This document shows, piece by piece, positions 1 to 37,919 of a stretch of 37,919 nucleotides of DNA. Every line of letters begins with the position of its first letter. Position 1 is the first letter of the stretch. The notes beneath the pieces were generated by a model. That model was not told where the DNA came from. It searched no databases and saw only the letters and a list, made by a program, of their open reading frames with translations. The DNA comes from an uncultured Pseudomonadota bacterium. Its GTDB lineage: Bacteria; Myxococcota_A; UBA796; SXON01. The translations under genes were made by a program, and so were the position numbers. The DNA lies in assembly GCA_903844155.1 (NCBI GenBank), contig CAIMSU010000249.1:1-37919 (forward strand), read 5' to 3'.

Positions 1-2
1 AC

Positions 3-374
3 GTCATCCACACCGACGGCTTCTCCAACCCCGCGTCGCGCAAGCTGTACGAGTCCGAGTGGCCGACGGCCCCTGCCGTGCGGATGATGTACAGCGAGGG
101 GATGCAATGCGGCGGATGCTCGTTTTTCGCGCCGTTCAACGCCGACTGGGGTTTGTGCTGCCATCCCCGCTCGCAGCACCTCACCGAGACCGTGATCGAG
201 CACTTCTGCTGCGCCGCCTTCGTGCGTGAGGGCTGGGGACCGCATTCGTTCACCGAGAACCGGGAATTCCAGTGTCGGTGCGGGGGGGTGCGCCGGTCGA
301 GCCCGCAGTCCGGAAGCCCCGGGGTTCGAAGCGATCGTAGTTTCTCAACCGCCGGGCCGACCGTAAGGGGCTGA
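3..374 (+). CDS. Cysteine-rich hypothetical protein, 5' end outside window
   Basis: The frame is open from the first bases of the window, so the true start may lie upstream; an internal ATG lies at 78. The readable product (123 residues) has a compact cysteine/histidine core: CGGCSFF, then LCCHPRS about a dozen residues on, then HFCCAAF. This spacing resembles small metal-binding proteins, but I do not recognise the family. The last third (RRSSPQSGSPG and after) is low in structure and may be a poorly conserved tail. The stop lies 18 nt before the ATG of the next same-strand gene, so the two may be co-transcribed. No function is assigned. Confidence 0.5.
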   Translation, partial: VIHTDGFSNPASRKLYESEWPTAPAVRMMYSEGMQCGGCSFFAPFNADWGLCCHPRSQHLTETVIEHFCCAAFVREGWGPHSFTENREFQCRCGGVRRSSPQSGSPGVRSDRSFSTAGPTVRG

Positions 375-392
375 ACCATCCAGGTGCCTACC

Positions 393-1199
393 ATGCGAAA
401 GAAGCACTTTCTGAAGACCGCCCGCTGGTTTCTGGCCCTGACGCCCGAGACTGCGGAGCCGCGCGGAGCCCTCCGGCTCTGGTTCGTCAACGCGACCGAC
501 GAGCCCGTGACTGTGAACGTGCGATCCGCGGTGTTGCTGGACGAGCGGCGCGGGTTGGTGGCTGTACCGCATGGGCAGCCCCCGGAGGAGGACGAGCCTC
601 GCCCGTTGGCCGGATGGTCTGCCATCGGCGATGTCGCGGCCCGCTCCGCGCACCCGCTCATGGACAACCTGAGCGAGCGCTCGGAGCTCGACGTGCTCTG
701 GACCGCCGACATCCGGCGTGCGACTCGCGGCCGTCGGTTGCAGCGAGTCGAAGGGCTCGTTGAGGTCGGACTCTACAACCGGGTGCCGGAGCCGCTGCCC
801 GTGCTGGATCGACAGGGCTATGCTTTTCGGCTGGTACGCCCTGCTGGCGGCTTGCATCGACCCCTCGACCGCCCGAAGCAGCGAAGGGACCGCTTCAGCG
901 AGTGGGACGGCGACATGTGGAGGCTTCTCGAATGGCAGGCGCGCGAGGCGCTCTACTCGGAGGCCTGGATGCGCGCGTACAAGACGCTCGTCAACCGGAT
1001 CCCAGGGTGCTGGGACGCCGCGGAGCTCGTCGCGTACGTTCACCGCGGGGTGATGATCCTCCGCCCGGCCGACTGTGGCTCCTACGCGACCGGCGAGGAA
1101 CCCGAGTTCACGCGAGTCGTCACAGCCGCGGTGATCGACGCGATCGACACGTTCGAGGCGGATAGCGCGCGCCGTCTGCCGGACGTCGTCAAAGGGTGA
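393..1199 (+). CDS. Hypothetical protein, 268 aa
   Basis: Unrecognised. ATG 393 is preferred because an AGG lies 8 nt upstream; an in-frame GTG at 384 would add three residues. The first third reads like beta strands (LRLWFVNATDEPVTVNV, then AVLLDERRG). The C-terminal third is helical (WRLLEWQAREALYSEAWMRAYKTL is the central stretch, split here: WRLLEWQARE / ALYSEAWMRA). There is no signal peptide or membrane segment. It is convergent with the next gene and overlaps its 3' end by 11 bp. Both products contain a VN-x-(T/S)-D-x-x-(V/I)-T stretch near the start, so they may share a small beta domain; this is a weak by-eye similarity. Confidence 0.55.
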   Translation: MRKKHFLKTARWFLALTPETAEPRGALRLWFVNATDEPVTVNVRSAVLLDERRGLVAVPHGQPPEEDEPRPLAGWSAIGDVAARSAHPLMDNLSERSELDVLWTADIRRATRGRRLQRVEGLVEVGLYNRVPEPLPVLDRQGYAFRLVRPAGGLHRPLDRPKQRRDRFSEWDGDMWRLLEWQAREALYSEAWMRAYKTLVNRIPGCWDAAELVAYVHRGVMILRPADCGSYATGEEPEFTRVVTAAVIDAIDTFEADSARRLPDVVKG

Positions 1200-1668
1200 C
1201 CGGCTCCCAGGCCCTCGGACGGATGATGCGGGCGTTGACGCCGAGCACCGGATCGATCTCATCGGAGTCCAACTCGCGATCGGCGTAAAGCGAGATCCCG
1301 AACGTGCCGCAGACCCGGGTGCCGTCGGGGAGCGGAACGGTGACGGTGTACCAGATGTGGCACTCGAAATCGCCCGACTTCTCGTCGGCGGTCTCCAGGA
1401 GGAGGGCACTGCGAGGCTCCATGTTGACGGCGCGCGTCCTGCCCGACAGGATCTGGAGCGCGTCGTCGGTGGTGTAGTACCCGCCCGTGTCGAGCTGGGC
1501 CGTGATGGCGGTGTCGCTCCGGTTGACAAGGTAGATCTCGCCGATCATGTGCGCCATCTCCACCGGCCGGCTGCTCTGGCGGATCTTGTGCGTGAGCTTT
1601 GGTTCCGGCTCCGGCACGGACCAGCGGGTGACCATGGCGATGCGGAGGGAGTCGGGAGTGAAGGGCAT
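1189..1668 (-). CDS. Hypothetical beta-rich protein, 159 aa
   Basis: Unrecognised. The open frame extends further upstream, but the upstream part is Arg/Ser-rich and looks non-coding. ATG 1668 has CGAGG 6 nt before it, whereas ATG 1692 has no visible ribosome site, so 1668 is chosen. The product begins MPFTPDSLRIAM and looks rich in beta strands (EIYLVNRSD, ECHIWYTVTVPLPDG, GTFGISLYAD). It lacks signal or membrane segments. Its 3' end overlaps the convergent upstream gene by 11 bp and it is divergent from the large fusion gene at 1843. The NRSDTAITA stretch resembles NATDEPVTV in the neighbour. Confidence 0.55.
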   Translation of the reverse strand: MPFTPDSLRIAMVTRWSVPEPEPKLTHKIRQSSRPVEMAHMIGEIYLVNRSDTAITAQLDTGGYYTTDDALQILSGRTRAVNMEPRSALLLETADEKSGDFECHIWYTVTVPLPDGTRVCGTFGISLYADRELDSDEIDPVLGVNARIIRPRAWEPVTL

Positions 1669-1842
1669 GAGGGCCTCGGGGTGTGGTTGCATTACGGTAC
1701 GACGCTGGAGAGAGAAACTGGACCGCCGTCGAAAAACGCACGCTCGGCGGGCGCAGGTCGTCGGGAGCGGCCGCTTCCGGCGTCGGCCCGTCACGCCGGT
1801 CCATGCCGTCTGATACACTCCGCCCCTCTTCCAGGAAGCGCG
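1669..1842. promoter_or_regulatory. Divergent intergenic region upstream of the fusion gene
   Basis: This 174-nt gap separates the minus gene starting at 1668 from the methyltransferase-AddB fusion starting at 1843. A TGATACACT stretch (1811-1819) could be a -10 element for the fusion gene, but no convincing -35 lies 16-18 nt upstream. A clear ribosome site AGGAAG (1833-1838) precedes ATG 1843. The stretch must hold promoters for both directions unless transcription enters from elsewhere. Confidence 0.3.
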
Positions 1843-4800
1843 ATGGCCGACGGCTACGTTCACAATCAGGGGTTGTTCGCCTCCGCTTACTTCGACAGGT
1901 TGCTCGCGGATCTGAGGGGAAAGCGGCGTCGCCCGCCGGCGGATCCGGCTGCTCGCATCGAGACCTTGCGCGCCCTCTGGCGAGGGGTCCGGAAGACCTT
2001 CATGCGCGACTCGCGGGCGTCCGCCCCACAGGTCGGGCTACGATTCGCGGCGCGATCGGACCGGCGGTTTACGGGGCTGCCCGAGTCCTTCGAACCCCTC
2101 GAAGGGCGACATGAGGACGCCGCGCTCTCGGAGATCATCTCACCCGTATTGCAGCGTGTGCTCGGCTACAGGGTCGAGGTTCAACGCTCGCTCCTGATGA
2201 CTGGCGAGGCGGCGCGCGAGGTCGGAGGCAACGCCCAACGTCCCGACGTCATCACCTTCGCAGACGCCGCCAAGTATGAAGCGGTCGTCCTGCACTTCGG
2301 CGAACGGGACCGGCCGGGCCGGGGGGCTGCCAACGGCGTGGACTTCTGCCGTTCAGCGTCGATGATCGTCGACGCCAAGCGGTTCAACAAGGGCGTCGGG
2401 GCAGACGAGTCGGATGGAGCCACGCACACCAAGCGCAACCGCGTCGAGCCCACGGCGCTGGACGACATCAAGCAGGTGGAGCGATACCTCCGCGGCTACG
2501 ACCGGAACTGGGGTGTGCTGACCAACGGGCGAAGCTGGCGTCTCGTGCGAAAGGGCAAGATCCAGGAGCACGTCCGCTTCGATCTCATACTCTGGCTTGA
2601 GGACATGGATCGCCGCGAGGTTCCGACCACCACGGCTGCGGATCTGGCCGTGTTCGACGTGTTTTGGCACCTGTTCGGGCCTCCCGCCGCGGACGGCTTC
2701 CTGGACGACGTGGAGCGAGAAAGCAGTGACAGTACCGCCGTGGTTCGGGACGTCCTGCGTCGGCGGGCGTACGAAGCGGTTGAAGTCATCTCTCGCGGCT
2801 TCTGGTCCTGCCCCGCAAACGCCCAACTGCTGCCCGTCTCGCCTGCAATTCCGACGCAGGCCGAGCTTGATCGGCTCCGCGAGGTCTCCCTCACACTATT
2901 GTACCGGTTCCTGTTCATCCTCAAGGCCGAGGCGCAAAACCTGCTCCCCATGCTCCGTCAGGACGGGACCGCGACGGGGTACGCGCGGGAAGGGTCCACT
3001 CGCTGCCTGTACGCTGAGCTTCACCGACGGTCTTTCGAGGATCGAAGCCGGTATTCGAAGGTCTACCAGCAGCTTCGGCTGCTGTTCACCGGGATCGATC
3101 AAGGCGATCCTGAGTTGGAAATTCCGGCGTACAACGGCGGACTCTTCGACGCAGGCCGGCACCCGGAGCTCGCGAACTGGCGCCTGCTCGATCAGGCGCT
3201 CTTCGAAGTGCTTCACCTCCTGATCTACCTTGGCGGCGGCGAGAATCCCGATCCAGTCCCCTACGCCGACCTCGACGTCCGTGACCTTGGAGACATCTAC
3301 GAGGGCCTGTTGGAACAACGCCTCGTGGGTGTGGCAGGCGATCCGCCGTCCTTGCACCTCGCGAACGAAAAGGGGGAGCGCAAGGCGAGCGGCTCCTACT
3401 TCACGCCGGACGGCCTCGTCGATCATCTCACCCGACGCGCCCTGCTCCCCTTGCTCGACGCCTGTGGTGACGACCCCGCCAAGGTCCTGGCGCTGCGGGT
3501 GCTGGACCCCGCGATGGGTAGCGGCCACTTCCTGGTCAAGGCCGTGGACGTCATGGCCGACTACCTGACGAGCCGTTGTGATCCCGTTGATGCGGATGCA
3601 CCACGAGACAACGGACCCGCCGAGTACGCCTACTGGAAGCGGCGAGTCGTCGAGAACTGCATCTACGGCGTGGACTACAACCCGATGGCTGTCGAGCTCG
3701 CCCGGGTGGCGCTTTGGCTTTACACGGCCGAGCAGGGGAAGCCACTCTCATTCCTGGACCATCACCTCAAGGTCGGCAACAGCCTGGTGGGCGTGACGCT
3801 GGACCGCCTCGCGAAGCCTGCGCTTCACATCAAACTCAACAAGGGCGAGCGAACGTGGGAGGTTGTTGCGCCGGCCGAGCCGCAGGAGGTCGCTGCGACG
3901 CCCGGCGACACTCCGAAGAAAGGAAAAAAGAGGAAGGGTTCGGTGGCTCAGCTTCCGCTGCCGTTTCCCATCGACACGACCCTTTTTCAGGGCATCCTCG
4001 CGAGCATTCGGAGCATCCTTGCGCAACCTAGCGACTCGGCGAGGGACGTGAAGGCGAAGGGCATTGCGTACGCTAAGGCCGTTGAGCAGCGGCTCGCTGC
4101 CCATAGGTTGTTGGCGGATCTCTGGTGCCTGCAGTGGTTCATTCCGGCCGATGACGACGCGGGCAGAGCATGGAACTCTCCCAATGGACTTTATGATGAA
4201 GTCAAGCGCACCTGCGGTCTGCCTTTGGGCGAAAAGCGCGACGCAGCGCTCGCGATGCTTGGGGCGGACCCTTGGGTTGCCAAGGTCAAGGTCGCGCGCT
4301 CAGCGGGCTCCGGCCCCCGCGTAGAGGCCTTCTTTCACTGGCAGTTGGAGTTCCCGGAGGTGGCTTTCGGGAGGGACGGGCAGCCACGCGAGGGGTTCGG
4401 TTTCGACGCCGTCATTGGGAACCCGCCGTGGGACAAAATCAAGCCGGAGCGCCGACAATTCTATGGGCCCTATGGGCAACCTGAGAAGCCCGGCTGGGAT
4501 GTCGCCAACACGCAGGGGGCGTCGCTGGATGCGCTGATCGACCGGCTGCATCAGCATTATCCCGGACTTGAACGGGCGTGGGCGACGTACGAATCCACCA
4601 TCGACGCCACCGCGCGGTTCCTGCGTCACGCCGGGGTGTTCCGCGATCAGATTGTTTTGGTACAGGGCAAGTCGACCGGGGGGGACCCGGACACGTTTCG
4701 CTACTTTGTAGAACGTTCATTTCGAGCGGTCCGCGAGGGTGGGCGTGTCGCATTGGTAGTGCCGGGCGCCCTATGGCAGGCCGAGGGGTGTACCGGGCTT

Positions 4801-7800
4801 CGACAGATGCTCTTTTCCAAGGCAACTGTTGAGGAGACGTTCATCTTCGAGAACTATCGGAGGTGGGCATTCGACATTCACACGAGTACCAAGTTCACGA
4901 CATTCGTCGCGGCAGCTATCGCCCCGGCGGCGAATCACTCCTTCCCTGCGGCTTTCATGCTTAGAGACCTACGCGCCGTGGCGGGTTTGCTTCCTGAACG
5001 GATCGTGCGACTCACGAAGGCGTCGGCGGAGGCTTTGAGCCCCGGGACGCTCGGCTTGCTCGACGTGCAAAGCCAGGGCGAGGAGGCGCTTGTGGCCAAG
5101 ATTCACCGAGAACTCCCCGGCTTGGGCACGGCGGACAGCGGCTGGGGAGCGCAGTACCGCTGCGATGTCCACATGACCGCAGGGGCGTGGCGATTCAAAA
5201 GCCGAGAATGGATGCAGGCTCGTGGTTTTCTTTGCCTGCGCCCGGTCCGACAGCCGGACGGCAGTTGGCTACAGTCCCGAGACTTTGGATCACCGAGCGC
5301 AGAGTACCTCCTGAACATCCCTGACGGTGGGGAGTACTGGCTCGCCGCAGAGGCCGAGTGGTACGAGCAGCGGCAGTATGAACCGGTGTTCTCTGACGAA
5401 GCCCGGTCGTTTCGTGTAGGGTTCATTCACCCCAAAGACGCTGCTGAGAAGCCCCTTCGAGGGGTCCCGTCCAAGGAGCGGCATCTGATCGTGCCGGATG
5501 GCATCTACACGGCGCTCTACGAGGGCCGAATGGTCCACAATTTCGATCACGCGCAAAAGGCTTACCAGTCGGGTCAAGGTCGCAAGGCTGTCTGGAGCGA
5601 GATCCCCGTCGCGGAAAAGCGATTGCAGCCTCGAGTTTTCAGCCTTGGGAAGCTGGACAGAAATGTGCCGTTCGCGGTCGGCTTCTGCGACGTAACTGGC
5701 GCCACGAATGAGCGTTCCCTCCTTGCGGCCTTGTTGCCCAAGACGAGTTTGGGTGGCCACAAGGTGCCGTATCTCACGGTGTCCGACTCCGTTCGCGCCA
5801 TCGCGCTCACCGCAGTGGTCAACTCATTCGTGTGTGACTTCCTGGTGCGCTTGCGCGTCTCCACCTCCATGACCTGGACCTTCATGTCGCGTATCCCGGT
5901 TCCCAGGCCGGACTCGATCCCCGCTGGGGTGAGCGAACGCGTGGCCCTCCTCTCCTGCACCACCCCCGAGCTCGCGGACGTCTGGAACGAGGTCTTCCCG
6001 GCCTCACCCTGGACCTACGACAGCGCTGAGCGTGATCCCTGGACGCGTGGAGTCCTACGGGCCGAGCTGGATGCCATAATCGCGGAGCTCTACGGCCTCT
6101 CCGTCCCCGAGTACGCGCGCATCCTGGCAGGCTTTCCGCTCCTGGACCGTGACCAGCCCGCGCTATCCGGCGATGCGTTCGTCACCCAGGCAGACGAGGC
6201 GCCCGCGGGCGGCGTCGAGGGCGTCACTCACGAAACGATGCCGTTTGGCGTGTACGAGCGCAAGCCCCGCTCCTTCATCACTCGCGACCTCGCGCTGCTC
6301 ACCTTCATGAGGCGCCGGAAGTTTGCGCCACCTCAAGATCTCCCGGCGTTCTTTCGAGACGAGGTTGGGATCGACCCTCGCGGCCCGCTCTCACGCTTCC
6401 GCATCGGCGAGCTCACGGACCTGATCGACCGCGTGAAGGAAGCCCAGCGGAACGGCGCTGTCGCGTACGCGCCCTCGTCCCGAGGCGGGGGGACAGACGC
6501 CCCGGACGGGGATGAGGACTCGGAGGGGGATGACGCCGCGGCCATGCCGACGGCGGCCGGCCCGCATGGAACCCCGCCGGCCCACGAAAGCGCCGCCCCG
6601 ACCGCCGGGGTCCCAGCGGATGCCCCAACTCCTCCGAGCATCGTCTTTGCCGCACCGTTGCCGGTGTACCTCCAGACCGCCCCCGGCCTCACCCTCATCC
6701 TCGGCCCCGACCTCGACGCCGGTGCCCTGCTCGGCTCGACGGCGACCGCCTCGTTCGGCCTCTCCGTCGTCGGCCCCTCGGGCTTTGCGGACCGGCTGGA
6801 GACCGCCCTTGGGCTCTCTGGACCGATCCTCTCCACCGGGGAACGCGCCGCGGAGCTGGTGCCCGTGCTCCTCGCGACTCCGGGGTTTTGGACGGAGTCC
6901 GCGAAGACGGACCCGCTCGGGGTGGCTCGGCAGCTCCTGCACTGGCGGGACACCCTCCGGCTGAGCGGGTGGCGTGGTGAGTCCGTTGCTCCCAGGCTCG
7001 ATGCCGTGGCCGACGTGACCGCCAACGTCTCGCCCGGTCTTGCCGACCGGCTAAACGCGGTGTGCGTTGCGATCAACGAGCGAGACCCCGAGATCGCGAC
7101 CGTGATCCTCGTCGAACCGGCGGAGAACCTTCCCCGAGTTGTGCGGGACGTTCTGGCCGCCCTCGTCGCCCGCGGGACCCTGGTCCGGCCCTTGGATTTG
7201 CACGCAGCGACAGCATCCGGCGACCTGATGACGGCGCGGTCGCAGGGCTTTCGTCCAACCGGGGACGGCACCTTGGAGCTGATCCGACCCGCTGGTCCCC
7301 TCGAAGCTGCGGAGGCTGTCGCCGCCTGGCTCGCCACCGACCCCAACCGCGAGGGAACCGTCATCATCGGTGCGGATGCCGTTCTCGACGCCGCTCTGCA
7401 CCGCCACGGGTTGCCGACCACCGGCGGTTCGAGCCGCGGCGGTGGCGCGCTGTTGCAGCTGCTCCCCCTGGTGCTCGCGCTCGGTTGGGCACCGACGGAC
7501 CCACAGCGCGCGTTGGAGCTGTTGACCCTCCCGCTGTCGCCCATCCGTAAGAACGTCAGCGCTGCGCTGGTTGGCGCGCTTCAAGCTTGGCCCGCGGTGG
7601 GGAGCGAATCTTGGGACGAGGCGCTCGCAGATGCGCTGGCAGCAATCCCTGACGAGGCGGTCCGAGACGTCCAGGCCGACCGCGTCCAGACCTTTCTGTA
7701 CGGAACGGTGTTCGGCGCTGCCTACCCCGCGGCAGAGGCCCGTCGTCGCGTGGACGCCCTCGCGACCTGGATGCGCGGACGCGCCAGCATGGAGGAGAAA

Positions 7801-9282
7801 TCGGCCAAGGAACAAGGCCGGGTACCCGCGGAGTTCGGACCGGCGCTCGGGCAGGCGCAGGTCTTCAAGCGGCTCCTCGACCTTTCCGGGCTCGACCCGC
7901 TCACCGCACCGCAGCTTCGTCGGCTCGTCGATGACGCGACCGCCGCCACCAGTGAGTCAGCGCCCCACGTCGCTCAGGCCGGCTTGCGGGCGCTCGCCGG
8001 GCCAGCCGGTCTGCTCGGACCGGCCGCGCAGGTGGTTTGGTGGTCGTTCCGCTCGGACACGGCGCCGGGCGTGCCCCGCCTCGCGTTTTCACGGCATGAG
8101 CGGCACGCTCTGGCCGCGATCGGCGTCGATCTGCCCACATCCTCGGCGGTCGCGATGGCGACGGCCGCGCGCTGGCGCCGTCCGCTGCTGCAGACGACGG
8201 GCAGGCTTGTTCTGGTGTGTCCCGTCCAGGGCGAGGATGGCGCTCCCGCGCACCCCCACCCTCTCTGGGACGAAATCGTAGCGGGGGTTCCGGCCAGCGA
8301 GGCCGGCCGACTGGTGCGAGCGTCGCCGGCCTCCGCGGTCGTGCCCAGCATTCGCTCCCCGTTGGCATTGCCGCTGCCCCAACACGCGTGGACGCTACCC
8401 GCTGGCTCGGTCAAGGTCCGCAAACTGGAGTCACCTTCGAGCCTCGGATCGCTCGTGGGCTGCTCGCTGCAGTGGGTACTGAACTACCATGGCAAGGTCC
8501 GGGCGGGCAAGACGGCCTCGTTGCCCGCCAAGAACGTGCTGTGGGGCAACGTCGCTCACGATATCGTCGCGCGGGTACTGGACACAGCCCAGGACGCGCT
8601 CCCAGCCCCGAGCGATGCCGAGGCGCAAGCCCTCTCGCTCTTCGACAGCCACGGCCCCCGAATGGCCACGCAGTTGTTCCGCGCCGGCAACGAGCACGAG
8701 CGCGAACGCGTGCGGACGGTGATCGGGCGCGCGGCGGGGGACGTGGTGGGTGCGCTCGCCAGCGCAGGCCTGACGGTGAAGAGCGTTGAGAAGGCGTACT
8801 CCAAGGCTGCGTTCGGCACAACGCTTGAGGGCACGCCGGACCTCGTCGCGAAGGCCGGAGCAGCAGCGGTGATCGACCTCAAGTGGGGCGGCGGCAAGTA
8901 CCGAGCCGAGGAGCTTCAACGGGGGACGTCGACCCAGCTCGCGGCCTACTCGCACCTCGTTCGTGAGGACGGACCCTACCCGCCGGTCGCCTATTTCATC
9001 CTCACCGAGCAGCGCCTCTACACCACCGACCCGACGAGGTTCAAGGGCGGAGTCGTGGTCGCCGGAGCCGGGCCCGAGGCGACGTGGCTCCTGCTTCAGA
9101 AAGCCTGGGACGCTCGCTGGGCCGAAGTGCAGGAGGGCGATGTTCAAGCCTCCGGGCACTCCACCCTCGCCGGGGAGCTACCTCCCGAGAAGTCCGAGGT
9201 GATCGACGGACAGCTTGTCATCGCGCCCGGGTGCGGCTTCTGTGACTACGGAACTCTCTGCGGAAAGACGAGGTGCATGTGA
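1843..9282 (+). CDS. Type IIG/PglX-like methyltransferase-nuclease fused to AddB-like Fe-S nuclease, 2479 aa
   Basis: ATG 1843 has AGGAAG just upstream; earlier in-frame codons read as non-coding. Residues ~1-300 look like the N-terminal nuclease of type IIG enzymes: RPD at 133-135, VDAK with D177/K179, then QVERYLRGYDR and VLTNGRSWRL. Residues ~520-1000 form an N6-adenine methyltransferase with motif I DPAMGSGHF (555-563) and motif IV NPPW (860-863); a probable target-recognition region follows. Residues ~1546-1600 are an acidic, Pro/Ala-rich linker. Residues ~1601-2479 resemble AddB/RecB-family exonucleases: a helicase-like part without Walker motif (DPLGVARQLLHWRDTL is characteristic), then a PD-(D/E)XK core (GTPD2333, IDLK with D2345/K2347). 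C2207 plus C2464, C2467 and C2473 match the Fe-S cysteine pattern of AddB. It probably forms a complex with the next gene's AddA-like product. Expected roles are site-specific DNA methylation plus cleavage and resection. The domain combination is unusual; the function is inferred. Confidence 0.85.
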   Translation: MADGYVHNQGLFASAYFDRLLADLRGKRRRPPADPAARIETLRALWRGVRKTFMRDSRASAPQVGLRFAARSDRRFTGLPESFEPLEGRHEDAALSEIISPVLQRVLGYRVEVQRSLLMTGEAAREVGGNAQRPDVITFADAAKYEAVVLHFGERDRPGRGAANGVDFCRSASMIVDAKRFNKGVGADESDGATHTKRNRVEPTALDDIKQVERYLRGYDRNWGVLTNGRSWRLVRKGKIQEHVRFDLILWLEDMDRREVPTTTAADLAVFDVFWHLFGPPAADGFLDDVERESSDSTAVVRDVLRRRAYEAVEVISRGFWSCPANAQLLPVSPAIPTQAELDRLREVSLTLLYRFLFILKAEAQNLLPMLRQDGTATGYAREGSTRCLYAELHRRSFEDRSRYSKVYQQLRLLFTGIDQGDPELEIPAYNGGLFDAGRHPELANWRLLDQALFEVLHLLIYLGGGENPDPVPYADLDVRDLGDIYEGLLEQRLVGVAGDPPSLHLANEKGERKASGSYFTPDGLVDHLTRRALLPLLDACGDDPAKVLALRVLDPAMGSGHFLVKAVDVMADYLTSRCDPVDADAPRDNGPAEYAYWKRRVVENCIYGVDYNPMAVELARVALWLYTAEQGKPLSFLDHHLKVGNSLVGVTLDRLAKPALHIKLNKGERTWEVVAPAEPQEVAATPGDTPKKGKKRKGSVAQLPLPFPIDTTLFQGILASIRSILAQPSDSARDVKAKGIAYAKAVEQRLAAHRLLADLWCLQWFIPADDDAGRAWNSPNGLYDEVKRTCGLPLGEKRDAALAMLGADPWVAKVKVARSAGSGPRVEAFFHWQLEFPEVAFGRDGQPREGFGFDAVIGNPPWDKIKPERRQFYGPYGQPEKPGWDVANTQGASLDALIDRLHQHYPGLERAWATYESTIDATARFLRHAGVFRDQIVLVQGKSTGGDPDTFRYFVERSFRAVREGGRVALVVPGALWQAEGCTGLRQMLFSKATVEETFIFENYRRWAFDIHTSTKFTTFVAAAIAPAANHSFPAAFMLRDLRAVAGLLPERIVRLTKASAEALSPGTLGLLDVQSQGEEALVAKIHRELPGLGTADSGWGAQYRCDVHMTAGAWRFKSREWMQARGFLCLRPVRQPDGSWLQSRDFGSPSAEYLLNIPDGGEYWLAAEAEWYEQRQYEPVFSDEARSFRVGFIHPKDAAEKPLRGVPSKERHLIVPDGIYTALYEGRMVHNFDHAQKAYQSGQGRKAVWSEIPVAEKRLQPRVFSLGKLDRNVPFAVGFCDVTGATNERSLLAALLPKTSLGGHKVPYLTVSDSVRAIALTAVVNSFVCDFLVRLRVSTSMTWTFMSRIPVPRPDSIPAGVSERVALLSCTTPELADVWNEVFPASPWTYDSAERDPWTRGVLRAELDAIIAELYGLSVPEYARILAGFPLLDRDQPALSGDAFVTQADEAPAGGVEGVTHETMPFGVYERKPRSFITRDLALLTFMRRRKFAPPQDLPAFFRDEVGIDPRGPLSRFRIGELTDLIDRVKEAQRNGAVAYAPSSRGGGTDAPDGDEDSEGDDAAAMPTAAGPHGTPPAHESAAPTAGVPADAPTPPSIVFAAPLPVYLQTAPGLTLILGPDLDAGALLGSTATASFGLSVVGPSGFADRLETALGLSGPILSTGERAAELVPVLLATPGFWTESAKTDPLGVARQLLHWRDTLRLSGWRGESVAPRLDAVADVTANVSPGLADRLNAVCVAINERDPEIATVILVEPAENLPRVVRDVLAALVARGTLVRPLDLHAATASGDLMTARSQGFRPTGDGTLELIRPAGPLEAAEAVAAWLATDPNREGTVIIGADAVLDAALHRHGLPTTGGSSRGGGALLQLLPLVLALGWAPTDPQRALELLTLPLSPIRKNVSAALVGALQAWPAVGSESWDEALADALAAIPDEAVRDVQADRVQTFLYGTVFGAAYPAAEARRRVDALATWMRGRASMEEKSAKEQGRVPAEFGPALGQAQVFKRLLDLSGLDPLTAPQLRRLVDDATAATSESAPHVAQAGLRALAGPAGLLGPAAQVVWWSFRSDTAPGVPRLAFSRHERHALAAIGVDLPTSSAVAMATAARWRRPLLQTTGRLVLVCPVQGEDGAPAHPHPLWDEIVAGVPASEAGRLVRASPASAVVPSIRSPLALPLPQHAWTLPAGSVKVRKLESPSSLGSLVGCSLQWVLNYHGKVRAGKTASLPAKNVLWGNVAHDIVARVLDTAQDALPAPSDAEAQALSLFDSHGPRMATQLFRAGNEHERERVRTVIGRAAGDVVGALASAGLTVKSVEKAYSKAAFGTTLEGTPDLVAKAGAAAVIDLKWGGGKYRAEELQRGTSTQLAAYSHLVREDGPYPPVAYFILTEQRLYTTDPTRFKGGVVVAGAGPEATWLLLQKAWDARWAEVQEGDVQASGHSTLAGELPPEKSEVIDGQLVIAPGCGFCDYGTLCGKTRCM

Positions 9283-12200
9283 GCCACGCCCCCCATACCG
9301 AGGGCAGCGCCCTCCGGATCACCATCATCTCGGCGAGCGCAGGCAGCGGGAAGACCCACCGCCTGACGGACCTCCTCAACGAGGCGATCACGAACGGCGC
9401 GCGCCCCGAGTGTGTGCTCGCCACAACGTTCACGAACAAGGCTGCGGCGGAGTTGAAGGAGCGCACGCGCAGGAAGCTGCTCCAGGAGCGGCGGTTCTCT
9501 GAAGCGCAGCGCCTGGGCGCTGCCCGAATCGGCACGGTGAACGCTGTGTGCGGTCGGCTCGTCGCAGAATTCGCCTTCGAGCTGGGACTGTCGCCCGAAC
9601 TGCGGGTGCTCGACGCTGCTGTCTCCGACGCTGCCTTTCGGGAGGCCCTCTCATCGGTGTTGGAGGGGCACGCCACGACGACATTTCACGATCTACAATC
9701 GCGGATGGTCGCCTTCGACGGGCTCAAAGCCGTGCGCGATGTCGTTGACACAGCGCGCTCCAACGGGCTCGGAGCGACGGAATTGGCGGCGTGCGCCGAT
9801 CGCAGCGTAGCGGAGATCCTTGGCCTTTTCGGCAAGGCCACCGAGACCGCCGAGGTGATGGACGAGCGCCTGAAGTCCACGTTGGCCGAGTTCATCCGCC
9901 AGGTGGCTCAGTCCGGCGACAGCCATAAGAACACTGGGGTCGCCGTCGCAAAGGCGAAGGACGTCCTGTCCACGCTTCAGCGAGGACGGGAGGTGTCCTG
10001 GTCCGCCTGGGTCGCGCTGACGAGACTCTCGGTCGCCAAGGAGTCAGCGTCTTTCGTGGCGCCTGTGATCGCCGTGGCTGGTGGGTCGCACCGCCACCCG
10101 GCGTTGCTCGCGGACGTGGAGTTGGCCATCCGCACTGTGTTTTCGGTCGCCAGTCAGGCGATGGGCCTCTACCAGCGGCACAAGGCCGACTGGGGCGTGA
10201 TCGACTTCGCCGACCAGGAGCTCTACGCGCTCGAGTTGCTCGACCGCGTCGATGTTCAAGAGCGCCTACGCGACGAGCTCGACCTCGTTCTGGTCGATGA
10301 ATTCCAGGACACCAACCCGGTCCAGTTGGCTATTTTCCTTCAACTCGCCAAGCTCGCCAAACAATCGTACTGGGTCGGTGACCAGAAGCAGGCGATCTAC
10401 GGGTTTCGTGGTGCCGATCCGACGCTCATGGACGCAGCGATCCGGGCAGTTCTCGGTGCCGCCGAGCCAGAGACCTTGCCCAGGTCCTATCGCAGCCGCC
10501 CGGAGCTCGTGCGGCTGGCCTCCGACGTGTTCAGCCGCGCCTTCCCGTCCCAAGGCATTCCCGCCGAGCGGTGTGTGTTGGAGCCTGCAGCGCTGACCGA
10601 GGTGCCGGACCTTGGCGCGGTCGTTGAGCGCTGGAACCTGGGGAGCACCAACGAGGGGAACGACGCGAAGTGCGTGGCTTCCGGGGTACAGCAGCTCCTC
10701 GCCGATCCCGCTACGCGGGTGCGTGACGGAGATCACGGCTCCCGAGCGGCTCGGCCTGGGGACATTGCGGTCCTGTGTCGCAAGCACGTCGAGTGTGGCG
10801 CCGTCGCCAATGAGCTGGAAGCGCTCGGTATCCGGGCTGCGCTTCCGCGAGCTGGGCTCCTGCAAACCGCCGAGGGCGTCGCCGCGTGCGCCGCCCTCCG
10901 GTTGTTCGTCGATGCTCGCGATGCGCTCGCCAAGACCGAGCTGTCGCGCTTGATCGAGGGCGATGGTGATCTCAACGCGTGGCTCTCGCGAGTTGTCGCA
11001 GAGCCCTACGCCCAGGGTCTCAACGACCTCGCGGTGGTCGCGTCCGTGGTGGCCGCGCGGGAGGCAGCACCGGCAGCCGGCGCGCTTCAGGGCTACGACC
11101 TTGCTGTTCAGGCAGGGGGTATCGCCGAACTGTGCCGCCGCTGGGGCGATGCAGACGCTCGCCTCGCGAACCTCGACCGCCTCCGCGCTCACGTGCTCGC
11201 CTACATCTCCGGCGCAGAGGCGAGCGGCGCCGCTGCGACTCCTGCGGGGCTCGTCGCGTGGCTGTACAAGCTCGCCGACGACGAGGCAGACTCGCAGGCA
11301 GTGCGGCAGGGGTCCGACGCGGTCGTGGTCAGCACCTGGCACGCGTCCAAGGGTCTCGAGTGGCCCATCGTCGTTCTCAGCAGCCTGAACGCGGAGTTCA
11401 AGGCCACCGAGCTCGGGGTTCGTACCGCCAGCGACACCCCAAACGACGCCTTCGACTTCGCGAACCCTTTGAAGGGGCGGTGGGTCCGGTTCTGGGCTCA
11501 ACCCTACGCGGCGAACAACACTGACACCGAGTTCCACAGGAACCTCGCCGTTCATCCGCTCACGATCGCGGCCGAAGCCCGCGAAGCCCGCCAAGAGCTA
11601 CGTCTTCTGTACGTCGGGTGGACGCGTGCTCGGGACCGGGTCGTGTTCGCGGCGCGATCGGGGAAGCTCATGAACGGCTGTCTGAAGTTGCTACGGGAGG
11701 GCGGAAACGCCCTGGTTTGCGAGCCCGCGCCCGGCATCACGTGGGCGGGCCGTAAACTCGATGCCCTGGTTCGGACTCCGTCGCCCGGTCTGCCTACGGC
11801 TCGGCCGGTCGTACCTGGTCTCGGGTTTGATCCGGCCGGTCCTCGCGAGTACCCGAAGGCGTTCGTCAAGCCCTCGGACCTGGACGCGAAGGGCGTGGCC
11901 GCGGCGCACGAGCAGCTGGGCGTGCACCTCAAGCTCACGGCCGATGTGCCTGACGCCGATCGGGGAGACGCGATCCACGGGTTCCTGGCCGCAGACCGTC
12001 CGGGGCTGGATCCTGCTGCTCGTGTCGGGCTCGCGGCCGGGCTGCTGACGCGATGGGGGGTGGACGTCGCGCTTGCCCCGGCGGACCTGATCGAAGCGTC
12101 AAACCGGCTGGTGGCGTGGGTGGACCGGCGTTGGCCGGGTGCAAAGTGGTGCAGGGAGTGGGCGGTGGCTCACCCGCGGGCGGACGGGAGCCAGGTGCGG

Positions 12201-12455
12201 GGGTTCGCGGACCTCGTGCTGGACACGGCCGATGGGTTCGTGGTCATCGACCACAAGAGCCGGCCGGGTGGGCTGCCGAACCTGCTGGAGGAGGCTGCAG
12301 GGCATGCCGGGCAGCTTGGGGCTTACGCAGGGGCGATCGGGGCGGCGACGGGGCGGCCGGTGATCGGGGGGTTCATTTACTTTGCGGTGGCGGGGTGGGT
12401 AGTGGAGGTGGGTGCGGCAGCGAGTGGGACGAGAGCGCCTGACCGACCTCTCTGA
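9279..12455 (+). CDS. AddA/UvrD-like superfamily 1 helicase with C-terminal nuclease, 1058 aa
   Basis: GTG 9279 is chosen because GAGG lies 6 nt upstream; GTG 9273 is possible. The start overlaps the upstream stop by 4 nt, implying translational coupling. All SF1A helicase motifs are visible: Walker A ASAGSGKT (K25), motif Ia TFTNKAAAEL, DEFQD (340-344), GDQKQAIYGFRG (367-378), LPRSYRSRPE, HASKGLEW (688-695) and YVGWTRARD (778-786). The C-terminal ~150 residues carry a RecB/AddA-type nuclease: GDAIHGFL, RGFAD with D978, VIDHK with D991/K993, then QLGAYAGAI. This is the AddA domain order and near its usual length (about 1200). With the AddB-like half of the preceding fusion it should form a two-nuclease, single-motor end-resection complex. 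Its 3' end overlaps the convergent mcrC by 83 bp. Confidence 0.88.
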   Translation: MSHAPHTEGSALRITIISASAGSGKTHRLTDLLNEAITNGARPECVLATTFTNKAAAELKERTRRKLLQERRFSEAQRLGAARIGTVNAVCGRLVAEFAFELGLSPELRVLDAAVSDAAFREALSSVLEGHATTTFHDLQSRMVAFDGLKAVRDVVDTARSNGLGATELAACADRSVAEILGLFGKATETAEVMDERLKSTLAEFIRQVAQSGDSHKNTGVAVAKAKDVLSTLQRGREVSWSAWVALTRLSVAKESASFVAPVIAVAGGSHRHPALLADVELAIRTVFSVASQAMGLYQRHKADWGVIDFADQELYALELLDRVDVQERLRDELDLVLVDEFQDTNPVQLAIFLQLAKLAKQSYWVGDQKQAIYGFRGADPTLMDAAIRAVLGAAEPETLPRSYRSRPELVRLASDVFSRAFPSQGIPAERCVLEPAALTEVPDLGAVVERWNLGSTNEGNDAKCVASGVQQLLADPATRVRDGDHGSRAARPGDIAVLCRKHVECGAVANELEALGIRAALPRAGLLQTAEGVAACAALRLFVDARDALAKTELSRLIEGDGDLNAWLSRVVAEPYAQGLNDLAVVASVVAAREAAPAAGALQGYDLAVQAGGIAELCRRWGDADARLANLDRLRAHVLAYISGAEASGAAATPAGLVAWLYKLADDEADSQAVRQGSDAVVVSTWHASKGLEWPIVVLSSLNAEFKATELGVRTASDTPNDAFDFANPLKGRWVRFWAQPYAANNTDTEFHRNLAVHPLTIAAEAREARQELRLLYVGWTRARDRVVFAARSGKLMNGCLKLLREGGNALVCEPAPGITWAGRKLDALVRTPSPGLPTARPVVPGLGFDPAGPREYPKAFVKPSDLDAKGVAAAHEQLGVHLKLTADVPDADRGDAIHGFLAADRPGLDPAARVGLAAGLLTRWGVDVALAPADLIEASNRLVAWVDRRWPGAKWCREWAVAHPRADGSQVRGFADLVLDTADGFVVIDHKSRPGGLPNLLEEAAGHAGQLGAYAGAIGAATGRPVIGGFIYFAVAGWVVEVGAAASGTRAPDRPL

Positions 12456-14127
12456 GATAGGCTTGCCAAGCTGCCGGAGACAGGGTGTCGTTGTGCGAAG
12501 GGAACGGCAGCCCGACACGGAGCAGGTGCGCCGGCCCCTGCTCCGTGTGGACGGGGCCCCTTGAGGCTGGCTTCAGATGCACCGGATCCGGCGCGCGGGC
12601 CCCGCCCGCTAGCGTCGGGAGCGGGAAGACGAGCGCCACGGTGTCGGGGGCCGGCGTCTCGGTCTCGAGAGACCACGGGCTCCGCTCGCAGAGCATTGAG
12701 TAGGCGAAGGTTTGGTACTGGTCGCTCGCGTCGACGCAGCGGCCCTTCCCGGGCATGGCCTTGTACTTTGCGTCAACAACAACGGTGCGGGGTTGTTTCT
12801 CCGCCGGCCGGGGCACCGAGACTATGAAGTCCGGGCGCTTCGACGCGCCAACGCCAATCCAGACGTCCAGCGGCTTGTCCTTCGACTGCTCGTCCCGCCA
12901 GGCCCAGTGGTCCTCCAGTGCCTGGAATACGACGTCCTCCCAAAACTTGCTCGTATCGAACCAGAACTGCGCGGCCTCCTCACCGTCCCCGGCAGTGCCG
13001 GCCTTTGGGGGCTCGACGCGTAGGATCTGCCGCGCCAGCTCCACCGGCCGCTCCCATTCCTTTTGCGCGCGTGTCAGGCGGATGCGGCCCGCTTGGTTCG
13101 CCGCGACGGGAAGCGGCAATGCGGAGATCGATTGGAGCATCCGTCGCACTTGTGTCGCTTTTTTCGCCAGATCAGCGGCGACATTCCAGTTCGAGAGCCC
13201 GAACATCGCCGCGATCGCTCCGCTGGCAACGTGCTCCAGCGCGGTCACCAGCACCCGAAAGAGCGGTGTGGCCTCCGTGAACTCGTCGCGCGCGCACTCG
13301 ATCCACGGGGTGCCCATCGCGGCCTGCTGGATCATCCCCCGCATCGTAGGGCGCCCACGCACGACGCAGGATGTCTCGACGACCGGGACATAACCACGTC
13401 GAACTTTCCGCAGCCGGGCCTCCATCTGCTCAACGAACAACCACTGAGAGAGCAGGGCGAGTGGATCATGAAGGGCTCGCCGGTCACCATGCTCGCCGAT
13501 GGCTCCGCCGGAACCCGCCTCGGCGTCCGCCTCGTGGGTCCAAAGGTTTGTCGAGCGGCGACATCGGGAAGCGAGGTGGATGAGTGAAATCAAGCCCCTG
13601 CCGACCTCCGCCGCGCTGTTGACCTCCGGACGCGCCAGGCTCCCACCGGGCACTGTGTCGGACGCAGGAAGCTCAAAGTCGGCGGGTGCGTTGTCACCCT
13701 TTCCGGGCGAAAAATTCACCAATTCATTGAGGACGGCGTCCTCGTCGGAATCGTCCGAGTCCGAATCGTCCGTGTCCGGATCGTCGGCATACTTGGGCAG
13801 CCGGCTCGGTCTGGGCCCCCCCCTTGCCCTTGCCTCTCGCGCCTTTTTGGCCGCCACCCGCACGGACTCGTTGATAGAGCCTTGGACGGTCGTTGTGAGG
13901 AAATCGGCAAACGTCTTGGAAACCTTCAGGGCAACCCGATCCACCTCGTACAGGACTAGCACATGACGCCCGCCCTCTCCGAGGTCAACGACTGGCCTGG
14001 CGGGTGCCGCTGACGACTTCCAAGCTTTAGGGTGCACAAGCACCGTAATGCTGCAGCCCCCGAGCGCATAGTGAAACAGGCCACTACGATGACCGCGAGG
14101 GCTCGGCGTGACGAGGACGTAGGGCAT
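12373..14127 (-). CDS. mcrC: McrC-like restriction nuclease subunit, 584 aa
   Basis: McrC is the nuclease partner of the McrB GTPase in type IV restriction of modified DNA. ATG 14127 shares a base with the mcrB stop (TGATG), so translation is coupled; the frame extends 25 codons upstream but that part lies inside mcrB. The family pattern is present: RGRPTMRGMIQQ, then ECARDEFTEATPLFRVLV (the conserved order preceding the McrC helical part), then FWFDTSKFWEDVVFQAL. The C-terminal PD-(D/E)XK core has RPDFIV (D433), VVVDAKYK (D452, K454) and DQYQTFAYSM. A run of Asp/Ser near residues 110-135 (DDPDTDDSDSDDSDED) is an acidic insertion not typical of McrC. At 584 aa it is longer than E. coli McrC (about 350), as in many environmental homologues. 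It may be regulated together with mcrB. Confidence 0.85.
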   Translation of the reverse strand: MPYVLVTPSPRGHRSGLFHYALGGCSITVLVHPKAWKSSAAPARPVVDLGEGGRHVLVLYEVDRVALKVSKTFADFLTTTVQGSINESVRVAAKKAREARARGGPRPSRLPKYADDPDTDDSDSDDSDEDAVLNELVNFSPGKGDNAPADFELPASDTVPGGSLARPEVNSAAEVGRGLISLIHLASRCRRSTNLWTHEADAEAGSGGAIGEHGDRRALHDPLALLSQWLFVEQMEARLRKVRRGYVPVVETSCVVRGRPTMRGMIQQAAMGTPWIECARDEFTEATPLFRVLVTALEHVASGAIAAMFGLSNWNVAADLAKKATQVRRMLQSISALPLPVAANQAGRIRLTRAQKEWERPVELARQILRVEPPKAGTAGDGEEAAQFWFDTSKFWEDVVFQALEDHWAWRDEQSKDKPLDVWIGVGASKRPDFIVSVPRPAEKQPRTVVVDAKYKAMPGKGRCVDASDQYQTFAYSMLCERSPWSLETETPAPDTVALVFPLPTLAGGARAPDPVHLKPASRGPVHTEQGPAHLLRVGLPFPSHNDTLSPAAWQAYLREVGQALSSHSLPHPPPLPTPPPQSK

Positions 14128-16316
14128 CAGACTGCGAGGACGATTATTGGGACCCGCAACAGGCCGGACCCGTTCAGGCGCCAGGTAAGGGCCCACTTCC
14201 ACTCGGTCAACGCACTGTCGCCCAGGTCCAACTCCGGAATTGAGTGGCCACTTCGCGTGTCGGAACCGTCTTTCCCTGTGTCTTTGAAGACGCGGTCGAG
14301 GAGGTCGTTGGACAGCAAGGAGTCCACCAGTTGTGGAAAGATGTGCTTGTTCCAGTGGTGGGCAACAATCTTGGGTTCGTCACCGGCCTTGCATATCTCG
14401 CCATCGCCGAGGTCGCGAACAAGATCAAAGAGGTAGCTATGCCCGAGCATGGCGTCATCGCCGTGCACCTGGAGCCTCCGGTTCATGGCGACCCACGCAT
14501 CCACGGACTGCGCGACCGGGTGGGTGGGCGTGCAGCCGAGCGCTTCGAGGACCCTGGCCGCCGGTGTACCGTCGGTCCTCGTTGGATCGAACCCGATCGG
14601 CCAGACTCGCTCGAACGCGAAGCGCCGTCGCAGCGCCGCATCCATCGGTGCTATCGACCGATCCGTGGTGTTCATCGTGCCGATCACATAGACATTGGCG
14701 GGAACAAAGAAGAGGCGGCCGCTGTAGGGCAGGGTGACGACCTGAGCTTCGCCGATGTCCCAGTATCCTTGGCCGTCCTGGGTCGGATCTGATGGATCCG
14801 ACGCGGTCGATCGCCACCGAGCCCGCTTTGAGCCCTCGATGGTGGTAAGCAGGTCACCCATGACCTTTGGGATGTTGCATCTGTTGAGCTCGTCGAGGAG
14901 CACTGCGAACTCGCAGCGTGGGTAATGTGCCGCTTCAATGCAAACAGAGACGAAGAACCCGTCGTGCAACGAGAATGCTTGCGCGAGGTCGGGCAGCTTG
15001 TCACTGTTGCGGAAGAAGAAGTGACGCCGGTCCGGGCCTGCGTTCGGTCCATCGGTCACCGCGGGGCGCACCGCTGGATCGGGAACGAAGTGCGCGGTTC
15101 TCGGGCTCCACTCCGGCGAATCGAAGCGCGGTATGGGCTGTTCAAACGGACCAGGCCGCAGCCCCTCCACAAAGTCCTCGTACGCGGTCGCGGGATGCAT
15201 GGTCATTGCGAAGCGGCCGGTTCCCTCCCCGCGGATCAGACCGCCGGGGCTGGCGGCCCCGTCCAGGCATTTGAGTCGATAGGTTTTGCCGGTTCCCGGA
15301 ACGCCTTCAAGCACCATGCAGTACGGTTCAACTCTCCAGGCCAGGGCCTGACGAACTGAGAGCCTGCCGCTGATCTTCGCGAGGATCAAGTTGGCTCGAT
15401 CCAAACTGATGCCCTCCGCGGTAATTCGGCAAGTACTTTTGGCCTCCTTCCCGGCTCGTCGCATTGCATGCTCCAGCTCGGTGGCGGCCGCGACCGGATT
15501 GGTTGCGAGCCCGGTCTGGACCCAAGGGATCCGGACCTCGGGCTTGTTCTCTGCCGCGTAGGCCAACTCCAGTTTGAAGCTGTGCAGGGCGGCCAGCAGC
15601 CTCGCAATGCCGGTGATCCGCGACTCGTTGAATCCAACGGAGGCAATGAGGAACGTCGGCTTCTCGCTGACCAGCTCCACCAGCACCTTGCACTGGTCAA
15701 CGACCGGCGTCCAAGGTCGGGAAGTTGCGCGAGCGGAGGAGTCTGCGCGGGGTCCCGGGACTGGCCGCGACCGAGCACCGGCCGCCGCCGCTGCTCCGGG
15801 CTCATTCGCAGCGTCCAGCAGCGCTTGACGGCCGTGGAGCGCAACGGGGAGGCTTTCGGCAAAGTCGAGGATCGTCCGGCGCGTACCCGCACCCCCTGAA
15901 GGACTCTTCTCACCGACCTGCAGGATGGTGAAGTCGTTGCCAGGCAATCTGTCGCCCGGCGCAGGCGTCCATGGGGCGGAAACAGCTTCCCACTTGACCT
16001 TCTTGAGGTTCGGATGAGATTCCATTTTTTTTGGTCCCTTGCTCTTGGCGACCCCTTGCTCCACCGCTTTCCTCAGCTCATCGTCGACCTCGCCCTCGAC
16101 TACGCCAATCCCGACGAACATCGCGCTCGCTTTCACTCCCTTCACTCCGCCCGTGGACCGCACGCAGATCAGGATATCGTTGGCTTCAAGCGCCTGGAAG
16201 GCCGCCTGCGCCGAGGGGGTCCAATCGCCTCCCCCCACCCCCGCGACGCCGAGACCCTCGTAAAGCGGCCAGTTCCTATTGGATTCCCCCGCCTTGTACA
16301 GAAAAACACGTGCCAT
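14127..16316 (-). CDS. mcrB: McrB-like GTPase/AAA+ restriction subunit with N-terminal reader-like domain, 729 aa
   Basis: ATG 16316 has AGGAG about 8 nt upstream. The AAA+ core shows McrB hallmarks: Walker A GVPGTGKT (K344), Walker B LLDELNR (473-479) continuing as CNIPKVMGDLL, and the sensor stretch MNTTDRS (548-554) followed by ALRRRF, equivalent to the McrB MNTADRS motif. McrB recognises modified cytosine-containing DNA through a variable N-terminal domain and uses GTP to drive McrC. Here residues ~1-115 contain ILICVRSTGG and MFVGIGVVEGE, like an EVE/PUA-type modified-base reader; this domain call is an inference. The following ~100 residues are Pro/Ala/Arg-rich linker. The gene opens the mcrB-mcrC pair. 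The 159-nt gap upstream (16317-16475) contains no other gene and must carry its promoter unless read from the phosphatase operon. Confidence 0.87.
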   Translation of the reverse strand: MARVFLYKAGESNRNWPLYEGLGVAGVGGGDWTPSAQAAFQALEANDILICVRSTGGVKGVKASAMFVGIGVVEGEVDDELRKAVEQGVAKSKGPKKMESHPNLKKVKWEAVSAPWTPAPGDRLPGNDFTILQVGEKSPSGGAGTRRTILDFAESLPVALHGRQALLDAANEPGAAAAAGARSRPVPGPRADSSARATSRPWTPVVDQCKVLVELVSEKPTFLIASVGFNESRITGIARLLAALHSFKLELAYAAENKPEVRIPWVQTGLATNPVAAATELEHAMRRAGKEAKSTCRITAEGISLDRANLILAKISGRLSVRQALAWRVEPYCMVLEGVPGTGKTYRLKCLDGAASPGGLIRGEGTGRFAMTMHPATAYEDFVEGLRPGPFEQPIPRFDSPEWSPRTAHFVPDPAVRPAVTDGPNAGPDRRHFFFRNSDKLPDLAQAFSLHDGFFVSVCIEAAHYPRCEFAVLLDELNRCNIPKVMGDLLTTIEGSKRARWRSTASDPSDPTQDGQGYWDIGEAQVVTLPYSGRLFFVPANVYVIGTMNTTDRSIAPMDAALRRRFAFERVWPIGFDPTRTDGTPAARVLEALGCTPTHPVAQSVDAWVAMNRRLQVHGDDAMLGHSYLFDLVRDLGDGEICKAGDEPKIVAHHWNKHIFPQLVDSLLSNDLLDRVFKDTGKDGSDTRSGHSIPELDLGDSALTEWKWALTWRLNGSGLLRVPIIVLAV

Positions 16317-16475
16317 CGACGACTCCTCACACGCGCGGCTATTCGTTTCCTCGCCGGGGGGCCAGCGACGAGCTGGCGTTTGCCTTGTCGCACCTCCTTG
16401 GCAGGGTCCCGCTTCGGGTGCGCCGCCTGCCGCGAGCTGCCGGCGAGGGTTGTTCACGAAGTATGAGACTAGAAC

Positions 16476-16961
16476 CTACGGTAACTTTTCGGGTTGACCC
16501 GACCACGATGCCTGGCATCTCGATGTTCGCCCCACGCCGTGCCCGACGTCCACGACAAACGTCGCCCCCCGGAACCCCTTCGGCGGCTTCCTCGCCCCCA
16601 GCTCGCGCACCAGGAAGTCCTGGGTCGTCCCGTGCACCCCGAGGATCACGTCCCCGTGGAGCCCGCGTGTTCGCATCACCTCGGTGATTCGCTCGACAGC
16701 CCTTGTCCACCCCTCCAGGTTCGCCGGCATCGAGCCGACCGGCAGCTGCGCGACGCCCGCCCGCTCCAGCCCGTAGGTCGACAGGATCGCCTTGACGGTC
16801 TCCCGAGTCCGGAGCTTCTCGGTAAACCCCACGAGCACCGGTCGAACCCCCTGCGCCTGCAACCACGCGCCAGCCTCCAGGGCGCACGCGCGGCCCGCCT
16901 CGGTGATGGGGTTCGGCTTGATCTCGGACTTCTCGGCATGACGGACAACAACGATCTTCAT
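16476..16961 (-). CDS. SixA-like histidine phosphatase, 161 aa
   Basis: ATG 16961 follows AGAGG by 5 nt. The product starts MKIVVVRHAEKSE, the N-terminal RHA/RHG motif whose histidine is phosphorylated during catalysis in the histidine phosphatase superfamily. The second catalytic histidine is in ILGVHGTTQDFL. Length and the RHAEKS form match the small SixA branch, which acts on phosphohistidine or small phosphoesters; the substrate here is unknown. It is the last gene of a minus-strand operon behind the double-AAA ATPase, 27 nt after its neighbour. The CGATTC repeat at 16985-17003 lies just upstream of its ribosome site, so it may also have its own control. Confidence 0.8.
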   Translation of the reverse strand: MKIVVVRHAEKSEIKPNPITEAGRACALEAGAWLQAQGVRPVLVGFTEKLRTRETVKAILSTYGLERAGVAQLPVGSMPANLEGWTRAVERITEVMRTRGLHGDVILGVHGTTQDFLVRELGARKPPKGFRGATFVVDVGHGVGRTSRCQASWSGQPEKLP

Positions 16962-16984
16962 GGAACCTCTTGATGGACGCACTA

Positions 16985-17003
16985 CGATTCAGATCACCGA
17001 TTC
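16985..17003. repeat. CGATTC-N7-CGATTC repeat, copy 1
   Basis: Two CGATTC hexamers lie exactly 13 bp apart (16985 and 16998), flanked by CTA on the left and TGG on the right. The same arrangement occurs at 21502-21520. This copy overlaps the stop of the 16989-17480 gene and lies 24 nt before the phosphatase start. It may be a protein-binding site or a remnant of a duplicated promoter. Confidence 0.5.
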
Positions 17004-17480
17004 TGGAGCTTCCCCCGCAACATACCCCGGCGCCCACAGCCGCCAGCGCGCCTTCCGTCGAGGCCTCGTCAACAGCCCCCACTCCAGCTCCAGGATCCCG
17101 TCCTCGACTACGCCACGCACCGCTTCCTCAAACAGCCGCCCGTCCCCGGCCCCGTACCACCGCTCCTCCCCGACCGACCTCCGCACCATCGCCCGCAGGG
17201 TCGCGACCCCCAGGATCTCGCGGTTGAGCACATACCCGATGATCCACCGGTCGACCGACCACGCGCCAGGCGCCCCGCCGCTGCCGCAGTTCCCCGCCTC
17301 CCCTGGCACGCCGGTGCCTTGGTCCATGCCGTCCGCTCCTCTCCGCACCCAGGCGTTCCCGTTGTGCCGCAGCCGGCGACGGTGCTCGCGCTTGTACGAC
17401 GCGTTCCAGAGCTGGCCGCCGATGATCCGCACCGACTTGTTGCCGATATCCTCAAGGGCCACGCTGAACCGCCGCTTCAC
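16989..17480 (-). CDS. Hypothetical protein, 163 aa
   Basis: Unrecognised. The chosen start is GTG 17480, 12 nt after the preceding gene's stop; its ribosome site is weak, so it is probably translated by coupling. The N-terminal half is basic (SYKREHRRRLRHNGNAW); a Gly-rich stretch follows (GTGVPGEAGNCGSGG). The C-terminal half is amphipathic and Trp-rich (RWIIGYVLNREI, ILELEWGLLT, ARWRLWAPGY). There is no signal peptide. It lies between an unknown gene and the SixA-like phosphatase in the AAA operon, so it probably serves the same system. Confidence 0.55.
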   Translation of the reverse strand: MKRRFSVALEDIGNKSVRIIGGQLWNASYKREHRRRLRHNGNAWVRRGADGMDQGTGVPGEAGNCGSGGAPGAWSVDRWIIGYVLNREILGVATLRAMVRRSVGEERWYGAGDGRLFEEAVRGVVEDGILELEWGLLTRPRRKARWRLWAPGYVAGEAPESVI

Positions 17481-17492
17481 GCCACGCCCGCG

Positions 17493-17873
17493 TCACTTGA
17501 TCACCTCCAGCCGCGTTCGCGCCTCCACGGTCTGCCTGCACGAGCACCACCCGATCGAGCAGCCCGGCCAGTGCACCGAGAGCTTGGCCTGCCGACCGTC
17601 GCGGCGCGCAACTTCGTGGTCCTTCAGGTGGCGAAGCCAGTCGCCCCACTCGTCTATCGGGCCGGCGGCCTCCTTTCCCGAATCGCGGGCGACGAACCTC
17701 TCCCTCGTCACCACGACGACGGACCAACGGTCGAACAGGCAGATGTGCTCGCCCCACTGGACGTCGACGCGCAGGCCACGCACAGGTCGCCGAGGGAGCG
17801 GCTGCCCGCGCAGGTCCTTGGGCCACGGCTGCGGATCGCCGAGAACGAGCACCAGCCCAGAACGCTCACACAT
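17493..17873 (-). CDS. Hypothetical protein, 126 aa
   Basis: Unrecognised. ATG 17873 overlaps the end of the upstream gene by 8 bp, suggesting coupled translation; a longer frame is open but lies within that gene. The sequence contains LVLVLGDPQPWP near the start, a hydrophobic strand-like segment (WSVVVVTRERFV) in the middle, and a Cys-rich end (WPGCSIGWCSCRQT). No membrane or signal segment is visible. It is part of the operon led by the double-AAA ATPase. Confidence 0.55.
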   Translation of the reverse strand: MCERSGLVLVLGDPQPWPKDLRGQPLPRRPVRGLRVDVQWGEHICLFDRWSVVVVTRERFVARDSGKEAAGPIDEWGDWLRHLKDHEVARRDGRQAKLSVHWPGCSIGWCSCRQTVEARTRLEVIK

Positions 17874-18477
17874 GCTTCCGCCGCACGGCCTCGATTGCCG
17901 CCCGATGAAACGCCTCATTCTCAGCGGGAGATCGCGAGGCGTCCAAGTCCCGGTAGATCCAGCGCACGCGCGTGGATCGCGGGTGGTGAGTGTCCGTCGT
18001 CACGGCGTAGCCATGGCTCTCAAGCCACGCGGTGACGCCGCACCAAACGTTGTCGGTGCAGAAACGAGGGTGCTCGTCCTCCCAGTCCAGCTCGACCTCG
18101 ATGTCGATCGTTCCGAGACAGTCGGGGTGGGAGCCGAGCGAAAGGTAGCCGTTGTCGTCGTCGGGATCGTCGACGGTGACGCAGGCCGCTGCGTTGCCGA
18201 AGTCGGGTTTGAGTGCGCCCTCTCCCCACGGCAGCGCCCGGCATGCGACGCGGATCGCGCTCTTGAGAGTGCGGGGCCGTCGCAGCGGGAGGCCCAGAGC
18301 GGTCAAGCCGGTCGGGGTCACGACCGCCCCGCTGATGTGCCCGCGCCGGTCCAGGGCGCGCCACGTGTTTGGCGAGACGTGGTCGACGCGCTCGGACTGG
18401 GCGAGCAGCTCCCACAGTGCGTACCGCTGGAGCGACGAGAGCGTCGGCATCGCCGGGGCCTTGGATTGGCTACGCAT
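17866..18477 (-). CDS. Hypothetical protein with winged-helix-like N-terminus, 203 aa
   Basis: ATG 18477 overlaps the stop of the AAA gene by 8 bp; a TTG at 18492 is an alternative. Residues ~15-60 (LQRYALWELLAQSERVDHVS, then TWRALDRRGHI and VTPTGLTALG) resemble a winged-helix fold used for DNA or protein binding. The rest is acidic (VTVDDPDDDNGYLSLG, IEVELDWEDEHP) and contains a late RSTRVRWIYRDLDA segment. I do not recognise the family. The tight overlap with the ATPase suggests a partner or substrate adaptor. Confidence 0.6.
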   Translation of the reverse strand: MRSQSKAPAMPTLSSLQRYALWELLAQSERVDHVSPNTWRALDRRGHISGAVVTPTGLTALGLPLRRPRTLKSAIRVACRALPWGEGALKPDFGNAAACVTVDDPDDDNGYLSLGSHPDCLGTIDIEVELDWEDEHPRFCTDNVWCGVTAWLESHGYAVTTDTHHPRSTRVRWIYRDLDASRSPAENEAFHRAAIEAVRRKHV

Positions 18478-20650
18478 CGCCCACCCCACCAAAATCGGGA
18501 ACGGGCTCGGAGCCGTCGGTCTCCTCCTCGAATGCCGCAGCCTCCAACGCCCGGAGATCGAGGTTCATCCCGCTCGCCGCGGCCCGCGACGCTGCCCGCA
18601 CCACGGCATTCCGGATCAGCCCGCCCGTCAACCGGTACCGATGAGCCAACCCCCGCAGGTCCAACTCCCGGCCTCCCGTCGCAGTGCTCGGAGCGAGCGA
18701 TCGCCAGATCGCCAGTCGCCCCGCAGCGTCGGGAACCGGGAACTCCACCTTCCACCCGATCCGCCGACCGAGCGCCTTGTCCAACACGTCGGGCCGGTTC
18801 GTACACAGGATCACCACGCCTTCATGTCGGTCCAACAGGTCGAGCAACGTGTTGACGAGCGAGTCGTCGTGTCGGCTCGCGCGGGCCTGTCCGCGCTGCA
18901 TGAGCAGGCTGTCGATCTCGTCGAGCAGGAGGACGGCCTCGTCCTTCGCGGCTTCAGCGAACAGCCGGGCAAGGGTGCGCTCGGCCTCGCCGACCCACTT
19001 GGACAACACCGAGGGCAACGTGACCCGGCACAGCGGGCGACCCAACTCTCCGGCGATGGCCTCGGCGCAGAACGTCTTGCCGGTTCCGGGCTCGCCGTGG
19101 AACAGCGCGACGATGCCTCGCCCGCCCGTCTGTCGCGCAGCGATGCCCCAGCGCTCGAACACCGTGCGTCGGGTGCTGGCCGCCGCGACGATCTCCTCCA
19201 CGAGCCGCTTTTCGCGCGTCGGGAGGCTGACGTCCGCGAGGGTGGAGAGCGGCGCCTGGTGCGACGGGCCGTCCTCGGACGATGCCGGTCGACGCGCCTG
19301 GTCCCGGGCGGCCCGGTCGAGTTGGGACTGGGTCAGCACGGGGTCCACACCGCGGCTCGCTCCATCCGCGACAGACGCAGCGATCGCGTTGAGCACGGCG
19401 TTTTTGATGTACCCGCCGGCGATGTCGTGGCGACGCGCGAGGGCCTGGATGTCGATGCCGGGAGCCAACACAGCGCGCGGTGGGATGAGCATGCGCCAGA
19501 TGCGCTCGCGGGCGATGCCGTCGGGCCGCGGGAAGTCGACGCGGACCAACACACGGCGGTCGAGCGCCTGATCGAGCTTGTCAGCGAGGTTGGTGGCAAG
19601 GACGGCGACGCCCTCGAAGCGCTCCAGCTCGGTGAGGAGCAGCGTCATCAGCTCGTTCCCGTTGCGACGGGAGGCGAACAAGGCCTCGCACTCATCAAAG
19701 AATAGCAGGGCGTTGTGGAGACGCGCCTCGCGGAACAGGCCGGGGAGGAACCGGGCGGCGTCGGAATGCCCGACGAAGGTGGGGATGTCCACGTTCAACA
19801 CCCGCTTTCCAAGGCGGTCGGCGATGGCGTGCGCGGTGGACGTCTTGCCGGTGCCCGGCGGACCCGTGAACAGGAAAAGCGAGCCGCGGCCGTACCTTAC
19901 GACCTCGTTGACGCCCCAGGCCCCCCAGGTCGTGGCCAGCGCGGTCTGGTGGTCGACGACGGCGAGAATGCGCGCGAGGTCCGATGGCGGGAGGACGACG
20001 CTCTCGAACGAGGCGTTCGGGGCCTCCAGCACGGAGAAGCTCTCGAACTCCTGCGCGAGCCCGTCGCTGCCGAGGATGAGCTCGAGCCCGCGCCCCGTGA
20101 TGCTCACCGTCGCGTCGAGCAGCTGCTCAGGGCCTTCGTAGCGGGAGTTCATGCTCAGCTGGGCGAGGTCCTGGGCGAACAGCGCGCCGCCCGGCCGGAA
20201 CAGCGCTCGTTTGGCAACACGCTCCGGCAGGGACAGCTCGGCAAAGTTGAACAGCAACTCCACGGAGCAGGAGTTCTCGCTCTCCAGCTCGTCCAGCATC
20301 TGCCCGAAGCGCTTCTGCAGCGCGATCCCGGCGGAGAGCAGGAGCGCCCAACGCTCGATGTCGGACAGCCCGAAGATGGCCTCCACGGCGTCGAGGCCGA
20401 CGGGCTCGTAGTTCTCGGCGGTGATCGGCGCCATCGCGTCGAAGGCGACGCGCAGGGCGTGCTCGCGCTTCTTGAGCACCGCGACGGGGGGCGACTTCTC
20501 GGGCTCCTCGCGGTTGCGGTAGCGGCGGGCGCCCTGGCCAGCGTCGCGCAGCTCGCGACCGAGCCGACGGATGCGGGCTTCGGCCCAGGCGAGTTCGGCC
20601 TGGAGCAGGGTGAGAGGAGTGACGGGGGTGATGGGACGGGAGGCGGTCAT
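18470..20650 (-). CDS. Tandem AAA+ ATPase, 726 aa
   Basis: ATG 20650 has AAGGA about 7 nt upstream. Residues ~1-230 are helical and unrecognised. Two AAA+ modules follow. Module 1 has Walker A GPPGTGKT (K269) and Walker B LLFFDECEALF. Module 2 has Walker A GEPGTGKT (K525) and Walker B VLLLDEIDSLL. Each has a sensor-type asparagine (LATNLADKLD, LCTNRPDVLD) and a downstream AAA lid. This is Cdc48/FtsH-lineage architecture, suggesting a ring-shaped remodelling or unfolding machine. Related tandem ATPases occur in contractile-injection and other accessory loci, but no such neighbours are seen here. It leads an operon with four downstream genes and shares its leader sequence with the two small paralogues upstream. 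Confidence 0.8.
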   Translation of the reverse strand: MTASRPITPVTPLTLLQAELAWAEARIRRLGRELRDAGQGARRYRNREEPEKSPPVAVLKKREHALRVAFDAMAPITAENYEPVGLDAVEAIFGLSDIERWALLLSAGIALQKRFGQMLDELESENSCSVELLFNFAELSLPERVAKRALFRPGGALFAQDLAQLSMNSRYEGPEQLLDATVSITGRGLELILGSDGLAQEFESFSVLEAPNASFESVVLPPSDLARILAVVDHQTALATTWGAWGVNEVVRYGRGSLFLFTGPPGTGKTSTAHAIADRLGKRVLNVDIPTFVGHSDAARFLPGLFREARLHNALLFFDECEALFASRRNGNELMTLLLTELERFEGVAVLATNLADKLDQALDRRVLVRVDFPRPDGIARERIWRMLIPPRAVLAPGIDIQALARRHDIAGGYIKNAVLNAIAASVADGASRGVDPVLTQSQLDRAARDQARRPASSEDGPSHQAPLSTLADVSLPTREKRLVEEIVAAASTRRTVFERWGIAARQTGGRGIVALFHGEPGTGKTFCAEAIAGELGRPLCRVTLPSVLSKWVGEAERTLARLFAEAAKDEAVLLLDEIDSLLMQRGQARASRHDDSLVNTLLDLLDRHEGVVILCTNRPDVLDKALGRRIGWKVEFPVPDAAGRLAIWRSLAPSTATGGRELDLRGLAHRYRLTGGLIRNAVVRAASRAAASGMNLDLRALEAAAFEEETDGSEPVPDFGGVGDA

Positions 20651-20723
20651 GGAGATCCTTGGGGGTGATGGCGTTACGTTGAGAAACGATCTGGAGAAAC
20701 CGAAAATCAGAGGAAAATTCTGG
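20651..20723 (-). promoter_or_regulatory. Shared leader, copy 1 (upstream of the AAA ATPase)
   Basis: On the minus strand this leader contains CCAGAAT, then GGTTTC (20701-20696), a 17-nt spacer and CGTAAC (20678-20673), then AAGGA before the ATG. The same order and spacing occur upstream of the two paralogues at 21065 and 21423. The pair resembles an alternative-sigma or ECF-type promoter with a short untranslated leader; the sigma factor is unknown. Confidence 0.5.
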
Positions 20724-20755
20724 TGGGGCGACGAAAATAGGAGGCGGACGGCGTG

Positions 20756-21064
20756 TCAATTCTCGATGTCCGGCTCACCAGCAGGGCGGGGGATCGCCTG
20801 ACGGAGCATCTCGTTGACGACCATCAGGGGCAGGTCCACAGGGGAGTGGATCGCGGGGTCGAAGGGCACGGCGGGTCCAGCGCGCTGCAAAGTGAAGCTA
20901 GCACCGCCCCGAAACGTGAAGGTGATGGGGCCTCGGCTCCGCGCCCAGCCTGGGCTGCCGCTTGACGTGCCGGGCGGCAGGGGTGCGAAGATCCGCGCAT
21001 GCTGCGCCGCGATGCGCTCGCGGCGCTTCTTGCGGCGGGCTTTGCTCTCGTGTCTGCGGCTCAT
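20756..21064 (-). CDS. Small basic protein, paralogue A, 102 aa
   Basis: ATG 21064 opens the product MSRRHESKARRKKRRERIAA, a strongly basic helix. A beta-like middle (GPITFTFRGGASFTLQRAGP) and a conserved end (DLPLMVVNEMLRQA) follow. The gene at 21144-21422 encodes a clear paralogue sharing the MSRRH-SKARR start and the DLPLMVV-EMLRQA end. The function is unknown; the basic N-terminus could bind nucleic acid. It is the second of three tandem genes with the same leader and lies 105 nt upstream of the double-AAA gene. A longer open frame upstream is not coding-like. Confidence 0.7.
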   Translation of the reverse strand: MSRRHESKARRKKRRERIAAQHARIFAPLPPGTSSGSPGWARSRGPITFTFRGGASFTLQRAGPAVPFDPAIHSPVDLPLMVVNEMLRQAIPRPAGEPDIEN

Positions 21065-21126
21065 GGGGGGCCTGGGGGTGAGAGGGTTACGGTCAAAACG
21101 AATCTGGGAAACCGAGAGTGAGGAGA
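21065..21126 (-). promoter_or_regulatory. Shared leader, copy 2 (upstream of paralogue A)
   Basis: The minus strand shows GGTTTC (21113-21108), a 16-nt spacer and CGTAAC (21091-21086), then CACCCCCAGG before ATG 21064. It aligns along its length with the leaders at 20651 and 21423. Confidence 0.5.
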
Positions 21127-21143
21127 ATTGCGCGTGGAGCCGA

Positions 21144-21422
21144 TCAGTTGTCGGGCTCGGGCTCCGTTGGGGCGCGAGGACACGCCTGTCGCAGCATCTC
21201 GTCGACCACCATGAGGGGCAGGTCCCTGGGCAAGTCCGTGGTGGCGTCGAAGTGCACCATGGGTCCAACGGGCACGAATCGGAGCTTGAGGCCCCCCCGC
21301 GCAATGTACGAGAAGTCCCGCCGCTCCCTCATTGTTCCGGAGGTTCGAAGGTACTCCGCCCGGTCGGCCTGGCGCACCCGGCGGGCTTCTCGTCTGGCTT
21401 TGCTGGCGTGTCTGCGGCTCAT
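21144..21422 (-). CDS. Small basic protein, paralogue B, 92 aa
   Basis: ATG 21422 has AAGGAAC just upstream. The product starts MSRRHASKARREARRVRQ and ends with DLPRDLPLMVVDEMLRQA, matching paralogue A at both ends. The middle part (DFSYIARGGLKLRFVPVGP) is diverged. The pair arose by tandem duplication that included the leader. It is the first gene of the presumed operon leading to the AAA ATPase. The function is unknown. Confidence 0.7.
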   Translation of the reverse strand: MSRRHASKARREARRVRQADRAEYLRTSGTMRERRDFSYIARGGLKLRFVPVGPMVHFDATTDLPRDLPLMVVDEMLRQACPRAPTEPEPDN

Positions 21423-21488
21423 GGAGTTCCTTGGGGTGAACGGGTTACGTTCGGGAGCAACGTTGAGGAACCAAGGGAGGAATTCTGG
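21423..21488 (-). promoter_or_regulatory. Shared leader, copy 3 (upstream of paralogue B)
   Basis: The minus strand shows CCAGAATTCC, GGTTCC (21472-21467), a 17-nt spacer and CGTAAC (21449-21444), then CACCCCAAGGAAC before ATG 21422. The layout matches the other two leader copies. Confidence 0.5.
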
Positions 21489-21501
21489 CGTGGCGCGGCT
21501 A

Positions 21502-21520
21502 CGATTCAGAGGGGCGATTC
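21502..21520. repeat. CGATTC-N7-CGATTC repeat, copy 2
   Basis: CGATTC occurs at 21502 and 21515, 13 bp apart, flanked by CTA and TGG exactly as at 16985-17003. It lies about 80 nt upstream of the first gene of the minus-strand operon, whereas the other copy lies at its last gene. Confidence 0.5.
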
Positions 21521-21629
21521 TGGACCGGGAAAGTGCACTACGCGCGAGGGGGTGGGACCTGAACCTCTCGCACGATCATTTTCTCGGCGAGGGCGGCGGG
21601 AGGGATACGGTGTCCGGCCCAAGGAGTCC

Positions 21630-21977
21630 GTGTTGAACAGGTCAGATCTTCCACCGCTCGACGGCGAGTTTCTGCGCATCATCGCCACCCGTGTCCTCGG
21701 TGAAGCCGTCGAGGAACCGACCCTCAAGGACGACCCCAAGATGGCGGCCGCGGTCGCGGCCGTAGCGGCGCTGACCGAGCTCTACCGGTACTGCGAGGAG
21801 CCCAAGCAGGCGGCGTGGCGCCACGCCGATGCGATCCTCGGCCCCTGGGAGACCAACGGCGAAGGCACGGACATCTGGATGGCGTTCCTGGCCGCCGTGC
21901 GGGACCTTTACGACCTGAAGGTGGGTGAGTTCAAGTCGCTGCTCGTGACCATCCGGGATCGGGGCCTGGCGTCGTAG
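21630..21977 (+). CDS. Hypothetical alpha-helical protein, 115 aa
   Basis: GTG 21630 has AAGGAG 5 nt upstream, the best ribosome site in this stretch; the open frame runs much further upstream but is antisense to the paralogues. The product is helical and acidic (DDPKMAAAVAAVAALTELYR, DAILGPWETNGEGTD, WMAFLAAVRDLYDLKVGEF). I do not recognise the family. It is divergent from the paralogue/AAA operon, so the 207-nt gap (21423-21629) probably drives both directions. Hairpins follow its stop. Confidence 0.65.
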   Translation: MLNRSDLPPLDGEFLRIIATRVLGEAVEEPTLKDDPKMAAAVAAVAALTELYRYCEEPKQAAWRHADAILGPWETNGEGTDIWMAFLAAVRDLYDLKVGEFKSLLVTIRDRGLAS

Positions 21978-21992
21978 CCAGGGGCGCCGGCC

Positions 21993-22012
21993 GACCCCGC
22001 GAGATCGCGGTC
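21993..22012. terminator. GC-rich hairpin after the 21630 gene
   Basis: GACCCCGCGA pairs with TCGCGGTC with a two-base bulge, 16 nt after the stop. There is no T-tract, so its role in termination is uncertain. Confidence 0.35.
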
Positions 22013-22029
22013 TGCCGACGCGGTGGACC

Positions 22030-22064
22030 CCGAATATGTCAGCCGCATATCAAGACATATTCGG
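22030..22064. terminator. Perfect 11-bp inverted repeat between convergent genes
   Basis: CCGAATATGTC (22030-22040) and GACATATTCGG (22054-22064) are exact reverse complements with a 13-nt loop, followed by ATTATTT. It is notably AT-rich against its surroundings and lies between convergent genes, so it may end transcription in both directions. An operator function is also possible. Confidence 0.5.
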
Positions 22065-22174
22065 ATTATTTGTCGCGAATCATTGCTGCCAGCCGCGCCC
22101 CGGGGCCGAGAATGTGGTGCCAGCCTCGCCGCCAGCTTCAGCGCGCCAGCCTCGCCGGTCGCGGTTTCCCCGCC

Positions 22175-22839
22175 TCACGACAGCTCGCCAAGGGCCCCGG
22201 TCAGCCAGCTCGCCAGCTCGGCAACGGAGCGCAGCTCCGTCCGGTCGGCGGTCCCCGCGGTGACGGACACGGCGCATGCGGCGATGTCCACGCTTGTCGG
22301 TGAGAACCGCGCGGTCGCCCGAACATCGGCACGCCGCCATGCCAACTCCAGCCCGCCGTCGGGGAGCGCAAAGATGTGGGGCCGGTCCACACCCGCCAGC
22401 TCGATGATTCGCCAGATGCGATCGCCGATCACGGCGAGCAGGGCGGGGTCGGGAGCGGCGCTGGCGCCCTCGGCTTCCGGAAGCCAGCCGCCCCGAAGAT
22501 CGCGCAGTGCTTGCAGCCGTGCGGTGACGGGAGGCCCGGCGATGATCTGAACGGCGGTCGCGTCGCCGAGGACTCGGCCGTCGGCGGTCCACAGGGCCGC
22601 CCCGGTGAGTCGGATCAACGTATCGGCGTTGAGCCGGAGCGCGTCGATACAGGCCTCCTGAGCGCGGGCACGATGTGGACGATCTTCTCGGCTCCACCCT
22701 CGTGCTGGTGGATCGCGACGTGGTGAGGGGAGTCGTCGATGCGATGCAGGCGACCGACGAGGTTGTAGGGCTCGTCGCTTGCGTTGAGCGCGCCGCCCGC
22801 CTTCCTCTCCGCGCAGCGCGCGACACGGCCTCGCCTCAA
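22175..22839 (-). pseudogene. Hypothetical protein with a frame break, possible OB-like domain
   Basis: The first part reads from TTG 22839 in one frame (NASDEPYNLVGRLHRIDD, then EGGAEKIVHIVPAL) and stops near 22615. The natural continuation, QEACIDALRLNADTLIRLTG through to the end (ELASWLTGALGELS), is in the -1 frame from about 22665. The sequence at the junction is GCGCTCAGGAGGCC. The GRLHRIDD...VHIVPA...TLIRLTGAALW...GRVLGDATAVQI order suggests one beta-barrel-like domain split by the shift. It could be a sequencing error, a true mutation, programmed frameshifting or two overlapping genes; the AGGAGG at the junction would suit re-initiation, but no good start follows it. Confidence 0.45.
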
Positions 22840-23090
22840 TCGACCCGCTTCGAGAGGGCGTCATCGCTGATCCGCCGGGCGTACTTCTCTGTCCGCTTCT
22901 CGCTTCGGAGCCGCCTGGCATCCAGCCTGGCGGGCGACGGGACCCAGCCATCCGGGATCGACACCCCAACGAGAGGATCCCGCCATGGGATCGGCGGCAC
23001 CGACCAGAGCGAGACTCCCCCTTCGGTTGTGGGCGGCGGGGGTCGGGCTTGGCGGGTGGGCACGAGTACAATGTATCGCCGCTTCGCCAT
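22836..23090 (-). CDS. Small hypothetical protein, 84 aa
   Basis: ATG 23090 follows AGGGGACG. The product begins MAKRRYIVLVPTRQ, contains a Pro-rich stretch (ARPPPPTTEGG) and PDGWVPSPARLDARRL, and ends with a basic helix (SEKRTEKYARRISDDALSKR). I do not recognise it. It lies 13 nt after the preceding gene's stop and overlaps the next by 4 nt, as in an operon. Confidence 0.5.
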   Translation of the reverse strand: MAKRRYIVLVPTRQARPPPPTTEGGVSLWSVPPIPWRDPLVGVSIPDGWVPSPARLDARRLRSEKRTEKYARRISDDALSKRVD

Positions 23091-23103
23091 CGTCCCCTAC
23101 CCC

Positions 23104-23457
23104 CTACGGCCCGATGCGTAAGCCGAGTGCCGCCGCCAGCTTCAGATCCACCTCCGCCATGGACCGACTTCAGCTTCCCGAGGCGACTCGGTTGCGGGAA
23201 TCGCTCGCGGGCCACCCGGACCTGCTCAGCGTCCAGCCGGTCCAACGCCACGAGCTTCCGGATCACCGAAGCGGCCGAGTCGTCGCGATGCTCGAAGAAG
23301 TCTTCAGCTCGCTCGCACGCCAGCGCTCCTGACGCGAGACGCGCGATGTCCGCGTCGACGGGATGAGCGAGCGCACGACCGTCGCGGGGTCGGGCATCGT
23401 CGACCAGACCGCCCACATCGCTTCAGCGGGCGTCGTCTCGGAGGCGGGATCGCGCAT
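23104..23457 (-). pseudogene. Small helical protein with two compensating frame breaks
   Basis: ATG 23457 follows AAAAGGAG by 11 nt and gives MRDPASETTPAEAMWAVWST, then TMPDPATVVRSL. From about 23365 the protein-like sequence moves to another frame (VDADIARLASGALACERAED, then ASVIRKLVALDRLDAEQVRV and RLGKLKSV). Near 23163 it returns to the first frame (MAEVDLKLAAALGLRIGP, stop). The G/C-rich third codon positions follow the same switches by eye. Without the shifts the first frame stops at 23263. The composite of about 117 residues is a helical protein of unknown family. Sequencing error or a decayed gene are both possible. Confidence 0.4.
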
Positions 23458-23524
23458 AGGGGAGGTCACTCCTTTTGCATTCATGGGGGTGCTCGGCTCC
23501 GTGAGACTTCGCGTTCCGGGTCGG

Positions 23525-23878
23525 TCAAACCCCGCCCAGGTACACGGCGCCGATGTCGAAGGCGTCCTCCGGCGTCCCCTGAAAGGTGCCATCGTGGAAC
23601 ACGCACGGCTCGTAGCGCTCGTTGCTGTAGGTGTAGAAGGCGAGCGACCACCGCTCCATATCGCTGAAGTAGCGCAGGCGAACGAGATGGAATTCGCTGG
23701 GCGGGGAGCCCGCGATCGCGTCGATGTAGCAGAGCGCACCCCGAAACCGGACCTCGATGCTCTCGAACTGGCCAGCATACTTGGCCGCCGCGTGGGCGAG
23801 GATGCGGGAGCGAACCCGCTCCTGCGCGTTGGTCGGAATCTTGATCCCGCCGGCGTGGGGGTTGTAGTAGTAGGGCAT
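23525..23878 (-). CDS. Conserved-looking hypothetical protein, 117 aa
   Basis: ATG 23878 has GAGGAG 8 nt upstream. The product starts MPYYYNPHAGGIKIP, then ERVRSRILAHAAAKYAGQ, a strand-rich core (SIEVRFRGALCYIDAIAG, HLVRLRYFSDMERWSLAFYT) and ends YEPCVFHDGTFQGTPEDAFD. It looks like a single compact soluble domain. I have the impression of a widespread uncharacterised family but cannot name it. It leads the run of genes down to 22175. Confidence 0.7.
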   Translation of the reverse strand: MPYYYNPHAGGIKIPTNAQERVRSRILAHAAAKYAGQFESIEVRFRGALCYIDAIAGSPPSEFHLVRLRYFSDMERWSLAFYTYSNERYEPCVFHDGTFQGTPEDAFDIGAVYLGGV

Positions 23879-23958
23879 CGGTGTCTCCTCAGGTGCGGCT
23901 AACCGCCCGTCCACAAGCCTCAAGGATCACCCCTTCTTCAGACTTCTGGACGCCCCCC

Positions 23959-24882
23959 CTACTTCCGGCGAGCTCCGGCCAACGCGACCTGCAACGACGG
24001 CCCGAGCGCCTTGCTCGGCACGCCCTCCGCCCTCGCGATCGTCCCCTGCGTGACCTGCCACTCGCTCGCGAGCTGGGTTTGCGTCAGCCCGCGCCCCTTG
24101 CGGTAGGCGAGCACATCCCCGCCGGTGAGCTCGGCGACGGCAACGCTGCTCGGAGCTGCGGCCCTCACCACCGGCGAGGTCAGCACCCGGAGCGCGTCCC
24201 GAGTCGCCGTCCCTGCCTCCGGCTGGGCCCGAAGCGGTGACTGCGCAGCTCGCGCCGGCTCCGGCGGCCGCGTCGGGCCCGGGTCCTGGGGCGCGTGCTG
24301 CTCGGGCCGGGCCGCATCAAGGCGCGGGCTTGGCTGCCGGGCAGACTGCGCCGCGGCCCTCGCCCTCGCTTCGACCTCGCCCAACCTGCGCTCCTCGGCC
24401 TCCCGCCGTGCGGTCGCTTCCTCAGCCCGCCGCTCCTCGTCGATCCGCCGTTTCCGGGCAGCGTTCGTCGCGGCCTCGTCCTCGGCGAGCTCCGCGGCCC
24501 GGCGTTTGGCCCTGGCGTCGGCGGCCGCGTTTCGATCTGCGAGCTCCTTCGCCGCAGTGTCGCGGGCGTCGGCGTCATTCTGGCGTTGCTGCGCCTCGCG
24601 TCGGCGCTTGCTCGCCGCGAGGCGATCGGCCTCCTCCCTCTCCTGGAACTCGCGCACCAGTCGGGCCTGTCCCGCGGCTTCCTTCTGCGCCGCTCGCTGG
24701 TTCGACGCGTCCTCGGCGGCCTCGAACAGCCGCCGGTCCCGGCGACGGCAGCGATCGGCGTCCTCCTGCGCGGCTTGCGCCAGCTCGGCGAGGGCGATCA
24801 TGGCGTCCCCATCGTCCGCGTCCGCGGCTTCGCCCAACAGTGTCCAAGCGGCTTCCTCAAAATCGTCGGCGTCGGTGTGCAT
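23959..24882 (-). CDS. Coiled-coil protein with C-terminal XRE-type HTH, 307 aa
   Basis: ATG 24882 has GGGGAGG 8 nt upstream. Residues ~1-40 are acidic. Residues ~45-190 form a very long charged helix rich in Ala, Arg and Glu (for example RLVREFQEREEADRLAASKR), predicted coiled coil. A Pro/Ala/Arg-rich linker follows. The last ~60 residues are a helix-turn-helix of the XRE type: DVLAYRKGRGLTQTQLASEW followed by VTQGTIARAEG. It is probably a DNA-binding regulator or structural DNA protein that oligomerises through the coil. The single-gene setting does not show a target. Confidence 0.7.
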   Translation of the reverse strand: MHTDADDFEEAAWTLLGEAADADDGDAMIALAELAQAAQEDADRCRRRDRRLFEAAEDASNQRAAQKEAAGQARLVREFQEREEADRLAASKRRREAQQRQNDADARDTAAKELADRNAAADARAKRRAAELAEDEAATNAARKRRIDEERRAEEATARREAEERRLGEVEARARAAAQSARQPSPRLDAARPEQHAPQDPGPTRPPEPARAAQSPLRAQPEAGTATRDALRVLTSPVVRAAAPSSVAVAELTGGDVLAYRKGRGLTQTQLASEWQVTQGTIARAEGVPSKALGPSLQVALAGARRK

Positions 24883-24953
24883 GGTGGTGACCTCCCCCCA
24901 AAGGTAAGCACGGATGAGCAATTGTCAGTATGATTCTGGCTACTTGGAGTGTT

Positions 24954-25064
24954 TTACTGCGCTCGGTTTGACGTCTTCCGCTCGCTGATCTCCTCGACCG
25001 GCATCGGCCCCCACCGGGCCTGGAAGCCGATGTAGTCCCCCTGGGCGGTCGACTCGATGCTCGG
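24954..25064 (-). pseudogene. Possible gene fragment
   Basis: In this 254-nt gap (24883-25136) one minus-strand frame reads PSIESTAQGDYIGFQARWGP then MPVEEISERKTSNRAQ and stops. It has protein-like composition but an in-frame TAG directly upstream and no start codon with a ribosome site. It may be the decayed end of a gene. The rest of the gap shows nothing I can support, apart from AGAATCATACTGACAATTG-like AT-rich sequence just upstream of the HTH gene. Confidence 0.2.
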
Positions 25065-25136
25065 CTACCAGGCTGACAAGCAGCTTCCTGGGGGCTGCTC
25101 GGACTGTCGCGCGGTGACCGCTAAATTCCGTCTGTC

Positions 25137-25637
25137 CTACGTTGGTTTGCGCGGGCCCGGCCAACTTCGCGACCGGTGAGTAATAAGTCCCCACGTGTCG
25201 TCGTAGCGATCGTACACAGTTTCGGCAACGGTGAAGGTCGCTTTGAAGTCCTCCACGATGCCGATCTGGTCCCAGCCCCAGGCGCGCTCGTCGCCGAGAA
25301 TGAAGGCTCCGCCTCCGGACGGACTGGCGATGCAAGCGTCGACCAGCTGGCGACGAACCTCCGGGTCCACATCGGCGAACTCCAGCCGGTCCCCCTCCAT
25401 GGGGAAATCCAGCTTCTTCGCCAGTGACAAGACGGACTCCGCCCGTGCAGCGTGGAGCATCCAGAGCAGCAAGCCGTCCTCCATGATCGTGTCGGGCCGG
25501 GCTGGAATCCAGACCCGCTCGGGCTTCTTGGATTTGCCGCTGAGGGACAGCGCCCAGCCGGGCCTGTCGTTGCCGCCGCAAGCGAGGCGCGGCCCGTCGG
25601 TGCCAAGCACGGTGATCAGGAGAATGCCGTCCGCCAT
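25137..25637 (-). CDS. Hypothetical protein, 166 aa
   Basis: ATG 25637 shares a base with the stop of the upstream gene (TGATG), so translation is coupled. The product starts MADGILLITVLGTDGPRLAC and contains LSLSGKSKKPERVWIPARPD, HAARAESVLSLAKKLDFPME and a late GAFILGDERAWGWDQIGIVE. It is a soluble mixed alpha/beta protein that I do not recognise. Coupling to the tandem cyclotransferase-like protein suggests a shared role. Confidence 0.6.
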   Translation of the reverse strand: MADGILLITVLGTDGPRLACGGNDRPGWALSLSGKSKKPERVWIPARPDTIMEDGLLLWMLHAARAESVLSLAKKLDFPMEGDRLEFADVDPEVRRQLVDACIASPSGGGAFILGDERAWGWDQIGIVEDFKATFTVAETVYDRYDDTWGLITHRSRSWPGPRKPT

Positions 25638-27391
25638 CAAGTGCCTCGTCGGTGCGATGTAGGAGTAACCCCTGTAATGCCCGCGCTCGTGATGTAGGCG
25701 CACGCCTCCACCGCGCCGCCGGGCAAGACCATCCCGATTTCGAGGGTCGCGCCCCGCTGGAGCGTCCCGGCGTCATCGTGTTCGCGCCAGGAGAGGATGA
25801 CAGCGGCGGAGTTGCCACCCCGCGCGTTCGCGTAGGCCAGCCGCCACTCGCGCTCACACCAGATGTCGACACCCGTTTGGGTCACCGTGTGTTCGCGCAC
25901 CGCTGCCGCGAAAGCCTCAGCCTCCGAGTCGAGCACGATGCCCGCCAGGCGGTCGGCGACCTCCCTGAACGCGGGGGGCAGCGCTGCCACGCCGATCGGG
26001 CGCCATGCGCTCTTTTCCACATCCGACTCGATGGGGTGCCCGAACTCGTCCTCCTCGTACGCCACCTCCGCGCTTCTTTCCGGACGATCGAGGTCGACAT
26101 GGTCGCCCCCGTGCGTCTCTGCCGGCGCCGCGGCCCGCGCTCGGGCCGCGAGGCGTTCGACGTCGCCCCGCTCGGCCGCGGCCGGGCACGTGAAGCTCGC
26201 GGTTGTCCGCACCACACGGGGAAACTCGTGCGACGCCCGCTCCATGCCGTCGATCGCGGCGACGAGGGTCTCCCGCTCCGTCGGCGTCGGGTTGCGCGCG
26301 TGGTGCGCGATGACCGCGTCCACCGCCGCGGGGGCATCCCACCCCCACCCGGAGATGAGCCAAGCCAACGCTGCAGCGTGCGGGGTGACCGCGATGGGGT
26401 CGCTGGAGTGTGTCCAGGAGATGCGATCCTCAGGTACGGGGCCGTCGGCCACGTAGACGTCCTGACCGCGCCAGTGGATGTTCCCGACGGCGTCCGGGGA
26501 AGGCAGCGGGCGGGGTTCGGCGCCCGCTGCGGCAACCTCGGCGCGAAGCCGCCGGAATGCGTCGGCGGTGGGATCACTCGTAGGTCGCACATGCCGCGCG
26601 CGCCAGGACCCGCACGGGATGAGCCTGCCGACGCCCTCCGGTCCGGCCCACAGCCAAGCCCAGGCCGGAACCGGTTCACACATCGGGACATCCACCTCGA
26701 CGAAGCCGCGCTCGAACAGAGAGCCCCTGACGCCCCACCCACGGAACCCCTCCACCTCGTCGAGCCTCGCGAAAGTGCGATCCACATCGCCGAGTTCGAC
26801 GAGCTCGCCCTGCACCCAGCCGTCTCCGCGCATCAACCCCGGGTAGGAGCCGAGGTCGAGCAAGCGCCCCCGGGCGCGGGCTGGCCTCACGACCGCCCCG
26901 CGCACGAGCGCGTCCCGGCACTCACCGCGGAGTAGGGTCCCGTACACGAAGAGAGGTCGAGTCTGTGAGACGGCACCGGCGGCCGCGAGGTCGAGCGGCC
27001 TCGGATCGAACCCGAGGCACCGATAGGCGCCCCGCACAAGATCGAGGTACTCGGGCGAGGGCGGAACGAACGGCTCAGGCGAAACGACGACGTAGATGAA
27101 AGCGAACTCGCGAGAGCCGTCGTCGAGCAGGACCACCACCCGTACGCGGCGGTAGGCACCGGAGCGTACACCCTCCTGAGTGTCGAGCACATCGAGGTTG
27201 TCAACGTCGTAGAGCACCCCTCGAACGGCGGAGCCCAGCGCGTGCAGCACGTCGAGCACGCCGCCTTTCCAGTTCACCGACCGGCGCGTGAAAGCGAGGC
27301 GGTGGTCCGGCAGCGATGCCACTGCCACGTGGCGAAGGCCGGCCTTCGAGCGGGAGGGATTGAGATTAGAACCGTAGGCGAAATACCGCAT
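25637..27391 (-). CDS. Tandem gamma-glutamylcyclotransferase-like protein with C-terminal extension, 584 aa
   Basis: ATG 27391 has GGAG upstream; the product starts MRYFAYGSNLNPSR. Two GGCT/AIG2-like domains are visible. The first (~1-130) has YGSNL and the acidic LDTQEGV position. The second (~150-265) has PLFVYGTLLRGE and LDEVEGF. In this family the YG(S/T)-L loop binds substrate and the Glu is catalytic, giving 5-oxoproline from gamma-glutamyl compounds or opening isopeptide-like bonds. Both sites look intact. Residues ~270-584 are unrecognised, with WLISGWGWDAPAAVDAVIAH and RNPTPTERETLVAAI segments. A double GGCT with such an extension is unusual. It may act on a peptide or modified protein from its neighbours. 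Confidence 0.7.
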   Translation of the reverse strand: MRYFAYGSNLNPSRSKAGLRHVAVASLPDHRLAFTRRSVNWKGGVLDVLHALGSAVRGVLYDVDNLDVLDTQEGVRSGAYRRVRVVVLLDDGSREFAFIYVVVSPEPFVPPSPEYLDLVRGAYRCLGFDPRPLDLAAAGAVSQTRPLFVYGTLLRGECRDALVRGAVVRPARARGRLLDLGSYPGLMRGDGWVQGELVELGDVDRTFARLDEVEGFRGWGVRGSLFERGFVEVDVPMCEPVPAWAWLWAGPEGVGRLIPCGSWRARHVRPTSDPTADAFRRLRAEVAAAGAEPRPLPSPDAVGNIHWRGQDVYVADGPVPEDRISWTHSSDPIAVTPHAAALAWLISGWGWDAPAAVDAVIAHHARNPTPTERETLVAAIDGMERASHEFPRVVRTTASFTCPAAAERGDVERLAARARAAAPAETHGGDHVDLDRPERSAEVAYEEDEFGHPIESDVEKSAWRPIGVAALPPAFREVADRLAGIVLDSEAEAFAAAVREHTVTQTGVDIWCEREWRLAYANARGGNSAAVILSWREHDDAGTLQRGATLEIGMVLPGGAVEACAYITSAGITGVTPTSHRRGT

Positions 27392-27418
27392 GGGGAGCTC
27401 CGTTGTGCCTCCCAAATG

Positions 27419-28447
27419 TCACCCGCCGATTGTGACCGGGTTGTGACGTCCTCGCAGCCAGTGCTCGTGGACTGCCCCGTGGATGTTCAGGCCTGGTCCC
27501 AGCGTGATCCCCGCCTTCAGCGAGCCGCACAACACCTCGTCACGCGAGCGACCGGAGCATGTCGCCAGCATTTGCCGAATGCGCTTGAGCGCCGCGCGAA
27601 AGGACCCGTCAGTTGTTTTCGCCCCGACGGCCCGGAGCAGCTCCCGATCCCTGTGACGCACCCCGTCCAGTGCCGCGACAAGCACCCGAGCATCACCTGG
27701 GGCGACGGGCTCCCATCCCACCGACCGCGTCCACCTCTTCGCGTCGGCCGCGACCCTCGGGACGCGGAACAGCAGTATGTCGTCGCCTCGGTCGGCGAGC
27801 CCGTCGAGTTCCTCGGTGGCGAAGGCCCAGGTCACCCTACGCTGCGGGAGCGAGGGATCCGGCCCGAGCAGGATGGCATGCTCGCCGCGGTCGAACGGCT
27901 CCACGCCGGCGCCGAACCCTTCCAGGTCGGCGTAGGCGCCCCCCAGGAAGAGGGTCGCCAGCTCCAGTAGGTTGAAGGCTGAGGTCTGCACGGGCACCTC
28001 GCGTAGCAGCTGGTCCTCCGTGTACGGGCCCCGCCGCTCGGCGCAGGCCAACAGGCGCGCCTGCTTCGTCGCGAGCGCGAGTTTCTCGTCGATCGCCGCC
28101 CGATTCCCTGGCCCGACCACCGCCCGCAGGCGCGCGAGCGCTGCCAACCGATACACCGCTGCCCGCGGCGCGAGCGTCGGCGACAACATCGCCAGGGCGA
28201 GCATCTCTTCTACGGCAGCGAGCTCCTCGGCGGAACGTGCTGAACGGAAGCGCAGCAGGGCGAGGCGGTAGCGGACGAGCGCCACCGCCGGCGTGCTGCA
28301 CTCGGCTGGCGTCGTGGCCAGCGACAGCGCGCCCTCGAGGATCTCAACGGCCTGCGTGCCTGCCCCAGCCGTGAGCTTTTCGGACACGGCCCGATCGAGC
28401 AGATCGAGGACCTGCAAGCGGCGGTGGTCGGCGTCTGCGGCGTTCAT
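27419..28447 (-). CDS. Hypothetical helical-repeat protein, 342 aa
   Basis: ATG 28447 follows GGAGTGGAGGT; the open frame extends upstream but that part is Arg/Ser/Pro-rich and non-coding in character. Residues ~1-150 are a series of paired helices (LQVLDLLDRAVSEKL, AVALVRYRLALLRFRSARSA, YRLAALARLRAVVG), like TPR-type repeats. The C-terminal half is mixed, with VTWAFATEELDGLADRGDDI, DARVLVAALDGVRHRDRELL and LRGRHNPVTIGG at the end. I do not recognise it. It lies 27 nt upstream of the tandem GGCT gene and probably heads that three-gene operon. Confidence 0.6.
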   Translation of the reverse strand: MNAADADHRRLQVLDLLDRAVSEKLTAGAGTQAVEILEGALSLATTPAECSTPAVALVRYRLALLRFRSARSAEELAAVEEMLALAMLSPTLAPRAAVYRLAALARLRAVVGPGNRAAIDEKLALATKQARLLACAERRGPYTEDQLLREVPVQTSAFNLLELATLFLGGAYADLEGFGAGVEPFDRGEHAILLGPDPSLPQRRVTWAFATEELDGLADRGDDILLFRVPRVAADAKRWTRSVGWEPVAPGDARVLVAALDGVRHRDRELLRAVGAKTTDGSFRAALKRIRQMLATCSGRSRDEVLCGSLKAGITLGPGLNIHGAVHEHWLRGRHNPVTIGG

Positions 28448-28824
28448 ACCTCCACTCCTATCGCCCCGTCGCCGAGGACGGGCGCGCTTGCCAGCCGCGG
28501 GGCTGCCGTGCCGGCGCACCGCGGACGCGCTTTCCAGCTTTGGCGGCCCGGGATGTTGAACGGTCCCAGCTGAGGCACCGCCCAGCTTGGGCCCTACGGA
28601 CGGTTTCGTCGTCCGGCGCCGTGAGCGCCTCAGCCGGGATCTCGGAACGAGGGTGACGAGGCGTTTTAGGGAGCTATTTTGCGGGCCGTGTGCGTTTTTT
28701 GACCTGAAACCCTGCGTGACAGGCCGTCTGGAAGGGGCCGCCGTGCTGCACCCGTCGGTCAGTCGCAGCGCCACACCGCCTGCGCGTACGTCCCGGACAG
28801 CTGCCCGGAGCGGTCACGGTGCTG
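28448..28824. other. Intergenic region, no gene seen
   Basis: This 377-nt divergent gap holds no supported gene. It contains an imperfect hairpin around CGGACGGTTTCGTCGTCCGG (28605-28624) and a T-rich patch (28687-28697). Promoters for the minus operon starting at 28447 should lie here, but I cannot point to one. Confidence 0.4.
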
Positions 28825-29030
28825 CGTTTCTTGATGCCACCTGTTTCGATTCAACAGAAACGTGACGTGTTAAGAAACGGCCGTCTGCCGCGAGGGGTAG
28901 CCGCGCTCCCGCGGCTGCTCCCACCACGTTTCTTGACGCCTTCTGTTTCGGTGCTATAGAAACACGATGCTTTCAGAAACGGCCATCCTCCGCGAGGGGT
29001 ACGACGCTCTCCAGGGGCTGCTCCCGCCGG
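28825..29030 (+). repeat. Tandem ~101-bp duplication of promoter and gene start
   Basis: 28825-28925 and 28927-29030 align over their whole length: CGTTTCTTGA(T/C)GCC at the left, paired GTTTC/GAAAC elements, AGAAACGGCC(G/A)TC, CCGCGAGGGGTA, and GGCTGCTCCC at the right. The second copy includes the real promoter and first ~20 codons of the AbiEi-like gene. The first copy has lost the -10 element and the ATG, and its frame is shifted, so it is not a functional start. Confidence 0.7.
28933..28966 (+). promoter_or_regulatory. Strong promoter with overlapping operator, probably leaderless
   Basis: TTGACG (28933-28938) and TATAGA (28955-28960) are 16 nt apart, close to the sigma-70 consensus. The inverted repeat TGTTTC (28944-28949) and GAAACA (28959-28964) overlaps the -10 box, an ideal repressor position. 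Transcription should start about 7 nt after the -10, at or next to ATG 28967, so the transcript is probably leaderless; indeed no ribosome site precedes the ATG. AbiEi antitoxins are known to repress their own operon through inverted repeats. Confidence 0.65.
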
Positions 29031-30010
29031 GATGGAGCTGTTCCAGTGTCGCAGAGCGGCGAGGTTCGGACCCTCAGGTGGCCCTCCGATCACCAGACGA
29101 TGTCGTCGCTGAGTTGGTTGTGGAGGCGAAACGCCGGGTACCGCTCGGGGTGATCCCGCAGGTGCGCGCCGCGCTCTCCCGGGCGGCGACCGCGACGCCC
29201 CTGCTGGTCGCAGGCTGGCTGAGCCCCCTTTCCCGAGCCGAACTGACGGCCGTGGGGATCAACTACCTCGACCTGACCGGGAACGTAGACCTCCGGCTGG
29301 ACCGCCCTGGCCTCTACATCCACACGAGCGGTGCTGACCGCGACCCGGAGCCGGCGTCGTCCACCCTCGCCAGCCTGAAGGGAGCGGGGGCGGCCCGGGC
29401 GGTTCGAGCGCTCGCTGACTTCATGCCGCCCTATGGCGTGCGCCAGCTGGCGGAGGCGTCGGGTGCATCCGCGCCGGTCCTGTCGCGAGTGCTGGCACTG
29501 GTCGAGCGCGAGGGGCTCGTCACCAGAGGCACACGCGGTGCCGTTGAGACCGTCGCGTGGGCGAACGTGCTGCGCCGCTGGGGGGAGGACTACGGCTTCC
29601 AGCGGTCTCATCGGGCAGTTCCCTGCCTGGAGCCGCGCGGAATCTCGGCCCTGACCCGAAAGTTGCTGATCTCCTCAGGTTCGTGGGCAGCGACGGGAAC
29701 GATGGGGGTACCGCCCGGGGTGGCCGTGGTCCCGGTGCAGCTGGCGACCGTGTATGTCGAGTCGCCCGAGCGGAGCGCCGCGGCGCTTGGACTCAAGATC
29801 GTGGAGTCTGGAGCTAACGTGGTCCTCGTGGAGCCTGCCGACGCTGGTGTGTACGCCCGGAGCTTGCGCGGCGACGATGGCATCGTCCGGTGTGCCCCGA
29901 GTCAGGTGTACGCGGACCTGCTTACCGGCCCCGGGCGAGGATCGGCCGAGGCGGCGGCGCTGATGGAATGGATGGAGGCGAACGAGAGCGCATGGAGACG
30001 GAGAGCATGA
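28967..30010 (+). CDS. AbiEi-family antitoxin-like regulator, 347 aa
   Basis: ATG 28967 lies just after a strong promoter. The N-terminal part has an endonuclease-like pattern (VVAELVVEAKRRV), followed by YLDLTGNVDLRLDRPGLYIH, which is characteristic of the high-GC AbiEi-type family. A winged helix-turn-helix follows at ~155-185 (YGVRQLAEASGASAPVLSRV then LALVEREGLV). The C-terminal part (ATVYVESPERSAAALGLKIV, PSQVYADLLTGPGRG) fits the same family. In type IV toxin-antitoxin systems AbiEi neutralises the AbiEii nucleotidyltransferase and represses the operon. The gene overlaps the toxin remnant by 4 nt (ATGA). Whether the N-terminal DxK-like site is active is unknown. Confidence 0.8.
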   Translation: MLSETAILREGYDALQGLLPPGWSCSSVAERRGSDPQVALRSPDDVVAELVVEAKRRVPLGVIPQVRAALSRAATATPLLVAGWLSPLSRAELTAVGINYLDLTGNVDLRLDRPGLYIHTSGADRDPEPASSTLASLKGAGAARAVRALADFMPPYGVRQLAEASGASAPVLSRVLALVEREGLVTRGTRGAVETVAWANVLRRWGEDYGFQRSHRAVPCLEPRGISALTRKLLISSGSWAATGTMGVPPGVAVVPVQLATVYVESPERSAAALGLKIVESGANVVLVEPADAGVYARSLRGDDGIVRCAPSQVYADLLTGPGRGSAEAAALMEWMEANESAWRRRA

Positions 30011-30240
30011 GTCTGGATCCGGAGTACATCCTGGCGCGACGGGTCCTGCTCGACGCGCTCTCCGCGCTTGGTCCCCAACGAGAGGCCGTCGTCCTCGTCG
30101 GTGCGCAGGCCATCTACCTTCAAGTCGGCGAAGCCGACCTTGCAGTCCCGGTGATGACCACGGACGGCGACCTCCCCCGGCGGGCGCCGGCTGATCGCGG
30201 CGCACAACGGCAGAAGTGGCGCGGAAGCATCTGGACTTGA
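30007..30240 (+). pseudogene. Truncated AbiEii-like nucleotidyltransferase toxin
   Basis: ATG 30007 overlaps the antitoxin stop (ATGA), the expected toxin position. The first ~55 residues match the family: ARRVLLDALSALGPQREAVV, LVGAQAIYLQVGEADLAV and TTDGDL, the nucleotidyltransferase entry region. The frame then becomes unrelated (PRRAPADRGAQRQKWRGSIW) and stops at 77 residues, where the family usually has about 250 or more. Another frame just downstream reads GRSGAEASGLETPDMGGPAA, which could be a displaced later part of the toxin, implying an internal deletion. The catalytic domain is incomplete, so no active toxin is expected. Confidence 0.7.
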
Positions 30241-30318
30241 GACTCCCGACATGGGCGGGCCGGCGGCTTGGCCCTCGCCTCCGTTGCGCGCGTGCCCGAC
30301 GTCGTCCACGCAGCCGAG

Positions 30319-30412
30319 ATTGGGCGGAACTCCAATCCGCTCGGCCCAATAAAATTGCCTATATTCGGTTAGTTAGCCCGTTCGATTAGGCCAGCTTTTG
30401 GTCCGATTGGGC
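30319..30412. repeat. ATTGGGC inverted and direct repeats in an AT-rich patch
   Basis: ATTGGGC (30319-30325) pairs with GCCCAAT (30344-30350) across 18 nt, followed by AAAATT. A further GATTGGGC occurs at 30405-30412. The patch around 30350-30400 is AT-rich compared with the window. It lies between the convergent toxin remnant and the AlbA_2 gene, so it may end transcription or mark a deletion scar. Confidence 0.4.
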
Positions 30413-30419
30413 TTTGGAA

Positions 30420-32213
30420 TCACGCCGACGCACCGCCGGACCGAGCAGCCGAAGGGTACCAGCGCGCCGCTCGCGTCTTGCCTTCGCATCGAATGTCGGC
30501 GCCCTCACTCATCTCCCTCAACAGGGCCTTGATCTGATCATGAGTCAAGCTCGGCAGGACCTGAACAAACTCCTCCATGCGGCTGCCGGTTGAAGCGTTC
30601 GCCCGAATGTGTTTTAGGAGCAGCGCCTTGTTTGTGTCCCGGTCCAGGCCGAGTTTCCGGGTATAGGAGCCTTTTTCGCCCAGAAAGGCGTGAAATCTCT
30701 GGGAGAGGATGTACCGGGCCCCGCGCCCGCGACCGACGGCCTCCACGATCTTGCGGTCGTGCAGGTACCGGAGCGCCTCCTTCAGGGAAGGTGGCAGCGG
30801 CTGCTCCCTGTGGAGCAGATCGAGGACGAGAAAGTGCTCCGTCGAGAACGCCGCCACGTCGTTCGCACCGATCTCTTCGAGGAACCGGAGTAGGCGTGGA
30901 TCGCGCACTGTTCCGGGCAGGTGAACCGCGACCTGCGTGTCGTCCGTGCCGCCGAACTCCGGCAAGGACTTCCCGTTCCGGATGCACTCCTCGTAGATGC
31001 GGTTCATCCCTTGTCCTGCGCGCTCCACGAGCCCGCATCGCTGGAAAGCGTCGGCCAGCCGCCGGTTGCGAGGAAACTGCCGAAAGAGAATGTTCTCCAG
31101 TGTGATTCCCGGCGGGAGCCCCCCTGGACTGTCCACCTCAAGCTCGCGTGGGTACTGCCGGACCCATACCGACGCTTGGCTGCGGTAGTCGCGGTGAGCC
31201 ACCGCGTTCAGCACGGCCTCACGGACGGCCGCCTCGTGAAACGTGGGCACCGGGAACACGAAGAGCCCGACTTGAAAATGCTGAAGATCGTTCCGGAGGT
31301 TGATGGTGGTCCACAGCTGATCGAACCAGAGGAAGAAGCCCGCACGGAAGTCCTCGCGCTGCTGCGCGGGACCAGTCGCCCGGGAGGACCGGTATTCGAA
31401 GACGACCTCTGCGTTCGCCAAATACCGCCCGAGTGCGCCGTGGGTGCCGAACAGGATGAGCGCGGCGTGGGTGAGCCGGCCGTCCATCAGCAGTTCGGCG
31501 TCCTCAAGGAGCCGCGCATCGCTGAGCTCGGCAAGCGCGCCGTTTCCGCTCTTGCGAATCCACGCATCGCGGAACACCCGGATCGCCGCGGGGTCGAGTT
31601 CGGCCATGGTCGCGCCGGGGCATGGCGTCGCGGTGTAGTCTGGCTCCGCCTCCTCGAAGATGCGCTTGAGCATGTCCGGCGTCATCGGCTTCAGGCTTTC
31701 GCCGGCCCGCATCCAGTATGCGCCCTTGACTGCGATCGGCACGCCTCGCGGGCGACCAGGAACCTCGAACACCAGCACGCGCCCGGACGGATGGGCGACC
31801 TCAAAAACGTCGACCCGGAGGCCGAGGCGTTCGCAGAGCCCGAGCTTCACACGGTCCAGCACGTCAAAGGCCGTGCTGCCTACCACTCGGCGCGGGACGC
31901 GATCCGTCACGCCGAACAGCACCCGGCCCCCGCCTTCATTCGCCAGCGCCGCGCAGTACTGAACGAGCTCCTCAAAGTGAAAGTTCGTCCTGGCCTCCTT
32001 GAACTCAAGATGCTCGCTCTCGCGAGCGAGGAGGAGGTCGTCGATGTCGTCTGGGGTCAACACGTTGTGGGGGCTCGACTCGCAAGCCGGGTCGGCGGCG
32101 GCGGGGAGGTCCGGGAAATGGCGGCCGAAAGCGACATGCTCGAACTGTCTAACCAGCCCGACTACTCGACCCCGATCCGTTACGCGGGGCGCATGGTCCG
32201 CGTGGCCCGTCAT
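30420..32213 (-). CDS. AlbA_2/Schlafen-type protein with HATPase-like domain, 597 aa
   Basis: ATG 32213 is the first start; GTG 32063 (SPHNVLTPDDID context) is a plausible later one since neither has a good ribosome site. The AlbA_2 domain is clear: LLLARESEHLEFKEARTN, CAALANEGGGRVLFGV, then PVYWMR-like KGAYWMRAGES. The second conserved part has FHEAAVREAVLNAVAHRDY, the divergent ATP-binding motif of this COG2865-type family, and GLPPGITLEN, GLVERAGQGMNRIYEE. The C-terminal ~150 residues look like winged helices. The AlbA_2 fold is shared with Schlafen tRNA nucleases and is frequent in defence islands as regulator or effector. Whether this one is a nuclease or regulator is not decided by sequence. 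Confidence 0.8.
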   Translation of the reverse strand: MTGHADHAPRVTDRGRVVGLVRQFEHVAFGRHFPDLPAAADPACESSPHNVLTPDDIDDLLLARESEHLEFKEARTNFHFEELVQYCAALANEGGGRVLFGVTDRVPRRVVGSTAFDVLDRVKLGLCERLGLRVDVFEVAHPSGRVLVFEVPGRPRGVPIAVKGAYWMRAGESLKPMTPDMLKRIFEEAEPDYTATPCPGATMAELDPAAIRVFRDAWIRKSGNGALAELSDARLLEDAELLMDGRLTHAALILFGTHGALGRYLANAEVVFEYRSSRATGPAQQREDFRAGFFLWFDQLWTTINLRNDLQHFQVGLFVFPVPTFHEAAVREAVLNAVAHRDYRSQASVWVRQYPRELEVDSPGGLPPGITLENILFRQFPRNRRLADAFQRCGLVERAGQGMNRIYEECIRNGKSLPEFGGTDDTQVAVHLPGTVRDPRLLRFLEEIGANDVAAFSTEHFLVLDLLHREQPLPPSLKEALRYLHDRKIVEAVGRGRGARYILSQRFHAFLGEKGSYTRKLGLDRDTNKALLLKHIRANASTGSRMEEFVQVLPSLTHDQIKALLREMSEGADIRCEGKTRAARWYPSAARSGGASA

Positions 32214-32506
32214 CCGGTGACGAGATCACGGCGTCATGCGTCGCCCTGCCGATCATCGCGTCCACCTCCGCCCAGGTCGCCGCCCCCTCTGCGACCACCG
32301 GAGGGGCCCGCAGCTTGTCGCCCTCTGCGACCCCTCCGTGTAGCGCCGGGGACAGCTGCTCCGCCATCAGCACCTTGCAGCCAACCCTGAGGCGCTCACC
32401 AAAACCAGTCCCGGGTCTGCTCCCGCCGGCCTCCTCGCCGACGATCGGCTCTCAAAACTGGTTGAAACCCCCGCCGCGCCCCCGAAAACCGGCGAATGCC
32501 CCCCCC

Positions 32507-32671
32507 TTTCAGCCCCGACATCACTTTCAGCGGCGTCCTACAGGGCCGCCGCCCTCACCGACAGCACGCCTTTCAGCGATCCCTCTGGCACCTACAGCCC
32601 CGCACCCTCGCTCCTACAGCACCAAGCGACTCGCCAGCAGCGGCGTACAGCCCCGTGTCCGGGGTCTACAC
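32507..32671. repeat. Cluster of CTACAGC / CTTTCAGC boxes
   Basis: Related heptamers occur at 32507 (TTTCAGC), 32525, 32538 (CTACAGG), 32560 (GACAGCA), 32571, 32592, 32614, 32646 (GTACAGC) and 32666 (CTACACC), spaced roughly 12-32 bp, all in one orientation. More copies lie at 33258, 33286, 33311 (inverted) and beside the att site at 34981 and 35094 (inverted). They resemble arm-type or accessory-factor sites of a tyrosine recombinase. The rest of the 657-nt stretch 32214-32870 shows no supported gene. Confidence 0.45.
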
Positions 32672-32870
32672 CGCCCCATCGTTCGGCACCCGTGGACCAA
32701 CCACCCCGCGGCCGTCGCCAACAACCTCGGGTCCAGAGCCGCTGCACGCGCCCCAGCGTGCTTTTTCAGAAGCAGAACCGAAGCAGGCGCGGGGCTCGGT
32801 ACGAGCATGCATTCCCAGGCAGCCCGTGCAACCACTCGACACTCTCTCCCAGACCCCGCCGCCCGAGCTC

Positions 32871-33107
32871 ATGTGGCTCAGCACGATGGAGGCGGCGCGG
32901 CTGCTCCGGGTCAATCGCAAGACCCTCGATGCGCTGAGCCGGTTCGACGTGTCGGGCGGCCCCGTGGATGTCGGCCTGGGTGCGCGGAGGATGCTCCGCT
33001 GGCCAGCGCACGGCCTCGCCGAATGGCTGACATCGGCCCGTCGCGCCCGCCCGAGGAGTCTGGCGCGGGCGGAGCCCTTCACCGTCGACCCCGTCGCGCG
33101 CCCGTAG
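32871..33107 (+). CDS. Small excisionase-like HTH protein, 78 aa
   Basis: ATG 32871 starts MWLSTMEAARLLRVNRKTLD, a MerR/excisionase-type helix-turn-helix, followed by SGGPVDVGLGARRMLRWPAH and GLAEWLTSARRARP, the usual wing and helix. The frame is open far upstream but that stretch overlaps the repeat boxes and looks non-coding; GTG 32826 is an alternative. No ribosome site stands out. It shares the GGPVD(V/I)G feature with the HTH gene at 33388. It probably binds DNA in excision or regulation of the element. Confidence 0.55.
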   Translation: MWLSTMEAARLLRVNRKTLDALSRFDVSGGPVDVGLGARRMLRWPAHGLAEWLTSARRARPRSLARAEPFTVDPVARP

Positions 33108-33144
33108 TCCTCCACCGCAACCCCGAACCAGCGTCCCAACCCCG

Positions 33145-33243
33145 ATGTCGCCCCCCACCGCCACCCGCATCTGCACCGACGAGGCTGCTCGTGCGCTCGG
33201 CGTGTCGCGGGACACGATCGACCGGACGATCGCAGAGGCGCCG
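33145..33243 (+). repeat. Partial upstream duplicate of the 33388 HTH gene start
   Basis: 33145-33243 closely matches 33388-33486 (243 bp apart): MSPPTATRICTDEAARALGV against MSPAAPLRICTDEAARVLGV, and SRDTIDR-IAEAP in both. The first copy breaks off before the wing. It is in the same frame as the full gene, so a 198-residue product with two HTH units is formally possible, though the intervening sequence (33244-33387, containing further CTACAGC/TTTCAGC boxes) does not look coding. Confidence 0.6.
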
Positions 33244-33387
33244 CCATGCCAACAACCTACAGCGGTCGGGCGGTTCCCAACCGCGCTTTCAGCGTCTCCG
33301 CGGTTGGATGCTGTAGGCGATTCCAGCGGTTTGTCGCGGACTTCGTCGCTATGTTCGTCGGCGAACCCGCGATCGAGTCCCCCGTCC

Positions 33388-33741
33388 ATGTCCCCCGCCG
33401 CCCCGCTCCGCATCTGCACCGACGAGGCCGCTCGTGTGCTCGGCGTGTCGCGGGACACGATCGACCGGATGATCGCGGAGGCCCCTGCCGACCTGCCGGG
33501 CGGTCCCGTCGACATCGGCGCGCTGGCGAGCAAGAAGCACCGTTGGGTCTGGGATGCCGCTCGCCTGACCGAGTGGTGGGACGCCTACGGTCGATGGCGG
33601 GCGACCAGGCGCGTCTCGGCGACGGTCGTGCGACCGCCGACCCGTCACCCCCGGATCGCGAACGCGAAGCCCCAGAACGCCGAGGCCCCACGCGGCAAGC
33701 TGACGTTTGCCGAGATCAACCCTCCACGCGGAGGGCGATGA
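33388..33741 (+). CDS. Excisionase-like HTH protein, 117 aa
   Basis: The product from ATG 33388 has an excisionase/MerR-type HTH (RICTDEAARVLGVSRDTIDR), a wing with LPGGPVDIGALASKKHRWVW, a Trp-rich helix (AARLTEWWDAYGRWRATRR) and a basic Pro-rich tail. It is convergent with the integrase and overlaps its 3' end by 26 bp, a typical place for a recombination directionality factor. ATG 33145 would give a longer two-HTH form. The ribosome site is weak in both cases. Confidence 0.6.
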   Translation: MSPAAPLRICTDEAARVLGVSRDTIDRMIAEAPADLPGGPVDIGALASKKHRWVWDAARLTEWWDAYGRWRATRRVSATVVRPPTRHPRIANAKPQNAEAPRGKLTFAEINPPRGGR

Positions 33742-34903
33742 CTTGGCCACGCTTCTGGATCGGCGGCACCTTCTTGAGCGCGGCGACCATGCGTTGCCAG
33801 TACGGCGACGAGGTCGACGTGCTCTCGGGGACGTAGGCGGCCTGCGTCGAGGTGGTCGCGTGACCGACCAGCAGGTTGACGATGACGTCGGGCACGTCCT
33901 GGTCGAGCAGTCCGACCTTGAACGCGCCGCGAAAGCTGTGGGCCGGACGAGCGTGCACGCGGCCGCCAGCGTCGTCCTCGGGCGCGCCCCACTTGGCCTC
34001 GGAGACGCCGGACAGAACCCATGCGCGGGTGAGCGGTCCGACCAGCGCGTCCTCCCGCCAGAGTCCAGGTCCCGTCTTTCGGCGGCTGTCGTTGGAGACG
34101 AAGATCGGGCCCTTCGGAGGCAGATCCCAGTTCCGCATGGCGTCGACCAGCGCCTCGTGGATTGGCACGGCCCGATGGCGAACGGCGCCTTTGGCTCCTC
34201 GCGCTCCAGCTCGCAAACGCAGGAGAGCGCGGTCCAGATCGATGTCGCTGCGATCGAGGGTGAGCGCCTGCGAGGCACGGATGCCCGTGTACCGCAGGAC
34301 CGTGGCGACACGCTCGTGCCAGCCCGAGAGCTGGGCGATCATCAGGTCGCAGTCCGCCCAGGTCGGCGTGTCGGTCGCCATCACCGGCGGCGGGGTGAAC
34401 ACGTCCTTGCCCACGATGCGACGGGGCTTGGGCACGCCCGCGTACTCGCGATCGTCGGCCCATGCCCACAGCCGCTCGACCTCGCCAACGAAGCGATCCC
34501 GGCGCTTGATGCCCTCTGCGGTCAGTACCTTGTCGAACGCACGGAGGTTGTCCGTCGTGAGAACGGTGACCACGGCGTCGTCGCCGACGTGCCCGAGGAA
34601 CTTGTTCATCATGGACATCCGGTACTTCTGCGTCGCCGGGTTCGGCCGGGCCTGTGCGTAGGCGACGGCGATGTCCCGCAGGCGGGCGACCGGGCGGTGC
34701 TGTTCCTCGAGGAACGTCTCCCCCTTCGCGTGCGAGACCTCGATGGCGCGGGCGCGCTCCTGGGCCTCGCGGAGGGTGCGGAACGAGCTCGTGCGCTCCT
34801 TGCGGTCCCGGGTCGTGGTTCCATCGGCGTTTTCGGCCGTGACGTAGTCGTCGAAGCGGACGAGGTAGCGGTCGCCGCGCTTGCTGATCTTGGGCTGCAT
34901 CAT
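33716..34903 (-). CDS. Tyrosine recombinase/integrase, 395 aa
   Basis: ATG 34903 (MMQPKISKRGDRYLVRFDDY) has GGAG about 8 nt upstream. The N-terminal part has an AP2-like arm-binding start and a core-binding domain (TQKYRMSMMNKFLGHVG). The catalytic domain has all residues: R209 in TGIRASQAL, H322 and R325 in HSFRGAF, H348 in VGHATTSTQ, and nucleophile Y357 in AAYVP. This is the phage/genomic-island class that uses tRNA genes. It starts about 105 nt from the tRNA 3' fragment and reads away from it, the standard layout of an integrase beside its attachment site. Confidence 0.88.
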   Translation of the reverse strand: MMQPKISKRGDRYLVRFDDYVTAENADGTTTRDRKERTSSFRTLREAQERARAIEVSHAKGETFLEEQHRPVARLRDIAVAYAQARPNPATQKYRMSMMNKFLGHVGDDAVVTVLTTDNLRAFDKVLTAEGIKRRDRFVGEVERLWAWADDREYAGVPKPRRIVGKDVFTPPPVMATDTPTWADCDLMIAQLSGWHERVATVLRYTGIRASQALTLDRSDIDLDRALLRLRAGARGAKGAVRHRAVPIHEALVDAMRNWDLPPKGPIFVSNDSRRKTGPGLWREDALVGPLTRAWVLSGVSEAKWGAPEDDAGGRVHARPAHSFRGAFKVGLLDQDVPDVIVNLLVGHATTSTQAAYVPESTSTSSPYWQRMVAALKKVPPIQKRGQVIALRVEG

Positions 34904-35009
34904 GGGGAGGCTCCGGGGTCGTTGTGGTACGGACGTGGTATGACGTACCACGAGCGCCACATGAAGTCACCCGTTCAAGCCTACAGTTCGCACAAAGCCC
35001 CGTGTCATC

Positions 35010-35045
35010 TCGCCAACACGGGTTCAAATCCCGTTGGGATCACCA
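35010..35045 (+). other. tRNA 3' fragment, predicted attachment site (attR)
   Basis: A complete T arm is seen: stem ACGGG (35018-35022), loop TTCAAAT, stem CCCGT (35030-35034). The 3' acceptor strand TGGGATC (35035-35041), discriminator A and CCA (35043-35045) follow. The 5' acceptor strand (would be GATCCCA) and the D and anticodon arms are missing from the preceding ~75 nt, so this is not a gene but the fragment left by site-specific integration. The intact tRNA should lie at the other end of the element, left of the window. Confidence 0.7.
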
Positions 35046-35118
35046 CCTCGAAATAGTGACGGTTGAACGGTAAGAAAGACGAACGCCGAAACGGCTGTAG
35101 TCGTACCGAATCCCGCCC

Positions 35119-35171
35119 ATGGTTGCAGAATCCCGCCCTTCATGGTTGCACCATGGTTGCAGGGTTGCAGA
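35119..35171 (+). repeat. Clustered CATGGTTGCA repeats
   Basis: CATGGTTGCA occurs at 35119, 35141 and 35152, with GGTTGCAG again at 35164. The first two repeats are each preceded by a GAATCCCGCCC-like stretch. Related to the palindrome at 35458-35482. Confidence 0.55.
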
Positions 35172-35457
35172 GGGGGATCGGTAGGGGGGATTACAGCGCG
35201 ACCGGCCGGAGTCCGGCCCGCAGGTGGAAGGGCGGGCCCCGGCTGAGGAGCGCGAGGGCCTGGAGATCGAGCCTGCGTGGCCGATCGGCGCGCGCGCGTG
35301 CTGCGGGGCGACGTCCGGCATCTCCGCAGGACCAGGGGCCCGGACGAGCCGGGGCTGCTGCCCGGTCGCTGGGGCAAGCTCGGGCGGCCGACGGTCGCGG
35401 CCGGCGGCAGGGCGGCTGGCGTGGATGGCGGACGGCGGCAGCCCTGGGGTAGGGTCC

Positions 35458-35482
35458 GTGGTTGCAACCATGGTGCAACCAC
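35458..35482. repeat. 25-bp palindrome built on TGGTTGCA
   Basis: GTGGTTGCA (35458-35466) and TGCAACCAC (35474-35482) are exact reverse complements around ACCATGG, whose core CCATGG is itself palindromic. It uses the same TGGTTGCA element as the cluster 300 bp to the left. Likely a binding site for a dimeric protein. Confidence 0.55.
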
Positions 35483-35676
35483 GGTGCGCGGGAGTCAGCG
35501 CCAGACCGGCGCCGCGTCCGGCTCCCGAGCATACAGAATGCCAGATCGCCGGTGCCGGTTTCCGAGCCGAGGGCGACCACCACCGCCCGGAACGCGACGC
35601 CGAGCCGCGTCATCGTCAAGAGACGGCTGGTAAATGACGCGAGCGAAGGCCGTCGTCCTCGGATACAAGGTGGGCC

Positions 35677-37839
35677 TTGTCCCACACCGTCGAAATGGAC
35701 GTCGCCGCTGTCGCCGAGCGAGCGTTTGCGCTGGTCGCTGCGGGGGCGCGTACCTACTCCAGCGACGATGCACTGGCGGCGATCCTCGAGATCCCCGTCG
35801 GATACCTCGAAGACGAGTCCATCGAGTACGTCATCCCGATCTTGGTTCGTCTCGCGGGCGGCAGCCTGCGCTGGGACATCGAGCGGCGCCCGGTTGTGGC
35901 GACGAAGAGGACTGACGACGTCGGTGACACGCTTGCTGCACTGAGGCAGCTGGTGGGCGAGTTGCGCGAATTACGGGTGCGGGCGGGGACACTCGCCCGG
36001 TGGTTCCGCCGGAAGCCCACCCGGATCTTGCCCGACGACCTGACAGACGACCTGCGCGACGCGGCGCCGAACTGGGGGGTCCTGTTCACGCTACCCCCGC
36101 GCGACATCCCGCTGGATGAACTCGTGGAGATCAAGTCTGGTCCAGACGTTCCCGGCATTCCGCCTCTTGTGCGAACCGCAGATGGTCCGACCGCAGACGG
36201 GGCCCTCGCCGACCTGACCGACTTCGACACATGGCGCTCCGATGCGCAGCGAGTCCTCGTCCGATGGATGTTGGACGATCAGGGGCCAAAGGAGATGCTC
36301 GGCGTCCTGCCAACGGGCGGGGGGAAGTCCCTGACGTTCCTGCTGCCAGCCCTCGTCCGAACTCAGAACGGCCGGCGCCCTGGGCTCACCGTCGTAGTCA
36401 CGCCGATCATCGCCCTGATGAACGATCAGGTGCAGCAAGCGCATGCGCGGTTTGCCGACAGGGCTCCCGACTTTGTGGTGCTGGAGAGCAACGGAACGGT
36501 CAGAGGGGCGGAGCGAACCGATCTGTTCCGGCGGCTCTTCCGCGGGGGCGTACACGTGCTGTACCTTTCCCCCGAGACGCTCCTGGACCCATGGTTCCTG
36601 AACGTGCTCATGACAGCCCCGGCGCCGCTCCAGCACTTTGTGGTCGATGAAGTGCACATGGTGGAGGAATGGGGCGAGGAGTTTCGCTGCGACTTCCAGC
36701 GACTCGGAGCAGCCCGACTGCGGCTTCTTGAAGCCCACCCGGGAATGCGGACGCTACTGCTCTCGGCGACTCTTGGCGCCGAAACGCGCAAGCTGGTGCT
36801 TGCTGCGCTCCGTTGCCCCGGTGCAGCCGTAGCGGAGCACTCGGAACATCGACCCGAGCTGTGTTTCGGCGTGCACCGCTTCGCCGACGCGGAGGAGCGG
36901 GATGACGCTCTTCTGCCCCTTTTGCGCTCCCTTCCCAGGCCGGGGATCATCTACTGCACCCGCACGGAGTCGTGCACCTGGCTGCTCGCGCTGCTGCGCG
37001 AAGCACGGATCAGGTCGTGCGCGGTCTACTTTGGAGCGACCGACCCGGTGGAGCGAAGACGGGTATTGAACGACTTCCAGGCGGGCTTGCTCGACATCAT
37101 CGTCGCGACCAACGCGTTTGGGCTGGGGGTGGACAAGCCCGATGTGCGCTTCGTCCTTCACTACCAGACGCCTGGCAGCATCGAGCGCTACTGCCAGGAG
37201 GCTGGCCGTGCCGGTCGCGATGGCGCGGAGGCTCATGCGCTGCTGCTGTACGTTCAGAGCGAGGCCAACGCCGCAGCGAAGCAGGAGGCATCGAGGCTCA
37301 GCACCCAGAAAGTCGCTGGCCGCTTTCATGGGATGTGGCGGGCCCGCACGGAACTGCCCGACGGAGGCGTCCTTCTCGACCCCCGGATTGTCCCCGACTA
37401 CGCTGGTGGCGGGACGGTGGAGATCGACGCCTGGCACGCCGCCTGGAATGAGGTGGCACTAAACGCGGCCGAGCGGGCGGGCGTCCTCACCGTCGAGGGG
37501 CATGTTGCCGTCAGGCTCTCTGGGGGGGTTGCCCAAGGAGACCGCCCCGAACACCCTCTTGAGGCGCGTCTGCATCGGAACGGGGACACCGATCTCGTCG
37601 AGGTTGCACGGGCGGCAGGAACGTCCTTACACGATGTTCAGGCCGCCTTCTTTCGCCTCGGCGCCGCGCGTTTGCTCGCAGCCGAGCCCGCCTACCGTGT
37701 CCTCGTTCGAGGAGTCAACCAGTCCCCGCCAGTGGAGGCCCGGATCGATGCCAACCGCGCACGGGAGCGAGCGCGCGCCCTAGCCCAAGATGTGCGCGAA
37801 CGCCGCGAATTCTCACATCCAAGCCTAGACAAAACATAG
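35677..37839 (+). CDS. RecQ-like (DpdF-like) SF2 helicase, 720 aa
   Basis: TTG 35677 has AAGGTG about 6 nt upstream; ATG 35695 is the alternative. SF2 helicase motifs are present: Walker A LPTGGGKS (K217), DEVH (324-327), SATL, YCTRTES, and the RecQ-type end FGLGVDKPDVRFVLHY with QEAGRAGRDG (507-516). Instead of RecQ's zinc-binding cysteines and RQC domain there is an unrecognised C-terminal ~190 residues, and the N-terminal ~190 residues are also unknown. This is the layout of DpdF-type helicases found with modified-DNA restriction loci, but no other dpd gene is seen. It lies outside the predicted att site, so it may belong to the chromosome or another island. Confidence 0.8.
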   Translation: MSHTVEMDVAAVAERAFALVAAGARTYSSDDALAAILEIPVGYLEDESIEYVIPILVRLAGGSLRWDIERRPVVATKRTDDVGDTLAALRQLVGELRELRVRAGTLARWFRRKPTRILPDDLTDDLRDAAPNWGVLFTLPPRDIPLDELVEIKSGPDVPGIPPLVRTADGPTADGALADLTDFDTWRSDAQRVLVRWMLDDQGPKEMLGVLPTGGGKSLTFLLPALVRTQNGRRPGLTVVVTPIIALMNDQVQQAHARFADRAPDFVVLESNGTVRGAERTDLFRRLFRGGVHVLYLSPETLLDPWFLNVLMTAPAPLQHFVVDEVHMVEEWGEEFRCDFQRLGAARLRLLEAHPGMRTLLLSATLGAETRKLVLAALRCPGAAVAEHSEHRPELCFGVHRFADAEERDDALLPLLRSLPRPGIIYCTRTESCTWLLALLREARIRSCAVYFGATDPVERRRVLNDFQAGLLDIIVATNAFGLGVDKPDVRFVLHYQTPGSIERYCQEAGRAGRDGAEAHALLLYVQSEANAAAKQEASRLSTQKVAGRFHGMWRARTELPDGGVLLDPRIVPDYAGGGTVEIDAWHAAWNEVALNAAERAGVLTVEGHVAVRLSGGVAQGDRPEHPLEARLHRNGDTDLVEVARAAGTSLHDVQAAFFRLGAARLLAAEPAYRVLVRGVNQSPPVEARIDANRARERARALAQDVRERREFSHPSLDKT

Positions 37840-37893
37840 GTTCCGCCTTAGTAGTTGGTTGTTGAAACCCCCACTACGAACGAGGAACCTATG
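37835..37893. repeat. Hairpin spanning the helicase stop and next start
   Basis: CATAGGTTCC (37835-37844) and GGAACCTATG (37884-37893) are exact reverse complements; inside them GTAGT (37851-37855) pairs with ACTAC (37873-37877). The left arm includes the helicase TAG, and the right arm includes the next ATG and part of its ribosome site (GAGG, 37882-37885). It could mask that start, or be an element end. Confidence 0.55.
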
Positions 37894-37919
37894 GGTAGGA
37901 GTTCTACCACACGCCGCGG
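37891..37919 (+). CDS. Start of a gene running off the window
   Basis: ATG 37891 has GAGG 5 nt upstream and reads MGRSSTTRR before the window ends. Nine codons are too few to identify it. It lies 51 nt after the helicase and within the hairpin 37835-37893. Confidence 0.35.

Follow-up and report, generated by a model that had tools for sequence, protein, structure and literature searches.

The window, i.e., the whole 37,919-nucleotide stretch of DNA analyzed here, carries on its forward strand a fusion gene (1843–9282) encoding a type IIG-like restriction-methyltransferase, a linker, and an AddB in a single chain of 2479 aa, followed by a gene for AddA, an SF1 helicase with a C-terminal nuclease (9273 or 9279 to 12455, forward strand). 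The frame is open without a stop from 1357, and the choice of the ATG at 1843 as start, with the stop at 9282, is backed by leader homology (see below). An earlier, sequence-only reading of this DNA had proposed the single 2479-aa frame, the identities of its domains, their fusion, and the AddA partner, and all of these held up against Pfam profiles, motifs, and predicted folds, down to the residues singled out at the time: D135 in an RPD motif, D177 and K179 in IVDAK, DPAMGSGHF at residue 555, and NPPW at residue 860. The 4-nt overlap it gave for the two genes is correct with the GTG at 9279 (GTGA) as the start of AddA, while the start of the mechanically called open reading frame, a GTG at 9273, yields a 10-nt overlap. 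Catalytic motifs read as intact in every domain of the fusion protein and of AddA, and the three nuclease centers claimed previously are all predicted from these motifs. Absent from that reading were the start of the AddB part near residue 1607, preceded by a Pro/Ala-rich linker of ~45 aa (residues ~1561–1606; 6523–6660, forward strand) with no homology to either half, and a convergent McrC-McrB pair just downstream of addA (12373–16457, reverse strand). In this pair, the McrC-like nuclease subunit (12373–14202, reverse strand; Pfam McrBC, 4e-20) overlaps addA and is kept in the same-genus locus described below, and the McrB-like motor (14127–16457, reverse strand; AAA_5, with a Walker A GVPGTGKT and NTTD) may have its true start further in. 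Separately, the region 18470–37839 of the window resembles an accessory island, with a double-AAA ATPase with winged helix, an AbiEi-like regulator, a Schlafen AlbA_2 protein, a phage-type integrase, and a DEAD helicase.

The first half of the fusion protein matched Eco57I (1.7e-17) and N6_Mtase (2e-7) in Pfam, and its methyltransferase matched DrmMI (best, 256 bits) and REase_MTase_IIG in PADLOC. Structure matches and motif conservation delineate an N-terminal PD-(D/E)XK nuclease domain (residues ~37–291, including the three residues D135, D177, and K179; 1951–2715, forward strand), which is followed, according to Pfam, PADLOC, and orthologues, by a helical domain, an N6-adenine methyltransferase, and a C-terminal part that is presumed to serve target recognition and closes with an acidic tail near residue 1560 (2719–6522, forward strand). 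The N-terminal model matched the HsdR nuclease domain (3h1t, Z 8.1), the type IIG enzyme BpuSI (3s1s, Z 7.7, rmsd 3.6 Å, 146 residues), and DrdV (Z 7.6), with its helical part matching PacII M (Z 8.6); the fold values of the nuclease and helical domains are moderate (nuclease Z ~8, range 7.6–8.1), and Foldseek alone returned no significant match for this model. Two whole-length orthologues of the first half were found in the phylum (L050 and L051, 60% and 50% identical), both stand-alone genes whose ends are acidic tails (GDEDE-stop and EDEDS-stop) located where the linker begins in the window, and no AddB of the mobile family described below was found in either genome at the threshold used. 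Both orthologues retain the DxK residues D177 and K179, and one of them the PD aspartate D135, which is an N in L051. The C-terminal part is conserved among orthologues, and no target recognition domain model matched it in Pfam.

This chain shares with type IIG enzymes of the BpuSI, DrdV, MmeI, and Eco57I types an N-terminal PD-(D/E)XK nuclease (RPD...VDAK, along with the BpuSI model match), a helical domain, and a gamma-type N6-adenine methyltransferase (motif I before NPPY/W), but is longer (~1560 aa), continues into an AddB and, if the model proposed below is right, would work with an ATP-driven partner. We take residues 1 to ~1560 to be a complete type IIG-like enzyme with a presumed target recognition part. 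DrmMI of DISARM, although the best PADLOC match of the methyltransferase, differs in that the nuclease motif is missing from most of the more distant DrmMI-like relatives aligned. Membership in DISARM or BREX was rejected, as the main genes of the window include none of the partner genes (drmA and drmB; pglZ and brxC), and no YprA-type gene was found there either. ARMADA likewise pairs a PglX-like methyltransferase with helicases, one of them of the UvrD family (PMC12458937).

The remainder of the fusion protein (6661–9282, forward strand) comprises an inactive SF1 helicase-like body and a C-terminal Fe-S PD-(D/E)XK nuclease. The latter matched Pfam PDDEXK_1 (3e-18, residues 2197–2473) and carries the nuclease motifs GTPDLV (2330) and IDLK (2344) as well as the Fe-S cysteines VGCSL (2205) and CX2CX5C (2464); nuclease motif and all four cysteines are kept in 10 of 10 aligned AddB relatives, one of which shows a Q/W difference in the Q-L-x-x-Y motif. 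A profile search against PDB sequences gave one marginal match. The top match of an AlphaFold model of this part (pLDDT 79, pTM 0.56) was the AddB of AddAB (3u44_B; Foldseek E 5e-18, Z 18.8 over 777 residues), ahead of AdnA, UvrD, and RecC; since the global rmsd is large, we make no claim as to domain arrangement. The structural match to AddB or RecB that the sequence-only reading had called for was thus found, with the AddB of the AddAB complex as the nearest solved structure. At the sequence level, the AddB part is 77–78% identical to a stand-alone 874-aa AddB from a same-genus genome (locus L007), and the fusion protein from residue ~1607 on is a complete AddB.

Its partner AddA matched Pfam UvrD-helicase (2e-43), UvrD_C (5e-12), and PDDEXK_1 (1e-5), and retains a Walker A motif, DEFQD, and the nuclease motif GFADLV...DHK; helicase and nuclease motifs are conserved throughout the intact copies of the family. 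An SF1 helicase with a nuclease (AddA) combined with a helicase-like body and an Fe-S nuclease with CX2CX5C (AddB) is the composition of AddAB, RecBCD, and AdnAB enzymes. However, the window AddA scores far under the equivalog cut-offs for AddA (TIGR02785, TIGR02784; 161 bits vs 708 and 861) and belongs to its own clade: of the 43 AddA sequences placed in a tree, the 23 module copies are split from the 20 housekeeping-type sequences by a branch with full support. The housekeeping AddAB of the same genome is encoded elsewhere (C233), and a duplication of this host AddAB was rejected because its AddA is 26% identical to that of the window and falls in the other clade. The pair further differs from housekeeping AddAB by a shorter AddB (~870 vs ~1150 aa), by its mobility, and by the methyltransferase-nuclease at the AddB N-terminus. 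As judged from these sequence comparisons, the window AddB-AddA is distinct from housekeeping AddAB and represents a separate, patchily distributed two-gene family, a point that the sequence-only reading had missed.

Across plasmids, AddB and AddA matches of this family occurred in the same 26 records, mostly from Rhizobiales, 17 of which are predicted to be conjugative. Within the phylum, AddB of the mobile family was detected in 13 of 379 genomes, some of these matches being short or at contig ends. Most module copies have no adjoining methyltransferase, and PADLOC 2.0.0 holds no label for the AddB-AddA module. Among individual copies, both module genes have broken reading frames in Bradyrhizobium septentrionale (L054, 11941–17847), and an intact, near-identical copy is found in B. 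barranii (L052), while in Sinorhizobium fredii GR64 (NZ_CP137017.1, 139968–147460) the AddB and AddA matches lie ~2.8 kb apart, as if separated by an insertion. An AddB-AddA pair with 30% and 34% identity is also encoded on an unverified phage scaffold from human faeces (MT835507.1, 23889–29617; L118). Two scans of viral contigs led nowhere.

The genes found around these modules are frequently associated with defense. Two Sinorhizobium plasmids (L055 and L062) carry a divergent type IIG-like N6-methyltransferase with a WYL regulator, AddB-AddA, McrB-McrC, and an unknown gene, which, in terms of gene content, is a second arrangement with the ingredients of the window. Type I-G cas genes adjoin the module in three genomes: in one, the pair is followed by cas7 (GSU0053), cas3, cas4-cas1, cas2, and a 34-repeat array (L019, G108:C85, 1–20000), in another cas4-cas1 and cas2 come directly after addA (L082, G348:C2, 8129–16763), and in the third cas3 and cas7 lie upstream of addB (L084, G206:C307, 1–8587). 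A BREX-type pglZ-brxD-helicase set lies near the module in L080, and other plasmid copies have CBASS, multiubiquitin/ThiF, SIR2, or AbiE genes nearby. These neighborhoods suggest a defense role for the module, with the proviso that plasmid accessory regions are generally rich in such genes, and one possible reading of the AddB-AddA pairs beside cas4-cas1-cas2 is that they act as a dedicated source of spacer precursors in type I-G loci. There is a precedent in UvrD-Cas4-type helicase-nucleases, which occur in restriction-modification loci and have been proposed as defense components (PMC5704561). These also place a helicase and a Cas4/AddB-type nuclease beside methyltransferase and restriction genes, with WYL regulators, but are single proteins next to type III or Dcm systems, as opposed to the two-subunit, covalently joined AddB/AddA of the window (PMC5704561).

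The origin of the fusion can be examined in the same-genus genome G133, in which the corresponding locus (L007) is unfused and consists of AddB, AddA, and then convergent McrC and McrB. Identity to the window over aligned columns is 78–79% for AddB/AddA, 64% for McrC, and 48% for McrB, and both AddB and AddA evolve under purifying selection between the two genomes (dN/dS 0.16 and 0.14, respectively). Directly upstream of the unfused addB, L007 carries a MoxR-type AAA ATPase and a VWA (DUF2201) gene (7494–9913). The fusion gene has its leader, ribosome site, ATG, and first codons (MADG; 1809–1854, forward strand) in common with this stand-alone addB: leader and first four codons (TCTGATACACTCCGC...GGAAGCGCGATGGCCGACGGC) are identical at 39 of 46 positions to L007 9940–9985 at the addB start, with a local score of 64 for the pair; 300 shuffles reached 33 at most. 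Within the 8.1-Mb genome, GATACACTCCGC has two occurrences and the full leader pattern one, and no addB-type leader is present in the stand-alone methyltransferase orthologue. A sigma-70 consensus scan of the shared leader revealed no promoter, i.e., “promoter-like” here denotes conservation only.

Because the fusion gene begins like the L007 addB, from the leader through the start codon to codon 4, its methyltransferase open reading frame can be placed inside the 5′ part of addB, after codon 4 and ahead of the body of the gene. Insertion of the methyltransferase into addB is the simpler direction, given that each half is a stand-alone gene in all other copies found; loss of the methyltransferase in G133 may instead account for the two layouts. 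On this comparison, the fusion is a real evolutionary event and not a single assembly joint; a joint at the linker was rejected as the main reading, as the layout would need two in-frame joins. Similarly, a sequencing artefact at the linker, which the sequence-only reading had raised, is unlikely given that the fused gene carries the leader and first codons of addB itself. It also appears very improbable that the GGGGG run near 6525 is one base off and masks a TGA (with six G it would read EGG-stop), in which case there would be no covalent fusion but an operon of restriction-methyltransferase, addB (from an ATG at 6544), and addA. A stop codon does lie one frame over at this run of five G, the acidic tail of the homologues terminates at the same point, and the assembly consists of 375 contigs and comes without reads; however, this reading requires one specific indel, the next ~45 codons remain open in the addB frame, and no recognizable addB leader precedes 6544, the leader being at 1809 instead.

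All other complete AddB copies in phylum genomes are unfused frames of 790–1050 aa, and no second fusion was found among the 13 matching genomes of the 379, all 63 genomes of the order, and the plasmid copies read. A conserved multi-domain family was rejected, the fusion having been found once. Halves always separate elsewhere had been considered an argument against a joint machine, and this is largely what we observe, each half being its own gene elsewhere; the gene in the window is therefore a singular joining of two modules that each work independently, rather than a conserved multi-domain machine. Coupling is needed by neither half, given methyltransferase orthologues without AddAB and AddAB copies without methyltransferase, and the fusion, seen once, could be a recent event or could fail to work as a unit.

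Within these bounds, we propose a “cut and chew” mechanism in which a site-specific restriction enzyme is tethered to a dedicated end-resection motor, a proposal that we regard as about equally apt to prove right or wrong. Specifically, the methyltransferase head would recognize an asymmetric site and, where this is methylated as in the host, idle or maintain the mark, so that the host is spared by N6-methylation. At an unmethylated site, the nuclease of the head would cut nearby, and the tethered AddB with AddA would load at the fresh end and degrade the DNA processively, in the ATP-dependent manner of AddAB, turning a cut that could otherwise be religated into the destruction of the invading DNA. 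Modified phage DNA, the reverse situation, would fall to the convergent McrBC. This mechanism, for which we infer methylation, cutting, loading, processivity, and phage defense, is favored by the domain calls and folds, the use of the addB leader and start, the kept catalytic residues, and the purifying selection, as well as by the shared plasmid records, the separate AddA clade, the defense-gene neighbors, and the UvrD-Cas4 precedent. Points against it are the changed PD aspartate in L051, the moderate nuclease fold match, the target recognition domain being presumed, and the many copies without methyltransferase.

Alternatively, the head may only sense and hold an unmodified site while AddA-AddB moves the DNA, with cutting at a distance, much as in type I or type ISP enzymes except that the motor would be an SF1 pair. 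Type ISP enzymes (LlaGI, LlaBIII) are single-chain proteins that also join nuclease, motor, methyltransferase, and target recognition (PMC3874165), a parallel to the assembly seen here, and HsdR is among the top matches of the nuclease domain. We nevertheless consider this restriction at a distance a rather poor candidate: the type ISP motor is an SF2 helicase located between nuclease and methyltransferase, Pfam detected no SF2 helicase domain in the fusion chain, and the motor here is a C-terminal SF1 AddA-AddB heterodimer. In addition, AddAB enzymes start from DNA ends and not from internal sites. Somewhat less improbable, though still unlikely, is a chance fusion of two independent defense modules, each acting alone and the fusion only guaranteeing co-expression, with the AddAB pair as an accessory resection enzyme, e.g., one resisting phage inhibitors of host RecBCD/AddAB. 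The occurrence of each half alone elsewhere, a long flexible linker that sets no geometry, and the separate AddAB kept in the genome all agree with such a chance event, but the insertion is in frame, the addB body has been kept under purifying selection, and a restriction cut naturally yields an AddAB substrate.

The sequence-only reading recognized no named system of this composition, and neither did the libraries searched here; the literature available for search yielded no description of a restriction enzyme linked to AddAB. The parts are of known kinds, and we call new the joining of a restriction enzyme to AddAB, seen once. We tentatively suggest, with somewhat less than even confidence, that the locus represents a new restriction class, in which cutting and AddAB-type degradation form one covalent machine, along with an unnamed mobile AddB-AddA module recruited by restriction enzymes, McrBC, and type I-G CRISPR adaptation as a dedicated end-resection engine. 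This mobile family is unlabeled in the defense and protein libraries searched. Restriction enzymes are usually thought to leave the complete degradation of cut phage DNA to the RecBCD or AddAB of the host, against which phages carry inhibitors. If our proposal is true, a restriction enzyme with its own tethered, distantly related AddAB would allow the hand-over from cutting to degradation to be tested directly and would escape these inhibitors.
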